The position numbers and the translations under genes were made by a program. Shown piece by piece: positions 1 to 64,000 of a stretch of DNA of 64,000 nucleotides (positions are counted from its first letter, which is position 1; every line of letters starts with the position of its first letter). This DNA is from Brevundimonas goettingensis (GTDB lineage Bacteria > Pseudomonadota > Alphaproteobacteria > Caulobacterales > Caulobacteraceae). Under the pieces are notes generated by a model, which saw only the letters and a program-made list of their open reading frames with translations, had not been told where the DNA came from and did no database searches. The stretch spans positions 3,791,501 to 3,855,500 of the forward strand of contig NZ_CP062222.1 of the NCBI RefSeq assembly GCF_017487405.1, given 5' to 3'.

Positions 1-1810
1 CGGCGGCCAGCCGAAGCCCCTTTTCGTATTCGGCATCGGCCAAGGCGTTGTGGACGGCGGCGCGCGCGTGCGAGGCTTCCCTCGCGTTGTCCTCCTGATA
101 AGCCTCCAGCATGGATCGGGTCTCGGCCAGTTCGGCGGTCAGGCTCTCGGCCCTGCCGTTCGTTTCGACCCATTGCTCGGTCAACGCGGTGTGGGCTTGC
201 CGAAGCTCCATGGTCGCCGCTTCGGTGGCTTCGAACCCGACTTTCAACTGGTCAAGTTCGGCCGTCCGCGCCGCCAGGGCGGCCGCCTGGGCCGTGGCCT
301 GGAGTTCAAGGGCGATCCTGAGATCGGTGAGTTCGGCCGCCTGCTCGGCGATTCGGACCTCATAGGTCTCCTGCAAGGCCGCGCCCGCAGCCTCCGAGGC
401 CTCCAGCGCGACCTTCAGGCGTTGGGTCTCGGCGCCCGTGTAGGCCAGTATCGCGTCTCGCTCCTCCGCGACAATGGCGCGGCTGAGGGCCGTGCGTCGG
501 TCTTCGGCCTCGGCGAACAAAGCTTCCTGGTCGATCAGGGCCTGGCGCGCATCGTTCAGATCTGACTGCAAGGCGTCGTTCTCGTCCTGCAGCGGCGAGG
601 CCTCATCCTCGTACGTGACCGTCGTGGCGGAATAGCTGAGCGCACCTTGGGGGGCGCGCTGTCCCAGTCTTCGCGGCGCCGCATCGGCGGCCTCGAAATA
701 GGCCTGGGTATAGGTCGCGTGGGCTCGATGCTCGGCCCAGGCCGAAGCCACCATCTCCTCGCCCAGCGCCTGTTCGGCCGAAGTGGCGCCAAGGGCCGCA
801 TAAGCGCTGTCGACCAGAAGGCGGACGGTCAGTTTGGTCGTTTCCGGGTTCTGGATCGGTCGCCAGGGTGCATCGACATGAGTAGTCGCATCGCCCAGGT
901 CGAGTGCCTGTCCGGTCGTTTCGCGAATCCGCGCCTCGGTCTTGAGGCGATAGGCGTCGTCGCTCGCGAGCCGCGTCACATCGATGACGATGTCGGCTGA
1001 TCGCGTCGCATGCAAGGTCATATACACGTGCCAGGCGACGAAGATGGCGAAGGCGTCATCGTAGCGACTTTCGATCGCCATCGGGAAATCGGTCTCGATG
1101 TCCGCCGGCGTGAAGGTCTTGAGCAGGTCCATGAACGCATCGTCGCGGGACCGCGCGATGATCAGGAACAGATATTCGAGGAAGTAGAGGTTGCCGGTCC
1201 GGTGCTGGCCCGAGAAAGAGTTCCATTGATGGAACAGGTTGCGATGGATCAGGATATGGGTCCCGCCAAACCGACGCTTCAAGGCGTCGGCCCGCCCCAG
1301 GGTGCGGGTGCAGGTGAGGACGGGAATACGGCCCGCATCCTGGGCGTTGGCGATCAGACCCGCGACATACTTCACCTCGCCGGAGGGGAGGTCGCCGCCG
1401 AGGCCGCCGTCGGGAAAGAAGGCGGCCGCAAGGGCGGGCTCGCCGGTGAAGCCGCGAATCCCGCCCGCCGGGTCCATCAGCGGAATGAATTCCAGAAAAT
1501 AGGGCGCGCCGGACGGGTGGCGCGAACGCCATTGATCGCTCTGCACGGTGCGGGCGGCGTCCATGCGCAACCCGCCGAGCGCCTCATGGAAGATTTCGTA
1601 ATAGGCGCGGAATGCCGGGCGCTCGCGAAAATGTTTCCACAACCAGGTGCTGGACGTCCGGAAGCCGGAATGAAGGAAGACTGGTGCGGGGCCGGCTGCG
1701 GCGGGAGGCGCGACCGTGATCGCCTTCTTCCCGGGAAGGGTTTCAGCGGTGGCGGTCACCGTGGCTTTGACCGGCGTTTTGGCCGGCCGGGGTCGAACGG
1801 CCTTGGTCAT
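1..1810 (-). CDS. Sulfotransferase-like protein with C-terminal coiled coil (3' end cut by window)
   Basis: An open minus-strand frame runs from an ATG at 1810 to the window edge with no stop, so the 3' end lies outside. After a Pro/Ala/Lys-rich leader of about 45 residues comes VFLHSGFRTSSTWLWKHF, which resembles the P-loop (5'-phosphosulfate-binding loop) of PAPS-dependent sulfotransferases. The next ~300 residues look globular. The last ~200 visible residues are rich in Ala, Glu, Leu and Gln and look like a long coiled coil. I infer a cytoplasmic enzyme acting on a surface glycan or protein, because glycosyltransferase genes follow. Sulfotransferase is a fold-level guess from one motif; the acceptor is unknown. 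Confidence 0.6.
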   Translation of the reverse strand, partial: MTKAVRPRPAKTPVKATVTATAETLPGKKAITVAPPAAAGPAPVFLHSGFRTSSTWLWKHFRERPAFRAYYEIFHEALGGLRMDAARTVQSDQWRSRHPSGAPYFLEFIPLMDPAGGIRGFTGEPALAAAFFPDGGLGGDLPSGEVKYVAGLIANAQDAGRIPVLTCTRTLGRADALKRRFGGTHILIHRNLFHQWNSFSGQHRTGNLYFLEYLFLIIARSRDDAFMDLLKTFTPADIETDFPMAIESRYDDAFAIFVAWHVYMTLHATRSADIVIDVTRLASDDAYRLKTEARIRETTGQALDLGDATTHVDAPWRPIQNPETTKLTVRLLVDSAYAALGATSAEQALGEEMVASAWAEHRAHATYTQAYFEAADAAPRRLGQRAPQGALSYSATTVTYEDEASPLQDENDALQSDLNDARQALIDQEALFAEAEDRRTALSRAIVAEERDAILAYTGAETQRLKVALEASEAAGAALQETYEVRIAEQAAELTDLRIALELQATAQAAALAARTAELDQLKVGFEATEAATMELRQAHTALTEQWVETNGRAESLTAELAETRSMLEAYQEDNAREASHARAAVHNALADAEYEKGLRLAA

Positions 1811-1967
1811 GGAATGCCTTCTCCGGCTGGACTCACCTGCCGCGACCGGTCCTCGAGCGTCGACATGGAGTCGAGTTTATCGAGCGCCGTCGATCCCGCG
1901 CAAGGCGGGACGTCGTTGTCGGCCGGTATTACAGATTTGCGACAAAGATCGAGGCGTTGCGGCGGGC

Positions 1968-2723
1968 CTATTGGCCGACGGTGCGGCGAAGCTCTTCGTA
2001 TTCCTCGTCGCTGATCTCGCGATCCACCCAGGCGTCGGTGCAGTATTGTTTGAGATAGTGCTTGATCGGATTTTCCCCCCAGTCGAGGAACGTGTGGTAC
2101 TTACCGCCACCTTCATAGTAGCTGAACGCGCCCATCAGATTGAATTCCGAAACCTGATTTGGAATTATAAGCTTAGCTTCCAGTTCTTCATACGTATAAC
2201 CGTTGGCTTCTACGAACCACGCTTCAAGGTCTTTGTACAATTCCTTGGGGTAGATAAGCGGAAACAGGGCCATGAATTCGTAATCGACCTGACGATTCAT
2301 CAGTCGGGAGGTGATGAATTGCCAAGGATTCAAGTGTTTCTGCCTGTAGAACCAATCATAGTCTTTGTAGTACATGGCTGGCTTGTCGTCGAAAAAGTAG
2401 TCTTGAGGCTTAAAGGCCTCGAAGAAAACGCAGTCACTATCAACATGGCAGATGTAATCTGTGTCGATGTAGTCCGTTGCTCTCAGCTTCGTGATCTGCT
2501 GGCCGATATAGTCGTTCTCGTAGGCAGGGCAGATTTTCAAACGCCCGACAGGCGAGGCGTTTACGATGGGGCGGATGAACTCGACCGCCTTTTCCTGGCA
2601 GACGATCACCACGTCGTCGAAGCCGGAGCAGAACCGGGCGATTGAGGCGAGGCAGAAGCCCAGTCGGGCGGCATCCTTCTCATAGGTGCGAATAAGGATG
2701 CCGTGAGTGCCGAAACGCTTCAT
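1968..2723 (-). CDS. DUF6492-like glycosyltransferase
   Basis: This 251-residue protein has no signal peptide or membrane segment. Residues near the middle read YICHVDSDCVF, a DxD-type motif that in GT-A glycosyltransferases binds the metal and nucleotide sugar. The N-terminus (GILIRTYEKDAARLGFCLASI) and the overall layout resemble the DUF6492 family of putative glycosyltransferases. Aromatic residues are frequent (YYKDYDWFYRQ). The DNA from about 2130 to 2500 is visibly AT-richer than its neighbours, which suggests horizontal acquisition. It starts at 2723, back to back with the WcbI-like gene. Donor and acceptor sugars cannot be told from sequence. Confidence 0.6.
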   Translation of the reverse strand: MKRFGTHGILIRTYEKDAARLGFCLASIARFCSGFDDVVIVCQEKAVEFIRPIVNASPVGRLKICPAYENDYIGQQITKLRATDYIDTDYICHVDSDCVFFEAFKPQDYFFDDKPAMYYKDYDWFYRQKHLNPWQFITSRLMNRQVDYEFMALFPLIYPKELYKDLEAWFVEANGYTYEELEAKLIIPNQVSEFNLMGAFSYYEGGGKYHTFLDWGENPIKHYLKQYCTDAWVDREISDEEYEELRRTVGQ

Positions 2724-2807
2724 GGGTACAGAGGCCTTGCTTGCGGAGACGATTACAATACCCTCTCCGTCCTATCGGACAAACCCCTACCACCCAGCGA
2801 CGGCGCC

Positions 2808-3614
2808 ATGAAAATCTTCGTTTACGCGAATTGCCAGGGGCAGGCCTTCAAGACTTTCCTGCCCCAGCTGAAGGACGGCCTGGCGATTCGTCACGTCGAA
2901 AACTGGCTGGCCCTGTCGGGCGAAATTCCTGTGGATTCCTTTCTGTCGGATCTGCGGGAGGCCGACGTTCTGATCTACCAGCCGATCGGTGAGCAGCACG
3001 GCTTCCTGTCCACGTCCGACAAGGTTGACAGTCTGATCGGCGCCGTTCGTCCGGACTGCCAGCTGATCTCGTTTCCCTACATCTACAACGACGGGCTGTG
3101 GCCGATGCTGGAGGAGGGCGGCAAGGTGCTCAACGGTTCGGTGGTCGACCCGCTTCTGGAGGCCGGCGCCGGAGAGGAAGAGATTTTCGCAGCCTATGAC
3201 GAGGATCGGCTTGATTTCCGGTTTGCCGAGCGTCTTGAGAACACCGTGCGCATACTCGCCGACCGTGAAGCCGAGACCGATGTCCGGGTCGCCGATTTTA
3301 TCTCGAACCAATTCCGGCGGCAGGAACTCTTCCTGACCCAGAACCACCCGACCACGCCGACGATCGTGGAGATGATCAACCAGGTCGCGCCCCGGCTCTG
3401 GGATGCGCCCCGGGTTCTCGACGCCGCCGAATTCGATCCGAACATCGTCGGCCTGCCGGGACGAATCCCTGTCGATCGCTATGCGCATCGGGAGTTGGGC
3501 CTGACCTATCAGGCTGAGCCCGACGAGGGCGCAGAACACTATTTCCGCAACCTGCTGCGGATGCACATGGCCAACTGGGCGGCCGACCGGGCGGCGGTGG
3601 ACGCGGCGGCCTGA
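2808..3614 (+). CDS. WcbI-family polysaccharide biosynthesis protein
   Basis: The protein is about 268 residues from the ATG at 2808. The frame is open upstream to 2703, but MKIFVYANCQGQAF is the natural start because the family begins with a beta strand followed by an NCQ motif. WcbI-type proteins belong to capsule or surface polysaccharide loci and have been proposed to act as acyl or acetyl transferases with an SGNH-like fold. Here the NCQ motif, a DVLIYQPIG strand and the FPYIYNDGLWP segment fit that family. It ends 2 bp before the convergent Nudix gene and sits among glycosyltransferases. The family call is fairly firm; the reaction is inferred. Confidence 0.68.
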   Translation: MKIFVYANCQGQAFKTFLPQLKDGLAIRHVENWLALSGEIPVDSFLSDLREADVLIYQPIGEQHGFLSTSDKVDSLIGAVRPDCQLISFPYIYNDGLWPMLEEGGKVLNGSVVDPLLEAGAGEEEIFAAYDEDRLDFRFAERLENTVRILADREAETDVRVADFISNQFRRQELFLTQNHPTTPTIVEMINQVAPRLWDAPRVLDAAEFDPNIVGLPGRIPVDRYAHRELGLTYQAEPDEGAEHYFRNLLRMHMANWAADRAAVDAAA

Positions 3615-3616
3615 TA

Positions 3617-4195
3617 TCAGGCGAACAGGTCTGGGCGGCGAATCTGCAGCGCCTGGACCAGGATCAGGGTCTTGGCGTCAGGCAGGGCGCCCGAGGCGGC
3701 GGCGACGGCCAGATCGGCGAGGCTGATCTCGCGCACGGTGATGTTCTCGTGTTCCTCCGCCGCGCCCCCGCCGACGCCGAAGCGATCCGTGGCCTCATAG
3801 GGCGCGAGATAGAGATGCAGCCGCTCGGTGGAAATCGAAGGTATGGTCCAGGCATGGACCACAAGTTCGAGCGTGGTCAGCCGGACCCCGCCCTCCTCCA
3901 TCGCCTCCTGCAGGATGCGATCGGCGGGATCGCTGCCGTCCAGCCGGCCGGCGATGGTCTCGATGATGTCGCCGCCGCCGGCCAGCAGCACCGGGACGCG
4001 GGGCTGGGAGATAACCAGGGCGACCTTGCGCACCGGGTCGTAAGGCAAGACGGCGACGCCCGGGCCGTGATCCTCGATATGGCGCTCCACCACGGCGCCG
4101 TCGGGCATACGGACCTCGGTGCGCCGCACCTTGACCCAGCCGCCCAGAATCTCGACGTCGCGAACGACTTCCGCCTTCACCGCAGGGGTCTTCAT
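3617..4195 (-). CDS. Nudix hydrolase (ADP-ribose / GDP-mannose pyrophosphatase type)
   Basis: The 192-residue protein has the layout of ADP-sugar or GDP-mannose pyrophosphatases: an N-terminal beta domain, then VAVLPYDPVRKVALVISQPR, then a Nudix helix around residues 80-105. The Nudix box is slightly off consensus. It reads QEAMEEGGV where REUxEExGU is expected, with Asp for the upstream Glu and one residue less between the first Gly and the helix. The metal-binding glutamates (E..EE) are kept. It starts 7 bp after the stop of the upstream GT4 gene, so it is probably the last gene of the glycosyltransferase operon. It may trim a nucleotide sugar such as GDP-mannose; the substrate is inferred from context. 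Confidence 0.75.
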   Translation of the reverse strand: MKTPAVKAEVVRDVEILGGWVKVRRTEVRMPDGAVVERHIEDHGPGVAVLPYDPVRKVALVISQPRVPVLLAGGGDIIETIAGRLDGSDPADRILQEAMEEGGVRLTTLELVVHAWTIPSISTERLHLYLAPYEATDRFGVGGGAAEEHENITVREISLADLAVAAASGALPDAKTLILVQALQIRRPDLFA

Positions 4196-4202
4196 TCGGG
4201 GC

Positions 4203-5360
4203 TCAGCCCCAACGATCCACGTCGACCTCTGACTGCATGATGCGCAGCTCGGACCAGCGTTCGGCGAAGGCGGCGTAGGCGTCGGTCTTGCTGGTCTCGC
4301 TCAGGGTCTCGGTCGCCGCATAGACGGCCTGGGCCATGTCGTTCCAGGAGAAGGTCGCGGCCCGCTCAAGTCCCTTGCGCCGAAGCGCCACGCGGTTCGC
4401 CTCGACCTGCACCGAACCAAGAGCGGCGACCATCTCGGGCGCCGAGGAGCCTTCGATGGTGATGCAGGCGTCGCCGGCCACCTCTCCGAGAGATCCGCGT
4501 TTGGTGGTGATGACCGGGCAGCCGCAGGCCATGGCTTCCAGCACGGGCAGGCCGAAGCCTTCGTAAAGCGACGGATAGACCAGGGCGAGAGCGCCGGTAT
4601 AGGCCGCGGCCAGCTCCGCATTGGTGGCGACGATCCGCTTGATCTTCATCCCGGGCGGCAGAAGGGCCAGACTGGCCGGATTGATTTCCGGTTCGCCGCC
4701 GATGCACAGGATGTCGAAATCGGTGCGCTTGATCGCGGCGACGGCGTCGAAGAACAGCCGGGTGTTCTTGTAGCCGAGATGCTGCTCGCGCGATCCGACC
4801 ATCACAACATAGGGCCGGTCGAAGCCGACGGCGTCGCGCAGGGCCTGAACGGCCGCTTCCGTCGCCGGTTTGAACACCGCCGTGTCATAGCCGAGCAAGG
4901 CCACTTCGGCGGCGTTCGCCGTATGGGGATAGAGCCGGATCAAGTCCGTGCGCGTGCTCTCGGAGATCGAGATCGTCGACCGGGCGTAGGAGATGGCGAC
5001 GGCCTTTTCCTGCCAGTGACGGTGCGACAGGTCGAAGTCGAACAGCTCCGGAATCATGTCGTAGACCATCAGGAACATCGGAGTGGTCAGCGGTGTCGTG
5101 TAGTAGGTCGAGGTGAAGACATCGACCTTGTAGAAGTCGCACACCTTCTGGATCAGGATGCTGTCATCGGCCGTGTAGTGGTCCTTGTAGGCCGGGAAAG
5201 GAATCCGCTTCAGGCCCGGGATATCCGGGATTCCGCCCCGATCCAGGATCAGGACCTCCAGCCGGGTGTCGGCGATCAGCAGGGGCAGGATCGATTGCCA
5301 GACCCGGGCGATGCCGGAGCTGGCCAGTTGGAAGAAGACGCCGTCGATCAGGAGCTTCAT
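4203..5360 (-). CDS. Glycosyltransferase family 4 (GT-B fold)
   Basis: A 385-residue GT-B retaining glycosyltransferase. The N-terminal half begins MKLLIDGVFFQLASSGIAR, the acceptor-side Rossmann domain with its glycine-rich loop. The C-terminal half has VVMVGSREQHLGYKN and then EGFGLPVLEAMACGCPVIT, the E-x7-E signature that holds the nucleotide-sugar donor. No signal peptide or membrane segment is seen, so it acts in the cytoplasm or at the inner membrane surface. Its ATG overlaps the stop of the upstream DUF4214-GT2 gene by 4 bp (ATGA), showing translational coupling. Sugar specificity is unknown; GDP-mannose or GDP-fucose would fit the neighbours. Confidence 0.88.
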   Translation of the reverse strand: MKLLIDGVFFQLASSGIARVWQSILPLLIADTRLEVLILDRGGIPDIPGLKRIPFPAYKDHYTADDSILIQKVCDFYKVDVFTSTYYTTPLTTPMFLMVYDMIPELFDFDLSHRHWQEKAVAISYARSTISISESTRTDLIRLYPHTANAAEVALLGYDTAVFKPATEAAVQALRDAVGFDRPYVVMVGSREQHLGYKNTRLFFDAVAAIKRTDFDILCIGGEPEINPASLALLPPGMKIKRIVATNAELAAAYTGALALVYPSLYEGFGLPVLEAMACGCPVITTKRGSLGEVAGDACITIEGSSAPEMVAALGSVQVEANRVALRRKGLERAATFSWNDMAQAVYAATETLSETSKTDAYAAFAERWSELRIMQSEVDVDRWG

Positions 5361-7501
5361 GCTGCGGCTCCGGTCTGGCCGGCGCCGTGCGCGCGCAGCG
5401 CCGCCTGCAGGATGTCATAACGCCTGTGGCTGTCGGCGACCTCGGCCGAAACCGGTCCGACCTTCGCCAGGAAGTCGGCGTCGCTCAGAGTCAGAAGGGG
5501 CGACACGATCTGGCGATAGAGGGTGCGCGAAATTGCATTGGCCTCGACCACGCCGCGCGTATCGGCCCGGGTCGAGAGGCCTTGGGGGTTCACGTAGTAG
5601 GCCACATGCGGCTCGTTGAGCTTGTAGAAGGTCTTGCCCTTGATCAGGCAGCGCAGCCAGAAATCGAAGTCCGCCGCCGACTTGTAGCTCTCATTGAAGA
5701 CCCCGACCTCGGCGTGCAGGGTCTTGCGCCACATCGGTCCGTTATGCGGGCTGTTGAACTCCATCAGATTGTAGTGGCTGATGACCGGCAGTTTGGCGCG
5801 CAGCCCATGTGCCTCGATCTCTTCGAAGCTGATGTTGGGCTCGAAGGAATAGAGGACGTCCTGATAGGTCACGTCGACGAAGGGCAGGGAATCCAGCACC
5901 GAGGCCTGAAGTTCCAGCGAGTCCGCCCGGCGGCAGTCGTCCAGGTTGGCGTTGGTCAGAAAGCGGCCTTTGGCCAGGGCGCAGCCGATGTTCCAGGCCT
6001 CGTAGATGCCGATCCGGCTTTCGAACCGGCGATAGACGATATTGGGGAAGCGCTCGGCGTAGCGTTCGATCACTTCGCCCTCGTTCTCGGGCGAGTTGGC
6101 GTCGATGATGATTAGTTCGCAGTGATCCTTGAAGATCGTCTGGCTCGTGATGTTCTCGAGGAAGGGCTCGATATAGTCGCCGCCGCGATACAGGCTGGTG
6201 ATGATGCTCACGACCGGACCCTTGGTCCGCTTCATACGGAAGAGATTGGCCGGAACTGCACCCTCGCGGGGCTCCAGCCGGGGTCGGGTGTCCCAGACCT
6301 CAGCATCAACCACTCCTTCGGAGCCGAACAGATAGGCCTGGCTGGGGTCGTTCTCGGTATTGGGGGTCTCGACGGCCAGGCGGCGTTTCATCGAGTCCTG
6401 GAAGAAGCTGGCGGTCAGGGACTCGACAGACAGGCCGGAGCGCTCCATCCGATCCCGGAAATGGTCGACCTCGAACGCCGAGGCGCCGCGCCCCAGGATG
6501 ATCTCATAGGCCATCTGGACCAAGACGCCGGACGAAACGTCGGACGGCGCCGCGCCACGCCGGACATTCTGGGCCTCCGCGCTTTCCGCAATGGCGATCA
6601 CGACGTTGGAAAGCCGGCCCGTGCTCTGGAACATGTCGTACCAGACGGCGATCTCCTGCGGCGCTGGCGGCCGCTTGAGAATGTCCTGGTAGAGGATGCG
6701 GATAACGTATTCGACCTGTTCCCGGGGCTCCAGGATCGCCGCTTCGGGTTCGACGGCGGGCACAGGGGCGGGGGTCACATCGGCGACGACCGCCGAGAGA
6801 TCGGCGCCGCGTCGGAAATGTTCGAACCGCCCCAAGGCTTCGTCGAGGGCCGGCGGCTCGCGGCCGGCTGCGCGGTAGACCTGGGCGATGGTGGCCAGCA
6901 CGTCGTCCGTACGGATGCTGTAGGCCTCGTGGGACCGCATGATCACCGGTGATTCGGCCTCGTCGACACCTTCCGGCTCGATCACCTCCGGCGGCGTCGC
7001 CGCCTCGACCGCCTCCTCCCGGACCGCCCGCGCCTCTTCGCTTTCCACGATCGAGGCGATCAGATGGGGCAGGGGCGTGCCGCGTTCGAGTTCGGTCTTG
7101 TAGTGACCCAGCTCGGTTTCGGACGCGTCTCTTTCGAGGACGGCGCCGTACAGCAGGGCGAAGAAGGCCGCGGCGTCGAGATCCGCGAACGTCGTCGGGT
7201 CCAGGAGGATTGGACGCTCCCACGGCGGAATCGGCGGGTTGCCGCGCAGGTTCCGCTCGCGGACCGCCTGAGCCTCCTCGCTACCTGCGATTGAGGCGAT
7301 GATCGCGGCCGCAGGCCAGCCGCTATCGAGGGTCCGCAGGTAGAGGTCCAGGAGATCCTCGCCGACCTCGCGCTCCAACACCGCCTCATAGAGGGCCTGG
7401 AAGACCAGGCGGTCGCTCACACCGGCGCCGAGACGCTGCGGGTCGGGATCGGCGGCAGTCTCGGCAAGTGTCATCGGTTCCGCGTTCTTTCGGTTCTTCA
7501 T
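5357..7501 (-). CDS. DUF4214 repeat - GT2 glycosyltransferase fusion
   Basis: This 714-residue protein combines two parts. Residues about 25-400 hold four or five DUF4214-like units with the pattern LYxAVLxRxxxxxxLxxY followed by an IASIxxSEEA-type helix, for example LYEAVLEREVGEDLLDLY and RILYQDILKRPPAPQEIAVW. From about residue 430 there is a GT-A, family 2 domain: VVSIITSLYRGGDYIEPFL, then ELIIIDANSPENEGE, then FLTNANLDDCRR, where ANLDD takes the place of the usual DxD. It lies in an operon with GDP-fucose synthase upstream and a GT4 enzyme overlapping downstream. DUF4214 modules also occur in the two secreted RTX proteins nearby, so this one may help the enzyme recognise them; that is a hypothesis. 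Confidence 0.85.
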   Translation of the reverse strand: MKNRKNAEPMTLAETAADPDPQRLGAGVSDRLVFQALYEAVLEREVGEDLLDLYLRTLDSGWPAAAIIASIAGSEEAQAVRERNLRGNPPIPPWERPILLDPTTFADLDAAAFFALLYGAVLERDASETELGHYKTELERGTPLPHLIASIVESEEARAVREEAVEAATPPEVIEPEGVDEAESPVIMRSHEAYSIRTDDVLATIAQVYRAAGREPPALDEALGRFEHFRRGADLSAVVADVTPAPVPAVEPEAAILEPREQVEYVIRILYQDILKRPPAPQEIAVWYDMFQSTGRLSNVVIAIAESAEAQNVRRGAAPSDVSSGVLVQMAYEIILGRGASAFEVDHFRDRMERSGLSVESLTASFFQDSMKRRLAVETPNTENDPSQAYLFGSEGVVDAEVWDTRPRLEPREGAVPANLFRMKRTKGPVVSIITSLYRGGDYIEPFLENITSQTIFKDHCELIIIDANSPENEGEVIERYAERFPNIVYRRFESRIGIYEAWNIGCALAKGRFLTNANLDDCRRADSLELQASVLDSLPFVDVTYQDVLYSFEPNISFEEIEAHGLRAKLPVISHYNLMEFNSPHNGPMWRKTLHAEVGVFNESYKSAADFDFWLRCLIKGKTFYKLNEPHVAYYVNPQGLSTRADTRGVVEANAISRTLYRQIVSPLLTLSDADFLAKVGPVSAEVADSHRRYDILQAALRAHGAGQTGAAA

Positions 7502-7569
7502 GTCCGCCCTGCGGGGCGCCGGTCACTGCGACGAATGGCTGCGGGGACGCGCGCCCATCTCGTCCCGGT

Positions 7570-8496
7570 TCAGCCCTTGGGGTAGGTCTTGGTGAACCAG
7601 TCGATCGTCGTGCGGATCCCGTCCAGCAGTTCGATCTTCGGTTCCCAACCCTGGGCGCGCAAGCGGCTTGAGTCCATCACCTTGCGCGGCGTGCCGTCTG
7701 GCTTGCTGCTGTCGAAGACGATGCCGCCCTCATAGCCGACCGCCTCGGCGATGGTTTCGGCCAGGCCACGGATAGTGACTTCCTTCTCGCTGCCGCAGTT
7801 GATGTGCTCGAAGTCGAAATAGTTGTCGTGGCAGTGGACCGCGCCCGCGGCCATGTCGTCCACGTGCAGGAACTCGCGCAGCGGCGTGCCTGTGCCCCAG
7901 ACCTCGACGTCGGGCAGGTCCTGCTCCTTGGCCGCCAGGATCTTACGGATCAGAGCCGGCATGACGTGGCTGCTCTTGAGGTCGAAATTATCGCCTGGGC
8001 CGTAAAGATTGCACGGCATCACCGACACATACTGGCGACCGTACTGCTTCATATAGGCTTGGCAGAGCTTGATGCCGGCGATCTTGGCGATCGCATACCA
8101 CTCGTTTGTCGGCTCCAGCGGCCCCGTCAGCAGGCTGCTTTCCTTGATCGGCTGCTCGGCGAATTTCGGATAGATGCACGACGATCCGAGGAAGACGAAG
8201 CGGTTCACTCCGGCCAGGTGGGCGGCGTTGATCGTGTTCGTCTGTATGCAGAGGTTGTCGTAGAGAAAATCCGCCGGAAGGGTGTCGTTAGCCAGGATTC
8301 CACCGACCTTGGCCGCGGCGAAGATGACCGACGACGGCTGATGCTGCTGCATCCAGGTCTCGACGGCTTTCTGGTTGCGCAGGTCCAGATCCTTGCGGTC
8401 GACGGTCAGGACACGACGGCCCTGCGCCTCGAGATTACGCACGATCGCGCTGCCGACCATCCCGCGATGCCCGGCCACCCAGATGGCTTCCTGCAT
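7570..8496 (-). CDS. fcl: GDP-L-fucose synthase
   Basis: The 308-residue protein is a short-chain dehydrogenase of the GDP-fucose synthase type. It converts GDP-4-keto-6-deoxy-D-mannose to GDP-L-fucose by epimerisation at C3 and C5 and NADPH reduction. Visible features are the NADP-binding GHRGMVGSA loop at residues 9-17, VFLGSSCIYPK at 101-111 with the catalytic Ser, and YAIAK with Tyr134 and Lys138. Length is normal for the family. The partner Gmd (GDP-mannose dehydratase) is not in the window, but a ManC fusion that would supply GDP-mannose is at 27.8-30.0 kb. It is the first gene of a minus-strand glycosyltransferase operon. Confidence 0.92.
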   Translation of the reverse strand: MQEAIWVAGHRGMVGSAIVRNLEAQGRRVLTVDRKDLDLRNQKAVETWMQQHQPSSVIFAAAKVGGILANDTLPADFLYDNLCIQTNTINAAHLAGVNRFVFLGSSCIYPKFAEQPIKESSLLTGPLEPTNEWYAIAKIAGIKLCQAYMKQYGRQYVSVMPCNLYGPGDNFDLKSSHVMPALIRKILAAKEQDLPDVEVWGTGTPLREFLHVDDMAAGAVHCHDNYFDFEHINCGSEKEVTIRGLAETIAEAVGYEGGIVFDSSKPDGTPRKVMDSSRLRAQGWEPKIELLDGIRTTIDWFTKTYPKG

Positions 8497-8539
8497 GACA
8501 TAATTCCCTTGGCGTCGAGGTCAGCTACCATAGCGGTTA

Positions 8540-8562
8540 GGCTTATCCAAGCCGCATAAGCC
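8540..8562. promoter_or_regulatory. Inverted repeat in divergent promoter region
   Basis: The 271 bp between the divergent fcl and methyltransferase genes (8497-8767) contain a 7-bp inverted repeat, GGCTTAT and ATAAGCC, spaced by 9 bp. It lies about 45 bp upstream of the fcl start codon and could be an operator or leader hairpin. I saw no other clear element in this interval. Confidence 0.3.
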
Positions 8563-8767
8563 AGTGAAACCGAAGCTGAACTCCGCAGAATGTCGGACCC
8601 TTTTCTCTTCCGCAATTAAGGCAACGCTTGTCGTGGGGCGATGATGTTGCGGTAGCGAACTGTCGCCTTGTGGTGGGGTCCGGGGGTCGGCTAATCTGAC
8701 CATGACCTCTGGATCGCCGTGGCGGCGTCCGGGCATGATGGGACGCTTCGGGCGTGGATGGTGTTGA

Positions 8768-9988
8768 ATGCTGGTAGATGCAACCTCGCTCGGCGCGTTC
8801 GTTTCGCGGAGCGATGAGATCGGCGGGCCGGGCTCACCGGCATGCGACGCCTACTGGGCGGATTTCAGCTACCAACCGAGCTATCGGGTCGATCAGAGTC
8901 TGGATCCGTTCAGCGAAGCCTATGTCGCCGAGCAGATCGCCCTTTATCGCGAGATCGCCGGGCGCGAGCTGAACCAGGTCGAGACCGAGATGACCGCCCT
9001 GAACCTCGCCGAGCATGTCGCGGCGGTAAATCCGTACAACCATCCCCAGCCGTCTGGACTGGCCCTGCACATCGAACGTCTGTCCAAGGCCATGCGCCTG
9101 GCGGAGATTCCGCGCGGCGGCCGGCTCATCGACATGGGGTGCGGCTGGGGACTGTCATCGGAACTTGCCGCCTATCTGGGGCTGAGCGTCCGGGCGGTCG
9201 ATATCAATCCTGACTTCGTCAGTCTTGTGAACCAGCGCGCCGCGCGCTCGGGCTGGGATATTTCTGCGGTCCAGTCGCCGTTCGATTCCTACGAGCCGGC
9301 GGCGGCGGACGCTGTGCTGTTTTATGAGTGTCTGCACCACGCTGTGAGGCCCTGGACCCTGATCGAGACCCTGGGCCGGTCGCTGGGCGAAACTGGCAAG
9401 ATCGTCCTGGCCGGAGAGCCTATCAACGCCATCTGGTGGACCCACTGGGGGCTGCGGCTGGACGCCTTTTCCGTCTACTGCATCCACAAATTCGGCTGGT
9501 TCGAGAGCGGGTGGTCCGAGGACTTTTTGACCGAGTGCTTCCTGCGCGCGGGCCTGGCCACCCAGGTCGTTGTGGACGCCGACCCCTTGGTCGGGTTCAC
9601 CGTCATCGCCCGGCCCTTGCAGCTGGGCGCGCGTTCAGGCGCCGAGTTCATCCGGTCCACCACGGCGACGGGGTTCAGCGGCGATCCGCAGTTCGGCATC
9701 TTCAGCGGCGAGGGCTCTCTGGACCTGGTGTTCCCACGTGAGGCGACGCGGGCAGAGCTGGTGTTCCAGAATTTCCGTCCACGGGCGGTACCGGCGCGCA
9801 TGAGCCACGGTGACACGGTCCTGTTCGCGGGTGAGGCTCTTATGGGGCCGACCGTGGTCACGGTCGACCGACGGGCCGACCGGATGCGGATCGACCTGAG
9901 TTCCGAAGTCTGGGTGCCCGACGAGGAGCTTGGAAACGGCGACCCTCGTCGCCTGAGCCTGCACCTGGAAACCGTTACCTTCGCCTGA
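8768..9988 (+). CDS. Class I SAM-dependent methyltransferase with C-terminal extra domain
   Basis: The 406-residue protein contains a class I methyltransferase core. Residues about 117-150 read RLIDMGCGWGLSSELAAYLG (motif I, the SAM-binding glycine loop) followed by VRAVDINPDF (the acidic residue that binds the SAM ribose). A later strand with FYECLHHAVRPW resembles post-motif II/III of UbiE-like or glycan-associated methyltransferases. The last ~120 residues form a separate beta-rich region with no recognised family. The gene is divergent from the fcl operon, so methylation of a surface glycan or sugar is a reasonable guess. Substrate unknown. Confidence 0.8.
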   Translation: MLVDATSLGAFVSRSDEIGGPGSPACDAYWADFSYQPSYRVDQSLDPFSEAYVAEQIALYREIAGRELNQVETEMTALNLAEHVAAVNPYNHPQPSGLALHIERLSKAMRLAEIPRGGRLIDMGCGWGLSSELAAYLGLSVRAVDINPDFVSLVNQRAARSGWDISAVQSPFDSYEPAAADAVLFYECLHHAVRPWTLIETLGRSLGETGKIVLAGEPINAIWWTHWGLRLDAFSVYCIHKFGWFESGWSEDFLTECFLRAGLATQVVVDADPLVGFTVIARPLQLGARSGAEFIRSTTATGFSGDPQFGIFSGEGSLDLVFPREATRAELVFQNFRPRAVPARMSHGDTVLFAGEALMGPTVVTVDRRADRMRIDLSSEVWVPDEELGNGDPRRLSLHLETVTFA

Positions 9989-10056
9989 GAGCGGCTGAAC
10001 CCGATGGTCCCGGGCGCGTTCGCCTCTTTCCGCACAAGCCTTCGGATATCGCCGCC

Positions 10057-10320
10057 ATGATGCTCAGCACCTCGTCCGGAGACTTCCTGGTGCCCGAGAC
10101 GGTCGAGGCGGAAGTGCCCTCCGTGCCCCCGATCCCGCATCCTGACGAACCTGAATATGAGGCGCGCCGGATCGCGTTTGGAGAATGGCTGGACGCCGAG
10201 CCCCAGCACCTCATCGACTATGAACGTTTGCGGCGTTGGCAGATCGAGCAGAACGACCTCGCCGCCGCCGCCGCGCGAGACGGTCGATCGTTCACGGTCA
10301 CTCGCGACGGCCTGGAATAG
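10057..10320 (+). CDS. Small hypothetical protein
   Basis: The 87-residue protein has a Pro/Glu-rich N-terminus and a hydrophilic helical C-terminal half with LRRWQIEQNDLAAAAARDG. No signal peptide, membrane segment or known domain is visible. It follows the methyltransferase by 68 bp on the same strand and is followed at once by a good rho-independent terminator, so it is likely the last gene of that transcript. I do not recognise the family. Confidence 0.5.
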   Translation: MMLSTSSGDFLVPETVEAEVPSVPPIPHPDEPEYEARRIAFGEWLDAEPQHLIDYERLRRWQIEQNDLAAAAARDGRSFTVTRDGLE

Positions 10321-10331
10321 GGACAGGCGCC

Positions 10332-10365
10332 GGGGCCCGGGCGGGCGACGCCGCCCGGCCCTTTT
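10332..10365 (+). terminator. Rho-independent terminator
   Basis: A GC-rich hairpin with core CGGGCGG / CCGCCCG around GCGACG, flanked by GGCC/GGCC-type pairs, is followed by TTTT. It lies 12 bp after the stop of the 87-residue gene and acts on the plus strand. No U-run is present on the minus side, where the RTX gene ends at 10371. Confidence 0.75.
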
Positions 10366-10370
10366 CGCGG

Positions 10371-13300
10371 CTAGTGGAAGGTCCAGTGGCCGGTGTCGTC
10401 GACGCGGCGCCAGGCGGAATGGTCGCCGTTGAGGTCGATCCCGTCGCCGCCGGTCCATTCGGGCAGGGTCAGGGCGACATCGTGGCCCGGGACGGGCGCC
10501 TCATCCGGGAACAGATCGGACTTGAGGTCGCCGGGCGCAGGCTCTTCGAACGGCAGGACCAGCGGCTCCAGCGCGACCTCGGCCGGCAGGACGAAGGCGT
10601 CGTCGTGGATCAGGGCGGGCAGGGTCAGGGCGGGCAGGGTCAGGGCCACGTCCTTGATCGCGGCGTCTTCACTGGCCACGGCCGGCAGCACCAGGGCGTC
10701 GCCGGGCCCGTCCTCAGAGGTGAGGGTCGGCAGGACCAGAGGCTCGGCGGCCGCCTTGGCGGCGGCGTCGCCGACCACCTCGGCCGGGCTGGAGTGGTAA
10801 TCGAAGGTCTGGATGCCGGCCAGCATGTTGGGCGTGGTCAGGTTGACGTGCTCCTGGCTCTCGGAGAACTCCAGCAGGACCTGGGCGCGGGTCCTGAGGC
10901 CCGCGTCGATGTTGTTGACCCAGTTCTGGATCCCGGCCGGGTCGCCCTCGCGGTTCAGGCAGAAGCGGAACAGCTGGGCCACGAAGTCCCAGTTGGACAG
11001 GCCGCCGTAGCGGGCCTGGAACTCGGGGGAATCGGCAAAGCCGGAGGCGATCTGGGACAGGGCCATGCCGCCCTTGAGCGAGGCCGTCCAGCCGATCAGC
11101 CCGGCCGAATCCGGCAGCCGGTCGAAGGTGGCGTCATACAGCCGGGCGATGATCAGGGCCTGCTGGTCGGCGACCCACAGACCCTGGTTGAGCACCGCCT
11201 GCGTGAGGCCCCGATGTTCGGCGCTCTCGGAGAAGCCGATGACGACGTCGCCGCGGCTCATCCCGGCGTTGAGGCTGGCGGTCCAGCCGTTGACCCCCTC
11301 CGGCTCACCGTCGCGGCCCAGGGAGAAGCGGTACAGCTGTTCGATGAAGGTGCGGTTGTCCAGGGCGCCGAAGCGGTCGAGGAACTCGGCCGAATGGACG
11401 AAGGCGTCGGCCAGGGTGCGCAGGGTGATGGTCCCGTTGGCGATCCAGGCCGCCTGGCCCTCCAGCCCCGCCTCGTCATAGTGCCGGCCCAGGGCCGCAT
11501 CGTACAGCCGCATGACCTGGGCCGAGGCGCTGTCCACGTCGAACGTCAGCGTCCCGTCCACGAAGCGCGCGTTCTCGATCGAGGTCAGCGTATCCGCACC
11601 GCCCTCCGGCCCGCCCACGACCGTCGAACTGTTCGCCGTCCCGTATTGACGACGGATGCCCGCGTAGGCCGCCGTGTCGATCCCGTCGCCGCCGTTGATC
11701 TGATCAGAACCCGCACCGCCCGTCAGGACGTCGTTGCCCGCCAGACCGTTCAGGATGTCGTTGCCGGCCAGACCGTTGATGACGTCATTGCCCGTCGTGC
11801 CGCTCAGGGTGTCCGCACTGGCCGTGCCGTTGACGACGTTCAAAGAAGCGAGCGCGACGGTCCGGTCAGCAAACTTCAGGAACTCGAAGTTGGTGAGGGT
11901 GCTCGTGCCGGACCCGGTGCCCGATACCGTCGTCACGCCATCGATCGTCCTGATGGTATAGGCGGAAAACAAGCCCGAAAAGACGGCGGTGTCGGAGCCC
12001 GCTCCCCCGTCAAGGGTGTCGTTGCCTCCCCCGCCGGTAATGAGGTCGTCGCCGGCGGCGCCATTGAAGGTTTCGGCGCCGCTGCTGCCGATCAGATTGT
12101 CCGCGAAGTTCGAGCCGACAAAGCGGGAAACGAAGCCGATATAGTCCCGACCGGATCCGCCGGTGTCCTGAGCTCCCTGGATGCGAAGGTCGAGGGTAAT
12201 GCCCGACCGGGCGTCGCTGTAGTCGACGATGTCCAGTGAGTTTCCCAGACCCCCATAGATAGTGTCATCGCCGTCACCGCCCTGAAGGATGTCGCCGGTG
12301 CCGCTGCCCAGCAGGGTGTCGTTTCCGTCGCCGCCGAACAGATGGCCTCTGGAGCCTCCGGTGTTGGAGATCTTGTCGTTGCCTTCGCCGCCGTATAGCC
12401 AGCCCTCGACGGTACGGCTGTTGATGACGTCGTTGCCCGCCTCCCCGAAGAAGCGGCTGTAGAGGCCGTCGCCGCTCAGGACGTCATCGCCGTCGCCGCC
12501 ATGGACGAGATCGGTCCCGCCTCCGGCGTCGATGGTGTCGTGACCTGCGTCGCCGTACAGAATGTCATCATCCCATCCGCCGGAAATATTGTCATTGCCG
12601 CCGCCGCCGTGGATTTCGTCGTCGCCGTAGTCGCCGATGAGCCGCTCCCCGTCGTCGCCGCCGTAGATGATGTCGTGTCCAAAACCGCCGGTGATCAGGT
12701 TGGCGCCGGATCCCCCGTAAAGGGTGTCGTCGCCATCGCCGCCATCGATGGTGTCGGCGTCCGCGCCGCCGTCGATGACATCATTGCCAATGCCGCCCGA
12801 GAGTAGATCCCCGCCGACGCCCCCGTCGATCCGGTCGTTCCCAACTCCACCCGCGATGATATCGTCCCCGGCGCCGCCATAGGCGTCCATCCCGCCCTCG
12901 TCATCGACCAGCCGGTCATTGCCGTCGCCGCCTTCAAGCCGATCCCAGCCGCGTCCGCCGGCCAGGAGATCATCGCCTGTGCCGCCGATAAGCAGGTCGT
13001 CCCCATCCTCGCCGAAGATGCGATCGGCCCCCGCCCCGCCTTCGATGCGGTTGGCTCGCGCGTCGCCGATCAGATCGTCCGCCGAAGCCGCGCCTGTCAG
13101 CGACCCGTCGCCCCCCGGAGACGCGCTGGATCCGCCGGTGGCCAGGGCGTTCCATTGTGACAAGGAAAGCGTCGTTGCGCCCCGCACCAGAACCGAGCCG
13201 CCCGTGTAGGTCAGGCGAGTGTCCGCGCCCTCGATCGTCGCGCCCAGGAACTGCGCGCCACCCAGGGCGAACCGGTCCTCGGCGGCATCGAAACCCTCGA

Positions 13301-14567
13301 TGATATCGTCGCCGCCGTCCGCGCCCAGAACGATCTCGTCGGCCCCTGCCGACAGCACCAGACGGTCCGATCCCGCGCCCCCGATCAGGGTGTCGCCGCC
13401 AGCGGCGTAAAGGATGTCCGCGCCGTCGCCGCCGAACAACAGGTCTCGACCCGCACCACCGGTCAGGCGGTCGTCGCCGGCATCGCCGAAGATCAGGTCG
13501 TCGCCATCGCCGCCGTCCACCGCATCCGCGCCTGACCCGGCGTGAATTTCATCGCGACCCGCGCCGCCGAAGACATCGTCGTTGCCGGTCCCGGAGAAGA
13601 CGCGGTCATCACCGTCGCCCATGGACAGACGGCCGACCAGCCGTCCCTCACCGCCCAGGAAGAGATCGTCGCCCGAAGCGAAGGAGATGTTGCCGGAGAT
13701 CAGCCCGGTGTTGGTGATCCTGTCCGTGCCGAAATACAGGGTGATGTCGCCGCGGATTTCGCCGGTGTTCTCGATCCAGTCGTTGCCGACGGGGAAGAAG
13801 CCGCCGCTGACCGGGCGCTCGGTGATGGCGACGGCGGCGCTGATCAGGCCAGAGTTGAAAATGTGCGAATCGAAGACACCGGCGGCGACGGATATGCCGA
13901 TGCTGGTGTCGGTTCCCGACGTCTTTTGCGCTGTGATCGTGCCGGTGTTGAGGAACTCGCTGTGATGTCCCCAGATCAGCACGCCGATGGCGGAGGCGGA
14001 GCCGCGGACATCGATAAGCCCCGAGTTATGACCCAGGCCGCCATTGTACATCATGATCCCGCTGGCGTTGCGGTCGGAAGTGACGGTCACCCGGCCCGAG
14101 TTCAGGAACTCGAAGCCCATGTAGTCGCTGTCGCTGCCCGTAACCCCGCCGTTATAGGTGCTCAGCGCGGTCGCATCGCCGAGGGACTCGACGATAAACA
14201 CTCCGTCGTTCTGAAAATCTGCGCTCCCGCCACCGGAGAAAAAGCCGAAGACGTCCGTAGACGCGGTTTCCCCGGAAAAGCGCATAACCCCCGTCACTGT
14301 GTTGACGAAGGTTGCTTCAAAAAAGTCCCCGCCATCGGTCAGATAGTCGTTGTATATGCCGTTGAAAATGACGCGTGTGCCGGACAGGAAGGGCGCCGCA
14401 TTGCTGTGCGCCCAGATCGTGCCACGGTTGATCAGATGCGGCGCCAGCTCCAGTTGCCCATAGTCCTGGGTCGGATCCTGAACCCGAAAGGCCGGGGTGT
14501 TCACAAACTCTAGCGACTGACCTTCACCGACCTCATAGGTGGTGTCTCTAACCAGAATCGTCGGCAC
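10371..14567 (-). CDS. Large RTX repeat protein with DUF4214 module, probable type I secretion substrate
   Basis: The 1398-residue protein starts at a GTG (14567) preceded by a GGGGG-type ribosome site. Residues 1 to ~300 carry recurring N-[TS]-G turns (LNTGTI, FNSGLI, ENTGEI, TNTGLI) typical of a right-handed beta-helix or adhesin-like passenger. From about 300 to 950 there are dozens of GGxGxDxUx calcium-binding RTX nonapeptides in several blocks. Residues ~957-1342 form a DUF4214 module almost identical to that of the adjacent protease. A [LF]xLP-rich tail follows, ending DDTGHWTFH. There is no Sec signal peptide, as expected for type I export. It is the last gene after ABC exporter, adaptor and protease. 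Likely a secreted or surface-bound protein; an adhesin or S-layer-like role is inferred. Confidence 0.88.
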   Translation of the reverse strand: MPTILVRDTTYEVGEGQSLEFVNTPAFRVQDPTQDYGQLELAPHLINRGTIWAHSNAAPFLSGTRVIFNGIYNDYLTDGGDFFEATFVNTVTGVMRFSGETASTDVFGFFSGGGSADFQNDGVFIVESLGDATALSTYNGGVTGSDSDYMGFEFLNSGRVTVTSDRNASGIMMYNGGLGHNSGLIDVRGSASAIGVLIWGHHSEFLNTGTITAQKTSGTDTSIGISVAAGVFDSHIFNSGLISAAVAITERPVSGGFFPVGNDWIENTGEIRGDITLYFGTDRITNTGLISGNISFASGDDLFLGGEGRLVGRLSMGDGDDRVFSGTGNDDVFGGAGRDEIHAGSGADAVDGGDGDDLIFGDAGDDRLTGGAGRDLLFGGDGADILYAAGGDTLIGGAGSDRLVLSAGADEIVLGADGGDDIIEGFDAAEDRFALGGAQFLGATIEGADTRLTYTGGSVLVRGATTLSLSQWNALATGGSSASPGGDGSLTGAASADDLIGDARANRIEGGAGADRIFGEDGDDLLIGGTGDDLLAGGRGWDRLEGGDGNDRLVDDEGGMDAYGGAGDDIIAGGVGNDRIDGGVGGDLLSGGIGNDVIDGGADADTIDGGDGDDTLYGGSGANLITGGFGHDIIYGGDDGERLIGDYGDDEIHGGGGNDNISGGWDDDILYGDAGHDTIDAGGGTDLVHGGDGDDVLSGDGLYSRFFGEAGNDVINSRTVEGWLYGGEGNDKISNTGGSRGHLFGGDGNDTLLGSGTGDILQGGDGDDTIYGGLGNSLDIVDYSDARSGITLDLRIQGAQDTGGSGRDYIGFVSRFVGSNFADNLIGSSGAETFNGAAGDDLITGGGGNDTLDGGAGSDTAVFSGLFSAYTIRTIDGVTTVSGTGSGTSTLTNFEFLKFADRTVALASLNVVNGTASADTLSGTTGNDVINGLAGNDILNGLAGNDVLTGGAGSDQINGGDGIDTAAYAGIRRQYGTANSSTVVGGPEGGADTLTSIENARFVDGTLTFDVDSASAQVMRLYDAALGRHYDEAGLEGQAAWIANGTITLRTLADAFVHSAEFLDRFGALDNRTFIEQLYRFSLGRDGEPEGVNGWTASLNAGMSRGDVVIGFSESAEHRGLTQAVLNQGLWVADQQALIIARLYDATFDRLPDSAGLIGWTASLKGGMALSQIASGFADSPEFQARYGGLSNWDFVAQLFRFCLNREGDPAGIQNWVNNIDAGLRTRAQVLLEFSESQEHVNLTTPNMLAGIQTFDYHSSPAEVVGDAAAKAAAEPLVLPTLTSEDGPGDALVLPAVASEDAAIKDVALTLPALTLPALIHDDAFVLPAEVALEPLVLPFEEPAPGDLKSDLFPDEAPVPGHDVALTLPEWTGGDGIDLNGDHSAWRRVDDTGHWTFH
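10541..11695. repeat. Copy A of ~1.15 kb duplicated DUF4214/LxLP module
   Basis: This stretch matches 14940-16079 almost base for base. By eye I find only a handful of substitutions and a 15-bp length difference. It encodes the DUF4214 part and most of the LxLP tail of the RTX protein. Recent duplication or gene conversion explains the identity, since the flanking RTX blocks have diverged. Confidence 0.9.
10606..10647. repeat. 15-bp tandem repeat encoding LTLPA
   Basis: The unit AGGGTCAGGGCGGGC (plus strand) is present in one full copy with partial copies on both sides. On the minus strand it encodes LTLPALTLPAL. The paralogous protease gene has exactly one unit fewer at 14998-15024, so unit number differs between the two copies. 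Confidence 0.85.
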
Positions 14568-14596
14568 GCTATCCCCCTGATACTTAACCCGGAATA

Positions 14597-14608
14597 CTCA
14601 ACCTTGAG
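14597..14608. promoter_or_regulatory. Short inverted repeat upstream of the RTX gene
   Basis: CTCAA-CC-TTGAG lies about 30 bp upstream of the GTG start of the RTX gene, inside the 189-bp gap that separates it from the protease gene. It could be an operator. The gap also holds a terminator, so the RTX gene probably has its own promoter here. Confidence 0.25.
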
Positions 14609-14713
14609 TTTTAGGGCGCCATATCGGGCTTGGCTAGCCAGACGGTAACCCGCGTTACTGGCCTGCGAAAATCACGCTTGTCGGTAGAACGGCCTGTCGC
14701 CTTCGGTCAGGCG

Positions 14714-14748
14714 AAACCCCCGGCGGCCCCGCGGTCGCCGGGGGTTTT
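14714..14748 (-). terminator. Rho-independent terminator of the protease gene
   Basis: CCCCCGGCG (14717-14725) pairs perfectly with CGCCGGGGG (14736-14744) around a 10-nt loop. A-run and T-run flank it, so it can end transcription on the minus strand 9 bp after the protease stop; it is symmetrical enough to act on both strands. Confidence 0.8.
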
Positions 14749-14756
14749 CGTGAGTC

Positions 14757-17700
14757 TTAGTGCAGTGTCCAGTGTCCGGTGTCGTTGAGGCGTGCGGGGA
14801 TGTGGTGTGCGGCCCATTCGGGGTCGTCGGAGAGGGTGAGGGCGGTGTCGTGACCGGCTTCGGGGGTGGCGCCGGTCAGGGGCGTGTGGGTCAGGGCTGC
14901 GGATGCCTCGTCTCCGGTCCCGTCGGTTCCGTCGTCGGCGGGCAGGACCAGCGGCGCCAGCGCGACCTCGGCCGGCAGGACGAAGGCGTCGTCGTGGATC
15001 AGGGCGGGCAGGGTCAGGGCCACGTCCTTGATCGCGGCGTCTTCACTGGCCATGGCCGGCAGCACCAGGGCGTCGCCGGGCCCGTCCTCAGAGGTGAGGG
15101 TCGGCAGGACCAGAGGCTCGGCGGCCGCCTTGGCGGCGGCGTCGCCGACCACCTCGGCCGGGCTGGAGTGGTAATCGAAGGTCTGGATGCCGGCCAGCAT
15201 GTTGGGCGTGGTCAGGTTGACGTGCTCCTGGCTCTCGGAGAACTCCAGCAGGACCTGGGCGCGGGTCCTGAGGCCCGCGTCGATGTTGTTGACCCAGTTC
15301 TGGATCCCGGCCGGGTCGCCCTCGCGGTTCAGGCAGAAGCGGAACAGCTGGGCCACGAAGTCCCAGTTGGACAGGCCGCCGTAGCGGGCCTGGAACTCGG
15401 GGGAATCGGCAAAGCCGGAGGCGATCTGGGACAGGGCCATGCCGCCCTTGAGCGAGGCCGTCCAGCCGATCAGCCCGGCCGAATCCGGCAGCCGGTCGAA
15501 GGTGGCGTCATACAGCCGGGCGATGATCAGGGCCTGCTGGTCGGCGACCCACAGACCCTGGTTGAGCACCGCCTGCGTGAGGCCCCGATGTTCGGCGCTC
15601 TCGGAGAAGCCGATGACGACGTCGCCGCGGCTCATCCCGGCGTTGAGGCTGGCGGTCCAGCCGTTGACCCCCTCCGGCTCACCGTCGCGGCCCAGGGAGA
15701 AGCGGTACAGCTGTTCGATGAAGGTGCGGTTGTCCAGGGCGCCGAAGCGGTCGAGGAACTCGGCCGAATGGACGAAGGCGTCGGCCAGGGTGCGCAGGGT
15801 GATGGTCCCGTTGGCGATCCAGGCCGCCTGGCCCTCCAGCCCCGCCTCGTCATAGTGCCGGCCCAGGGCCGCATCGTACAGCCGCATGACCTGGGCCGAG
15901 GCGCTGTCCACGTCGAACGTCAGCGTCCCGTCCACGAAGCGCGCGTTCTCGATCGAGGTCAGCGTATCCGCACCGCCCTCCGGCCCGCCCACCACCGTCG
16001 AACTGTTCGCCGTCCCGTACTGACGACGGATGCCCGCATACGCCGCCGTGTCGATCCCGTCGCCGCCGTCCAGATTATCCGAACCCGCACCGCCGTTCAA
16101 AAGATCGTTGCCGGGGGCGCCGACGATGGTGTCATTCCCGCCCAAGCCCAGGATGATGTCGTTGCCCGGACTTCCGTAAAGGTTCTCGCCGGCCTCTGTC
16201 CCGGTCAGCGCCGGGCCGTCCGGGGTCAGGGCGTAACGCTGCTGGCCGAATTGCAGAAACTCGACATTGGTCAAGGTGTCGATGCCTGTGCCGGCGCCGG
16301 AGGCGTTTCCGTTGATCGTGGTCACGCCGTTCGCCGTCGTGATGACGTACTGCATGTAGCTTCCGGTATAGAGCACCGTGTCGATGCCTGCTCCACCGTC
16401 TATACGGTCGTTGGCCGAGCCGGTATTGCTCATGTCGGAAGAGAGGCCCTGATAGAATATGTCATCCCCGTCCTCGCCAAACATGGTCGCGCCAACATGT
16501 TCCGTGTTGGCCACCGAGTGTCCGGGCACCGAGATGTGCATCGTATAGGTCGCGCCGGCCGTAATGTTCTTGGTCGTCAGCGAGGGTTCGTTGGACAACC
16601 ATTCGGTGACTTCAACGTAATACATGCCGTTCGCGGGAACGGTGAAGGTAATCGCGGAGTCCGTGTCATTGCCGCTGTCGCCCGGTGTCGAGCCGTCGTC
16701 GTTCGTCGCCAGGAGTTGGCCGTTGATATCGTAGAGGCGGATCACGCTGTCGAACGACGCATTGTCGATATCCACGACAATAGCAGCGCCGGCCGTGGCG
16801 GTGAATCCGTACCATTCGGCGTTGCCGCCGCTGGTGGAGACGACGGTGGCGTGCGGCACGGTCCCGGCATTGGCGACGTCCGTGCGGGGTAGGACATCGA
16901 AGGAGCCGTCGAGCTGGATCGCCTGGGCTCGGTTAATGTTGATGCCGTCCGCTCGCTTGATGAAGTCGGGCGCGCCACCGCTGAGACCGGTCAGGCCGGA
17001 GTAGAACGCGTCGTTGCCCGCGCCGCCGTACATGATATCGGCGCCGCCGTTGCCGCGCAGGATGTTGGCTCCGGCGTCGCCGCGCAGCAGGTCATCGTAA
17101 GAGGTGCCCCGCACGCCCTCGATGCCGATCAGAATGTCGGTTCCGGATCCGGCTCCGGTCGCCGTTCCCGCCGCCAGGTTGACCGTGACTGCGCTGGCGG
17201 CGAGGGCGTAGCTCGCCTCATCCGCCCCCGCGCCGCCGTCCAACCGGTCATTGCCAAGGCCGCCGGTCAGGATGTCGTCGCCATCGCCACCGTTCAGGGT
17301 GTCGTTCCCCGAGCCGCCGTCAAGCTGGTCATTCCCGCCCAGCCCGTTGAGGCTATCGTTTCCCCCGGCGCCAGAAAGGGTGTCGGTGAACGTGGTGCCG
17401 GTCATCAGATCGTTGGTTGCGTCGCCTGATACGTTCAGGCCGCCGGTCGGAGCCGCGGCGATGGTCTGGTCGGAGAAGGCCAGGAACTCGACATTGGTCA
17501 CCATGGTGAACTGGGGGCTGCCGTTGGCGGTGATGTAGCCGGTCCGCCCGTTCCAGGTGATCGTGTAATTCGCCAGTGCGCCGGAGAAGACCACCGTGTC
17601 GGTGCCCAGGCCGCCGTCTATGACGTCGGATCCGAGGGAGCCGCCGGACAGGCGGTTGTCGGCGGAGTTGCCATAGATGCGGTCGGATCCGGCCCCGCCG

Positions 17701-18845
17701 ATAGCGTTCTCGATGACCGCGCCCATGGCGATGGCGATGTTGCCCGTCAGGCCGCCAACGCTGGAGAACGAACCCTGGCGGAGGTCGATCGTCGCGGCCT
17801 GATTATAGCCCGAGAAGTCGAGGGTATCGACGCCGCCGGCATCCCAGACGGCGAAGATCAGGCTTGTGGAGGCCGAGGTCGCGCTGAACCAGGCCCGGTC
17901 GGCGTTGGAGTTGAAGCCATAGACCGTGTCGCCGGTCCGCGTGGTCATATTGGCGCCGTACAGACGCTGGGCCGCCGCGATATCGTCCAGCAGGGGGACG
18001 GCGGAATACTGGCTCGCGAAGGTGCCGTTGGGCGCGCGATAGTTGCCCCCGGTGTTGGTTTCGCTGAAGTAGCTCATCACCGTGTACTGGCGGGAGTCTT
18101 CATAGTAGGTGGCGTCGACGCCGTAGGAGATGCTGACGCCTTCGGCGGCGTTGTAGGCGGCGGGATGGCTCAGGCCGATGGCGTGGCCGATCTCGTGCGT
18201 CAGGGTGTGCTGGCCATAGTTCAGCAGCGCCGGCGTGACGCTTGTGCCGCTATAGTTCACCCAGACGTCGCCTGACGCTGAAGTGACCGACTGGTTGCCC
18301 GGCATATAGGCGAAGGCCGCCGCTCCGGTCTGTCCCGAGGCATAGTCGCCGAACAGGATGGTGGCGTTGTCGGAATAGCCATCCCCGTCATTGACCCGGT
18401 TGAAGGTGATGTTGGCGACGTCCGACCAGGCCTGGAGCGCGGCCAGGGCCGCGGTGATCTGGACCTCGGTGAACCGGGTGAAGCCGGTCGTGTCCGAAGG
18501 CATCGACGAGGGTGCGGTGCTGCGGAAGGCGAAGCTGACCGAGGCAGCCGTGCCCAGGGCGCCGGTCGTCCAGCTCTGATTGGTGCGGGTGATCTGGGCG
18601 CCAGCGTCGGTCACCGTGAGCGATGGCTTGTTGTTGGTCGGCGTCCCGCCGCGGTCGTCGCCGTTCAGGAAGGCCAGGGGTCCGAAATCCGTGCTGTCGA
18701 AGTTGGCGTGATAGCTGCCGCAGCCGGGGCAGGGCGACGAGAAGCTTCCCTCGCTGAACTGGACCGCGCCGCCGCCCGCCGGCCCCATGGCCGCTCCGCT
18801 GTCGGTGAAACCGGTATCTTCGGGCAGAAGAGCCAGGACGGGCAT
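14757..18845 (-). CDS. Serralysin-like M10 metalloprotease with RTX, PPC-like and DUF4214 modules
   Basis: The 1362-residue protein has the zinc signature HEIGHAIGLSHP at residues 217-228 and the Met-turn YTVMSYF near 254-260, the hallmarks of serralysins (M10B). Blocks of GGxGxDxUx calcium-binding repeats follow at roughly 380-600 and 880-930. Between them residues ~660-790 (WYGFTATAGAAIVVDI to YYVEVTEW) look like a bacterial pre-peptidase C-terminal (PPC) domain. Residues ~922-1302 are the DUF4214 module shared with the RTX protein, then an LxLP tail ending NDTGHWTLH. A CPGCGSY motif lies near residue 36. It is far longer than the usual ~480-residue serralysin. Secretion by the adjacent exporter and control by the adjacent Inh homologue are inferred from context. 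Confidence 0.92.
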   Translation of the reverse strand: MPVLALLPEDTGFTDSGAAMGPAGGGAVQFSEGSFSSPCPGCGSYHANFDSTDFGPLAFLNGDDRGGTPTNNKPSLTVTDAGAQITRTNQSWTTGALGTAASVSFAFRSTAPSSMPSDTTGFTRFTEVQITAALAALQAWSDVANITFNRVNDGDGYSDNATILFGDYASGQTGAAAFAYMPGNQSVTSASGDVWVNYSGTSVTPALLNYGQHTLTHEIGHAIGLSHPAAYNAAEGVSISYGVDATYYEDSRQYTVMSYFSETNTGGNYRAPNGTFASQYSAVPLLDDIAAAQRLYGANMTTRTGDTVYGFNSNADRAWFSATSASTSLIFAVWDAGGVDTLDFSGYNQAATIDLRQGSFSSVGGLTGNIAIAMGAVIENAIGGAGSDRIYGNSADNRLSGGSLGSDVIDGGLGTDTVVFSGALANYTITWNGRTGYITANGSPQFTMVTNVEFLAFSDQTIAAAPTGGLNVSGDATNDLMTGTTFTDTLSGAGGNDSLNGLGGNDQLDGGSGNDTLNGGDGDDILTGGLGNDRLDGGAGADEASYALAASAVTVNLAAGTATGAGSGTDILIGIEGVRGTSYDDLLRGDAGANILRGNGGADIMYGGAGNDAFYSGLTGLSGGAPDFIKRADGININRAQAIQLDGSFDVLPRTDVANAGTVPHATVVSTSGGNAEWYGFTATAGAAIVVDIDNASFDSVIRLYDINGQLLATNDDGSTPGDSGNDTDSAITFTVPANGMYYVEVTEWLSNEPSLTTKNITAGATYTMHISVPGHSVANTEHVGATMFGEDGDDIFYQGLSSDMSNTGSANDRIDGGAGIDTVLYTGSYMQYVITTANGVTTINGNASGAGTGIDTLTNVEFLQFGQQRYALTPDGPALTGTEAGENLYGSPGNDIILGLGGNDTIVGAPGNDLLNGGAGSDNLDGGDGIDTAAYAGIRRQYGTANSSTVVGGPEGGADTLTSIENARFVDGTLTFDVDSASAQVMRLYDAALGRHYDEAGLEGQAAWIANGTITLRTLADAFVHSAEFLDRFGALDNRTFIEQLYRFSLGRDGEPEGVNGWTASLNAGMSRGDVVIGFSESAEHRGLTQAVLNQGLWVADQQALIIARLYDATFDRLPDSAGLIGWTASLKGGMALSQIASGFADSPEFQARYGGLSNWDFVAQLFRFCLNREGDPAGIQNWVNNIDAGLRTRAQVLLEFSESQEHVNLTTPNMLAGIQTFDYHSSPAEVVGDAAAKAAAEPLVLPTLTSEDGPGDALVLPAMASEDAAIKDVALTLPALIHDDAFVLPAEVALAPLVLPADDGTDGTGDEASAALTHTPLTGATPEAGHDTALTLSDDPEWAAHHIPARLNDTGHWTLH
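14940..16079. repeat. Copy B of the duplicated DUF4214/LxLP module
   Basis: Partner of 10541-11695, encoding the DUF4214 module of the protease. The encoded DUF4214 residues are identical over more than 250 positions as far as I can read; a Met/Val change lies in the tail and the LTLPA unit is single. Confidence 0.9.
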
Positions 18846-18995
18846 GAAAAAGGCCTGAAATGAACTGGTGGTTTCAGCACCGTAACGTCAATAGCCCGAA
18901 GGACAAGCGTCAGGGTTTGCACCGATTGCGAATGTCTGCGCCATCGTGCGCGCCGCCACGGCATGGAGCTGTAGCAAGGCCTGCAATTTACGGCG

Positions 18996-20345
18996 TCATT
19001 CTTCCGATCCGGTCCGCCACAGGCTGCGGACCAAGGGTTCGACCAGATACTGCAGGGCGGTGCGCTTTCTCAGCAGGACCACCACCTCGACCGGCATGCC
19101 GGGCCGGATGTGTCGAGCCGAGGCGCCCAGTTTGCGAAGCTCAGCCGGCGAGATGACCACCTCGGCGCGATAGTGGCTCTGCCCGGTCTTCTCGTCGGTG
19201 AAGCTGTCGGGGGAAATCCGCTCGACGGTCCCGTGCAGGATGGGGGTTGAGCGATCGCGCAGGCCAGGAAACTTGACCTCGGTCGATTGTCCAAGCCTGA
19301 GGTTGTCGACATCGGTGGGTTTGATTGAGGCGACAATGACCTGGGAGGCGTTGTCCGGAACGACATCCATCAGAACCTGTCCCGGAGCGATGACGCCGCC
19401 GACGGTGAAGACCGTCAGCCCGACGACCTGGCCCGTGGCGGGCGCGCGAATGCGGGACAGGGCCATCTGGCTGCGCAGCTCGACCAGTTTGGGACGAAGC
19501 TCGTTCAGGGCCACCTCCGCCTGACGCAGCTGATCCGCCACGTCCTCGTTCATCTTGGTCGATACGCCGAGCATCTCCAGCCGGGTCTGGCCGACCGCCT
19601 CGCCCGTGCTGGCCACTTGGGCGCGCAGCGAGCCAAGCTCGCCGTCGAGGGCCGCGGCGGTCCGTTCCAGGGCCCGAACCCGGTTCTGTGGCGCGAAGCC
19701 CTTGGCCGCGAGCTCACGGATGCCGTCCAGCTCCTCCTCGATCAGCCGGCGCTGTTCGACATTGGAGGCGATCTGGCGCTCCAGCCCGGCCCGTTGCTGG
19801 TCCAACTGGCCGATGCGTTGGCCCAGAACCCCGGTTTCGGTCGATCGTCCGCTGCGTCGGGCGGCGAACTGCAGCCGTTGCAGGCGCATCGCCTCATTCG
19901 CCAGCGGCCGGTCCTCGGGGATCAGGGTCGCGAATTCAGGCGGTGTGGCGACGGCGGGCAGCCTGTCGCGTTCGGCGACCATTCGGGCGCGCTGGGCCAG
20001 CAGGGAGACGACCTGACCGGCGACGCCGCGCTCTGTCGCCGCCAGTTCCCCGGTCGACAGTTCGATCAGGACCTGTCCCTGTTGGACGCGGTCGCCTTCG
20101 GCGACATGCAGGGCGCTGACGATGCCCCCCTCTCGATGCTGGACGGCCTGACGATTGCCGGAGATCGAGACCTGGCCTTGGGCGAAGGCTCCGGCATCGA
20201 GCGGGGCGAACGCCGCCCAGCCCAGGAAGATGATGAAGAACAGGGCGATGACCGCGCCGCCGATCATCAGCTCGAGGCGCGGAGAATCCGTCACCGGTTG
20301 AGAGGCGGGCGAGGGGTTTGCGGGATGGGGTGAGACGGCGGTCAT
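18996..20345 (-). CDS. Type I secretion periplasmic adaptor (HlyD/PrtE family)
   Basis: The 449-residue protein is the membrane fusion partner that links an inner-membrane ABC exporter to a TolC-type channel. After ~28 residues there is one membrane segment (MIGGAVIALFFIIFLGWAAF), then GQVSISGNRQAVQHREGGIV (first half of a lipoyl-like domain). A long coiled coil follows at ~110-290, then the second lipoyl half and beta-barrel (RIRAPATGQVVGLTVFTVGG). These match the PrtE/AprE/RsaE family in order and length. Its start overlaps the exporter stop by 4 bp, and the protease gene follows 150 bp downstream. Confidence 0.92.
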   Translation of the reverse strand: MTAVSPHPANPSPASQPVTDSPRLELMIGGAVIALFFIIFLGWAAFAPLDAGAFAQGQVSISGNRQAVQHREGGIVSALHVAEGDRVQQGQVLIELSTGELAATERGVAGQVVSLLAQRARMVAERDRLPAVATPPEFATLIPEDRPLANEAMRLQRLQFAARRSGRSTETGVLGQRIGQLDQQRAGLERQIASNVEQRRLIEEELDGIRELAAKGFAPQNRVRALERTAAALDGELGSLRAQVASTGEAVGQTRLEMLGVSTKMNEDVADQLRQAEVALNELRPKLVELRSQMALSRIRAPATGQVVGLTVFTVGGVIAPGQVLMDVVPDNASQVIVASIKPTDVDNLRLGQSTEVKFPGLRDRSTPILHGTVERISPDSFTDEKTGQSHYRAEVVISPAELRKLGASARHIRPGMPVEVVVLLRKRTALQYLVEPLVRSLWRTGSEE

Positions 20346-22081
20346 TGGGGGCGGTTTCCGGCCGGGACGGCCAGCTCGCCGCGGATTTTGGCCAACACGT
20401 CTTCGCGGGGGCCTTCCATCTGCACCGCGCCGTCGCGCAACGTCATCAGCCGGTCGACCCGCGCCAGCACCCCGGCCCGGTGGGCGACGATGACGACGGC
20501 GGCGCCGCGTGCGGCGGCCGCGAGAATGGCGTTCATCAGGGCGATCTCGCCCTCCTGGTCCAGGCTGGAATTGGGCTCGTCGAGGACCAGCAGCGCCGGG
20601 TTTCCGAACAGGGCGCGGGCCAGGGCGATGCGTTGGGCCTGTCCGGCCGAGACGCCGGCGCCGAAGGGGCCAAGCATCGTGTCATATCCCTTGGGCAGCC
20701 GCAGGATCATTTCATGCGCGCCGGCGGACATGGCGGCCTCGACGGCGCGCGAGTCCACTTCCGCGACCGGCGCGCCGGTCGCGGCGGCGAAGCGGGAGAT
20801 ATTGTCCTTGATCGAGCCGGCGAAGAGGCTGGAATTCTGGGGCAGATAGCCGATGTGTCGGGCCAGATCGTCGGACTCCCGCGCGCCGTAGTCGGCGCCG
20901 TCCAGCCGGACGATGCCTGCGGTCGGTGTGAGGGCTCCCGCGATGACCCGGGCGAAGGTCGTCTTGCCGGAACCGCTGGGGCCGATCACGCCCAGGGTCT
21001 GACCTGGAGACAAAACCAGAGACACCTGACGCAGCTGCGGCGTTTCCGTGCCGGGCAGGCGCACCGTAACGGCCTCCACCCGAAGCTTGCCCGCGGGGGC
21101 GGGCAGGGCGGTGCGGGGCCGCTCGACCTCAGCCGTGGCGACGAAAAGATCGACAAGCGCCTTCCAGCTGGTGCGGGCCTGGGTCAGGTTGGGCCAGGCG
21201 CCGACCAGAAGCTCCACCGGCGCCACGGCGCGGCTGAGCAGCACCGAGGCGGCGATGATCGAACCAGGCGAAATCTGTCCCTTGACCGCGAGGAAGGCGG
21301 CGAGCCCCAGCGACAGGGATTGCAGCGCCAGCCTCAGGAATTTGATGGCCCCGGAGTATTTGCCGCCGTTCAACTGGGCGTCGGCGTATTGCTCCACCGA
21401 GGTCTTACGTTCCTCGATCTGGCGATTGATGCTGGCCTCGCGCATGCCCAGTGCGCGGACGACCTCGGTCTGGCCGGCGATGGCTTCCTGGGCGGCATAG
21501 GCGGTGTTGGTCGACTGGATCGCCCGCTTCAGTCGGGGGCGGCTGTCGCGTTCATTGAGAACCGCCAGGGCGAACAGGATAATCCCGCCTGCAAGCGTCA
21601 GGGCGCCGATGGCCGGGTGCAGCAGGAAGCAGCAGGCCAGATAAAGCGGTGTCCAGGGGGCGTCGAACAGCGCCAGAATTCCCTGACCGGAAACCGCGCT
21701 CCGCACATTGTCGAACTCGCGCATGGTCTGGCTGGAGGCTTTGCCGCCCGGCAGATCGACGATGCGCGCCATGACCTTGGCCGCCAGCAGCTTGTCAAGG
21801 CGAAGGCCGGCCCGGATCAGCAGCCGCGTGCGCAGCCAGTCGAGCGCGGCGAGGGCGCCCAGGGCGAACACCGCCACCACCGTCAGCAGGGCGAGCGTCA
21901 GCATGCCGCCTGTCGGCACGACGCGGTCATACACCTGCATCATGTAGAGGGTTGGAACCAGGTAGAGCAGATTGACCAGCGCGCTGAAGATCAGTGCGTT
22001 GGTGAAATGCACCCTGCAGGCCTTGAAGGCCTCCATCAAAGGCCTGGCGCCGGGCTGGTCGGAAACCAGGCTTTTGAACAC
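20342..22081 (-). CDS. Type I secretion ABC transporter (PrtD/RsaD family)
   Basis: An exporter half-transporter with an N-terminal membrane domain and a C-terminal ATPase. Walker A is GPSGSGKTTF, the signature is VSAGQAQRIALARALF, and Walker B is LLVLDEPNSSLD; SAGQ and DEPNS are typical of the PrtD-type protease and S-layer exporters. I place the start at the GTG at 22081 (579 residues), which has an AGGAG site 10 nt upstream and gives the usual family length. The frame is also open to a GTG at 22141, which lacks a ribosome site and would leave only 38 bp to the divergent inhibitor gene. It is first in the exporter-adaptor-protease-RTX order. Confidence 0.92.
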   Translation of the reverse strand: MFKSLVSDQPGARPLMEAFKACRVHFTNALIFSALVNLLYLVPTLYMMQVYDRVVPTGGMLTLALLTVVAVFALGALAALDWLRTRLLIRAGLRLDKLLAAKVMARIVDLPGGKASSQTMREFDNVRSAVSGQGILALFDAPWTPLYLACCFLLHPAIGALTLAGGIILFALAVLNERDSRPRLKRAIQSTNTAYAAQEAIAGQTEVVRALGMREASINRQIEERKTSVEQYADAQLNGGKYSGAIKFLRLALQSLSLGLAAFLAVKGQISPGSIIAASVLLSRAVAPVELLVGAWPNLTQARTSWKALVDLFVATAEVERPRTALPAPAGKLRVEAVTVRLPGTETPQLRQVSLVLSPGQTLGVIGPSGSGKTTFARVIAGALTPTAGIVRLDGADYGARESDDLARHIGYLPQNSSLFAGSIKDNISRFAAATGAPVAEVDSRAVEAAMSAGAHEMILRLPKGYDTMLGPFGAGVSAGQAQRIALARALFGNPALLVLDEPNSSLDQEGEIALMNAILAAAARGAAVVIVAHRAGVLARVDRLMTLRDGAVQMEGPREDVLAKIRGELAVPAGNRPQ

Positions 22082-22179
22082 GCGAAGTCGGCTCCTGATA
22101 ATTTCCAATCCTAGGCTCTTTGTGTCATTCCGGATAGACACCGCAGGCCGTGTCGGCGGTTAGAATTTCGGACAGGCGA

Positions 22180-22593
22180 ATGTCTTGGATTTTGCGGACC
22201 GCCGCGCTGGCGATGTTGGCGGGCTCAGGCCTGACGGGCGGCTGTGAAGCCAGGGAGGCGCCGATGTCCATCCACGAAACGGGCGATCGGGGCGTGATCG
22301 CGATCGAGGATGCGACCGGCCTGTGGCGGGCGACCTCAGGCGACGGCGGGGCGACCTGCCTGATCGCGCTGAGCGGATTCGCCCGGTCAGAGGACACGAC
22401 CAGCTATGGCGTCCATATCGAAGCCTGCGCCATTCAGCCCCTTGCAGCCGCCGTCGGCTGGCGGCCGGTCGTGGGCGGCTTCGAACTGATCGGTCCTGCG
22501 GGCAAGACGCTGGCGACTTTTGATCGTCGCGACGTTGACCTCTTCAATGCGGTTGAGGGCGGCTACCGTCTCGAACGCGCCCCGCTTGCCTAG
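22180..22593 (+). CDS. AprI/Inh-family metalloprotease inhibitor
   Basis: The 137-residue protein starts at the ATG at 22180. It has an export signal with Cys near residue 22 (SGLTGGC), which may be a lipobox but is off consensus, followed by about 115 residues. GLWRATSGDGGATCLIALSG, then a second Cys in EACAIQP, then GWRPVVGGFELIGPAGKTLA fit the Inh (alkaline protease inhibitor / Omp19) beta-barrel with its single disulfide. In Pseudomonas, Serratia and Erwinia such inhibitors are encoded next to the serralysin and its exporter and protect the periplasm from it. Here it is divergent from the exporter. The call is strengthened by this context. Confidence 0.82.
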   Translation: MSWILRTAALAMLAGSGLTGGCEAREAPMSIHETGDRGVIAIEDATGLWRATSGDGGATCLIALSGFARSEDTTSYGVHIEACAIQPLAAAVGWRPVVGGFELIGPAGKTLATFDRRDVDLFNAVEGGYRLERAPLA

Positions 22594-22601
22594 GCCGGGC
22601 G

Positions 22602-23912
22602 TCAGACCAGGCCGAGCTTTTCATATAGTCCTTTGACCCGCGCCTGATAGGCGGCCGGAGAGAAGGCTGCCGCCTGTAGCTTCCCGCGTTCGACCAGGGC
22701 GGTGCGCAGGTCGTCGTCCTGGTCCAGGGCGACGATGCCGGCGCGCAGGGCGTCGACATCGTAGGGATCCACCAGGACCGCGGCGTCGCCCGCCACCTCG
22801 GGCAGGGAGCCCGCCGTCGAGGTCAAAACGGCGGTGCCCATGGTCATCGCTTCCAGCACCGGCAGGCCGAAACCTTCGTACAACGACGGAAAGAGCAGGG
22901 CCTTGGCTCCGCGGACCAGGCTGGCAAGCACCCCGGCGGGCAGATATTTGAGCTTCAGGATCCGCTTGCTCGCCGAGCCGTCGCCTTCCTGGACCTGATT
23001 CAGCAGGGCGACCTCGGGCTGGAACAGCCACCCGTCGCCGCCCGCGATGACCAGGGGCGTATCGACGCCGGAAGCCAGATAGGCCTCGATGGTGCGGCCG
23101 AGATTCTTGCGCGGCTCAATCGTGCCGTAGTGCAGGAAATAACCCTTCCACTCCAGGCCGAACGCGCCTTCCAGTTCGCGCGCCACCTCGGCGTCCGGAC
23201 GGTCCATATGGCCGCGTGGCAGCTCGATGGCATGGTAGGTGTTGGTTATTCGCTCGGGCTCAACGCCCAGTATCGCCATGATGTCCGTCTTGGCGGATTC
23301 CGAACCCACGACAATGTGGTCCGCCTTGGCCGCGATGGCGCGGCATGTCCTGAGATACTGGGTCTTGTCGCTGAGCGACAGGTGCGGGAGCAGCAGGGGG
23401 ATCAGGTCATGCAGCGTGTAGATATTCACCGCGCCCTTGCCGTGGAACGGCATTGTTGAGGTCCAGTGGCAGACGTCGGGGCGAGGAATGTCGGCAGAAG
23501 GTTTGAACTTCACCTCGGTCAGCTGACCGGTCTTCACGAATGAGCGATAGCCCGTGCGATAGAGGTCCTGGCTGGCCCAGAACATGCCCGCCTGCGGCGG
23601 AACCGCCCCGTCCCTGGGCCAGATGACATGCTCGCGCCGCACCGGCCACGCCGGCAGGCCGAACCGCGCGCGGGCGATCCGCACGCGCCGCTTCAGGGCA
23701 GTGGGGTGGCCGCCGTTCGAGGCGGGCCCGACCAGGGCGATCTCGTTGATCAGGCTTTCCCGCGACACCGGCGATTGCGGTCCATACAGAACCTGGGTTT
23801 CGATCCCCAGGCTGGACAGCGTCGTCAGCAGATTGCGGCCGTAGGTGGCGATGCCTGAGCCCTCGGCCAGGGAGAGGTCGCGTCCGTCCACGCAGGCGGT
23901 GATTTTCGACAT
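22602..23912 (-). CDS. Glycosyltransferase family 4
   Basis: A 436-residue GT-B glycosyltransferase. The N-terminal domain begins ITACVDGRDLSLAEGSGIAT and includes VNIYTLHDLIPLLLP and HIVVGSESAKTDI. The C-terminal domain has HYGTIEPRKNLGRTIEAY and SLYEGFGLPVLEAMTMGT, the E-x7-E donor-binding signature typical of mannosyl- or rhamnosyl-type GT4 enzymes. It converges on the inhibitor gene with an 8-bp gap and follows the small hypothetical gene and the Wza-like gene on the same strand. It probably adds a sugar to a surface polysaccharide; linkage and donor are unknown. Confidence 0.88.
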   Translation of the reverse strand: MSKITACVDGRDLSLAEGSGIATYGRNLLTTLSSLGIETQVLYGPQSPVSRESLINEIALVGPASNGGHPTALKRRVRIARARFGLPAWPVRREHVIWPRDGAVPPQAGMFWASQDLYRTGYRSFVKTGQLTEVKFKPSADIPRPDVCHWTSTMPFHGKGAVNIYTLHDLIPLLLPHLSLSDKTQYLRTCRAIAAKADHIVVGSESAKTDIMAILGVEPERITNTYHAIELPRGHMDRPDAEVARELEGAFGLEWKGYFLHYGTIEPRKNLGRTIEAYLASGVDTPLVIAGGDGWLFQPEVALLNQVQEGDGSASKRILKLKYLPAGVLASLVRGAKALLFPSLYEGFGLPVLEAMTMGTAVLTSTAGSLPEVAGDAAVLVDPYDVDALRAGIVALDQDDDLRTALVERGKLQAAAFSPAAYQARVKGLYEKLGLV

Positions 23913-24016
23913 ACGGGACAGTCTCGATTCCGAAGGGCCGGGGACATTACCGGGCCATGGTTGCGGGGCAAGCGCGCCGGAATGATTTCCGGTGTGTTTG
24001 CGGATGGGCGCCGCGA

Positions 24017-24598
24017 TCAGTCGGTGGGCGGCGCTCGCTTCCCCGCTCGCCGGGGCTTTCCAAGCAGCAGCGGCCCGTCCCGCTTGCGGGAGAGCGTGAG
24101 TTCAATGAGCCGCCATTCTGACCCCAATCGGAGGGCTGTCTCGATGTCGTCGGCCCGCGACGTTGTTCCCTGACCCGTCAAGCTCGACCGGAGTGTCTGG
24201 CACGCGGCCAGAAGTTCGGAGGCTCTGCGGGTTTCGGCGGACTCGTTCGGCTCCATCAGGCCGAGATCCTCAAGGCTGGCGAAGCGCCAGCCCTTTCCGG
24301 AATCATTGGCCAGGAACAGGGCCCATCGCTCCTCTGCGTTCAGGGTCTCGGCGACGAATTTCCACGTGCGCCCCCGGGCCGAGCGTGCGTATTGGCCAAC
24401 TCGTGTCGGCAGACCATGTTTTTCGTACACGGACAGGGCCGCAGCCTCGATCTGGTTCAGCAGTGTGTGCACCGGTTGCGGTGCAGTCGGCTCTCCCTGA
24501 ATGGACCACGGATCCTCGATCAGAACCGGGGAGTGATCGACACGCCCGGGCCGGCTCGCCAGCAGACGTCTGGCGAAGCCAAGCGGACCAATCGCCAT
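24017..24598 (-). CDS. Hypothetical protein in polysaccharide export operon
   Basis: A 193-residue protein from the ATG at 24598, which sits 4 bp after the stop of the export lipoprotein gene; the frame extends to 24640 but would overlap that gene. It is mostly helical and hydrophilic, with HTLLNQIEAAALSVYEKHGL and WKFVAETLNAEERWALFLAN, and a basic C-terminus (KRDGPLLLGKPRRAGKR). There is no signal peptide or membrane segment. I do not recognise a family. Tight coupling to the Wza-like gene suggests a role in the same polysaccharide pathway. Confidence 0.6.
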   Translation of the reverse strand: MAIGPLGFARRLLASRPGRVDHSPVLIEDPWSIQGEPTAPQPVHTLLNQIEAAALSVYEKHGLPTRVGQYARSARGRTWKFVAETLNAEERWALFLANDSGKGWRFASLEDLGLMEPNESAETRRASELLAACQTLRSSLTGQGTTSRADDIETALRLGSEWRLIELTLSRKRDGPLLLGKPRRAGKRAPPTD

Positions 24599-24602
24599 CG
24601 GC

Positions 24603-25772
24603 TTAGTTAGTGGACAGCGTGCTGGTGACCGAGACGTCATAGATGACGCGCGTGAACGTCTGGACCAGGGTGAAGAATTTGCTCAGCTCCGCCGACCCGG
24701 AGCGCGGTACGTAGAAGATGTCGTCGGCCTGGATCTCGAAATTATTGGCGATGAACAGTCCTTCGGCCTCTTCAAGATTCAGGCGATAGACCACCGGGAC
24801 GCCGCGTAGGGTGGCCGGTTGGGTCAGACCCAGGGCTTGGGCCACCTCAGGCCGCTCGAAACGAAACACGAGGACGGATCGGGCATTGGCGCTGTTGGTG
24901 TCCAGTCCGCCGACCTTGCTGATCGCGCCTGCGAGACTCAGGGGGCCGGCAAGCATGTCCACCTGAGTGACGGCGCCGAGGGCGCCGAAGGTGCTGAAGT
25001 GGCGCGGCGTATAGACCAGATTGATCTGGTCACCGCGCGCCAGCCGGATGTTTTCGTCGAAATCGGAAGTCACCACGGACAGGGGCGCACTGAACACCTG
25101 GCCGTTGCGCCGGATGGTTACGGTGACGTCTTCGGCAGGGCGCGGAACCCCGCCGCGATCGGCGATCACATCGACGATCCGGTTGGCGTTGGAGGAAAGG
25201 GGCGCGCGGCCGGGTTGGCGGACCTCTCCCAGGACAGTGACGGTGTTGTAGCTGTTCTGCTCCATGGCCACGATGACCTGGGGGTTTCCTACCTTGCCAA
25301 CCAGGGCCTGACGAATGGCCGTTCCCGCTTCGGTCGTGGACAGGCCGGCGACCCGTACCCGTCCTGCGAATGGAATGGTCACAGATCCGCTGGAATCGAC
25401 AGGAACTGCGGGCAGGGTCTGGCTGCCGGAACGGACGCCCGTCGAGGTCGAGCCGCCCGCGCCGAACAAGCTGCCGCCGGGATCGAAGATCGAGACCGCC
25501 AGCACGTCGCCAGGACCAATCTGGCCGCCCGGCGCATCGGACTCCCCGCCCGCCAGACTGCCCAGGAATTGACGGGGCTGAGCCTTGATCCGTTCGCTGA
25601 CTGCGTAGTCCAGATCGACGATGACATAGCTGCCCTGGGTCGTCGCGTTGCTCGCGCCGCGTTCCACCGCGCTGCCCGTGGGGCCATCGCGTGGCAACGT
25701 GGAGCAGCCGCTGAGGACGGCGATCAGCGTCAGGGTCGACAGGGTTCGCAGGAGCGTGCTGGGCAGGGGCAT
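24603..25772 (-). CDS. Polysaccharide export outer-membrane lipoprotein (Wza/GumB type)
   Basis: The 389-residue protein has a lipoprotein signal ending LIAVLSGC at residue ~23. The mature part has a polysaccharide export (PES) domain, seen in IGPGDVLAVSIFDPGG and VTIPFAGRVRVAGLSTTEAG, followed by two SLBB-like ligand-binding units (YNTVTVLGEVRQPGRAPLSS and TQVDMLAGPLSLAGAISKVGG). A hydrophobic or amphipathic C-terminus (FFTLVQTFTRVIYDVSVTST) could form the outer-membrane helical pore. This family forms the export channel for capsule, exopolysaccharide or holdfast. It starts an operon with the hypothetical and GT4 genes. The co-polymerase (Wzc) is not in the window. Confidence 0.88.
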   Translation of the reverse strand: MPLPSTLLRTLSTLTLIAVLSGCSTLPRDGPTGSAVERGASNATTQGSYVIVDLDYAVSERIKAQPRQFLGSLAGGESDAPGGQIGPGDVLAVSIFDPGGSLFGAGGSTSTGVRSGSQTLPAVPVDSSGSVTIPFAGRVRVAGLSTTEAGTAIRQALVGKVGNPQVIVAMEQNSYNTVTVLGEVRQPGRAPLSSNANRIVDVIADRGGVPRPAEDVTVTIRRNGQVFSAPLSVVTSDFDENIRLARGDQINLVYTPRHFSTFGALGAVTQVDMLAGPLSLAGAISKVGGLDTNSANARSVLVFRFERPEVAQALGLTQPATLRGVPVVYRLNLEEAEGLFIANNFEIQADDIFYVPRSGSAELSKFFTLVQTFTRVIYDVSVTSTLSTN

Positions 25773-25952
25773 GGTCCGCTGATTAAAGGCGTTTTGAGTG
25801 GCTAGCCAGTCCCGCGAAGACGATTTTCGCTTCCGGCGCGACGGCGGTCGATGGACGCGGCTTTCGACGTTCCCGGCGGTCGATGGACTTGGCGGAGCAG
25901 ACCCTTGGGACTAGGTCATGAAAGCCTCCCTCCCAGCTGAAAGCGACGCCTG

Positions 25953-27716
25953 ATGCGCCTGTCACCTTCCGGATTCCTGGTCGCTGTCGCCTCTCTGGCT
26001 CTCGCGGCCTGTCAGGGACTGGGCGCGACGGGCTTTTCCGGGGCGGCGTCGGTGGATGCACCTCCTGTCTCCGCACCCGCCGTCCCGCCCGCGCGCGGTC
26101 CCTTTGTCGCCGCCGCCAATCCGCTGGCGGTGCAGGCGGGGCTCGACGTGTTGAAGCGCGGCGGATCAGCCGTCGATGCAGCGGTCGCGGTCCAGGCGGT
26201 GCTGGGCCTGGTCGAGCCGCAGTCGTCGGGTCTCGGCGGCGGCGCCTTCATGATGGTCTATGACGCCGCGACGAAGGAGGTCACCGCCTATGACGGGCGC
26301 GAGACGGCGCCGGCCGCCGCGACGCCCGAGCTGTTCTATGAGGACGGCAAGCCTTTGCCGTTCCAGCAGGCGGTGCTCAGCGGCCGCTCCACCGGCGTGC
26401 CCGGCGCCGTGGCCATGCTCGGCCTGGCCCAGAAGGCCCACGGCAAACTGGCGTGGAGCGCGCTGTTCGGAGACGCCGAACGTCTGGCCCGCGACGGCTT
26501 CGTGGTCAGCCCGCGTCTGGCGAGCATGATCGCCCTGCCTGCCAACTACGGTCAGGGTCACACCCGCTGGGCCGACGCCTATTTTACCAAGCCGGACGGA
26601 ACCCGCTACGTCGCCGGCGACGTCATCAGGAACCCCGCCTATGCCGAGACCGTCGCCACCCTGGCGCGTGACGGCGCCCGCGCCCTCTATGAGGGGCCTA
26701 TCGCCGAGGCCATCGTCGCCGCCACCCACGAGGCGCCGCGTCCCGGTTCGCTGACGACCGCTGACCTCGCAGGCTACACGCCCATCGAGCGCGGTGCCTT
26801 GTGCCGGCCGTTCCGGGTCTATGTCATCTGCGTGCCGCCGCCGCCGTCCAGCGGGGTTGCCGTGCTTCAGTTGCTGGAGATGTCGGAATATGCGCCGGAC
26901 CTTGCTTGGGGGCCGGACAATGCGGCGTCCTGGGTCGCCTTCGCCCAGCTGCAGCGGTTGATGTACGCCGACCGCGACCGCTACGTCGGCGACCCGGCCT
27001 TCGTCGGGGTGCCGGTCGAGGGGCTGCTGGACGAGGACTATGTCGCGGGCCGCGCCGAACTGGCTTCAGGTCTCACCGGAGCCGCCACCGCAGGCACGCC
27101 TCCGGGCGGGGTCTTCCGCGGCGGTGACGTCACGCGCGAGCCGGGCGGCACCAGCCATATGGTCATCATCGACGCCCAGGGGAATGCGGTCAGCATGACC
27201 ACAACGGTCGAGAGCATCTTCGGCTCTGGCCGGATGGTCGACGGCTTCTTCCTCAACAACCAGCTGACCGACTTCTCGTTCACCCCCACCCGTGCGGACG
27301 GCGGTCAGGCGGCAAACGCCGTCGCGGCGGGCAAGCGGCCGCGGTCGTCGATGTCGCCCCTGATCATCATGGATCAGCAGGGCAATCTGGTCGGGGCCAT
27401 GGGGTCGCCCGGCGGCTCGTCCATCCTGGCCTATAACGCCAAGGGGCTGATCGGGACCCTGGTCTGGGGCCTGCCGGTCCAGGCGGCCTTCAACCTGCCC
27501 AATCTGGTGGCCAAGGGTGACGGCTTCGGCGCGGACACCGAACGGTTCAGCCCGGCCCTGCGCGAGGGCATGGATGCGGCGGGCATCCACATCCAGCCGA
27601 ACGCGTCGGAGAACTCGGGCCTGCACGGCGCCCTGTGGCGGCGCGCCGCCGACGGGACCTGGGGCTGGGACGGCGGGGCCGACGACCGACGCGAAGGCCA
27701 GGCGCGCACGCACTGA
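25953..27716 (+). CDS. ggt: Gamma-glutamyltransferase (glutathione hydrolase), lipoprotein-like
   Basis: The 587-residue protein is an N-terminal nucleophile hydrolase that cleaves glutathione and moves the gamma-glutamyl group. GGSAVDAAVAVQAVLGLVEP and SSGLGGGAFMMVYD match the large subunit. The autoprocessing nucleophile is Thr400 in GGTSHMV, and MGSPGGSSI lies in the small subunit. The N-terminus has a signal ending LALAACQ, a lipobox, so the enzyme may be tethered in the periplasm rather than freely secreted. It is divergent from the export lipoprotein gene across a 180-bp promoter region and convergent with the ManC fusion gene. Confidence 0.93.
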   Translation: MRLSPSGFLVAVASLALAACQGLGATGFSGAASVDAPPVSAPAVPPARGPFVAAANPLAVQAGLDVLKRGGSAVDAAVAVQAVLGLVEPQSSGLGGGAFMMVYDAATKEVTAYDGRETAPAAATPELFYEDGKPLPFQQAVLSGRSTGVPGAVAMLGLAQKAHGKLAWSALFGDAERLARDGFVVSPRLASMIALPANYGQGHTRWADAYFTKPDGTRYVAGDVIRNPAYAETVATLARDGARALYEGPIAEAIVAATHEAPRPGSLTTADLAGYTPIERGALCRPFRVYVICVPPPPSSGVAVLQLLEMSEYAPDLAWGPDNAASWVAFAQLQRLMYADRDRYVGDPAFVGVPVEGLLDEDYVAGRAELASGLTGAATAGTPPGGVFRGGDVTREPGGTSHMVIIDAQGNAVSMTTTVESIFGSGRMVDGFFLNNQLTDFSFTPTRADGGQAANAVAAGKRPRSSMSPLIIMDQQGNLVGAMGSPGGSSILAYNAKGLIGTLVWGLPVQAAFNLPNLVAKGDGFGADTERFSPALREGMDAAGIHIQPNASENSGLHGALWRRAADGTWGWDGGADDRREGQARTH

Positions 27717-27750
27717 GGCCGCGCCGCCATTCGCGTCGGACTGGAGCGCG

Positions 27751-29967
27751 TCAGCCCAGCGTCAGCCTGTGTCCGGAGCCCAGGTCGAGCGCCGCATAGG
27801 TCCGGCTCAGCTGATCGAAGGCGGCGATGATGTGGTAGAAGGAACTGGCCGGAGCCGGTTCATCCAGGAATTTCCCGTCGGGGAAGCGCTTATCGCGCCA
27901 CACCCCGTTTTCGGTCAGGTACAGCCACAGGGCGCGCAGGGCCGTTGCGGCGTCTTCCAGATAGGCCGCGCGGGGGCCGTCGTCGCTGTTTTCGGCGAGG
28001 ATCAGGGAGGACTTCAGCCACTCTGTCTGGGGCCACAACCGGGCGCGGTGGCTGCGGATCGTCATGTCTTCGTTCATGGCGTCCAGAGCGACCGGGGGGC
28101 GCTGGCCGATACCCTTGCGGCCGTTGTCGTAGAGGGCGCGGGCGGCGGCCGTAGCGCGGGCGTCGCCGCGCAGCAGACCGTAACGCGCCAGCAACCAGGC
28201 CCATTCGAACTGGTGGCCAGGTTCGAACAGTCGGCCGTCCTCGCCGTCGGCGGGCGCCCAGTCCTCGTTGAAGAATTCGCGCAGGAAACCGCCTTCGCGG
28301 TCGATGAAGACGTCCATGGCCAGGCCGGCGATCCGGTCGGCCATGGCGCTCCAGGCGGGATCGTCGCTCAGAGCCTCCCAGGCGAGGCTGGCCTCGAACA
28401 GATGCATATGGGCGTTCGACTGGAACGGGTGGTCATCGACTTCGCGCATGGCGCCGTTGGGCATCGCCTCGGACAACAGCTGTTCGCGCAGCCTGACCGC
28501 ATCGGCTTCAAGTTCGGGGTCGTCGATCCCGGCCTGTTTCGCGGCGGCCAGGGCAAACAGGACGAAGGCCTGATCGTAGAGCATCGCCGTGTCGTCGACC
28601 ACGCTCCAGTCGGCGCCGATCAGGGCGCGAGTCTTGCCGTCGGGGCGCAGATAGGCGGCGCGCAGGCGCTCCAGGGCTGAGGCTATGATAGGCTTCCACG
28701 GCCCCTTCCAGCCCATGGCGCCGGCCTGGGCATAGACGAAGATCTGACGGGTCTGGACCCGGGCGCGGCGGTTGCCGCCGGGCGCCTGTCCGTCCAGGCT
28801 CAGGGTTTCGCTGAAGCCGCCGTCGGCGCCCAGACCCAGGGTCGCCCAGATCGGCAGGGCGCGCAGCCGAAGCCAGTCGGCGAACCGCCGGGCGCCCGTC
28901 TCGAGGCTCTCCGGTCCGGGCTTCTGGAAGTCCAGATGGCGCGGCGAGATGACCTTCATCCGCTCGACCAGCCGCTTGACCTCCTGCGACCGCGCCAGAT
29001 CGCAGACCAGGACGGCGTCGTCCTCGACGATGATGGCCAGATCGCGGACCCCCAGGGCCGCCACGAGCTTGCCGTCGGGCGCCCGGGCCAGAATCCGTTC
29101 GGCGTCCTCGAGGATGTGGACGCCGACTCCACCCTCACCACTGGCGGCGATGGAGTCCCAGGCGCCGAGATCGGACCAGGCGAAATCGACTTCCAGAACC
29201 GAAGCTCTCTGGGTGGGCTCCATGACGGCATAGTCGATGGAGATTTTCGGCGCATTGCGGAAGCCCTCGCCGAGCGCCAGCACCGGATCGGCCGCGTTCT
29301 CGACGGCGAAGGCCGAGGAGGCCGCCGCGAGAACCGCTGGAGCGTGGGCGGCCAGTTCCTCGATCAGGGTGGTGGCGGAAACGATGAAATTACCGCTGTT
29401 CCACAGATAGCCGGCCTCGATGAAGGCGCGCGCCGTCTCGGGTTCGGGCTTTTCGTGGAAGGAGGCGACGGCCGACAGTCCCGGGGCTTCCGGCTTGATA
29501 TAGCCATAGGCCGAGGACGGCTCGGTCGGCTTGACGCCCAGGGTCACGATCCGCCCCTGCGCCGCGGCCGAAGCGGCCTCCGTCACCGCACTGCGGAAGG
29601 CGGCGTCGTCGGGAATATAGTGATCCGAGGCGACGAAAACGATGATCCCTTGCGGGTCGCGCTTCTGCACCCAGAGGGCCGCCGCCGCCATGGCCGCGGC
29701 CGAATCCCGGGCCTCGGGTTCGAGCAGGATCTGCCCGCTGACGTCTATCTCCGCCAACTGGGTCTCGATCGCCTCGCGATGGGACAGGCCTGCGATGACC
29801 ACAACCTTACCGTCGTCGCCCGCCAGGTCGGAAACCCGGTTCACCGTGTCCTGAAACAGCGATCGGTTTCCGGCCAATGCGATGAATTGCTTGGGGCGCG
29901 AGGGCCGTGACGCAGGCCACAGACGCGTTCCGGCGCCGCCGCACATAATGATCGGATATAGGGTCAT
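27751..29967 (-). CDS. Mannose-1-phosphate guanylyltransferase - AGE-family epimerase/isomerase fusion
   Basis: The 738-residue protein starts at the ATG at 29967 (MTLYPIIMCGGAGTRLWP); the open frame upstream lacks a conserved start. Residues 1-340 are ManC-like, with GGAGTRLWPASRPSRPKQF for GTP binding and FHEKPEPETA and DYAVME further on. Residues ~370-738 resemble the (alpha/alpha)6-barrel of N-acylglucosamine 2-epimerase and AGE-type phosphomannose isomerases (HLFEASLAWEAL, PGHQFEWAWLLARYG, HRARLWPQTEWLKS). The fusion could convert fructose-6-P or mannose-6-P and make GDP-mannose from mannose-1-P, feeding the GDP-fucose synthase at 7.6 kb. The role of the C-terminal half is inferred. Confidence 0.88.
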   Translation of the reverse strand: MTLYPIIMCGGAGTRLWPASRPSRPKQFIALAGNRSLFQDTVNRVSDLAGDDGKVVVIAGLSHREAIETQLAEIDVSGQILLEPEARDSAAAMAAAALWVQKRDPQGIIVFVASDHYIPDDAAFRSAVTEAASAAAQGRIVTLGVKPTEPSSAYGYIKPEAPGLSAVASFHEKPEPETARAFIEAGYLWNSGNFIVSATTLIEELAAHAPAVLAAASSAFAVENAADPVLALGEGFRNAPKISIDYAVMEPTQRASVLEVDFAWSDLGAWDSIAASGEGGVGVHILEDAERILARAPDGKLVAALGVRDLAIIVEDDAVLVCDLARSQEVKRLVERMKVISPRHLDFQKPGPESLETGARRFADWLRLRALPIWATLGLGADGGFSETLSLDGQAPGGNRRARVQTRQIFVYAQAGAMGWKGPWKPIIASALERLRAAYLRPDGKTRALIGADWSVVDDTAMLYDQAFVLFALAAAKQAGIDDPELEADAVRLREQLLSEAMPNGAMREVDDHPFQSNAHMHLFEASLAWEALSDDPAWSAMADRIAGLAMDVFIDREGGFLREFFNEDWAPADGEDGRLFEPGHQFEWAWLLARYGLLRGDARATAAARALYDNGRKGIGQRPPVALDAMNEDMTIRSHRARLWPQTEWLKSSLILAENSDDGPRAAYLEDAATALRALWLYLTENGVWRDKRFPDGKFLDEPAPASSFYHIIAAFDQLSRTYAALDLGSGHRLTLG

Positions 29968-30126
29968 GTGTCGACTTATAGGCGAGAGGGACGGGGAAGA
30001 AAGAGTTTCAAGCGCGAATAGCGACGCTACGTCGAGCGCCCGAAAACTGTCACGCTTGGGCGACAATCCGGAGACTTCGCATGCGTGACCGCGGAGTTTG
30101 CCGGGGCCGCCCAAACGACGGTCACC

Positions 30127-31599
30127 CTAGAGCGGAAGGGGCAACCGGATCTCGAAGGTGGTGCCTTTCGGCCCTGTGTCGACAAGCCGCAGCTCGCCGC
30201 CATGGTTGGCCGCCAGTTCGCGCGAGATGGTCAGACCCAGGCCCGTGCCTTCGGACGCCTTGCCGCTGACAAAGGGTTCGAACAGGCGTTCCGAGAGGCG
30301 CGGCGGAATGCCTGGACCGTCGTCGGCGATCAGGATCACAGCCACATCGCCATCCGCCTCGGCGGCGATGCGGATGACACCCTTGCCCTTGCGCGGGCCC
30401 CGGGTGGAGTCGGCCTCGATGGCCTGACGGGCGTTGCGCATCAGATTGACCAGGATGCGGTGCAACTGGTCGCTGTCGGCGACGACGGCGAAGCGGGCCG
30501 GGATGGCCTTGGTCAGGCGCACCCCCGCCGGGTCCAGTCCGGCGTCCTCGGCGGCGCCCGCGGCGGCCGTGGCCAGCGGGATGCGGATCAGGACCGGCGC
30601 CGGCTCCTCGGACTTGCCATAGTCGAGGACATTGCGGGTCAGGGCGGCGGCGCGGCCCAGGGCTCGCTCCAGACGCGGCATGGCCTTGGCCACCTGGGGG
30701 TCGGCGGAGGAGGCCAGACGCTCGGACGCCATCTGGGCCGAGGTCAACATGTTGCGCAGGTCGTGATTGATCTTGGCCACCGCCTCGCCGAGCGCCACGA
30801 GGCGCGAGCGCGCGCGCAGCGACTGACGGACTTCATCCTGCATCCGCGCCAGCTCGCGCTCGACCCGGCCGATCTCGTCGTGACGGTCCGAGGGGGTGGG
30901 GGCGATGGTCTCCACGTCGGCGGCGAAGCCTTCGATCGACCGCGTCACCCGGCGCAGCGGCTGCAGCACCAGGAAGGCCAGACCCGCATAGAGCAGGGCG
31001 CCGGCGACGATGGAGATCAGCATCGAGACCAGCAGGCTGTTCAGCAGGAAGGCGCGCAGCTCCAGCTTCAGCGGCTCGGCCGGCGCGACCACGTCGATGA
31101 AGTCGCCCGAGCGATAGCGCGGCTTGGCCCGCACCCGGATGGAGCGGTCGGGCTTCCCGTTCAGGGTGACGACCGGGTCCCACAGCCGCGCGGCCAGACC
31201 CCGGCGGCGCAGGTCGATGAAGTCGGGCGCCCGGGTCAGCTGGGGCGCCTGGAGGAGCTGACGCATCACCCCCTGATCGGAAATGGCCACAGCCGAGACG
31301 CCGCCGATGCGCAGCATGCTCTCGGCGGTGTTGTCGTCCACGGCGTTGTAGGGCAGGGCCTCGACCCCGACCGAGGCCAGTTCGGCGGCCTGCAGCCGGT
31401 CCGACAGCCAGCGCTCGTGGAAGGAGGCGGCGCTTGGGGCGATGATCAGGGCCTCGACCGCCAGGGTGAAGGCGACGGTCAGCAGCAGCAGGCGCGACGA
31501 CAGGCCGTCCGGCGCATGCGGCGTCAGCCGTTCTCGCCAGTCGGCAGGAATCCTGAGGCGCTCGCGCACCTTTCCGGCCAGATCGTCCCCCAGACTCAT
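30127..31599 (-). CDS. Membrane sensor histidine kinase
   Basis: The 490-residue protein has a first membrane helix near residue 30-55 (LLLLTVAFTLAVEALIIAPS), a periplasmic sensing region of ~170 residues, and a second helix near 200-225 (SMLISIVAGALLYAGLAFLVL). A HAMP-like linker follows, then a phospho-acceptor helix with INHDLRNMLTSAQMASERL. The ATPase domain shows NLMRNARQAIEAD (N box), IADDGPGIPPRLSERLF (G1) and GTGLGLTISRELAANHGG (G2). No response regulator is adjacent, so it is an orphan kinase or works with a distant partner. The signal is unknown. The TVP38 gene lies 37 bp upstream in the same direction. Confidence 0.9.
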   Translation of the reverse strand: MSLGDDLAGKVRERLRIPADWRERLTPHAPDGLSSRLLLLTVAFTLAVEALIIAPSAASFHERWLSDRLQAAELASVGVEALPYNAVDDNTAESMLRIGGVSAVAISDQGVMRQLLQAPQLTRAPDFIDLRRRGLAARLWDPVVTLNGKPDRSIRVRAKPRYRSGDFIDVVAPAEPLKLELRAFLLNSLLVSMLISIVAGALLYAGLAFLVLQPLRRVTRSIEGFAADVETIAPTPSDRHDEIGRVERELARMQDEVRQSLRARSRLVALGEAVAKINHDLRNMLTSAQMASERLASSADPQVAKAMPRLERALGRAAALTRNVLDYGKSEEPAPVLIRIPLATAAAGAAEDAGLDPAGVRLTKAIPARFAVVADSDQLHRILVNLMRNARQAIEADSTRGPRKGKGVIRIAAEADGDVAVILIADDGPGIPPRLSERLFEPFVSGKASEGTGLGLTISRELAANHGGELRLVDTGPKGTTFEIRLPLPL

Positions 31600-31636
31600 G
31601 TCCCGGGTCCTGCAAGGATGGCGCCGCTGCCTATGC

Positions 31637-32374
31637 TCATTCCGGGACCCTGGGCGTCGCGGTCTTCGGCGTAAATCGGGTCTGTACCCCCTTCAGGGCG
31701 AAGGGCAGGACGACCGCCAGGATGAAGACGCCCAGCATCGGGGCCCAGAACTGGCCGAACAGGGCCTGGAAGTCAGGGTTGGGGTCGTTGGCCAAAAGGG
31801 CGTTCAGCCGGGCGCCGATCCAGCAATAGATGATGTGGGCGGGCAGGAGGCCGATCACCGTCGCGATCACATAGGGCAGAAGCCGCACCCCCATCACGCC
31901 CGCGGCGATATTGATCATGTGGAAGGGCACCACGACGGCGAGGCGTGAGGCCAGGACGTACCAGAATGTCTCCTTGTCGATGGCGACGCAGACCTTCTGC
32001 ATCAGGCCGGCGTTCTGTTCGGCCCGTTCGCGCATCGACCGGCCCAGCGCCGAGCGCGCCACGCCGTAGACGATCAGCGCGCCCAGGGTGGCGGCGACCG
32101 AGGTCGAGACCCCGCCGACCCACGGTCCGAACAGATAGCCGGCCGTGATGGTCACGAAGAAGACGCCGGGCACCACGCTGGCGGTGGCGATGGTGAAGAT
32201 CGCCATCAGGGTCAGAAGGCTCAGGATCCAGTGGTCGGCGGTGAAGGCGCGCAGCTCCGCGCCGTGCACGCGCAGGGTCTCCAGCGACAGATAGCGGTTC
32301 CAGCCCATGCCGAAGATCAGGGCCGCCACACCGGCCAGGATGATGAGGGGCGCAAAGCGCCGCAGACGATTCAT
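31637..32374 (-). CDS. TVP38/TMEM64 family membrane protein
   Basis: The 245-residue protein has about six hydrophobic segments and the VTT (SNARE-associated) core: [21 protein letters not shown], then a polar loop, then [21 protein letters not shown] with its Pro and Asn, then [22 protein letters not shown]. Family members are inner-membrane proteins related to DedA, some with lipid scramblase or transport activity; the bacterial role is not settled. It starts divergently from rpmH across a 146-bp promoter region and is followed by the histidine kinase. Confidence 0.87.
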
Positions 32375-32427
32375 TCGAACTCCGACACGCGACCGCGTGC
32401 GACAAGGGCTTTTGGGCGCGTTCGGCG

Positions 32428-32456
32428 TTGACTCGCGCCGACAGGCCCCTTATACG
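32428..32456 (+). promoter_or_regulatory. Sigma-70-type promoter of rpmH
   Basis: TTGACT (32428-32433), a 17-bp spacer and TATACG (32451-32456) form a good housekeeping promoter 64 bp upstream of the rpmH GTG. Confidence 0.65.
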
Positions 32457-32520
32457 CCCGCCCTCCTGCAGCGGACGCTTATCTGTCCGTAGCGACCACA
32501 TTCAACCCGAGGAGCCGACC

Positions 32521-32655
32521 GTGAAGCGGACCTATCAGCCGTCGCGACTCGTGCGCAAGCGCCGTCACGGCTTCCGTTCGCGGATGGCCACCAAGAACGG
32601 GCAGAAGATCGTTGCGCGCCGTCGCGCCAAGGGCCGCAAGAAGCTGACTGCTTAA
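32521..32655 (+). CDS. rpmH: 50S ribosomal protein L34
   Basis: A 44-residue, very basic protein beginning [18 protein letters not shown] and ending [13 protein letters not shown], the full L34 sequence pattern. It binds 23S rRNA in the large subunit. The start is the GTG at 32521, with a GAGG site (CGAGGAGCC) just upstream; the longer open frame from 32428 covers the promoter and is not coding. It leads the conserved rpmH-rnpA-yidC-engB group. Confidence 0.97.
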
Positions 32656-32671
32656 GCGGCCTGTATTCTTC

Positions 32672-32694
32672 CCCCCAATTCCTTATCTTGGGGG
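32672..32694 (+). promoter_or_regulatory. Hairpin covering the rnpA ribosome-binding site
   Basis: CCCCCAA (32672-32678) pairs with TTGGGGG (32688-32694) around a 9-nt loop. The right arm runs into GGGGGAGG, the Shine-Dalgarno of rnpA (ATG 32702). Folding would hide this site in the rpmH-rnpA message and could lower RnpA output relative to L34. Confidence 0.5.
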
Positions 32695-32701
32695 AGGAAC
32701 C

Positions 32702-33133
32702 ATGACGGATGTTCTGAAAATCGAACGCCTGACCTCGCGGCCCCAGTTCCTGGCGGCCGCGAAAGGTGTTTCTCAGGCCCGTGGCGCCGTGGTCGTCCAG
32801 CGCCTTGACCGGGCCGACGGCGATCCCGTCGTGCGCGTCGGCTTCACCGCCACCCGCAAGGTCGGCGGCGCCGTCGTTCGCAACCGGGCCAAGCGCCGTC
32901 TGCGCGAGGCCGCTCGCGCCCTCGTTTCCGATCATGGCGTGCCGGGCAGCGACTATGTGCTGATCGCCCGCATGGGCACGGCGGCCCGCGAGTGGCCGCG
33001 TTTGCTTGACGACGTGAAATCGGCGCTTACAAGGCTGGCGACCGCGCCGGCCCCTTCCGCAGGGATTTCGGGCGATACGCCGCCCCCCGCCCGTCTTAAC
33101 GCCGCCCGCGATACCCAATCCCAGGACCGCTGA
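32702..33133 (+). CDS. rnpA: Ribonuclease P protein component
   Basis: The 143-residue basic protein assists the RNase P RNA in 5' maturation of tRNA precursors. The family signature is clear: VRVGFTATRKVGGAVVRNRAKRRLREAARAL, read here in two parts as FTATRKVGGAVVRNR and AKRRLREAAR (the RNR motif). The last ~35 residues are a Pro/Ala-rich tail without known role. It lies 46 bp after rpmH and 4 bp before yidC. Confidence 0.96.
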   Translation: MTDVLKIERLTSRPQFLAAAKGVSQARGAVVVQRLDRADGDPVVRVGFTATRKVGGAVVRNRAKRRLREAARALVSDHGVPGSDYVLIARMGTAAREWPRLLDDVKSALTRLATAPAPSAGISGDTPPPARLNAARDTQSQDR

Positions 33134-33137
33134 CCGA

Positions 33138-34976
33138 ATGAAATTCGATAACGCCCGCAACACGGTGATCTTCGTGATCTGCACCGTGGTGATCCTGATC
33201 CTGTATCAGATCTTCGTCCTGGAGCCGCAGAGCAAGGCGCGTCGCGCCGCCATGGCCGCGCACGAGACCAGCCAGACCACCCAGGGCGGCAAGCCGGGCG
33301 TGTCCGACGCGGTCGGCCCCCAGACGACGCCGACGAGCGCCAATTTCGTCACCGACCGCACCCAGGCCTTGGGCGGCGCCGCGCGCGTGCCGATCGCGAC
33401 CCCGACCCTGCGCGGCTCGCTGTCGCTGCAGGGCGGTCGCATCGACGACCTGTTCCTGACCAAATACCGCACCACCATCAAGCCGGACTCGGGCATGGAG
33501 GAGCTGTTCCGCCCGCAGGGGATGGAGCACGCCTACTTCGCCCAGTTCGGCTGGACCGGCCCCAACATCACCGGCGGCGTCCCCGGCCCGAACACCGTCT
33601 GGGCTCTGACCAGCGGCTCGACCCTGACGCCCGCCACCCCGATCACCCTGACCTGGGACAACGGCCAGGGCCTGCGCTTCACCCGCGTGGTCTCGATCGA
33701 CGATCAGTACATGTTCGCGGTCAAGGACACCGTCACCAACCTGGGAACCCAGGCCGTGACCATCGCCCCCTATGGCCGCGTCGAGCGCCAGGGCGTGCCC
33801 CCGGCTCTGGGCAAGACCCAGATCCTGCATGAGGGCGCCATCGGCACCTTCAGCACCGCCGACGGCAAGGGCTATTCGACGGAGCAGCTCAAGTACAAGG
33901 CTTGGGAGAAGAAGCCGCTCCAGGAGCACGCCTCGACCGGCGGCTGGCTCGGCATCACCGACAAATACTGGATGGCGGCCCTGATCCCGCCCCAGACGGA
34001 AAAGGTCACCGCCCAGTTCAAGGTCGACGACGCGACCCGCTTCGACATCCACGTCGCCCAGATGCTGGGCGCCTCGCATACGATTCAGCCGGGCCAGACC
34101 ATCGTCGAGCAGCAGAACCTGTTCGCCGGGGCCAAGCGCAACGAGATCCTCGCGAACTACGAGAAGGCGATGAAGCTGCCGCGCTTCATCTACGCCATTG
34201 ACTGGGGGATGCTGTGGTTCCTGACGCGCCCGATCTTCCTGCTGGTCGAGTTCTTCTACGGCCTGGTCCACAATTTCGGCGTGGCCATCCTGCTGCTGAC
34301 GCTGACGATCAAGCTCATCATGTTCCCGCTGGCGAACAAGAGCTACGAGAGCCTGTCGAAGATGCGCAAGCTCCAGCCCAAGATGGAGGCCATCAAGGCG
34401 GCGCATAAGGACGATCCGGCCGCTCAGCAGCGCGAGACCATGGCGCTGTACCAGTCCGAGAAGATCAATCCCCTGGCGGGCTGCCTGCCCATCCTGGTCC
34501 AGATCCCGGTCTTCTATGCCCTCTACAAGGTGCTCTACGTCACCATCGAGATGCGGCATGCGCCCTTCTTCGGCTGGATCCGCGACCTGTCGGACCGCGA
34601 CCCGACCAACATCTGGAACCTGTTCGGCCTGATCCCCTGGGATCCGGCGACGGCTCCGCTGATCGGTCAGTTCCTGTCGCCCCACGTCGGCGGCGGCTTC
34701 ACCCTGGCGCTCAGCGTCCTGGCCATCATCTACGGCCTGACCATGTGGCTGCAGCAGGCCATGAACCCGCCCGCGCCCGATCCGGTCCAGCGCCAGATCT
34801 TCATGTTCATGCCGCTGGTCTTCACCTTCATCATGGCCAGCTTCCCGGCCGGGCTGCTGGTCTACTGGGCGTGGAACAACGTTCTTTCGATCGTGCAGCA
34901 GTATTTCATCATGCACCGCTTCAAGGCCGAGAACCCGATCGACGACTTCTTCTCCAAGCTCAAGAAGGCGACCTGA
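33138..34976 (+). CDS. yidC: Membrane protein insertase YidC
   Basis: The 612-residue protein inserts and folds inner-membrane proteins, alone or with SecYEG. It has an N-terminal membrane anchor ([19 protein letters not shown]), a large periplasmic beta-sandwich domain at ~60-370, and a C-terminal five-helix Oxa1/Alb3 core starting near [17 protein letters not shown] and including [19 protein letters not shown] and [20 protein letters not shown]. Length and order fit Gram-negative YidC. It follows rnpA by 4 bp and precedes engB by 1 bp. Confidence 0.97.
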
Positions 34977-34977
34977 G

Positions 34978-35616
34978 TTGGAATACGAAGACGAAGAGAT
35001 CGAGGCCGCGCGGGTCCTGTTCCAGCGCCAGGCGACCTTCGTCATGGGGGCGGCCAAGATCGACCAGTTGCCCGAGCCGAACCTGCCCGAGATCGCCTTC
35101 GCCGGCCGGTCGAACGTGGGCAAGTCCAGCCTGATCAACGGCCTGGTCGGCATGCACAAGCTGGCCCGCGCCTCCAACGAGCCGGGCCGCACGCGCGAGG
35201 TCAATTTCTTCGACCTGGACGGCCAGCTGCGTCTCGTCGATCTTCCCGGCTACGGCTGGGCCAAGGCGTCCAAGACCACGGTCAAGAAATTCCAGGATCT
35301 GGGCCGCGACTATCTGCGCGGCCGGGTGACGCTGAAACGGGTCTATCTGCTGATCGACAGCCGGCACGGGCTGAAGTCGGTGGACACCGAGGCGCTCGAC
35401 GCTCTCGACCTGGCCGCCGTCAGCTACCAGATCGTCCTGACCAAGGCCGACAAGCTCAAGAAGGGCGAGGGCGAGGCCGTGCGCGAGAAGACCCTCAAGG
35501 CCATCGCCAAACGCCCCGCCGCCTTCCCGGACGTCGCCCTGACGTCCGCCGAAAAGGGCGACGGCATGCCCGAACTGCGCGCCGAGATCATGCGCACGAC
35601 CGGAACCGCGCCGTAA
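34978..35616 (+). CDS. engB: Ribosome biogenesis GTPase EngB (YihA/YsxC)
   Basis: The 212-residue GTPase helps assemble the 50S subunit. G1 is [11 protein letters not shown] near residues 41-51, G2 is around [10 protein letters not shown]3 is DLPGYG, G4 is TKAD, and G5 is a TSAEKGDG stretch. The start appears to be the TTG at 34978, one base after the yidC stop; the residues that follow ([20 protein letters not shown]) resemble the N-terminus of alphaproteobacterial homologues, so a later ATG at 35043 would cut conserved sequence. It is the last gene of the rpmH cluster and converges on the SRPBCC gene. Confidence 0.95.
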
Positions 35617-35683
35617 GCTCGGGCCCTTCGGGCCGCGCTAACGCTCGCCGTGCGGCGGCTCTCTGCTTGAGCGCGATCAGGTC

Positions 35684-36265
35684 CTAGTGTGAGGACGTTT
35701 CGGCCGGGACGTCCGGTCCGTATTCGGTGAAACGGACCCAGCGGCTGAACTGGCCCTGCATGACCCCGTCCACGCCCTCGGCGAAGGCGCCCAGGCCCGG
35801 GCCGCGCACCACATAGGTCATGACCATTTCCCAGCCCCCGGCGACGCCCGACCAGCCGAGGCTCCATTGGGCCGTGGTCGCCTTGCCCTTCAGCGGCCCG
35901 AGCGGCGCCTCGAGCAGGACGCCTGTTTCCGGATCGGCCTGCATGACCCGACCATGCTCGAAGGTCTTGCCGTCGGCCAAGGCTTCGCAGAAGCAGCCGC
36001 CGACTTCCAGGGGCAGGGTCAGGTTGCGCGCGTCGCCGCTATAGGTGTGGGCGCTGTCCCACCACTGCCCGACCTCGCCGATCGCGCTGTAGATGTCCTC
36101 CGGCGCGGTCTCCAGGCCCACGGAATAGCGCAGGACGAAATGGTCGGCGTCCTTCTCAATCACCTCGGCGTCGGCGGCCGGGGCGATCAGGGCCATGGGC
36201 GCGGACAGACACAGGGCGGCGATGGCGGATCGGGCTGCGGTGCGAATGGCGGCTTTGGCGGACAC
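35684..36265 (-). CDS. Exported SRPBCC (START-like) family protein
   Basis: I place the start at the GTG at 36265 because GGGAGGAG lies 5 nt upstream; the frame is open to 36523 without a ribosome site. The 193-residue product has a signal peptide (SAIAALCLSAPMALIAPAADA), then YSVGLETAPEDIYSAIGEVGQWWDSAHTYSG, a pattern of polyketide-cyclase or SRPBCC-type lipid-binding folds. GWEMVMTYVVRGPGLGAF lies in the long C-terminal helix region. It is likely periplasmic and may bind a hydrophobic ligand. The ligand is unknown. Confidence 0.75.
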   Translation of the reverse strand: MSAKAAIRTAARSAIAALCLSAPMALIAPAADAEVIEKDADHFVLRYSVGLETAPEDIYSAIGEVGQWWDSAHTYSGDARNLTLPLEVGGCFCEALADGKTFEHGRVMQADPETGVLLEAPLGPLKGKATTAQWSLGWSGVAGGWEMVMTYVVRGPGLGAFAEGVDGVMQGQFSRWVRFTEYGPDVPAETSSH

Positions 36266-36365
36266 GACGGCTCCTCCCGGATTGGCCGCGACACGACGCG
36301 CCGAACGGCGAGGCTCGTCAAGCCGGAGATCGATGTTACAACCGGCGGAAACCTTGGAGACGCCC

Positions 36366-36575
36366 ATGCCCGATACCGCCCATCCCCAAGGCTCCGGCGT
36401 GTGGACCCTGCTGCAGGAGCATGTGACCCATGCCCTTTGGCAGCAGGACGAGGCTGACGCGGCGGGAGGCGTGATCAGCCGCTTCTGGGTGGTCAATCCG
36501 CCCGAACAGCTGATGTTCGACACCTTCGATGAGGCCGAGGCGATGTTCGAACGGATCGGCGACTTCGAGGACTGA
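36366..36575 (+). CDS. Small hypothetical protein
   Basis: A 69-residue acidic protein starting MPDTAHPQGSGVWTLLQEHV, with TFDEAEAMFERIGDFED at its end. A GGAGA-type site lies upstream of the ATG at 36366. It has no signal peptide or membrane segment. It is transcribed away from the SRPBCC gene and converges on murI with 4 bp between stops. I do not recognise the family. Confidence 0.55.
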   Translation: MPDTAHPQGSGVWTLLQEHVTHALWQQDEADAAGGVISRFWVVNPPEQLMFDTFDEAEAMFERIGDFED

Positions 36576-36579
36576 TGGT

Positions 36580-37440
36580 CTAGGGTGTCGGAGAAAAGGT
36601 CAGCGGCGCGCCCCAGAACTGGCTGACCAGCTCCGACTGCGGTCCGGGTGTCCCGCTGGTCAGGAAATCGCGGCGGCCCGAAGAGCCGAGGTCGTATTCG
36701 GGGTGCTGGGCGAAGTAGCGTTCCAGGGCGTCGGCGACGGCGGTCGGCTGATGGATCAGGTTCGTGCCCGCCGGCAGAGCCTGGGCGAACAGGTCGGCGA
36801 TGATCTCATAGTGGGTGCAGCCCAGGATGGCCGTGTCGGGATGGCGGCCGATGCGGCGGCGCAGGGCGTCGACATGCTCCTGGACCACGACCGTCAGCTC
36901 CTCGGGCGTCGCGCCCAGTTCGATCAGTCCGGCCAGGCCGGGACAGGGCTCGGAGAAGACCGCCAGATCCTCGCGACGCTTGTCGATCTCGATCTCATAG
37001 ACCCGGCTCATGGCCGTGGCGGCCGTCGAGAAGACGCCCAGGATGTCGATGGCCTCGATCTTGTCGTCCTTGGCCGACTTGTCCGCCTCATAGGTCCAGG
37101 GCAGGCCGGTCGCGGCCTCGATGGTCGGGACGATGATGCCCAGCACATTCACCGGCCGGCCGTAATGGGCCTTCAGTCCCGGAATCCAGGTCTGCTGCAG
37201 CCGGCGCAGCGCCACGGCCGAGGCGGTGTTGCAGGCCAGGACCACCAGGCTCGCGCCGGCGTCGAACAGGGTCGTGCAGCCCTCGCGGGTCAGTTCGACG
37301 ATCTCCTCGCCGGTCTTGCCGCCGATCGCGCCCCGCGCCTGATCGGCGAAATAGACGAAGTCCCGTTCCGGAAAACGGGCCACGAGTTCACGGTGGACCG
37401 TCAGTCCGCCCACGCCGGAGTCAAATACGCCTATCGCCAT
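36580..37440 (-). CDS. murI: Glutamate racemase
   Basis: The 286-residue enzyme converts L-glutamate to D-glutamate for peptidoglycan. It begins IGVFDSGVGGLTVHRELVAR with the conserved DSG, has VVLACNTASA with the first catalytic Cys, and TAILGCTHYEIIADLF with the second Cys and the His. Length is normal. It is followed on the same strand (upstream side) by a hypothetical exported protein gene across a 39-bp gap, and may be transcribed with it. Confidence 0.95.
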   Translation of the reverse strand: MAIGVFDSGVGGLTVHRELVARFPERDFVYFADQARGAIGGKTGEEIVELTREGCTTLFDAGASLVVLACNTASAVALRRLQQTWIPGLKAHYGRPVNVLGIIVPTIEAATGLPWTYEADKSAKDDKIEAIDILGVFSTAATAMSRVYEIEIDKRREDLAVFSEPCPGLAGLIELGATPEELTVVVQEHVDALRRRIGRHPDTAILGCTHYEIIADLFAQALPAGTNLIHQPTAVADALERYFAQHPEYDLGSSGRRDFLTSGTPGPQSELVSQFWGAPLTFSPTP

Positions 37441-37479
37441 GGGGCGGGCTTTAGCCGGTCTGGCGGGCGCAGGGAATTG

Positions 37480-38136
37480 CTATCCGCGCCGCTCACGCAT
37501 CTGTTGGGCCAGATAGGCGGTCAGGGCCTCGATCAGCGCCGGGTCTTCGGCCTGGGCGGGGGCGACTCCCGACCAGGGCGCGCGGATCACCGCTTCGGCC
37601 TCGGCCTGCAGCGATGCCGGGTCGCCCGCCGGTCCGTAGGCCCTTTGCCGCGCCCAGTCCCTGAGGTCCGGCGACAGGCAGTCGGCGCCGCAGGCGGCTA
37701 CGGCGACTGGGCGGGGTGCGTCGAGCGGCAGGGCCGCATGGGGCGCCGGCCGCGCCTCCTTTCGGCCGGCGTCGCGCGCCTGAACCTGACGCACCCGGTC
37801 CGACACCGTCCGCACCTGGCTGCTCAAACCGACCGCGTCGCGCAGATAGACGCCCGACGCCGGATCGGCGATGGCGGCGTTGGCCTCGGCGTCCAGGGCT
37901 TCCTGATCGCGCACGGGCCGCTCCGCCCGGTCGCGCGCCCATTCCTCCAGCCAGGGCGTCAGGGTCGTGGTTCCCGCCGCCCGCATCGGCGTCTCCGACC
38001 GCGTCCGCCGATAGTCCAGTGGGGTCGGATGCGGCGACGGCGACACCTGCTCGAGCGATTGGGCCATCACTGTCCCACCTGCGAGGCTCGCCAGAAGTCC
38101 TGCGACAACGGCGCAGGCCAGCTTCGACCTGTTCAT
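37480..38136 (-). CDS. Exported hypothetical protein with internal duplication
   Basis: The 218-residue protein has a signal peptide ending GGTVMAQ. Two ~38-residue units repeat: LTPWLEEWARDRAERPVRDQ near residue 60 and LSPDLRDWARQRAYGPAGDP near 155. Both share L-[ST]-P-x-L-x-x-WAR-x-RA, later an AEAxAxI stretch and SGV. The linker contains two Cys (ACGADC) that may form a disulfide. No known family is apparent. It is probably periplasmic and lies upstream of murI on the same strand, divergent from the M3 peptidase gene. Confidence 0.7.
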   Translation of the reverse strand: MNRSKLACAVVAGLLASLAGGTVMAQSLEQVSPSPHPTPLDYRRTRSETPMRAAGTTTLTPWLEEWARDRAERPVRDQEALDAEANAAIADPASGVYLRDAVGLSSQVRTVSDRVRQVQARDAGRKEARPAPHAALPLDAPRPVAVAACGADCLSPDLRDWARQRAYGPAGDPASLQAEAEAVIRAPWSGVAPAQAEDPALIEALTAYLAQQMRERRG

Positions 38137-38248
38137 TGGAAATCCCCCTCCGCGAACGAACGATCAGGGTTACACGACGTTCAGGTGACCGCCAGCGTGT
38201 TCGCGCCTAAAGGTTTTTCATCATGACCGCATTCGACCGGAGTTTTCG

Positions 38249-40444
38249 ATGCATCGACGCCAGCTTCTCATCGCGGGCGGCAGCCTGATGGCCCTGTCCG
38301 CCTGCGCCTCCGTCCCAACTCCGGCCGACAGGATGGCGGGTGAGTACCTGCCCGTGTCCAACCCGACCACGCTCGCCGAGGAGGCCCGCATCGCCCGCGC
38401 GGTCCTGCCACAGACGACGCCGAAGGCCGAGCTGCTCCAGCCCTGGACCGGCCCCTATGACGGCGTGCCGCCGTGGGACAAGGTCACGCCCGCCAAGCTG
38501 CGCGAGGCCCTGCTGGAAGGCATCGAACTGAACCGCGCGGACGTCGCCGCCGTGGCCAACAACCCTGAGGCCCCGACCTTCGCCAACACCCTGGTGGCCA
38601 TGGAGCTGATGGGCGCGCCGCTGGACCGCGTCTCGAACATCTACAGCGTCATGACCGGCAACATCGGCGGCGATGAATACGACGCCCTCGACACCGAGAT
38701 GTCGCCGATCCTGTCGGCCTTCTTCGACGAGATCAGCTTCAACGACAAACTGTTCCAGCGCGTGAAGGCCGTCGCCGACAACGCCGACGCCATGGGTCTG
38801 AACGCCCAGCAGACGCGTCTCGCCGTGCGCAGCCGCGACAGCTTCATCCGCTCGGGCGCCAATCTGGACGCGACCGGCAAGACGGAGCTGGGTCGGATCA
38901 ACACCGCCCTGTCCAACGCCTTCACCCGCTTCGGCCAGAAGGTCGTCGCCGACGAGAACGCCTGGACGGTGATCCCGAGCGAGGCCGGGGTCGCGGGCCT
39001 GCCCGCCTCCAACAAGGCCGCCGCCGCGGCCGCCGCGCGCGGCAAGTCGATCCCGGGCTGGATCATCATGAACACCCGCTCCAGCGTCGATCCCTTCCTG
39101 ACTTTCGCCGACAGCCGTCAGATGCGCGAAGCGGTCTGGAAGAAGTTCGTCAATCGCGGCGACAACGGCGACGCCAACGACACCAATGCGACCATCGCCG
39201 AGATCGTGAAGCTGCGCGACCAGCGCGCCAAGCTGCTGGGCTACAGGAACCACGCCGAACTGCGCATGCAGGACACCATGGCCAAGACCCCGGCCGCCGC
39301 GAAGTCGCTGATGGATCGCGTCTGGGCTCCGGCCCGCGAGCGCGTCGCTGAAGAGGTCGCCGACATGAAGGCGATCGCCGGTTACGATATCGAGCCCTGG
39401 GACTACCTTTACTTCGCCGAGAAGGTCCGTAAGGCCAAGTACGACCTCGATCAGAACGAGCTGAAGCCCTACTTCGAGCTCAACGCCGTCCGCGCCGGCT
39501 CCTTCTACATGGCCGAACGCCTCTACGGCTTCCAGTTCAAGAAGCTGCCCGCCGGCTCCGTGCCGGTCTTCGAGGAAAACGTCGTGACCTACGAGGTTCA
39601 CGACAAGGCCACCGGCCGCCTGCTGGGCCTCTACTACACCGACGACTACGCCCGTCCGGGCAAGCGTTCAGGCGCCTGGATGACCACCTACCGGTCCTTC
39701 TCCCAGCTCGACGGCTCCAAGGTCATCCTGGCCTCGAACAACAACAACTTCACCAAGCCGGAACCCGGCCAGCCCGTCCTGCTCTCGCTCGACGACGCCG
39801 AGACCATGTTCCACGAGTTCGGCCACGCCCTGCACTATTTCAGCTCGGTGGTGACCTATCCGTCGTTCGGCAACACCCCGCGCGACTTCGTGGAATATCC
39901 GTCCCAGGTGCATGAGCACTGGGTGCTGACCCGCCCGATCCTCGACGGCTTCATGAAGCATGTGGAGACGGGCCAGCCCATGCCCCAGGCCCTGGTCGAC
40001 AAGATCGACGCCTCGGAGACCTTCAACCAGGGCTATGCCACGGTCAGCTACCTGTCCTCGGCCATCGTGGACATGGACCTGCACACCCAGGACACCCCGC
40101 CGACCGACATCGACGCCTTCGAGAAGGCGTCGCTGGCCCGCATCGGCATGCCCAGGGAGATCGTGATGCGGCACCGCTTGCCGCAGTTCAATCACCTCTT
40201 CACATCGGACGCCTATTCGGCGGGCTATTACAGCTACCTCTGGTCCGAGACGATGGACGCCGACACCTGGGCCTATTTCGAGGAGTCGGGCGACGTCTTC
40301 AATCCGGACATCTCGGGCCGGTTCAAGTCGATCATGCTGGCGCCGGGCAACACCACCGACCGCGCCGACGCCTACCGTCAGTTCCGCGGCCGCGACGTCG
40401 ACGTCTCGGCCTTGCTGAAGGTTCGCGGCTTCCCCGTCTCTTGA
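38249..40444 (+). CDS. M3-family metallopeptidase (peptidyl-dipeptidase Dcp type), lipoprotein
   Basis: The 731-residue protein has a lipoprotein signal, MHRRQLLIAGGSLMALSAC, so it is likely anchored in the envelope. The M3 zinc motif MFHEFGHALHYF has its first His at residue 522, followed ~28 residues on by the third ligand region (VEYPSQVHEHW). The whole C-terminal two thirds follows the thimet oligopeptidase/Dcp fold. It would cleave dipeptides or short peptides in the periplasm. A strong terminator follows at 40505. The plain Dcp enzyme is usually cytoplasmic or periplasmic without a lipobox, so the anchor is notable. Confidence 0.92.
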   Translation: MHRRQLLIAGGSLMALSACASVPTPADRMAGEYLPVSNPTTLAEEARIARAVLPQTTPKAELLQPWTGPYDGVPPWDKVTPAKLREALLEGIELNRADVAAVANNPEAPTFANTLVAMELMGAPLDRVSNIYSVMTGNIGGDEYDALDTEMSPILSAFFDEISFNDKLFQRVKAVADNADAMGLNAQQTRLAVRSRDSFIRSGANLDATGKTELGRINTALSNAFTRFGQKVVADENAWTVIPSEAGVAGLPASNKAAAAAAARGKSIPGWIIMNTRSSVDPFLTFADSRQMREAVWKKFVNRGDNGDANDTNATIAEIVKLRDQRAKLLGYRNHAELRMQDTMAKTPAAAKSLMDRVWAPARERVAEEVADMKAIAGYDIEPWDYLYFAEKVRKAKYDLDQNELKPYFELNAVRAGSFYMAERLYGFQFKKLPAGSVPVFEENVVTYEVHDKATGRLLGLYYTDDYARPGKRSGAWMTTYRSFSQLDGSKVILASNNNNFTKPEPGQPVLLSLDDAETMFHEFGHALHYFSSVVTYPSFGNTPRDFVEYPSQVHEHWVLTRPILDGFMKHVETGQPMPQALVDKIDASETFNQGYATVSYLSSAIVDMDLHTQDTPPTDIDAFEKASLARIGMPREIVMRHRLPQFNHLFTSDAYSAGYYSYLWSETMDADTWAYFEESGDVFNPDISGRFKSIMLAPGNTTDRADAYRQFRGRDVDVSALLKVRGFPVS

Positions 40445-40504
40445 TCGCCCTAACGCCCTTCGGGCTGCTTGAGGGCGCCGCGCGGTAGCGCGGGTGCAAA
40501 TGGC

Positions 40505-40536
40505 AAGGGCCGGCGAGGCGACTCGCCGGCCCTTTT
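40505..40536 (+). terminator. Rho-independent terminator
   Basis: GGGCCGGCGA and TCGCCGGCCC form a perfect 10-bp stem around GGCGAC, followed by TTTT. It ends the M3 peptidase transcript and sits 20 bp from the convergent UrcA gene. Confidence 0.85.
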
Positions 40537-40555
40537 CAATTCGGACGCGGAAGGC

Positions 40556-40888
40556 TCAGGCCGAGACGTTCGGGACCATGGCCAGAACCCGGCCCGAGCG
40601 GCCACGGGCGTAGTCCTGACGCTGCTGGGCGGGCAGGGCGTCGCGCAGTTCGCGCGACAGGGTCTCGCGGCACTGCATCCCGGCGATCGTCGGGCGGCCG
40701 GCGCAGGCGTTGCGGGCGCGGCGCTCGATGCGTTCGTCGAAACGGGCGGCGCCGTTGGCAGAGGACAGGTCCAGATCGTCGATACGGACGCGGGCGTCGT
40801 CGTTACGGGCGGGCGCGCGATCCTGCGCGACTGCAGGGACGGCGATGGAAAGAACAGCGAGAAGGGCGGGAAGGGCGAACCGGGTCAT
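40556..40888 (-). CDS. UrcA family protein (copy 1)
   Basis: A 110-residue exported protein with signal LLAVLSIAVPAVAQ. The family core VRIDDLDLSSANGAARFDER is followed by two Cys (NACAG and MQCRE) that probably form a disulfide. UrcA proteins are common in Sphingomonads and Caulobacters; their function is not known. It is the most diverged of three copies here and has a longer C-terminus (GRVLAMVPNVSA). Confidence 0.82.
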   Translation of the reverse strand: MTRFALPALLAVLSIAVPAVAQDRAPARNDDARVRIDDLDLSSANGAARFDERIERRARNACAGRPTIAGMQCRETLSRELRDALPAQQRQDYARGRSGRVLAMVPNVSA

Positions 40889-41042
40889 GACCGATATCCA
40901 TGTGCGTCGCGGGGGAGTGCGACGGCGCCCCTCTAGGCCGGATCGGTGACAGTGCGACGCCCGCTTTGTGAGACTTTCCTCACGCTTTGCGGGCGCCGTT
41001 CTGACAGTCGCTCCGGGGACGAACGGCCCTTAACCAGACGGG

Positions 41043-41375
41043 CTAGAGATCGATCCGGGGCAGGCGGGCCATGGCGTAGTCGCGCTGCGAGCCCAGGGGC
41101 AGCTGACGCATCGCCTCGGCCCGGACGGCGGCCTGGCAATACTCCCGGTCGCTGATCCGGCTGCCTGGACGGCGGGCGCCCCGGCACAGGTCGCGCGCGG
41201 CCTGATCGATGCGCACGTCCAGCACGTCAGCGCCCCGGGTCGTGGACAGGTTCAGATCGGCGAAGGGGACGCGCGCCTCCTTCTCGCCGGCGAAGGCGGG
41301 GGCACCCGTGCCCAGAAGGGCTGCGGCGAAGGCGGCGGCGGCAAGGATGGACGCGGTGGTGAGCTGGGTCTTCAT
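41043..41375 (-). CDS. UrcA family protein (copy 2)
   Basis: A 110-residue exported protein with signal AAALLGTGAPAFA. The core reads ARVPFADLNLSTTRGADVLD and the paired Cys are in RDLCRGA and REYCQAA. It resembles copy 3 closely in the core, in AVRAEAxxQLP and in its upstream leader, which carries a small hairpin at 41397-41413. This points to tandem duplication of a gene together with its control region. Confidence 0.85.
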   Translation of the reverse strand: MKTQLTTASILAAAAFAAALLGTGAPAFAGEKEARVPFADLNLSTTRGADVLDVRIDQAARDLCRGARRPGSRISDREYCQAAVRAEAMRQLPLGSQRDYAMARLPRIDL

Positions 41376-41396
41376 GGCGTGTCTCCTGAGGGGTTC

Positions 41397-41413
41397 GTCG
41401 CTCTGTCGGCGAC
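41397..41413 (-). promoter_or_regulatory. Leader hairpin of UrcA copy 2
   Basis: GTCGC and GCGAC pair around TCTGTCG about 20 bp upstream of the start codon. The same element recurs at 41871-41890 before copy 3. Confidence 0.35.
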
Positions 41414-41494
41414 CCGTTTGGTGTGAGCTTTCCGTGTTTCGCGCGCGTGTGACGGTGATGGCCGAGATAAGGCGCCGCCTTAAATCGCGGACAG

Positions 41495-41529
41495 AAAAGG
41501 GCCCGGCGGATCGTTCCGTCGGGCCCTTT
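41495..41529 (-). terminator. Rho-independent terminator of UrcA copy 3
   Basis: A 15-bp stem with one G-U pair (left arm 41496-41510, right arm 41515-41529) and a 4-nt loop is followed on the minus strand by TTTT. It lies 24 bp after the stop of the gene at 41553-41849. Confidence 0.85.
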
Positions 41530-41552
41530 GGACATTTCTGTTCTTCACCCGC

Positions 41553-41849
41553 TTACAGGGTGATCGGCTGGCGGTTGGCGGCGTACTGGGCGCGGGTCTG
41601 GCCGGGCAGCTGGGCCACGGCCTCGGCGCGGACGGCGGCGGCGCACTGGGCGCTGTCGTTCAGCCGGCTGACCGGGCGGGTGGCGTTCTTGCACATCGAC
41701 TGTGCGGCCTTGGCGATCCGGGCGTCGAAGGCGTCGGCGCCGGAGGCGGTGGACAGGTTCAGATCGCCATAGGGGATGCGGGCGTTCTGGGCGGAGGCCG
41801 AGCCGGCGATGGCGGCCGCGGCGAGGGCGGCGGTGAGGATCAGTTTCAT
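41553..41849 (-). CDS. UrcA family protein (copy 3)
   Basis: A 98-residue exported protein with signal AALAAAAIAGSASA. The core is ARIPYGDLNLSTASGADAFD, and the paired Cys are in QSMCKNA and AQCAAA. It is the shortest of the three copies. It has its own terminator and a leader hairpin, so it is probably an independent unit. Role unknown; periplasmic location is expected from the signal peptide. Confidence 0.85.
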   Translation of the reverse strand: MKLILTAALAAAAIAGSASAQNARIPYGDLNLSTASGADAFDARIAKAAQSMCKNATRPVSRLNDSAQCAAAVRAEAVAQLPGQTRAQYAANRQPITL

Positions 41850-41870
41850 GATGGGCGGTTCCTGAGTAGG

Positions 41871-41890
41871 CGTCGCTCTTGTCGGCGACG
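41871..41890 (-). promoter_or_regulatory. Leader hairpin of UrcA copy 3
   Basis: CGTCGC (41871-41876) pairs with GCGACG (41885-41890) around TCTTGTCG, 22 bp upstream of the start codon. It parallels the element before copy 2. Confidence 0.35.
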
Positions 41891-42023
41891 AACCGTGTTC
41901 TGAACCCCTTTCGGAGCGGCACGCGGACCCTTCGGCGGCGACCGTGTGGCCAAGCTTTAAATCGAGGTCATGACATTGAAGTCATGACGTTTTTGACAGA
42001 TTTCGAAACCTGTTCGCATACGG

Positions 42024-42049
42024 AAAAACGGCGACCCGAGGGGCCGCCG
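42024..42049 (-). terminator. Rho-independent terminator of the DUF1328 gene
   Basis: CGGCG (42029-42033) and CGCCG (42045-42049), with an inner CCC/GGG pairing, are followed on the minus strand by TTTTT. It lies 36 bp after the DUF1328 stop. Confidence 0.6.
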
Positions 42050-42084
42050 CTTCATCGTTTTCGGCTATCGCGCAAGCTGCTGTT

Positions 42085-42258
42085 TCAGGTGACCTTCTTG
42101 GCCACGGTGAAGCCCAGCACCAGGAAGACGGCGAAGACGATCAGAGCCAGAACCGCCAGGAATTTGGCGATGCCCGCCGCGGCGCCGGCGATGCCGCCGA
42201 AGCCGAGCAGACCCGCCACAATGGCGATGACGGCGAAGATGAGAGCCCATTTCAGCAT
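42085..42258 (-). CDS. DUF1328 family small membrane protein
   Basis: A 57-residue protein reading [20 protein letters not shown], then [19 protein letters not shown], ending [11 protein letters not shown]. It has two membrane helices with a short glycine/alanine-rich turn, the usual DUF1328 (YtjA-like) pattern and length. Function is not known; family members are often stress-linked. An AAGGATTTC site precedes the ATG at 42258. It lies between a UrcA gene and ppc and has its own terminator. Confidence 0.85.
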
Positions 42259-42310
42259 GACAGAAATCCTTTCGGCCTGCTGAACGTGACAGAATGTCGC
42301 AGGTTCCGGT

Positions 42311-45019
42311 CTAGCCGCTGTTCCGCAAGCCCGCCGCGACCCCGTTGATGGCCAGCAGAATGCCTTCGCGGACCAGCGGATCCGTATCCCCCGCCCGGCG
42401 CCTGCGGATCAGCTCGATCTGGACGTGGTTCAGCGGCTCGACATAGGGCATGCGCAGACGGATCAGCCGGTCCAGCTCGGGCTGGCCGCCCAGCAGGTCG
42501 GACTGGCCGGTGATGCGCAGGACCGCGTCCTTCGTCCGGTCCCACTCGTCCTTGATCGCGCCGTAGATGGTCGCGCCGAGGTTGGCGTCGGGGACCAGCC
42601 GGGCATAGCGGCGGGCGATGGTCATGTCGGCCTTGGCCATGATCATCTCCATGTTCTGGATCAGGGTGCGGAAGAAGGGCCACTCCTTGCCCATCGCCTG
42701 CAGCTCGGCCATGTCCATGCCCTGCACGGCGCTGCCGAAGCCGAACCAGCCGGGCAGCATCACGCGGGACTGCGACCAGCTGAACACCCAGGGAATGGCC
42801 CGCAGATCCTCGATGGCGGTGGAGGAGGTCCGCGAGGCCGGGCGCGACCCGATCTTCAGCTCGGCCAGTTCGGCGATCGGGGTCGCGGCGCGAAAATAGT
42901 CGACGAAGCCCGGGGTCTCATAGACGAGCGACCGGTAGGCGGTCATCGAGGCTTGCGAAAGCTTAGATGCCGTCGGCCCATGTCGCGCGGTCAGTTCGTC
43001 GTCCGGCGGCGGCGCGAGCGACGCGATCAGCACCCCGGCGGTCAGGGCGTCGAGGTTCCTGCGCGCCACGTCCGGTTCGCCGTATTTGTTGGCGATGACC
43101 TCGCCCTGTTCGGTGATGCGGATCCGGCCGTGGACCGTGCCCTGCGGCTGGCTGACGACCCCGGCGAAGCTGGAGCCCCCGCCGCGCCCGACCGCCCCGC
43201 CCCGGCCGTGGAACAGCTGCAGCTTCAGCCCCGCCGCATCGGTGACGTCCAGTAACGCCCGCGACGCCTCATGCAGCTCCCAGGTCGAGGTCAGATAGGA
43301 GCCGTCCTTGTTACTGTCGGAATAGCCGATCATGACCTCCTGCACCCCGCGCGCCTTCGCCACGGCCAGGGCCGAGGGCTCCTGCAGCAGGCGCGACAGG
43401 GTGGGCTTTGCGGCCCTCAGGTCGTCGATGGTCTCGAACAGGGGGGCGGCCTGGATCGGGCATTCGCCGGGCGCCTCGGGCCGGTAGAGACCGACCTCCT
43501 TGAGCAGCAGATAGACCTCCAGCAGGTCCGAGGCCGCGTCGGTCTTGGACACGATATGGGTCCGGATCGCCTGCGGTCCGTAGACGGACAGGGCCTTCGC
43601 CGCCGCCTCCAGAATGGCCCGCTCCTTCAGCGTCTCGTCCGTATAGGTCGAGTAGGGGCTGAACAGCAGCCGGCCTGAGGCCAGTTCGCTTGAGAGCAGG
43701 GCGATCCGGCCCTCCTCGTCCAGCGCCGAATAGTCGGCCTCGACCCCCGCCACCTTGAACAGGTCGGCGACCACCCGCTCGTGCACGTCGGAGTTCTGGC
43801 GCAGGTCCAGCGTCGCCATGTGGAAGCCGAAGATGTCCACCGCGGTGATCAGCCGGGTCAGGCTGTCGTCGGCGAAGACCTGGCCGTGGTTGGCCACCAG
43901 ACTGTCGCGCAACACCGCCAGCTCGGCGCGGAAGGCGTCGGGTCCGGAATAGGGTTCGGCGCCGAACCGGGCGGCGCGCGGGGCCGGGGTCCCGGTGATG
44001 CTCTGGTGGGTCGCCGCCAACCGGGCGTAGATCTCGGTCAGGGCGCGGCGATAGGGCTCGTCGGCGCGGTGCGGGCTGTCGTCCTCCGACGCCCCCGACA
44101 GGGCCGCCATCTCGGGCGAGACATGGGCAAGCGACCCCGACAGGCTGAGCTCGGCCCCAAGCGCATTCACCTCGTCCAGATAGTAGCGCAGCACCGCCCG
44201 CGAGGCCGTCGCCAAGGCCGCCGTCAGGGTCTTGCCGTCGACATTGGGATTGCCGTCGCGGTCGCCGCCGACCCAGGCCCCGATGCGGATGAAGGGGTTG
44301 AGGTCGGGCGCCTCCAGCGCCTTTCTCCACTCCTGAAGCTGCTCCGGCGCGACCCTGAGGAAGATGCGGTCGAGGAAGGAGACGACGGTGTCGATCTCGT
44401 CCTGCACCACCAGGCCGGTGGTCCGCACCAGCCGCGTGGCCCACAGGATGACGGTCTGACGCCGCAGTCCCCGGTCCAGCACCTCGGGCGAACAGGACAG
44501 ATCATCCTTGTCGCAGGCGTCCAGCAGGTCCGACACCGCCGCGATCCGGTCGATGACGCTCTTGCGCCGCACCTCCGACGGGTGGGCGGTCAGAACGGGC
44601 GAGATCAGGCCGTCGTTCAGCAGGTCGCGCGCATCGGCCGCCGTCTTGCCCGCCGCCGCCAGCCGGGCCATGGCGCCCTCCAGCGTATCGGGCCGCGCCC
44701 CCTCCGCCGTCTGGGTCCGTGCGCGGCGCTTGCCGGCCCGGTCCTCGGCGACATTGGCCAGCAGGGAAAAGACCGCGAAGCCGTGCGCCAGCCCGACCGC
44801 CTGCTCCAGCGACAGTTCCGACAGCAGCCGCTCCAGCCGCCCGGCCGGGTGCGAGCCCGGGTCGCGGTGATAGGCGACCGACGCCTGCCGCACAGCCTCG
44901 ATCTTGTCGTAGAGTTCCTGCCCGCCCTCGTCGCGAATGACCTCGCCGAGCACCGCGCCCAGTTTGCGAACCTCCTCGCGCAGACGGTCGTCAGCGACAG
45001 GAGCGGATGAAGTCGGCAT
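42311..45019 (-). CDS. ppc: Phosphoenolpyruvate carboxylase
   Basis: The 902-residue enzyme fixes bicarbonate onto PEP to give oxaloacetate, refilling the TCA cycle. Conserved parts are [14 protein letters not shown] with the catalytic His near residue 140, [12 protein letters not shown] near 250, and [12 protein letters not shown] near 590, the flexible glycine loop. The C-terminus ends in [10 protein letters not shown], matching the invariant family end (NGIAAGMRNTG). Length is normal. It is divergent from ffh across a 311-bp region. Confidence 0.96.
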
Positions 45020-45330
45020 GGGCGTGTCTTTCAGCGGGGAGGCTGGTGTGGAAGCGGGACCGTATCAGGGGTTTCCCATCTGACCATCCGCAACCCTAAC
45101 GCTGAAACGGATTGTGCGGTCCGCCGCTGGACGCTCAATTCCCCGCAAGAGTCGACAAACGGCCCACTTTCCCTCATAAGCCGCCGCTTCCGGCGCAAGT
45201 GAACCTCGCGTCTCCACCATCACGACCCCATCCCAGGATGGACGAGGATGGCGAGAAACCTCTGCCGACGTGATCGTCGCCAGAGGCCGTTTCGCTATGG
45301 GGACGGGGTTCAGCGCATGAAAGGTGTTGA
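45020..45330. promoter_or_regulatory. Divergent ppc/ffh promoter region with three hairpins
   Basis: No gene is seen in these 311 bp. Three inverted repeats stand in series before ffh: CGCCG-CTTC-CGGCG at 45182-45195, CCATCC-CA-GGATGG at 45228-45241, and a larger one at 45259-45286 (CCTCTG-C-CGACG-TGAT-CGTCG-C-CAGAGG) that can extend outward through GCGA/TCGC at 45251-45294. The last ends 36 bp before the ffh ATG. It has no U-run, so it is more likely a leader structure than a terminator. The SRP RNA consensus loop is not present. Confidence 0.4.
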
Positions 45331-46872
45331 ATGTTCGAGGCTCTGAACGAGCGGCTGACAGGCGTTTTCGACCGGATCACCGGCCGCGGCGCCCTGTCCG
45401 AAAAGGATGTGGCCGAGGCGATGCGCGAAGTGCGCGTGGCCCTGCTGGAGGCCGACGTCGCCCTGCCGGTGGTCAAGGACTTCATCGCCTTCGCCACCGA
45501 GCGCGCCACGGGCGAAGAGGTCATCCGCTCGGTCAAGCCGGCCGACCAGGTGGTCAAGATCGTCTATGACGGCCTGATCGAGATGCTGGGCGGCGAGGAG
45601 CCGGTCGGCCTCAATACCAACGCCACGCCCCCCGCCGTCGTCCTGATGGCCGGCCTTCAGGGGTCCGGCAAGACCACGACCTCCGCCAAGCTGGCGCTGC
45701 GACTGACCAAGTTCGATCGCAAGAAGGTCATGCTTGCATCCCTCGACACGCGTCGACCGGCGGCGATGGAACAACTGGCCACCCTCGGCAAGCAGATCGA
45801 GGTCGCCACCCTGCCGATCGTGGCGGGCGAGAGCGCGGTCCAGATCACCAAACGGGCCCTGACGTCCGCCAAGCTTCAGGGCTTCGACGTCCTGATCCTC
45901 GACACCGCCGGCCGCATCACCCTCGACGAGGGTCTGATGGCCGAGGTCGCCGAGGTCGCGGCCATCGCCAATCCCGTCGAGACCCTGCTGGTCGCCGACA
46001 GCCTGACCGGTCAGGACGCCGTCCGCACCGCCAAGGCCTTCCACGAACGCCTGCCCCTGACGGGTCTGGTCCTGACCCGCGCCGACGGCGACGGCCGCGG
46101 CGGCGCCATGCTGTCGATGCGCGCCGTCACGGGCCTGCCGATCAAATACATGGGCTCGGGCGAGAAGGTCGATGCGCTGGACGTCTTCGACGCCCGCCGC
46201 GTCGCCGGCCGCATCCTGGGCCAGGGCGATATCGTCGCCCTGGTCGAAAAGGCGTCGCAGGAACTCGACCAGGCCAAGGCCGAGAAGATGGCCCGCAAGC
46301 TGGCCAAGGGCCAGTTCGACCTCGACGACCTGGCCGCCCAGTTCCAGCAGATGAAGAAGATGGGCGGTCTTCAGGGCATCATGGGCATGCTGCCGGGCGT
46401 CGCCAAGATGAAGAACCAGATGGCCGAGGCCAATGTCGACGACAAGTCGATCGCCCGTCAGGAAGCCATCATCTCCTCGATGACGAAGGCCGAGCGCAAG
46501 AAGCCCGACCTCCTCAACGCCAGCCGCAAGAAGCGCGTCGCCGCCGGCGCGGGCGTCGAGGTCCAGGACATCAACCGCCTGCTCAAACAGCACCGTCAGA
46601 TGGCCGATATGGTCAAGTCGATGGCCAAGGGCGGCCCGCGCAAGATGCAGCAGATGGCCGCCATGCTGGGCGGCCTCGGCGGCGGCGCGGGTGGCGGCAT
46701 GCCCGGTATGGGCGGCCCCGACCTCAACCGTTTGAAGGCCATGGGCGGGGGCAAGATGCCCGAACCCTCGGCCGACGAAATGAAAGCCATCCAGGACCGC
46801 CTCGCGGGTCTGGGCGGCGGACAACTTCCGGGAGGCCTGCCCGGCCTGCCGGGCTTTCCACCCAAGAAATAA
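45331..46872 (+). CDS. ffh: Signal recognition particle protein Ffh
   Basis: The 513-residue GTPase binds SRP RNA and signal sequences and delivers ribosomes to FtsY. The N domain begins MFEALNERLTGVFDRITG. The G domain has GLQGSGKTTTSAKLA, DTRRPAA, LDTAGR and GSGEKVDALDVF. The M domain is methionine-rich (FQQMKKMGGLQGIMGMLPGV) with the RNA-binding helix-turn-helix around ASRKKRVAAGAGVEV. It ends in a Gly/Met/Pro-rich tail. rpsP follows 28 bp downstream, the usual neighbour. Confidence 0.97.
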   Translation: MFEALNERLTGVFDRITGRGALSEKDVAEAMREVRVALLEADVALPVVKDFIAFATERATGEEVIRSVKPADQVVKIVYDGLIEMLGGEEPVGLNTNATPPAVVLMAGLQGSGKTTTSAKLALRLTKFDRKKVMLASLDTRRPAAMEQLATLGKQIEVATLPIVAGESAVQITKRALTSAKLQGFDVLILDTAGRITLDEGLMAEVAEVAAIANPVETLLVADSLTGQDAVRTAKAFHERLPLTGLVLTRADGDGRGGAMLSMRAVTGLPIKYMGSGEKVDALDVFDARRVAGRILGQGDIVALVEKASQELDQAKAEKMARKLAKGQFDLDDLAAQFQQMKKMGGLQGIMGMLPGVAKMKNQMAEANVDDKSIARQEAIISSMTKAERKKPDLLNASRKKRVAAGAGVEVQDINRLLKQHRQMADMVKSMAKGGPRKMQQMAAMLGGLGGGAGGGMPGMGGPDLNRLKAMGGGKMPEPSADEMKAIQDRLAGLGGGQLPGGLPGLPGFPPKK

Positions 46873-46900
46873 GACTACAGATTAAAGAAAGAGACTGAAA

Positions 46901-47479
46901 ATGCTGAAGATTCGTCTGTCGCGCGGTGGCTCCAAGAAGCGCCCCTACTACTACATCGTCGTCGCCGACTCGCACGCTCCCCGGGACGGCAAGTTCCTGG
47001 AACGCGTCGGCACCTACAACCCGATGCTGGCCAAGGACGGCGACAAGCCGCGCGTCACCCTGAAGGCTGACCGTATCTCGGAATGGCTCGGCAAGGGCGC
47101 CCAGCCGACCGACCGCGTCGCCCGCTTCATCTCGCAGAGCACCGAAGAAGTCCTGGCCGGCAAGGTCAAGTGGACCCAGGGCAACAACCCGAACAAGGGC
47201 ACGCCGGGCAAGAAGGCCCAGGAACGTTCGGCCGAGCGCGCCCAGCGCGAAGCCGACCGCGCCGAGGCTGAAGCCGCCGCCAAGGTCGAGGCTGCCGAAG
47301 CCGCCGTCCGCGCCAAGGAAGAAGCCGCCGCCGCCGCCGAAGCCGCCAAGAACGCTCCGGCCGTCGAGGAAGCTCCTGCTGAAGAGGCTCCCGCCGCTGA
47401 AGCCGAAGGTTCGGCTGAAGTCAGCGTCGAAGAGGCTCCGGCCGAAGGCGCTGCTGAAGAAGACAAGACCGAAGCCTAA
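46901..47479 (+). CDS. rpsP: 30S ribosomal protein S16 with long C-terminal extension
   Basis: The first ~85 residues are a complete S16 ([20 protein letters not shown], then GTYNPM, then [19 protein letters not shown]). S16 is normally 80-100 residues; this protein has 192. The extra ~100 residues begin with a basic stretch ([20 protein letters not shown]), form a probable helix rich in Ala and Glu, and end in an acidic, Pro/Ala/Glu region. Such tails occur in related alphaproteobacteria. It lies between ffh and rimM, in the usual order, but trmD and rplS do not follow in this window. Confidence 0.96.
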
Positions 47480-47599
47480 GGGTTTCTCGCCCACGTCTCC
47501 GGTTCACGCCGGAACAAGGGTGGCGGAGGGCAGTGTTCGAGCGATCGGACGCTGCCTTTCTGCTATCTGGCGACACACGGATCGAACGGAGCGGCCACG

Positions 47600-48130
47600 A
47601 TGGCGCAGAACGACGCAAAACTCATCCTCGTCGGCCATGTCGCCGGCGGCTTCGGGGTGAAGGGCGAGGTGCGGATCACCGCCTATACCGCCGACCCCCT
47701 GGCCCTGACCGCCTATGGCCCGCTGCTGCGCGCCGACGGCTCCCACGCCCTGACGGTCACCGGGACCCGCGCGACCAAGGACGGCGTCGTCGGCCGGGCG
47801 AAGGAGATCGACACCAAGGAACAGGCCGACGCCCTGCGCAATCTGAAACTCTACGTCCCGCGCGACCGCTTCCCCGAGCCGGAGGAGGACGAATTCTACC
47901 TCGCCGACCTCGTCGGTCTCGAGGCCCGCGACTCTGAGGGTGTCGTGCTCGGCAAGGTCAAGGCGGTCCAGAATTTCGGCGCCGACGACATGCTGGAAAT
48001 CACGCCGAGCGCCGGCGGCCAGACCTGGTATCTGCCCTTCACGAAAGAGGCCGCGCCCGAGTTGCACATCGCCGACGGCTGGCTCCTCGCCGTCCGCCCC
48101 ACCGAGACCGGCGAGCGCGAACCGGACTGA
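47600..48130 (+). CDS. rimM: 16S rRNA processing protein RimM
   Basis: The 176-residue protein helps mature the 30S head around S19. The N-terminal beta-barrel starts LILVGHVAGGFGVKGEVRI with the conserved GxGVKGE. The C-terminal PRC-barrel contains FYLADLVGLEARDSEG and AVQNFGADDMLEITPSAGG, and ends in the TWYLPFTKEAAPELHIADG stretch that corresponds to the usual PFxxxxV motif. Length is typical. The gap to rpsP is 120 bp. Confidence 0.95.
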   Translation: MAQNDAKLILVGHVAGGFGVKGEVRITAYTADPLALTAYGPLLRADGSHALTVTGTRATKDGVVGRAKEIDTKEQADALRNLKLYVPRDRFPEPEEDEFYLADLVGLEARDSEGVVLGKVKAVQNFGADDMLEITPSAGGQTWYLPFTKEAAPELHIADGWLLAVRPTETGEREPD

Positions 48131-48148
48131 TCCGGTTCTCGACGCCGA

Positions 48149-48690
48149 TTACCGCCGCAGACAATCGCGCAGGAAGGCCTCCGCCATCGCCTTCGGTGGG
48201 GCGGGATAGCGCCCTCCGTCATCGGCTCCGGCCGGCGCGGTGAGCGTCAGGGCGTCGCCGGACAGCAGCTGCGGGAGCTGTCCCGGCTGCAGCGACAGGC
48301 TCAAGTCTCCCTCGCTGCCAAATCCCGTGGATCGCCAGGTCGGGACGCCGATGAGCGTCACGCCTCCGCCCGACAGGCCGATCGTTTCCGGCCTCGGCTG
48401 GGGTTGACGTCTCCGGTGTTGAAGACGGCGGGAAGCTCGATCCGGTTCTGATCCCGGCACCAGATCGCCAGCACGACATCAGGGGCGGTTGGGTAGATCG
48501 GACCCCTGCGCGCGAGCGCCAGCACCGGAAGGTTTTCAGCCCAGTCGGCGGCGGGCAGATAGTCCCAATAGACGTCCCGACCCAGCACCGGCTTGGGAGG
48601 CTGGGCCGGGTTCGTCGGCGTATCTCCTTCCGGCGTGCACCCCGCGAGCGCGAGTCCCGCCATCACCGCTGATACCGCCGCTGCTTTCAT
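48149..48690 (-). pseudogene. Frameshifted lipoprotein gene
   Basis: Two overlapping frames together give one sensible product. The first starts at the ATG at 48690 with a lipoprotein signal (SAVMAGLALAGC) and reads to VFNTGDVNP. The second continues PRPETIGLSGGGVTLIGVPT and ends FLRDCLRR at 48149. The switch falls in a run of four C (minus strand; plus-strand G at 48400-48403). A fifth C would restore a ~180-residue frame reading NPQPRP. The product would be an envelope lipoprotein of unknown family. Either a true single-base deletion or a homopolymer sequencing error explains it. Confidence 0.7.
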
Positions 48691-48788
48691 CCCTGCACCC
48701 TGCCCCGGAGCGCCGTCTTCGGCAACGCTGCGGCTTGCGGCGACGCTTTCGCCTTCCGACATAGGGGCTCGCCACGAGAGGGAGCCCC

Positions 48789-49493
48789 ATGGCCGATCTG
48801 TCCGCCTTTGCGATCACCCACCAGTATCCGGCCAAGGACCCGACGGTCCTGCAGTACTACGGCCTGCCGACGCCCAACGGGGTGAAGGTCTCCATCATGC
48901 TGGAGGAGATCGGCATTCCCTATGAGGTCCACCTCGTGGACATCATGAAGAACGAGAGCTGGACGCCCGACTATCTGTCGCTCAATCCGAACGGCAAGAT
49001 CCCGGCCATCCTCGATCCCGACGGTCCCGGCGGAAAGCCCTTGGCCCTGTGGGAATCCGGCGCCATCCTGATCTACCTGGCCGAGAAGACCGGCCGGTTC
49101 CTGCCCGCCGATCCGGCCCTGCGCTACCAGACCATCCAATGGTTGATGTGGCAGATGGGCGGTCTGGGCCCGATGTTCGGCCAGGTTGGCTTCTTCCACA
49201 AGTTTGCGGGCAAGGACTATGAGGACAAGCGTCCGCGCGACCGCTACGTCGCCGAGGCCAAACGCCTGCTGGGCGTGCTCGAAACCCGCCTCGAGGGCCG
49301 CGACTGGGTCATGGGCGATGAGTACACCATCGCCGACATCTCCATGATCGGCTGGGTCCGCAATCTGGTCGGCTTCTACGAGGCCGGCGAGCTCGTCGAC
49401 TACGCCAGCCTCAAGAATGTCCCCGCCTGGCTGGACCGGGCTTTGGCCCGTCCCGCCGTGCAGCGCGGGCTGGTCATCCCCGCGCGGAGCTGA
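48789..49493 (+). CDS. Glutathione S-transferase family protein (YfcG-like)
   Basis: The 234-residue protein has a thioredoxin-like N-domain with YGLPTPNGVKVSIMLEEIGI, where TPNG matches the active-site region of Nu-class YfcG-type enzymes that reduce disulfides with glutathione. LNPNGKIPAILDPDG carries the cis-Pro, and LWESGAILIYLAEKTG is the glutathione gamma-Glu site. The helical C-domain ends ARPAVQRGLVIP. Likely a cytoplasmic disulfide reductase or detoxifying enzyme. Confidence 0.9.
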   Translation: MADLSAFAITHQYPAKDPTVLQYYGLPTPNGVKVSIMLEEIGIPYEVHLVDIMKNESWTPDYLSLNPNGKIPAILDPDGPGGKPLALWESGAILIYLAEKTGRFLPADPALRYQTIQWLMWQMGGLGPMFGQVGFFHKFAGKDYEDKRPRDRYVAEAKRLLGVLETRLEGRDWVMGDEYTIADISMIGWVRNLVGFYEAGELVDYASLKNVPAWLDRALARPAVQRGLVIPARS

Positions 49494-49665
49494 CAACGAC
49501 CACATGGCCGGGGTGGCATTCCGCCTCGGCCATGGCGTGCCTCAGGGCGCTGCGGCGGTCGGTGAAGATCCCGCTGAACAGCCGGTCGCTGGACTGAAGC
49601 CGCCAGTGCGGTCCGTCCGGCAGGACCTCGATCACCGCGGGCGGCGTCTGGAGTGCGAGGGCCAT
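49474..49665 (-). CDS. Small DUF2188-like protein (downstream partner)
   Basis: A 63-residue protein with HWRLQSSDRLFSGIFTDRRS and a helix ALRHAMAEAE. The pattern of a W-containing strand, a phenylalanine/arginine turn and a short helix resembles DUF2188-type proteins and the adjacent upstream gene. Its ATG overlaps the stop of that gene by one base (TGATG), which indicates coupling. The 3' end overlaps the last 20 bp of the convergent GST gene. Function unknown. Confidence 0.5.
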   Translation of the reverse strand: MALALQTPPAVIEVLPDGPHWRLQSSDRLFSGIFTDRRSALRHAMAEAECHPGHVVVVSSARG

Positions 49666-49859
49666 CAGTGAGCCCCGTTCAGGGCGTCGGCCTGTTTCTG
49701 CAGCGAGCGCGCGATCCGCTCGGCCGCGCGGCGGCTGCGGAAGGGCCGGGTGCAGGCGCCGTTCAGCATGACGCTCCAGCCGCCCGCCCGGGCCACCACC
49801 TCATAATGACGCGGCTTCACGGCGCGCGGTCGGGTTTCGGAAATGACGCCCGACATCAT
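49665..49859 (-). CDS. Small DUF2188-like protein (upstream partner)
   Basis: A 64-residue basic protein starting at the ATG at 49859, where GGAGGG lies 8 nt upstream; the frame is open to 49964 but that part reads as low-complexity. HYEVVARAGGWSVMLNGACT, then PFRSRRAAERIARSLQKQAD, follow the DUF2188-like pattern of two strands and a helix. It is coupled through TGATG to the next small gene, which looks like a distant paralogue. Function unknown. Confidence 0.55.
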   Translation of the reverse strand: MMSGVISETRPRAVKPRHYEVVARAGGWSVMLNGACTRPFRSRRAAERIARSLQKQADALNGAH

Positions 49860-50091
49860 TTGGCGGCCCTCCGGCGAACCGGCCCGGATGACATCGATCC
49901 AGAGCGTGGCGCGGCCCCAAAGGCGGCGCCGAGAACAGCCAGGGCCGCTCGCCAGCAGGTCCATGGGGAAGGCTCCGGCGAGGCCGGTGAGATGCGCGAC
50001 ATGGGAAGATGTCCTTTCGCGCGGATATCACTCCCGAGCCCCGTAAGCGCGCCATGTCGAATGCGGCCCGGGGCATAAGGCGGGCGTAACG

Positions 50092-50120
50092 AAAAGGCCC
50101 CGCGGACGCGCCGCGGGGCC
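50092..50120 (-). terminator. Rho-independent terminator of the YegP-like gene
   Basis: GGCCCCGCGG and CCGCGGGGCC form a perfect 10-bp stem around ACGCG, followed on the minus strand by TTTT. It is 26 bp after the stop of the gene at 50147. Confidence 0.85.
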
Positions 50121-50146
50121 CTTCCTGTCGTGGCTGTCGAGCCGGA

Positions 50147-50323
50147 CTAATCGATCTCGACGGTTTCCGCGTCGCCGACGTGCTTCTTGATCGACTCGAT
50201 CGCCCGCTTGGCGCCCGACTTGTCGGAATAGCCCTCGGTCGAGAAGATGACCTCGGAGTTGAACTTGAACCGGACGCGGAACTCGCCGGCCTTGTCCTTG
50301 TAGACTTCGAACTTGTGCGCCAC
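50147..50323 (-). CDS. YegP family protein (DUF1508)
   Basis: A 58-residue protein, MAHKFEVYKDKAGEFRVRFK, then GYSDKSGAKRAIESIKKHVG. It is one DUF1508 unit: a small beta-beta-beta-alpha fold with the KDxxGEFRxR strand and the A-x-x-x-I-x-S-V/I-K helix. The start is the GTG at 50323, with AAGGAG 9 nt upstream; the frame continues to 50416 without support. It is divided from hslU by a 115-bp gap and has its own terminator. Function unknown. Confidence 0.88.
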   Translation of the reverse strand: MAHKFEVYKDKAGEFRVRFKFNSEVIFSTEGYSDKSGAKRAIESIKKHVGDAETVEID

Positions 50324-50438
50324 GGGGCGTCTCCTTGATTTCTCGGCCCTGTCGGGCCGCTTCAGGCTCGCAGATCGGTCCGGACCGTCAATCGCCAAAT
50401 GTCGGCGTCCGGACACAGGCGCGTGAGTTACAATTGCG

Positions 50439-51740
<1,302 letters not shown>

Positions 51741-51762
51741 GACGCTCAGATAGGGCGTCCGC

Positions 51763-52233
51763 TCAGCTTGCGGGAGGGGGCTGCGTCGTCACGCGCAGGG
51801 GCGGCGGCGCGACCCCGGGCACAAGCTGCACGAAGACCAGTTTCCAGACCTCGCCCTCGTCCCGTCGCCAGACCCGAACGAACCAGCCCTGGTGCAGGGC
51901 CGCGTCCGCCTCCCATGCGGCCTCGCCATAGGTCCAGACCAGATCGCCCGCGTCCGAGGCGCCGCCGCCGGTCCTGGGCGCGAACAGGAAGGTCTTCGGC
52001 CAGGCCGACAGGGCGGCTGCGGCTTCGGCCTTCCCCGCCGCGGGCGGTCGGCGCGCCACATAGACCCGCGCATCCTCCGCCAGCACCGCCAGATGGGCCG
52101 CGCGCTGATCGGCTCCGGCGGCCTCGGCCAGCGCGGTCTCGGCCTGGTCGACGGCGGCGAGCGCCGCGACCGGATCCATCGGCGTCGCGGCGCCCGGGGT
52201 CATGGCGACAGGCTCGGTCTCCGGCCCGGGCAC
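51763..52233 (-). CDS. Downstream half of an interrupted DUF4440-like protein
   Basis: This frame is in phase with the upstream gene and separated from it by one TAG codon at 52237-52239 plus one codon. It encodes a second NTF2-like domain: [20 protein letters not shown], then [10 protein letters not shown], then [20 protein letters not shown]. There is no signal peptide, and no ribosome site lies before the GTG at 52233 or the ATG at 52203. It therefore looks like the second domain of one original protein. Separate translation cannot be excluded. Confidence 0.55.
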
Positions 52234-52236
52234 GCC

Positions 52237-52668
52237 CTACGCCGTCGCGCCGGATCCGCCGTCATAGACCCATTTCCAAGACCCGTCGGCCTGGAGCTTC
52301 CAGACGGTGAAATAGTGACCCGTCCGGCGGCCGCCGACCTCGACCCCGCCGGTGGTGAAGCCCAGATCGCCGGACCGCGCGATCCCGGCGAAGTTCGGCC
52401 ACCAGTTCAGGCCGGGCTCATCCGCCGGGCGGTCGCGGTCGGGATAGGTCTTGCGAACCGTCGAAGCCCGGCCTTCGTCGAACACCACCGCGTCGTCGAC
52501 CGACCAGTGGGTGAAGCCCCGGTTGACGCCGACCGTGGCGGTCTCCGCCGCGAAGGCGCGTTCGGCCGCGACGACAGGGGCGGGATCAGCGGTCTGCGCC
52601 AGTGCGGGCGCGGCCGTCGTGACGGCGGCGAGCAAGGCGAGGGCCAAAGAGGCAGGTCTGCGGATCAT
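52237..52668 (-). CDS. Exported DUF4440/SnoaL-like protein, probably truncated by TAG
   Basis: The start at 52668 has GGAG 7 nt upstream and gives a signal peptide (LALALLAAVTTAAPALAQ). The 143-residue product has one NTF2-like domain: PVVAAERAFAAETATVGVNR, then IARSGDLGFTTGGVEVGGRR, then GHYFTVWKLQADGSWKWVYD. It ends GGSGATA-TAG and the same frame continues with a second NTF2-like domain. I recall two-domain proteins of this kind in related bacteria, so the TAG may be a mutation. Probably periplasmic; function unknown. Confidence 0.7.
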   Translation of the reverse strand: MIRRPASLALALLAAVTTAAPALAQTADPAPVVAAERAFAAETATVGVNRGFTHWSVDDAVVFDEGRASTVRKTYPDRDRPADEPGLNWWPNFAGIARSGDLGFTTGGVEVGGRRTGHYFTVWKLQADGSWKWVYDGGSGATA

Positions 52669-52735
52669 GCGCGGTCTCCAGGCCCGCATTGATCCCGGGT
52701 CGGGGTTCCCCGACCAGTGAATTCCGCGACAGGTT

Positions 52736-52813
52736 CTAGAGCAGGGCCGCGAAGATCAGGGCGACGACGATCACGTCGAAGGCGCGGAAGGCGGAGCTGA
52801 CGGCGTGAGACAT
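52736..52813 (-). CDS. Candidate 25-residue membrane peptide
   Basis: A short frame encodes MSHAVSSAFRAFDVIVVALI then FAALL and a TAG stop. The last 13-14 residues are strongly hydrophobic, as in tiny single-span peptides. No clear ribosome site precedes it. Only base composition and the hydrophobic run support it. Confidence 0.25.
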   Translation of the reverse strand: MSHAVSSAFRAFDVIVVALIFAALL

Positions 52814-52886
52814 GGGCGCGGACCGCAGGATCGGGACAGATGTCCGTCCTCACTGCAAACCGCGCGCCAGATGGCGGTTCCGCGTC

Positions 52887-53303
52887 TCAGATGTCGGTGC
52901 GCTTGGTCGCTCCGGCGGCGGGGCGGCGGTCCTTCTCGCCCGTATATTCCGCGCCGAGGTAGGCGGAGCGGGCCGCATCCATGACCGGCGGGCCGCCCTT
53001 GATGCCGTTTCTCTGGCCGCCCTGACCCAGCATCTGGGCCGCGAAGCCCGCGGCGGCGGCCTGGGCTTCCGTCATGGCGGCGGCATGGGCGGCTTTCGAC
53101 GCGGCAGGGCCTGCCGGGTCATGGTGAACGGGCTTGCCGACCGGGACGAGGTCGCGCGAGGCGCTTTCCTTCTTGGCCCGGCGGTCGGCCGAGCGGCGCT
53201 CCTGTCCGCGCCGGTCCTCATTACTGGTGCGCGTCACCGCGGGGGTGATCGCGCCGCCCCCGACCCCTGTGACCGGTCCGACAGGCGGAACGCGGCCGGT
53301 CAT
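52887..53303 (-). CDS. Hypothetical protein coupled to phaR
   Basis: A 138-residue hydrophilic protein, with TRTSNEDRRGQERRSADRRA at ~25-44 and AAAMTEAQAAAAGFAAQMLG in the middle, ending in a disordered charged tail. Its ATG overlaps the phaR stop by 4 bp, so the two are co-translated. There is no signal peptide. The AYLGAEYTG segment near the end looks conserved in style with Caulobacterales hypothetical proteins. Function unknown; the coupling suggests a link to PHB metabolism. Confidence 0.65.
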   Translation of the reverse strand: MTGRVPPVGPVTGVGGGAITPAVTRTSNEDRRGQERRSADRRAKKESASRDLVPVGKPVHHDPAGPAASKAAHAAAMTEAQAAAAGFAAQMLGQGGQRNGIKGGPPVMDAARSAYLGAEYTGEKDRRPAAGATKRTDI

Positions 53304-53962
53304 TCGCCCTTTGCGCCCTTCGAGGTCTTGGGCGGGGTGGAGATGCGCTCGATCTGGGCGCGCATCTCGTCCATCTGGCGGCGCATGTCGGCCAGGGGGT
53401 CGTTGGCGGGCTCCGGAGAGGTCGAGGGCGCGGCCTCGGACGCCGCCTTCGGCGCCTCGGGCTCGGCCCGCGCGCCATAGGCGCCCGAGAAGGCCGGGAA
53501 CATCTTCATGGCGTTCTGGAAGATGGCCATGTTCTGCTTGACCGCCTCTTCCATCAGATTGCCGGTCGGACCGCCCGAGAAGGCCTTGGCCACCTGGGCG
53601 CGATACTGCTCCTGCTGGCGCGAGAAGGTTTCGAGCGACATCTCCAGATAGGAGGGCAGGACGCCCTGCATCTGGCCGCCGTAGAAGCCGATCAGCTGAC
53701 GCAGGAACTGGACGGGCAGCAGGGCCTCGCCGCGGCTCTCTTCCTCGAAGATGATCTGGGTCAGGATCTGACGCGTCAGCTCCTCATTGGTCTTGGCGTC
53801 GAACACCACGAACTCGACCCCGTCCCGGACCATCTTGGCCAGATCCTCGAGCGTCACATAGGCGCTGGTCGAGGTGTTGTAGAGACGGCGGTTCGCATAC
53901 TTCTTGATGACGACAACGTCGCCCGCCCTGGTCTTCCCCGTCTGGGGTTTATCGTCGGCCAC
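53300..53962 (-). CDS. phaR: Polyhydroxyalkanoate synthesis repressor PhaR
   Basis: A 220-residue regulator from the GTG at 53962, which has a GGGAG site 10 nt upstream. The PHB/PHA accumulation regulator DNA-binding domain is clear at residues ~17-80 (VVIKKYANRRLYNTSTSAYV and LAKMVRDGVEFVVFDAKTNE). The PHB_acc domain follows (ILTQIIFEEESRGEALLPVQ, FLRQLIGFYGGQMQGVLPSY). A disordered Ala/Pro/Glu tail and a short final coil end it. PhaR binds PHB and represses phasin genes. An acetyl-CoA acetyltransferase, the first PHB enzyme, lies ~1 kb away. Confidence 0.94.
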   Translation of the reverse strand: MADDKPQTGKTRAGDVVVIKKYANRRLYNTSTSAYVTLEDLAKMVRDGVEFVVFDAKTNEELTRQILTQIIFEEESRGEALLPVQFLRQLIGFYGGQMQGVLPSYLEMSLETFSRQQEQYRAQVAKAFSGGPTGNLMEEAVKQNMAIFQNAMKMFPAFSGAYGARAEPEAPKAASEAAPSTSPEPANDPLADMRRQMDEMRAQIERISTPPKTSKGAKGE

Positions 53963-54070
53963 GCCAATCAACTCCCTTTTTCTTTTCCTCAGTATCCCGC
54001 AGTGCGAAGACGGACGCCAGTGCAATATTTGGCGCCGCACAAGGTTGAAATACTCAGGTATGACAGTCGG

Positions 54071-54781
54071 CTAGGCCATCTGAGGGACCAGGACGACGCC
54101 GAGCAGCACCGCGACCCAGTGCACCCCGGCCCCGGCGACGACGAAGCCGTGCCAGATCGCACGGCGGTATTTCAGGCGCGGGCTGATGAAGACAAAGACC
54201 CCGGCGGTATAGATCAGCCCGCCCAGCACCAGCAGGCTCAGGGCCACCGGATGCACAGTCTCGAGCATGGGTTTCAGGGCCAGGACCGCCAGCCAGCCGA
54301 ACAGGACATAGACCCCGCTCCAGAAGGCGTCGGAGATGCGCGGCGCGACCAGTTTGGTCGCCACGCCGGCGCCGGCGATCAGCCAGACCGCCAGGGTGAA
54401 GCCGATCGACCACATCCCCTCGAACCTCTGGGTCGTGAAGGGGGTGTAGGAGCCTGCGATCATCAGGAAGATGGCCGCCTCGTCCATCCGCCTCAGCACG
54501 GGCCGGGCGGCGCAGGGATTGGTCCAGTTGTAGATCGTCGAGACCGACAGCATGGCGATCAGACAGACGGCGTAGACGGCGGTGGCGATCACCGTGCCCG
54601 GCCCGCCATAGATGGCCGCAAGACCCGCCAGAACGACGCCGCCGACGCCCGCCAGCGACAGGCCCGTAACGTGCACCCAGAGATCCGCGAGGCGCTCGGC
54701 GCGCGTCTGGTAGTGGTCGATCATGTCCAGCGCGTCAGGCGTGCAGACATGGGTGAACAGGGATCGCAAACGCATCTTCAT
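54071..54781 (-). CDS. Haemolysin III / PAQR family membrane protein
   Basis: A 236-residue protein from the ATG at 54781 with seven hydrophobic segments. It carries the family signs: DHYQTRAERLADLWVHVTG (with Glu and His near the first helix), then AAIFLMIAGSYTPF (the S-Y-T-P motif of helix 3), then AIWHGFVVAGAGVHWVAVLL (the W-H...H pattern in the last helices). Bacterial HlyIII proteins are related to adiponectin/progestin receptors and have a metal site; a haemolytic role is not established. It is convergent with nothing nearby and lies upstream of phaR on the same strand. Confidence 0.88.
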   Translation of the reverse strand: MKMRLRSLFTHVCTPDALDMIDHYQTRAERLADLWVHVTGLSLAGVGGVVLAGLAAIYGGPGTVIATAVYAVCLIAMLSVSTIYNWTNPCAARPVLRRMDEAAIFLMIAGSYTPFTTQRFEGMWSIGFTLAVWLIAGAGVATKLVAPRISDAFWSGVYVLFGWLAVLALKPMLETVHPVALSLLVLGGLIYTAGVFVFISPRLKYRRAIWHGFVVAGAGVHWVAVLLGVVLVPQMA

Positions 54782-54851
54782 GGCCCCATCAAGCCCACGA
54801 CCGTTCGGTTCGTTCCCTCCATCTGGACTCGACACGATGACCATCCGCTGA

Positions 54852-56120
<1,269 letters not shown>

Positions 56121-56165
56121 TCACCGAGGTCCGTCTTCCCTCGCGGGGAGGCGGGCGGCCGGGCC

Positions 56166-56846
56166 TCAGAAGTCGAGGTCGGCGTAGTGGGGAGCGGGGG
56201 CCAGGCCCTGGAACCGGTCGGCCAGCAGGGGGCGGAAGCAGGGCCGCGACTTGAGCCGCATGTACCAGGTCTTGAGCAGCGGATACGACTTCCAGGCCAC
56301 CTCGCCGAAGTAGTCCAGCACCGAGACGTGGGCGGCGGCGACCAGATCGGCCTGGCTCATCCGGCGGCCGGCCAGCCAGTCGCGCTCGCCCAGCAGGCCT
56401 TCCAGCATGACCAGATGCTCGCGCAGGGCCGCGCGGCCTTCGCGCAGGCCTTGCGCCTCGGGCGGGCCGAGGCGGAGCAGGGGCTTCTCCATCCGTTCGT
56501 GCAGCAGGACGGCGTTGACCTCGTCGGTGAAGCGGCGGTCGAACCAGGTGGTCAGACGGCGCACCTCGGCGCGCTCGCCGGCGTCGGCGGGCATGAGCAG
56601 CGGCGTCTTCTGCTGGTCCTCGACCCAGCCCATGATGGCATTGGCCTCGCACAGGGTCAGCGGCCGGCCCTGATGGGCGGTCTGCAGCACCGGGGGCATA
56701 CCGGACGGATTGAGGTCACGGACGGGGCAGTCTGCCTCCCAAGGCCGCACCCCTGTCTCCTCGACGGCGATCCGCGCTTCGCCCAGCGCCAGTCGCGCCG
56801 AGCGCGAGCCGGGATCGAAGGGGAAGTGGAACAGTACGGCCGTCAT
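56166..56846 (-). CDS. FzlA-like glutathione S-transferase homologue
   Basis: A 226-residue GST-fold protein from the ATG at 56846, which has GGAG 6 nt upstream. The N-domain reads VLFHFPFDPGSRSARLALGE with DPGSRSAR in place of a normal GST catalytic motif; LCEANAIMGWVEDQ follows. The C-domain ends FQGLAPAPHYADLDF. In Caulobacter, FzlA is a GST homologue of about this length that binds and curves FtsZ filaments through its C-terminal tail. The tail and the lack of a catalytic residue fit it, from memory of the family. If correct it is an essential division factor; otherwise an uncharacterised GST. Confidence 0.65.
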   Translation of the reverse strand: MTAVLFHFPFDPGSRSARLALGEARIAVEETGVRPWEADCPVRDLNPSGMPPVLQTAHQGRPLTLCEANAIMGWVEDQQKTPLLMPADAGERAEVRRLTTWFDRRFTDEVNAVLLHERMEKPLLRLGPPEAQGLREGRAALREHLVMLEGLLGERDWLAGRRMSQADLVAAAHVSVLDYFGEVAWKSYPLLKTWYMRLKSRPCFRPLLADRFQGLAPAPHYADLDF

Positions 56847-56908
56847 GCGCGACTCCATGGCCCCCTCGCTCTTAACGGGCCGTTTACCGCGCTCGGTTCA
56901 GCCGCCGT

Positions 56909-57895
56909 CTATGACCAAGGTCCTGTGTGTGGGACGGTTTGGCCGCCCGCGACCGGCGTCTCAACCGCCGGCTTGACCGGAGGTTCCACGGGGCGGGCCC
57001 CGGCCGGGTCGGCGTGGATCAGGATGTCAGAGTCGGGCAGGACGGCGCGGATGCGGGCCTCGGCGGCCTCGACGATGGCGTGGGCGGCCTCCAGCGTCAG
57101 GTGCGGGTCCAGATCGACGTGCATCTGGACCATCAGGGTCGAGCCGGCCATCCGGGTGCGCAGGGCGTGGATGCCGGTGATGCGCGGATCGGCGAGGACG
57201 GCGGTGGTCACCGCCTGTTGCTCGGCCTCGCCCGCCGACCGGTCGAGCAGGTGGTCCGAGGCGTCCTTCAGGAGGCCGAAGGCGCCCCAGAACAGCCAGA
57301 CGGCGACGATCAGACCCGCGGCGGCGTCGAGGCCCGGCGCGCGCAGCCAGGCGCCGGAGACGACGCCGATCAGGACCACCCCATTGGCGGCGAGGTCGGC
57401 GGCATAGTGGCTGCGGTCGCCGGCGACGGCGAGGGACCCGGTCTCCTTCAGCGCCCGCCCCTGCAGCCAGACGAGGCCCGCGGTCAGGCCGATGGAGATG
57501 AGGATGACGGCGACGGCCCAGCCCCCGGCGGCGACCGGGCGCGGATCGACCATGCGCTGCAGGGCCTCCCAGCCGATGAAGACGGCCGAGGCGAAGATCA
57601 GACCGGCCTGGACCAGGGCGGCCATGGCCTCGCCCTTACCGTGGCCGTAGCGGTGCTCCTCGTCCGGCGGGGCGGCGGCCCAGCGCACCGCGTAGAAGGT
57701 GGCGAGCGACGCGATCAGGTCCAGGACCGAGTCGGTCAGGGAGGCCAGAACCGACACCGATCCGGAGGCGCCTAGGGCGAAGGCCTTGAGCGCGATCAGG
57801 GCCACGGCGACCCCGACCGAGAGGCGGGTGATCCGGCGCGTGATCGCGGCCTTGTCCACAGTTGACGGGAGGGTGTCGCCGGCGGGTTCGGTCAT
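56909..57895 (-). CDS. Cation diffusion facilitator transporter
   Basis: The 328-residue protein has six membrane helices and the CDF metal sites: SLTDSVLDLIASLATFYAVR (with the S-x-x-x-S/D pattern, D-x-x-x-D in helix 2) and HRYGHGKGEAMAAL with the HxxxD-like GHGK. NGVVLIGVVSG lies in helix 5. The C-terminal cytoplasmic domain (ITGIHALRTRMAGSTLMVQM, HVDLDPHLTLEAAHAIVEAA) is the usual dimer and metal-sensing fold. It exports Zn2+, Fe2+ or Co2+ from the cell, driven by protons. It is divergent from the HTH-citrate-synthase-like gene. Confidence 0.93.
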   Translation of the reverse strand: MTEPAGDTLPSTVDKAAITRRITRLSVGVAVALIALKAFALGASGSVSVLASLTDSVLDLIASLATFYAVRWAAAPPDEEHRYGHGKGEAMAALVQAGLIFASAVFIGWEALQRMVDPRPVAAGGWAVAVILISIGLTAGLVWLQGRALKETGSLAVAGDRSHYAADLAANGVVLIGVVSGAWLRAPGLDAAAGLIVAVWLFWGAFGLLKDASDHLLDRSAGEAEQQAVTTAVLADPRITGIHALRTRMAGSTLMVQMHVDLDPHLTLEAAHAIVEAAEARIRAVLPDSDILIHADPAGARPVEPPVKPAVETPVAGGQTVPHTGPWS

Positions 57896-58030
57896 CCTGC
57901 CTTGTCGCCGATCAGGCGGCGCAAATCCAGAGCGGGCTTATGTTTCAGCAAGCTTGGCCGTATTGCCCCGGTCACGAAATGGCCGCATGGTGAGCGCTGC
58001 ATTCATCCACAGGCAGGACGTGGATCGCGC

Positions 58031-59219
58031 ATGGCAAGCGGTGGGGCGGCGGTCGGGGAGACCACAGAGCGTTGGATCGGCCGGGGCGAGGCCCTGGAGC
58101 GGCTGGGGGTCAAGACCCAGACGCTGTACGCCTATGTCAGCCGCGGCCGGATCGCGGCCCGTCCGGACCCCGACAACCCGCGCCGCAGCCAGTACGCCGC
58201 CGGGGACATCGCCCGGCTGAGCGCGCCCCTGGCGCCCGGCGAGACCCCGCCGCCCTTCGTACCTTTCGAGCACGCCCCGGCGCGGGGCGAGGCCCTCATC
58301 CGGTCGTCCCTGAGCCTGGTGTCGGACGGGCGGCTGTTCTACCGGGGGCAGGACGCCATCGCCCTGTCGCAGACGGCGACCGTGGAGGACGCGGCCCGGC
58401 TGCTGTGGGACGCCCAGGGCGACAATCCCTTCGCGGGGCTGGGCCCCCGGCTGGACAGCGCCGGCGGGGTCACGGCCCGGACCCGGCTGTTCGCGTCGCT
58501 GGCCCGCCGCGCCGAGGAGGACGCCTCCAGCGCCGGCAAGACCCCCGATCAGGTCAAGGCCCAGGCCGCCTCTGTGCTCAATGAGGTGGTCGACGCCATC
58601 GCCGGCCCCGGTCCTCGCCTGTTCTTCCACCAGAGGCTGGGTCGCGGCTGGAAGGTGCTGGAGCGCGACAGCACCATCATCCGTCAGGCCCTGGTCCTGA
58701 TCATGGACCACGCCATGAACCCCTCGGTCATCGCCACGCGAGCGGCGGCGGAGGGCGGCGCCTCTCCGGCGGGGGGCGCTGGCGGGGCTGGCCACCTTCA
58801 CCGCCTCGCCCAAGGCCTTCGAACTGGCGCGGACCATCGCCTGGGTGATCGAGGCCCGGCGCGATCCAAGGGGCGCGGCCCAGCGTCGCATGGAGGCCGA
58901 CGGACGCGTCCCCGGCTTCGGCGATCCGGCCTGGCCCGAGGGCGATCCGCGGGCGCAGGCCCTGCTGGAAGCCGCCCAACTGCCCGCCGATCTGGCCGCC
59001 ATCGTGCGCGAAGGCGAGGCGGCGACGGGCGTCAAAGCCAATGTGGGCCTGGCTTTGGCTCTCGTCGCCCGCCGTCTGGACCTGCCCCGCGACGGCGCCT
59101 CGGACATGCTGCTGATCGGCCGTCTGGTGGGCCTGCTCGGCCATGCGCTGGATCAGACGACGGACGGCTCGCCTATCGCCGCCCGACTGCGCTATGTGGG
59201 TCCCAGACCCGGGGCCTGA
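58031..59219 (+). pseudogene. Frameshifted HTH-citrate-synthase-like gene
   Basis: Residues 1-60 form a MerR-like helix-turn-helix (WIGRGEALERLGVKTQTLYA, YVSRGRIAARPD). The rest follows the citrate synthase fold (LVLIMDHAMNPSVIATRAAA). A run of six G at 58771-58776 breaks the frame; with five, it would read on as GALAGLATFTASPKAFELAR and end GSPIAARLRYVGPRPGA at 59219, about 396 codons. Two catalytic His positions are changed: the GPxHGG His is absent (TASPKAFELA) and GFGH reads GFGDPAWPEG. So even when repaired it may lack citrate synthase activity and could be regulatory. The break may be a sequencing error. Confidence 0.75.
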
Positions 59220-59252
59220 TCAGGCACTCCCATCCGGGCATTGGGGATATCT

Positions 59253-60062
59253 ATGGCGGACTGGATTGCGGCGATCATCCTTGGGCTCGTGGAGGGACTG
59301 ACCGAGTTCCTGCCCGTCTCCTCGACCGGCCACCTGTTGCTGACCCAACACCTGCTCGGCCTGACCGACCTGCGCTGGAACGCCTTTGTGGTGCTGATCC
59401 AGCTGGGCGCGATCCTGGCGGTGGTGGCGCTGTATTTCCAGCGGCTGTGGGGAGTGCTGATCCGGCTGCCCACCGACCCGTCGGCGCGCCGCTTCGCCAT
59501 CAGTGTGCTGATCGCCTTCATTCCCTCGGCTGTCGCGGGCCTGTTCCTGCACGACTTCATCACCAAGGTCCTCTTCGAGGACCTCAGGACCATCTGCTGG
59601 GCCCTGATCATCGGCGGGGTCATCCTGCTGGTGCTCGAGCGCTGGGCGCCGAAGCCGCATACTGGCGACGCCATGGCCCTGACCTGGCGTCAGTCCTTCC
59701 TGATCGGCCTGTTCCAGTGCCTGGCGCTGGTGCCCGGCGTGTCCCGCTCGGGCGCGACCATCTCGGGCGGTCTGGTTCTGGGGCTGGAGAAGCCGGCGGC
59801 GGCGGAGTTCTCCTTCTTCCTCGCCATCCCGACCATGGTCGCGGCCTTCGGTCTGGACCTGCTCAAATCCAAGGACTCGATCGACTTCCACTTCGCCTGG
59901 ATCATCGCCCTGGGCTTCATCGTTTCCTTCGTGAGCGGCCTGATCGTCATCCGCTGGATGCTGAGCTTCGTGTCCAAGCACGGCTTCGCCCCCTTCGCCT
60001 GGTGGCGGATCGCCATCGGCGCGACCGGCCTGTTCCTGCTGACTATGGGCGTCGTCGCCTGA
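59253..60062 (+). CDS. uppP: Undecaprenyl-diphosphatase UppP
   Basis: A 269-residue membrane phosphatase that recycles undecaprenyl diphosphate for peptidoglycan and O-antigen synthesis. Motif 1 is EGLTEFLPVSSTGHLLL with the Glu/Ser/His set; motif 2 is VPGVSRSGATISGGL. There are about eight hydrophobic segments. The start is the ATG at 59253 (GGGG 7 nt upstream), not the TTG at 59241. It is close to the disrupted HTH-citrate-synthase gene on the same strand. The next gene is convergent. Confidence 0.96.
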   Translation: MADWIAAIILGLVEGLTEFLPVSSTGHLLLTQHLLGLTDLRWNAFVVLIQLGAILAVVALYFQRLWGVLIRLPTDPSARRFAISVLIAFIPSAVAGLFLHDFITKVLFEDLRTICWALIIGGVILLVLERWAPKPHTGDAMALTWRQSFLIGLFQCLALVPGVSRSGATISGGLVLGLEKPAAAEFSFFLAIPTMVAAFGLDLLKSKDSIDFHFAWIIALGFIVSFVSGLIVIRWMLSFVSKHGFAPFAWWRIAIGATGLFLLTMGVVA

Positions 60063-60067
60063 CGGTC

Positions 60068-60095
60068 TTTGCACTCGAAAAAAGGCGAGTGCAAA
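60068..60095. repeat. Inverted repeat, 10-bp stem
   Basis: TTTGCACTCG (60068-60077) and CGAGTGCAAA (60086-60095) pair around AAAAAAGG directly after the uppP stop. There is no U-run after the stem, so it may not be a standard terminator, although its position fits 3'-end formation. Confidence 0.55.
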
Positions 60096-60156
60096 AAGTG
60101 CAAGGCCGAAGACGAGGTGTCAGGTTCGGGCCGTAGGGCGTGGACTCTGAAGGTAT

Positions 60157-60174
60157 TTTTTCAGCGCTGAAAAA
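60157..60174. repeat. Perfect 18-bp palindrome
   Basis: TTTTTCAGCGCTGAAAAA is fully self-complementary. As DNA it could be a binding site for a dimeric protein; as RNA it forms only a short stem. Confidence 0.6.
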
Positions 60175-60368
60175 TGCACCCGGCGTGCACTCGGGTGTAG
60201 CGGCGTGCGCCCGGGCGGTGGTCTGGATTCGCGATGTCAAAGACCGGCGGACGGCATTGTACGGCCGCGCGGAGGCGTGCGCAGTCGATGGGGGCGATGG
60301 TGCGCCAAGGCCTTGATCATGGGCGGGTTTTTCGGCGCGGGTATGCTGGGTCGGCGCATTTCACACCG

Positions 60369-60486
60369 CTCATCCCGGCGAATGCCGGGATCCAGATTTA
60401 GACGCCGTGCCTGCCGCGAAGTCCCGAAAGGCGCGAAGCTTCAACCGCCCGGCATGGATCTGGATCCCGGCATTCGCCGGGATGAG
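60369..60486. repeat. REP/BIME-like element with 29-bp inverted arms
   Basis: The left arm (60369-60397) and right arm (60458-60486) are perfect inverted copies of 29 bp. Each arm contains its own small palindrome CCCGGC-GAAT/ATTC-GCCGGG. The 60-bp interior has no coding sense. This CATCCCGGCGAATGCCGGG type of sequence is typical of dispersed intergenic repeats. Confidence 0.85.
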
Positions 60487-60527
60487 CGGCGAAGGGAGAC
60501 GGGCTTCTCCCGGGAGGGAGAAGGGTC

Positions 60528-61517
60528 TTAAGCCGTGACGAGCGTCTCGGCCGCCGGGCTTTCGGCGAACTGGCCGCCCTTGCGGTATCGCCAGAGATAG
60601 GCCGGGGCGATGGCTTCCAGGCCGGTGGGCTCGATGCCGAGGGCGGCGAGGCCTTCGGCGCCGGGGGCGACGAGGTTGTCGCTCTCCAGCGAGACGACCT
60701 GATCCTTCGTCAGCAGCGGGGTGATCCCGAAGCCGGCGGTGATCTGGGCAAGCGAGCCGATGATCCGGGCGACGCCGAAGGGCAGGGGGACCAGGGCGCG
60801 CTCGCGCTTGGTCTCGCGCAGGATGTATTTGAGCACGTCGCCGAAGGTCCAGACGGCCGGGCCGCCCAGTTCGAAGGTGCGACCGGCGGCGTCGGCACGG
60901 GTCGTGGCGCGGGCGATGGCCTCGGCGACGTCGCCGACATAGACGGGTTGCAGCTTGGTCTCGCCGCCGCCGATCAGGGGCAGGGCGGGGGCCATGACGG
61001 CCAGGGACGCGAAGCGGTTCAGGAAGCCGTCGCCGGCGCCGAAGACGATCGAGGGGCGGATGATGACGGCGTCCGGCTTGGCGACGCGCACGGCCATCTC
61101 GCCGGCGGCCTTGGTGCGGGCGTAGTCGCTGTCGCTCTCCGGATTGGCGCCGATGGCCGAGACCTGGACCAGACGATCGATGCGGGCGGCCGCGCAGGCT
61201 TCGGCGACGTTGCGGGCGCCGTCGACGTGGAGGGCCTGGAAGGTGCGCTTGCCGCCCTCGTGCAGAATGCCGACCAGGTTGACCGCGGCGCTGGCGCCCT
61301 TGAGGGCCGTCGCCACATCGGCGGGCGAGGTGATGTCGCAGCGGACCGGCTGGATCTGGCCGACCTCGCCCAGCGGGCGCAGGTCATAGGAGATGTTGGG
61401 CGCGCGCACGGCGACCCGCACCCGCCAGCCGGCTTTCGCCAAGGCGCGTACAGCCTGGGCGCCGACGAAGCCGGAGCCTCCGAACACAGTGACCAGACCC
61501 GGGCTGAACGCGGACAT
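60528..61517 (-). CDS. NDUFA9-like NAD(P)-binding protein (extended/atypical SDR)
   Basis: A 329-residue protein from the ATG at 61517, which has GGAG 7 nt upstream. The N-terminus LVTVFGGSGFVGAQAVRALA is a Rossmann NAD(P) loop with GGSGFVG. VNLVGILHEGGKRTFQALHV and VIIRPSIVFGAGDGFLNRFA match the complex-I NDUFA9-like atypical SDRs, including the PSIVFGxxDxFxNRF stretch. It may be a quinone- or lipid-linked oxidoreductase or an assembly protein. It converges on uppP and has tRNA-Leu divergently placed upstream. Confidence 0.85.
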   Translation of the reverse strand: MSAFSPGLVTVFGGSGFVGAQAVRALAKAGWRVRVAVRAPNISYDLRPLGEVGQIQPVRCDITSPADVATALKGASAAVNLVGILHEGGKRTFQALHVDGARNVAEACAAARIDRLVQVSAIGANPESDSDYARTKAAGEMAVRVAKPDAVIIRPSIVFGAGDGFLNRFASLAVMAPALPLIGGGETKLQPVYVGDVAEAIARATTRADAAGRTFELGGPAVWTFGDVLKYILRETKRERALVPLPFGVARIIGSLAQITAGFGITPLLTKDQVVSLESDNLVAPGAEGLAALGIEPTGLEAIAPAYLWRYRKGGQFAESPAAETLVTA

Positions 61518-61654
61518 GGGAAGCTCCAATCGAAATCTCAGAGTGGCGGGATAGACCAGGTCTCGCTGCATCGCAACGCACCGCACAATGGAGCCGGATA
61601 ACGGGGCGGGCAGGGGGTTTGAACGCGATGCGCAAAACTTGTCGCAAAAGTATA

Positions 61655-61683
61655 TTGACCCGCCCGTCCGGCTCCCGTAGAGG
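61655..61683 (+). promoter_or_regulatory. Probable promoter of tRNA-Leu
   Basis: TTGACC (61655-61660), a 17-bp spacer and TAGAGG (61678-61683) lie 46 bp before the mature tRNA. The -35 is good; the -10 is weak. Confidence 0.45.
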
Positions 61684-61729
61684 TCCGCGCCTTCCCGACG
61701 GAAACGCCTTCACCGGCCGACCGACAGGG

Positions 61730-61816
<87 letters not shown>

Positions 61817-61823
61817 ATTCTCG

Positions 61824-61864
61824 AAACGGCGTCGCATCGACAGATGCGGCGCCGTTTTCGTTTC
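61824..61864 (+). terminator. Rho-independent terminator of tRNA-Leu
   Basis: A 15-bp stem with one G-U pair (61824-61838 with 61843-61857) and a GACA loop is followed by TCGTTT. It begins 8 nt after the tRNA. Confidence 0.85.
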
Positions 61865-61888
61865 GGGCGCCGCCATGGGTGGCTTGCT

Positions 61889-61975
61889 GTGAAAAAGTGC
61901 TGGTGAGCAAGGCGTGAGCCGGGCTGGATGCGTGCAAGCGATCCTGCTCACCTCTTGCTCACCGGCACTTTTCAC
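61889..61975. repeat. Long imperfect inverted repeat (~30-bp stem)
   Basis: The left arm 61889-61919 (GTGAAAAAGTGCTGGTGAGC...) pairs with the right arm 61946-61975 (...GCTCACCGGCACTTTTCAC) with one bulge and one or two mismatches, around a 26-nt loop. It fills the space between the tRNA-Leu terminator and rnd. It is not followed by a U-run. It could be a mobile palindromic element at a tRNA 3' flank or a processing signal. Confidence 0.75.
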
Positions 61976-62024
61976 TCGACCCGGCGCCCTCGCATCGACG
62001 GCGCTGCTGGGCTAGAGGCTGTGC

Positions 62025-62639
62025 ATGACCGTTTATTTCCACGAAGGCGACCTGCCCGACGATCTCGACCTCGGCCCCTCGGTGGCCGTGGATTCGGAGA
62101 CCATGGGGCTGCGCTATCACCGCGACCCCCTGTGCGTGGTCCAGCTGTCGGCCGGGGACGGCGACGCCCATGTCGTGCGCCTGCGTCGCCCCGCCTATGA
62201 CTGTTCGAATCTGAAGGCCCTGATGGCCGACCGGGGCGTGCTCAAGATCTTCCATTTCGGCCGGTTCGACATCGCCATGATGCAGCTCTATCTCGGCGTT
62301 GAGACGGGGCCGGTCTATTGCACCAAGATCGCGTCGAAGCTGGCCCGCACCTATACCGACCGGCACGGGCTGAAGGATGTGACCCGCGAACTGGCGGGCG
62401 TGGACCTCAGCAAGGCGCAACAGTCGTCCGACTGGGGCGCGGATGTCCTGACCCAGGCCCAGCTCGACTATGCGGCCTCGGACGTCCTCTATCTGCACGC
62501 GGTCAAGGACAAGCTGGACATGATGCTGGCCCGCGAAGGCCGCACCGAACTGGCGAAGGCCTGTTTCGACTTCCTGCCGACCCGGTCGCGTCTGGACCTC
62601 GAGGGTTGGGAAGAGATGGACATCTTCGCCCATGCCTGA
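62025..62639 (+). CDS. Ribonuclease D family 3'-5' exonuclease
   Basis: A 204-residue DEDDy exonuclease: VAVDSETMGLRYHRDPL carries Exo I (D-x-E), LKIFHFGRFDIAMMQL is Exo II with the invariant Asp, and LDYAASDVLYLHAVKDKL is Exo III with Tyr and Asp. The HRDC domains of full-length RNase D (~375 residues) are absent, so this is the short form common in alphaproteobacteria. It trims 3' ends of tRNA and other RNA. It lies after tRNA-Leu and overlaps the lptC start by 8 bp, so rnd-lptC-lptA-lptB are probably co-transcribed. Confidence 0.92.
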   Translation: MTVYFHEGDLPDDLDLGPSVAVDSETMGLRYHRDPLCVVQLSAGDGDAHVVRLRRPAYDCSNLKALMADRGVLKIFHFGRFDIAMMQLYLGVETGPVYCTKIASKLARTYTDRHGLKDVTRELAGVDLSKAQQSSDWGADVLTQAQLDYAASDVLYLHAVKDKLDMMLAREGRTELAKACFDFLPTRSRLDLEGWEEMDIFAHA

Positions 62640-63321
62640 GTTCGGGCCTGAGGGCGTGGGCCAGGATCAGGAAGCGGTCGAGACGCGGCGCGCCGAGGAC
62701 GAGGCGCGTCTGGCCCAGGCCGCGGCCAAATGGCGTGCGCGCTCGCGCCGGGTGCAGCTGTATCGCCGGCTGCTGCCGATCCTGATCGTGGTCCTGGCGG
62801 GCGGCGCCTTTACCTGGACGGTGTTCCGCACGGTGATCTCGGGCGTCGAGCGCAAGGCCGCCCAGAGCCGCGAGGTCCGGCTCGACAATCCCATGTTCCA
62901 CGGCCAGGACGCCCAGGGCCGCTCCTTCCTGATCGGGGCGGCGGGCGCGGTGCGCGACCCGAACACCGGGCATTTCCGCCTGAACGGCCCGGTGCTGAGG
63001 CTGAATCTCGGCGGCCGCAAGGTGACCCAGATGACCGCCGACGCGGGCATCTATGACGAGGTCAAGCGCACCGTGACCATCGGTCCGAACGTCAGGATCA
63101 CCGACGGCGGCTCGGGCTTCACCCTGACCACGCCCGAGGCGGTGGTGGACACGGCGACCGGGATCACGACCGGGAACAAGGGCATCGAGGGCCACGGCCC
63201 TCTTGGAACCATTTCCGCATCGTCCTATGCCATCTATGATCAGGGCGAGCGGGTGACCTTCAACGGCTCCGGCGACAACAAGATTCGCGGCGTGTTCAAC
63301 ACGACGCGTTCGGGTGGATGA
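62632..63321 (+). CDS. lptC: LPS export protein LptC
   Basis: A 229-residue protein with a cytoplasmic N-tail of ~40 residues, one membrane helix (LLPILIVVLAGGAFTWTVF) and a periplasmic beta-jellyroll. The jellyroll reads VRLDNPMFHGQDAQGRSFLI, then GRKVTQMTADAGIYDEVKRT, with TLTTPEAVVDTATGITTGNK at the end, as in the LptC family. It relays lipopolysaccharide from LptB2FG to LptA. It overlaps rnd by 8 bp and lptA by 4 bp. Confidence 0.92.
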   Translation: MPEFGPEGVGQDQEAVETRRAEDEARLAQAAAKWRARSRRVQLYRRLLPILIVVLAGGAFTWTVFRTVISGVERKAAQSREVRLDNPMFHGQDAQGRSFLIGAAGAVRDPNTGHFRLNGPVLRLNLGGRKVTQMTADAGIYDEVKRTVTIGPNVRITDGGSGFTLTTPEAVVDTATGITTGNKGIEGHGPLGTISASSYAIYDQGERVTFNGSGDNKIRGVFNTTRSGG

Positions 63322-63824
63322 TGATGACGATGAACAGAACGGTTATCGCGGGTGTTTCGGCGGCGGTCGGGCTGGCCGTGGTCGGCGGCGCGGCTTTCGC
63401 CCAGACTTCGGCGAGGGCGCGCTCCAACGTCAGCGACCAGCCGATCATGGTCGGCGCCGACGGCGGCGAGCGCACCAACACGGGCTTCGCTCTGCGCGGT
63501 CGCGCCGAGGTGACCCAGGGCCAGAACCGGCTGCGCGCCGATTCCATCGTCGGGACCAATGCCGAGGGCCAGAACATCTCGACGGTCACGGCGACGGGCA
63601 ATGTCTATTACGTCACCCCGAACGAGACGATCCGCGGCGACCGCGCCGTCTATACGGTCTCGAGCGCGACCATCGTGGTGACCGGCGACGTCATCCTGAC
63701 CCAGGGCAAGAACGTCCTGACCGGCGGTCGGCTGAGCTATAATATCGACACGGGGCAGACGGACATGGCGGCGGGCGGGAACGGCCGCATTCAGGGCGTC
63801 TTCTATCCGCAAGGGTCGAACTGA
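63318..63824 (+). CDS. lptA: LPS transport periplasmic protein LptA
   Basis: A 168-residue protein with a signal peptide (VIAGVSAAVGLAVVGGAAFA). The mature OstA-like jellyroll includes FALRGRAEVTQGQNRLRADS, then NISTVTATGNVYYVTPNETI and RGDRAVYTVSSATIVVTGDV, the alternating beta strands that stack into the LPS bridge. Several ATGs lie at the start (63318, 63321, 63324, 63333); the one at 63333 gives the shortest clean signal peptide. It overlaps lptC by 4 bp. Confidence 0.93.
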   Translation: MMMTMNRTVIAGVSAAVGLAVVGGAAFAQTSARARSNVSDQPIMVGADGGERTNTGFALRGRAEVTQGQNRLRADSIVGTNAEGQNISTVTATGNVYYVTPNETIRGDRAVYTVSSATIVVTGDVILTQGKNVLTGGRLSYNIDTGQTDMAAGGNGRIQGVFYPQGSN

Positions 63825-63857
63825 GGCCGCGGGTCTCGATCGACTGAAAGGCCCGGT

Positions 63858-64000
63858 TTGGCGCGCAAGGAACTCTCCGCTCTCAACGTCAACGACCCCG
63901 CCGCCGGGGTCGCACCGACGCTCGCCCCCGAGCCGGGCCCCGCGCGCGGCCTGAGGGTCAACAACATCGCCCGGGCCTTCGGCGCGCGGCAGGTGGTGCG
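63858..64000 (+). CDS. lptB: LPS export ATP-binding protein LptB (5' part)
   Basis: The window ends 47 codons into the frame. From a likely TTG start at 63858 it reads ARKELSALNVNDPAAGVAPT, a Pro/Ala-rich lead of about 30 residues, then GLRVNNIARAFGARQVV, which matches the first strands of LptB (family form LVxxNIxKSYxxRxVV). The Walker A site is beyond the edge. The order after lptC and lptA supports the call. The N-terminal lead is longer than in E. coli LptB; the true start could be later. Confidence 0.7.
   Translation, partial: MARKELSALNVNDPAAGVAPTLAPEPGPARGLRVNNIARAFGARQVV

Follow-up and report, generated by a model that had tools for sequence, protein, structure and literature searches.

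A DUF4214 cassette shared, probably through gene conversion, by cargo genes of a prt/apr-type secretion locus in Brevundimonas goettingensis

Ordinary serralysins are extracellular enzymes whose C-terminal tails are known export signals, and in Caulobacter the rsaADE genes, with that of RsaA among them, lie together with O-antigen genes. A typical serralysin is about 480 aa long, and its classical AprI/Inh inhibitor is soluble, resides in the periplasm and inserts its N-terminal residues into the protease active site, according to the available part of PMC3034196. In the accessible portion of a survey of rsaADEF (PMC12700997), these genes are limited to the C. crescentus-segnis clade and some Phenylobacterium. 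Homogenisation has been invoked among the repeats inside one RTX gene, as stated in the available text of PMC2257941.

The locus described here lies in a window of 64,000 nucleotides (contig NZ_CP062222.1, positions 3,791,501 to 3,855,500). We read it as a prt/apr-type locus for type I secretion, with a small modular family of proteins as its predicted cargo. An ORF check of the window confirmed the five genes that the preliminary description had reported, four on the minus strand and a divergent inhibitor, and their profiles agree with the names given. The apr/prt-type content, a serralysin accompanied by an inhibitor, is likewise borne out by TIGR01842 and TIGR01843 scores above their cut-offs and by matches to the solved structures 1k7g and 1jiw/1smp. 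The main features are:

20342..22141, minus strand: PrtD-type type I secretion ABC exporter, 599 aa (TIGR01842, 573.7 bits)
18996..20345, minus strand: HlyD-type periplasmic adaptor, 449 aa (TIGR01843, 355.8 bits, cut-off 208.65)
14757..18845, minus strand: SapA-like serralysin, 1362 aa, with catalytic domain, RTX repeats, PPC domain, DUF4214 block and disordered tail
14715..14746, minus strand: strong RNA hairpin directly 3' of the protease stop codon, with no more than a short U run on this strand
10371..14567, minus strand: RTX protein without a protease domain, 1398 aa, with RTX repeats and DUF4214
22150..22593, plus strand: AprI/Inh-type protease inhibitor, a predicted lipoprotein (likelier start ATG at 22180, lipobox-like LTGG-C)

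The exporter is the only one of 52 TIGR01842 matches in the genome to pass the PrtD cut-off (510.15 bits; runner-up 235.9 bits), and its gene end overlaps the start of the adaptor gene by 4 bp. A single TolC-type channel scores over its cut-off (TIGR01844, 328.5 bits, cut-off 225.15), and with it the genome holds an ABC protein, an HlyD-type adaptor and a TolC-type channel, each recognised by profile cut-off. The island had been called self-contained. The genes of the locus do stand together, but the channel gene (G000:C1:754268-755473, G000 being the source genome) lies outside the cluster and a third gene bearing the cassette described below lies elsewhere, so the term is only partly right. 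The genome has 21 RTX-repeat matches, and every one falls within the three cassette genes.

Across the genus (131 genomes, all that a search for 150 returned), a PrtD match at E up to 1e-120, with nine candidates scored per genome, was found in 17 of the 20 genomes with a strong match to the shared C-terminal module and in 54 of the 111 others (Fisher p=0.003, for genomes that are not independent). Two of the three strong-module genomes in which PrtD is absent are 98-99% complete, and in the fetched stretches just two of the 20, the source genome and G088, have the exporter and a module gene side by side. We also compared 40 C-terminal tails, omitting one copy without a stop codon and adding two RTX relatives; of the 35 within-genome pairs, only the 2 whose final 40 residues are identical were set aside, so the near-identical pairs of G003 and G049 stay in the comparison. 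Tails are alike within genomes, unevenly: the likeness is strong in G124, G089 and G102 and weak in G080 and G101, where many within-genome pairs score like between-genome pairs. Because RTX matches are confined to the cassette genes, a single PrtD exceeds its cut-off, PrtD is enriched alongside the module and tails resemble one another within genomes, the prediction that the cargo leaves through one PrtD exporter is well supported, and the protease, the RTX protein and the third gene product are probably all exported.

The RNA of window positions 14695-14757 on the minus strand folds at -37.5 kcal/mol (z -4.27). A scan for terminator patterns at the hairpin made a plus-strand call only, and such patterns are no commoner than in shuffles; the hairpin may separate transcription of the RTX gene.

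The protease is built from the following parts:

17526..18680, minus strand: SapA/serralysin catalytic domain and first RTX part, residues about 56-440 (SapA profile positions 3-407 match residues 56-463)
16605..16814, minus strand: PPC domain, residues 678-747 (Pfam PPC, 41.1 bits, cut-off 25.9)
15198..15902, minus strand: DUF4214 helical block in four stretches, limits approximate (Pfam DUF4214, 148.4 bits)
14760..15197, minus strand: C-terminal tail, predicted disordered, ending DTGHWTLH, the proposed export signal (module residues 301-436, pLDDT under 50)

Residues 48-436 match secreted protease C (PrtC, 1k7g) at E 1.6e-96, and Pfam Matrixin and Peptidase_M10_C both exceed their cut-offs. 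The zinc motif HEIGHAIGLSHP followed by VMSYF is visible in the translation; HEIGHAIGLSH fits HEXXHXXGXXH, and we take it and VMSYF to be the serralysin zinc motif and Met-turn. The top NCBIfam model is SapA at 577.5 bits, short of the 1200-bit full-length cut-off of equivalog NF051884, and the serralysin model NF035945 scores 454.1 bits with a cut-off of 500; on these profile scores the protein is a serralysin relative beyond the curated NF035945 subfamily. The half of the SapA profile that covers anchoring, beyond position 422 of 644, has no match in the source genome. Both the PPC domain and DUF4214, which the preliminary description had named, exceed their Pfam cut-offs, and in the structure model of the module residues 56-290 are helical, mostly with pLDDT over 90. 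The length, given earlier as about three times the usual, is indeed so against about 480 aa; it is no oddity within the genus, since a SapA-like part with PPC and the DUF4214 module recurs in 19 of the 20 strong-module genomes, and the long form is thus the usual one among module-bearing Brevundimonas genomes.

Pfam Inh scores the single inhibitor protein at 19.5 bits, below its cut-off of 25, and recognises 18 of the 19 members of the inhibitor alignment at E up to 0.01. The family profile in turn finds the solved serralysin inhibitors 1jiw (E 2.9e-6) and 1smp (E 7.7e-6), and the two cysteines expected of Inh, C70 and C93, are invariant across the 19 rows, in keeping with the AprI/Inh assignment first proposed. 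The gene is divergent from, and adjoins, PrtD in 15 of 29 inhibitor-bearing genomes. A lipobox-type Cys32 is also invariant in the alignment and predicts a lipidated N-terminus, and for this reason the classical mode of inhibition may not apply here.

The RTX protein yields no Pfam family up to E 0.1 beyond RTX repeats and DUF4214. It comprises:

13578..14567, minus strand: N-terminal head, residues 1-330, a predicted beta-solenoid (model of residues 1-345, pLDDT 87.7, pTM 0.90)
10824..11528, minus strand: DUF4214 helical block, approximate limits taken from the protease (Pfam DUF4214, 148.2 bits)
10374..10823, minus strand: C-terminal tail ending DTGHWTFH, the last ~60 residues related to the protease tail and diverged from it

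Related heads occur in 45 of 390 family genomes. A fold search with the head returned no match with E up to 0.001; weak matches were to glycan enzymes and adhesin beta-helices, and RsaA ranked 34 with a probability of 0.02. The third cassette gene, an RTX gene outside the window (G000:C1:361073-363733), is predicted to encode a beta-solenoid RTX protein like that of the window. Compared with its counterpart in G066, its head (residues 1-359) is 67-90% identical per 60-residue block and its module only 29-67%. This third copy elsewhere in the genome, and sharing at the level of DNA, lay beyond the view of the preliminary description.

The C-terminal part common to the three genes, made up of the DUF4214 helical block and the disordered tail, is a single DNA cassette:

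15054..15992, minus strand: protease-gene copy of a 939-bp exact direct repeat
10680..11618, minus strand: RTX-gene copy of this 939-bp exact direct repeat
14758..16069, minus strand: cassette of the protease gene, 1312 bp identical to the third copy

This 939-bp repeat upholds the earlier pairing of the protease with a non-protease RTX protein through a common C-terminal part. The RTX gene also matches the third copy exactly over 939 bp. At a threshold of 60 bp, just one further exact direct repeat occurs in the window, 64 bp long and itself part of the cassette. Sharing of this extent is far beyond chance. Tail and block need not travel together, since a G102 RTX relative without DUF4214 has the tail of the G102 protease.

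We compared 39 of 42 module-bearing ORF hits, each with 280 aligned residues or more; the three omitted were fragments, one from G055 and two from G049. An exact match of at least 60 bp occurs in 7 of 36 within-genome pairs and in 0 of 705 between-genome pairs. On the module tree (28 copies, nine genomes) the genome label changes 10 times, against a shuffle mean of 20.2 and a minimum of 17 (n=200), whereas the protein-type label changes 8 times against a shuffle mean of 8.2; the tree follows genome, not protein type. Paralogs are thus more alike within than between genomes while their flanks have diverged, the pattern of concerted evolution. Core copies of 99% identity or more occur in four of the nine multi-copy genomes (G000, G101, G003 and G049), and the remaining five show residue differences of at least 10.8% even between their closest copies. 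Given identical tracts in separate genes, diverged flanks and heads, and a tree ordered by genome, the near-identity is directly supported by sequence as gene conversion between cargo genes, which would be episodic and not universal.

Outside the source genome, near-identical copies are clearest on the two divergent proteases of G101. These have a 1194-bp identical end and 35-72% residue identity over most of the rest, and the catalytic tree places each of them with a different genome, one of these placements being unstarred.

Two other origins for the identity were weighed. The cassette might have been copied recently onto the RTX genes instead of old copies having been homogenised. In its favour, the identity of the protease and third genes ends with the stop codon, beyond which lie only ~8 bp of similarity and then unrelated flanks. 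However, the G066 relative of the third gene and the proteases of 18 other genomes also have C-terminal modules, so the cargo gene lineages bore modules earlier; beside its identical core the RTX protein has ~60 final residues whose kinship with the protease tail is old and whose sequence has diverged; and the two G101 proteases, though paralogs of long standing, end identically. We regard recent duplication as improbable. An assembly or polishing artefact is far more improbable still: assemblies do err at long identical repeats, and G003 and G049 show broken frames at 89-91% completeness, but G000 and G101 are single contigs at 100% completeness with distinct flanks for each copy, the identity recurs in four separate genomes, and the RsaA_NTD paralogs compared do not show it.

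This last comparison took 29 RsaA_NTD domains from fetched stretches of six other genomes, hand-picked from top hits. The longest exact match in 63 within-genome pairs is 92 bp, and two of the 63 pairs reach 60 bp. Homogenisation as a general trait of surface modules was set aside, as these paralogs lack it.

What the DUF4214 block does can be approached through its fold and its neighbours. The sequence family is clear (Pfam, 148 bits), and among the best 50 of 190 Foldseek matches, ranks 1-39 are phycobilisome entries (best E 2.2e-4, low whole-length TM-scores), the only confident fold match listed being to phycobilisome linkers, which connect protein to protein. By sequence, the best solved structure is ApcH at E 0.3. 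Comparison with RsaA_NTD gave an hhalign probability of 12.9%, or 19.8% with 40 RsaA_NTD rows, and rank 40 with a probability of 0.11 in Foldseek; the score of 31.0 was reached by none of 300 shuffled decoys (best 30.8), which is only a hint that the two are distantly related. The window locus sits among glycan genes, and one glycosyltransferase of the window (5357-7501) has a DUF4214 block too. A homologous glycosyltransferase was found at 15 of 19 protease loci of relatives, which are not independent because they have neighbours in common, and at 0 of 18 other module loci; stretches ran from 7.8 to 19.9 kb, several of the "other" loci being shorter than 10 kb, and SapA-like genes without PPC (L126 and L140) were counted among the 18. 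Outside this set, 10 of 61 SapA-like loci, mostly of Caulobacter, have RsaA_NTD at the same end. We infer that the block holds the cargo at the cell surface.

RsaA_NTD was found in none of the 131 genus genomes, though the Caulobacter positive control was detected, and the SapA anchor half is missing from the source genome; an RsaA-type S-layer was accordingly rejected. The proposal that the RTX protein forms a surface layer finds no support, given the same absence, the published limits of rsaADEF and the predicted beta-solenoid head, for which no fold match reached E 0.001; a coat of a non-RsaA kind is possible. Co-display on the cell through the common part, a DUF4214 tail and not a known lattice protein, is possible and is the version we favour.

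The block might instead serve assembly, with cargo binding cargo or a partner protein to give a mixed coat or fibre of protease and solenoid, an idea close to the scaffold first suggested. Linker-like fold matches, identical blocks and the long predicted solenoid of the RTX head speak for it. Yet RsaA_NTD is missing from the genus, a DUF4214 glycosyltransferase would make little sense in coat-building, and 11 of the 20 strong-module genomes have a single compared copy, and we judge assembly rather unlikely. Somewhat less credible again is a cassette for secretion or folding only, with the proteins released and the protease a free exoenzyme. The habits of ordinary serralysins and the likeness of tails within genomes agree with release. 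But a folded helical block of ~235 residues would be superfluous for export, since serralysins of the ~480-aa size do without one, as does the G102 RTX relative, and both the nearby glycan genes and RsaA_NTD at the same end of Caulobacter SapA relatives suggest attachment.

Our main reading, to which we give a probability of roughly 0.6, is one exporter, a converted common tail, an inhibitor and surface docking through DUF4214. The PrtD exporter, the HlyD adaptor and the TolC encoded elsewhere would pass cargo outward by its C-terminal tail, a step drawn from family knowledge, genome content and the likeness of tails within genomes. The inhibitor, probably lipid-anchored, would protect the periplasm from leaked or stalled protease, as its family suggests. 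Outside the cell, calcium would fold the RTX parts, and the DUF4214 block would retain the cargo on the cell. Its likeliest partner there would be the O-antigen or capsule for which the neighbouring glycan genes are responsible; this is the weakest step. Gene conversion among cargo genes, the step read most directly from sequence, would keep the cassette near-identical in each genome, episodically, as heads diverge.

If this is true, the C-terminus of type I cargo can be a homogenised cassette common to one exporter's cargo, with heads freely swapped, and cargo-exporter matching becomes testable. DUF4214 in exported proteins would gain a candidate function in surface attachment, and the tail might display proteins on bacteria without an RsaA-type S-layer. 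A bolder and doubtful extension is that the cassette replaces the RsaA anchor in Brevundimonas, as a C-terminal pass for PrtD export and for docking on the cell's own O-antigen or capsule, DUF4214 and RsaA_NTD possibly being distant relatives of one glycan-binding helical fold. Conversion would then keep the cassette uniform because exporter and glycan vary between species, so that new heads would acquire export and docking together.

By analogy, the common tail is best read as acting in the manner of the Caulobacter SapA/RsaA pair, minus the RsaA anchor. The catalytic half is homologous (SapA profile 3-407), RTX repeats and apparent type I secretion recur, and here too a protease has a module in common with a non-protease exported RTX protein, as the available part of an RTX review describes for that pair. 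The common module here, however, is DUF4214 and not RsaA_NTD, it is C-terminal in both partners with largely identical DNA, and the protease has an extra PPC domain and scores below the SapA cut-off. With the apr/prt loci (Pseudomonas aprDEF-aprA-aprI and Erwinia prtG-inh-prtDEF, as given in the source text available) the locus has in common a serralysin, PrtD/PrtE-type parts and an Inh-type inhibitor; unlike them, its five genes include no TolC gene, its protease is 2.8 times longer, its inhibitor is divergent and predicted lipid-anchored instead of soluble and periplasmic, and a second RTX cargo bears the same cassette. As in Caulobacter rsaADE, an exporter and RTX cargo lie near surface glycan genes, but RsaA_NTD is absent and the cargo head is a predicted beta-solenoid. 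Finally, where the RTX gene in the accessible text of PMC2257941 has repeats homogenised within one gene, here a C-terminal cassette would be homogenised among separate genes.

Family searches confirmed each of the five genes named in the preliminary description, an exporter, adaptor, serralysin and RTX protein with a divergent inhibitor, and at the sequence level the gene content and family membership of the locus are established. These genes, and a sixth close to those for the DUF4214 proteins, are as follows.

20342-22141, minus strand: PrtD-type exporter, confirmed by family search
18996-20345, minus strand: HlyD-type adaptor, confirmed by family search
14757-18845, minus strand: serralysin, 1362 residues, confirmed by family search
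10371-14567, minus strand: RTX protein, 1398 residues, confirmed by family search
22150-22593, plus strand: divergent inhibitor, 147 residues, from its family profile and Pfam Inh in relatives
5357-7501, minus strand: predicted glycosyltransferase with a DUF4214 block ahead of its catalytic domain

All RTX-repeat matches in the source genome (21/21) fall within the protease gene, the RTX gene and a third gene outside the window (G000:C1:361073-363733). A genome-wide profile search returned one PrtD exporter above the cut-off, and a TolC-type channel gene lies outside the locus, elsewhere in the genome. The prediction that the single PrtD exporter secretes all three proteins is well supported.

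The three genes end in the same cassette, a DUF4214 helical block followed by a tail. As had been proposed, the RTX protein shares the C-terminal part of the protease, and 939 bp of this coding part are identical in DNA. The third RTX gene (886 residues, in stretch L011), some 540 kb distant if the contig is circular, is identical to the protease gene over 1312 bp, with the identity stopping at the stop codon. We compared 39 copies of this module from 20 genomes, leaving out three fragments. Some copies are at least 99% identical in the module core in four of the nine multi-copy genomes; between copies from different genomes, residue identity has its median at 53% and does not exceed 85%. Within-genome identity is 67–89% in the remaining five, and homogenisation is therefore episodic. 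Exact matches of 411–1308 bp occur in 6 of 36 within-genome pairs of module copies, and the longest among 63 within-genome pairs in a control set of 29 RsaA_NTD domains, taken from parts of six further Caulobacteraceae genomes, is 92 bp.

Two proteases of genome G101, encoded about 195 kb apart, share an identical 1194-bp end and have 35–72% residue identity across most of the remainder; in the catalytic-domain tree one clusters with G097 and G120 (98/93), the other with a G088 protease (91/76, not starred). Compared block by block with its G066 counterpart, the third gene has 67–90% identity in the head, across residues 1–359, and 29–67% in the module. On a tree of 28 module copies, genome labels change 10 times (minimum possible 8, nine genomes), compared with a mean of 20.2 and a lowest value of 17 in 200 shuffles, and protein-type labels change 8 times against a shuffle mean of 8.2. 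Cassette identity and homogenisation in some genomes are thus evident, and the sequence pattern is that of conversion rather than simple common descent. Conversion would be favoured because it would keep cargo matched to both exporter and surface. The C-terminal tail would act as the export signal, the cargo would dock on glycan, and the inhibitor would guard the periplasm.

In the AlphaFold model, module residues 1–300 form strands followed by repeated helices, mostly at high confidence; residues 301–436 have low confidence and are probably disordered. With identical-tail pairs (2 of 35) left out and near-identical pairs kept, the last 40 residues have a median score of 37 within genomes and 24 between them, and none of 2000 label shuffles reached the within-genome mean, although the pairs are not independent. 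The likeness is uneven, as many pairs from G080 and G101 score as between-genome pairs do. A tryptophan near the C-terminal end is nearly invariant. An RTX relative in G102 (L269, G102:C2), similar to the RTX protein in head and repeats, has a tail of about 80 residues in common with the protease of that genome, and a search of it for the module found no match. The tails resemble, in their behaviour, a genome-matched export signal.

The best curated relative of the protease is Caulobacter SapA, with the match confined to the catalytic half (577.5 bits against a cut-off of 1200), and the serralysin model gives 454 bits (cut-off 500). The 436-residue module is matched at E up to 0.001 in 35 of 131 genus genomes, strongly (at least 229 bits) in 20 of these. 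A SapA-like catalytic part, PPC region and module stand in line in 19 of the 20, G066 being the exception, and the long protease is therefore the usual form there; in two of the 19, G003 and G049, the frames are broken. In G049 (L149-L151) the module is present three times, once as a split copy, and protease pieces lie in different frames; this genome may be decaying, or its assembly indel-rich.

The inhibitor by itself scores 19.5 bits with Pfam Inh, under the 25-bit cut-off, but 18 of 19 proteins (the inhibitor and its relatives) match at E up to 0.01. The family profile recovers AprI (1jiw), the Erwinia inhibitor (1smp) and LupI (E 0.14–0.17), with no other match at E up to 1, upholding the proposed AprI/Inh-type identity. 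Across 19 aligned rows (the window protein and L165-L183) two cysteines are invariant, as is a further cysteine in a lipobox-like context, which predicts a lipoprotein; in the excerpted RTX review the serralysin inhibitor is instead described as periplasmic (PMC3034196). A lipidated N-terminus would be at odds with the classical mode of inhibition, where the inhibitor's N-terminal residues enter the protease active site. The inhibitor is divergent to PrtD at 129–292 bp in 15 of 29 inhibitor-bearing genomes. This holds in G124 too, where about 870 kb of a single contig separate the exporter from the protease gene.

Also encoded in the window are glycosyltransferases, a GDP-sugar epimerase family protein, a ManC/epimerase enzyme, a methyltransferase, a WcbI-like protein and a polysaccharide export protein. 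The DUF4214 block of the glycosyltransferase at 5357-7501 hints at a glycan-related role for DUF4214. Among 19 protease loci of relatives, the fetched stretch holds a homologous glycosyltransferase in 15, a ManC/epimerase enzyme in seven and a GDP-mannose dehydratase family protein in six, and none was found in the stretches of 18 other module loci; these counts are not independent because protease loci share neighbours and stretch lengths differ. The earlier idea of a surface layer is not supported, as RsaA_NTD is found in 0/131 genus genomes, with a positive Caulobacter control. It occurs in 33 of 390 genomes of the family, and in several Caulobacteraceae outside the genus many times per genome, mostly C-terminally in proteins of varied length (L271-L290). 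RsaA_NTD is perhaps a family-wide surface anchor, more than an S-layer part alone.

Literature searches that missed most subscription journals and key SapA papers found DUF4214 in four papers, none of them naming RTX as well. They found no paper that treats serralysin in Brevundimonas together with type I secretion, and none on gene conversion that also deals with RTX, C-terminal parts and type I secretion; as evidence of novelty this is weak. Among the 20 papers listed of 1,289 in a wider search, gene conversion is named in one, on Legionella rtx; there, as excerpted, it concerns repeats inside one gene (PMC2257941), whereas here a cassette is shared among three genes. A published survey, in the part available, confines rsaADEF to one Caulobacter clade and some Phenylobacterium (PMC12700997). 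A further 61 SapA-like loci (L061-L121), most of them from Caulobacter and Phenylobacterium, include ten with a Caulobacter-like tail, all ten matching RsaA_NTD. SapA-like proteases at L047, L053, L060 and L116 have another kind, with repeats such as YIASHADLI...HYVLNGQAEGR; the protease family therefore seems to draw on more than one C-terminal module, and these seem exchangeable. In a module fold search, among the best 50 of 190 matches, ranks 1–39 are phycobilisome entries (best E 2.2e-4, low whole-length TM-scores), and the first other entry is the LPS-bound RsaA N-terminal domain (rank 40, probability 0.11). When the profile of the helical block is set against RsaA_NTD, the probability is 19.8%, with a score above 300/300 shuffled decoys by a margin of only 0.2 over the best; common origin is thus no more than hinted at. 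The RsaA N-terminal domain binds O-antigen in the partial text of PMC6978808, and Sap, in the RTX review excerpt, is an RTX protease joined to an S-layer-like part (PMC3034196); by analogy with both, the DUF4214 block may be a docking part.
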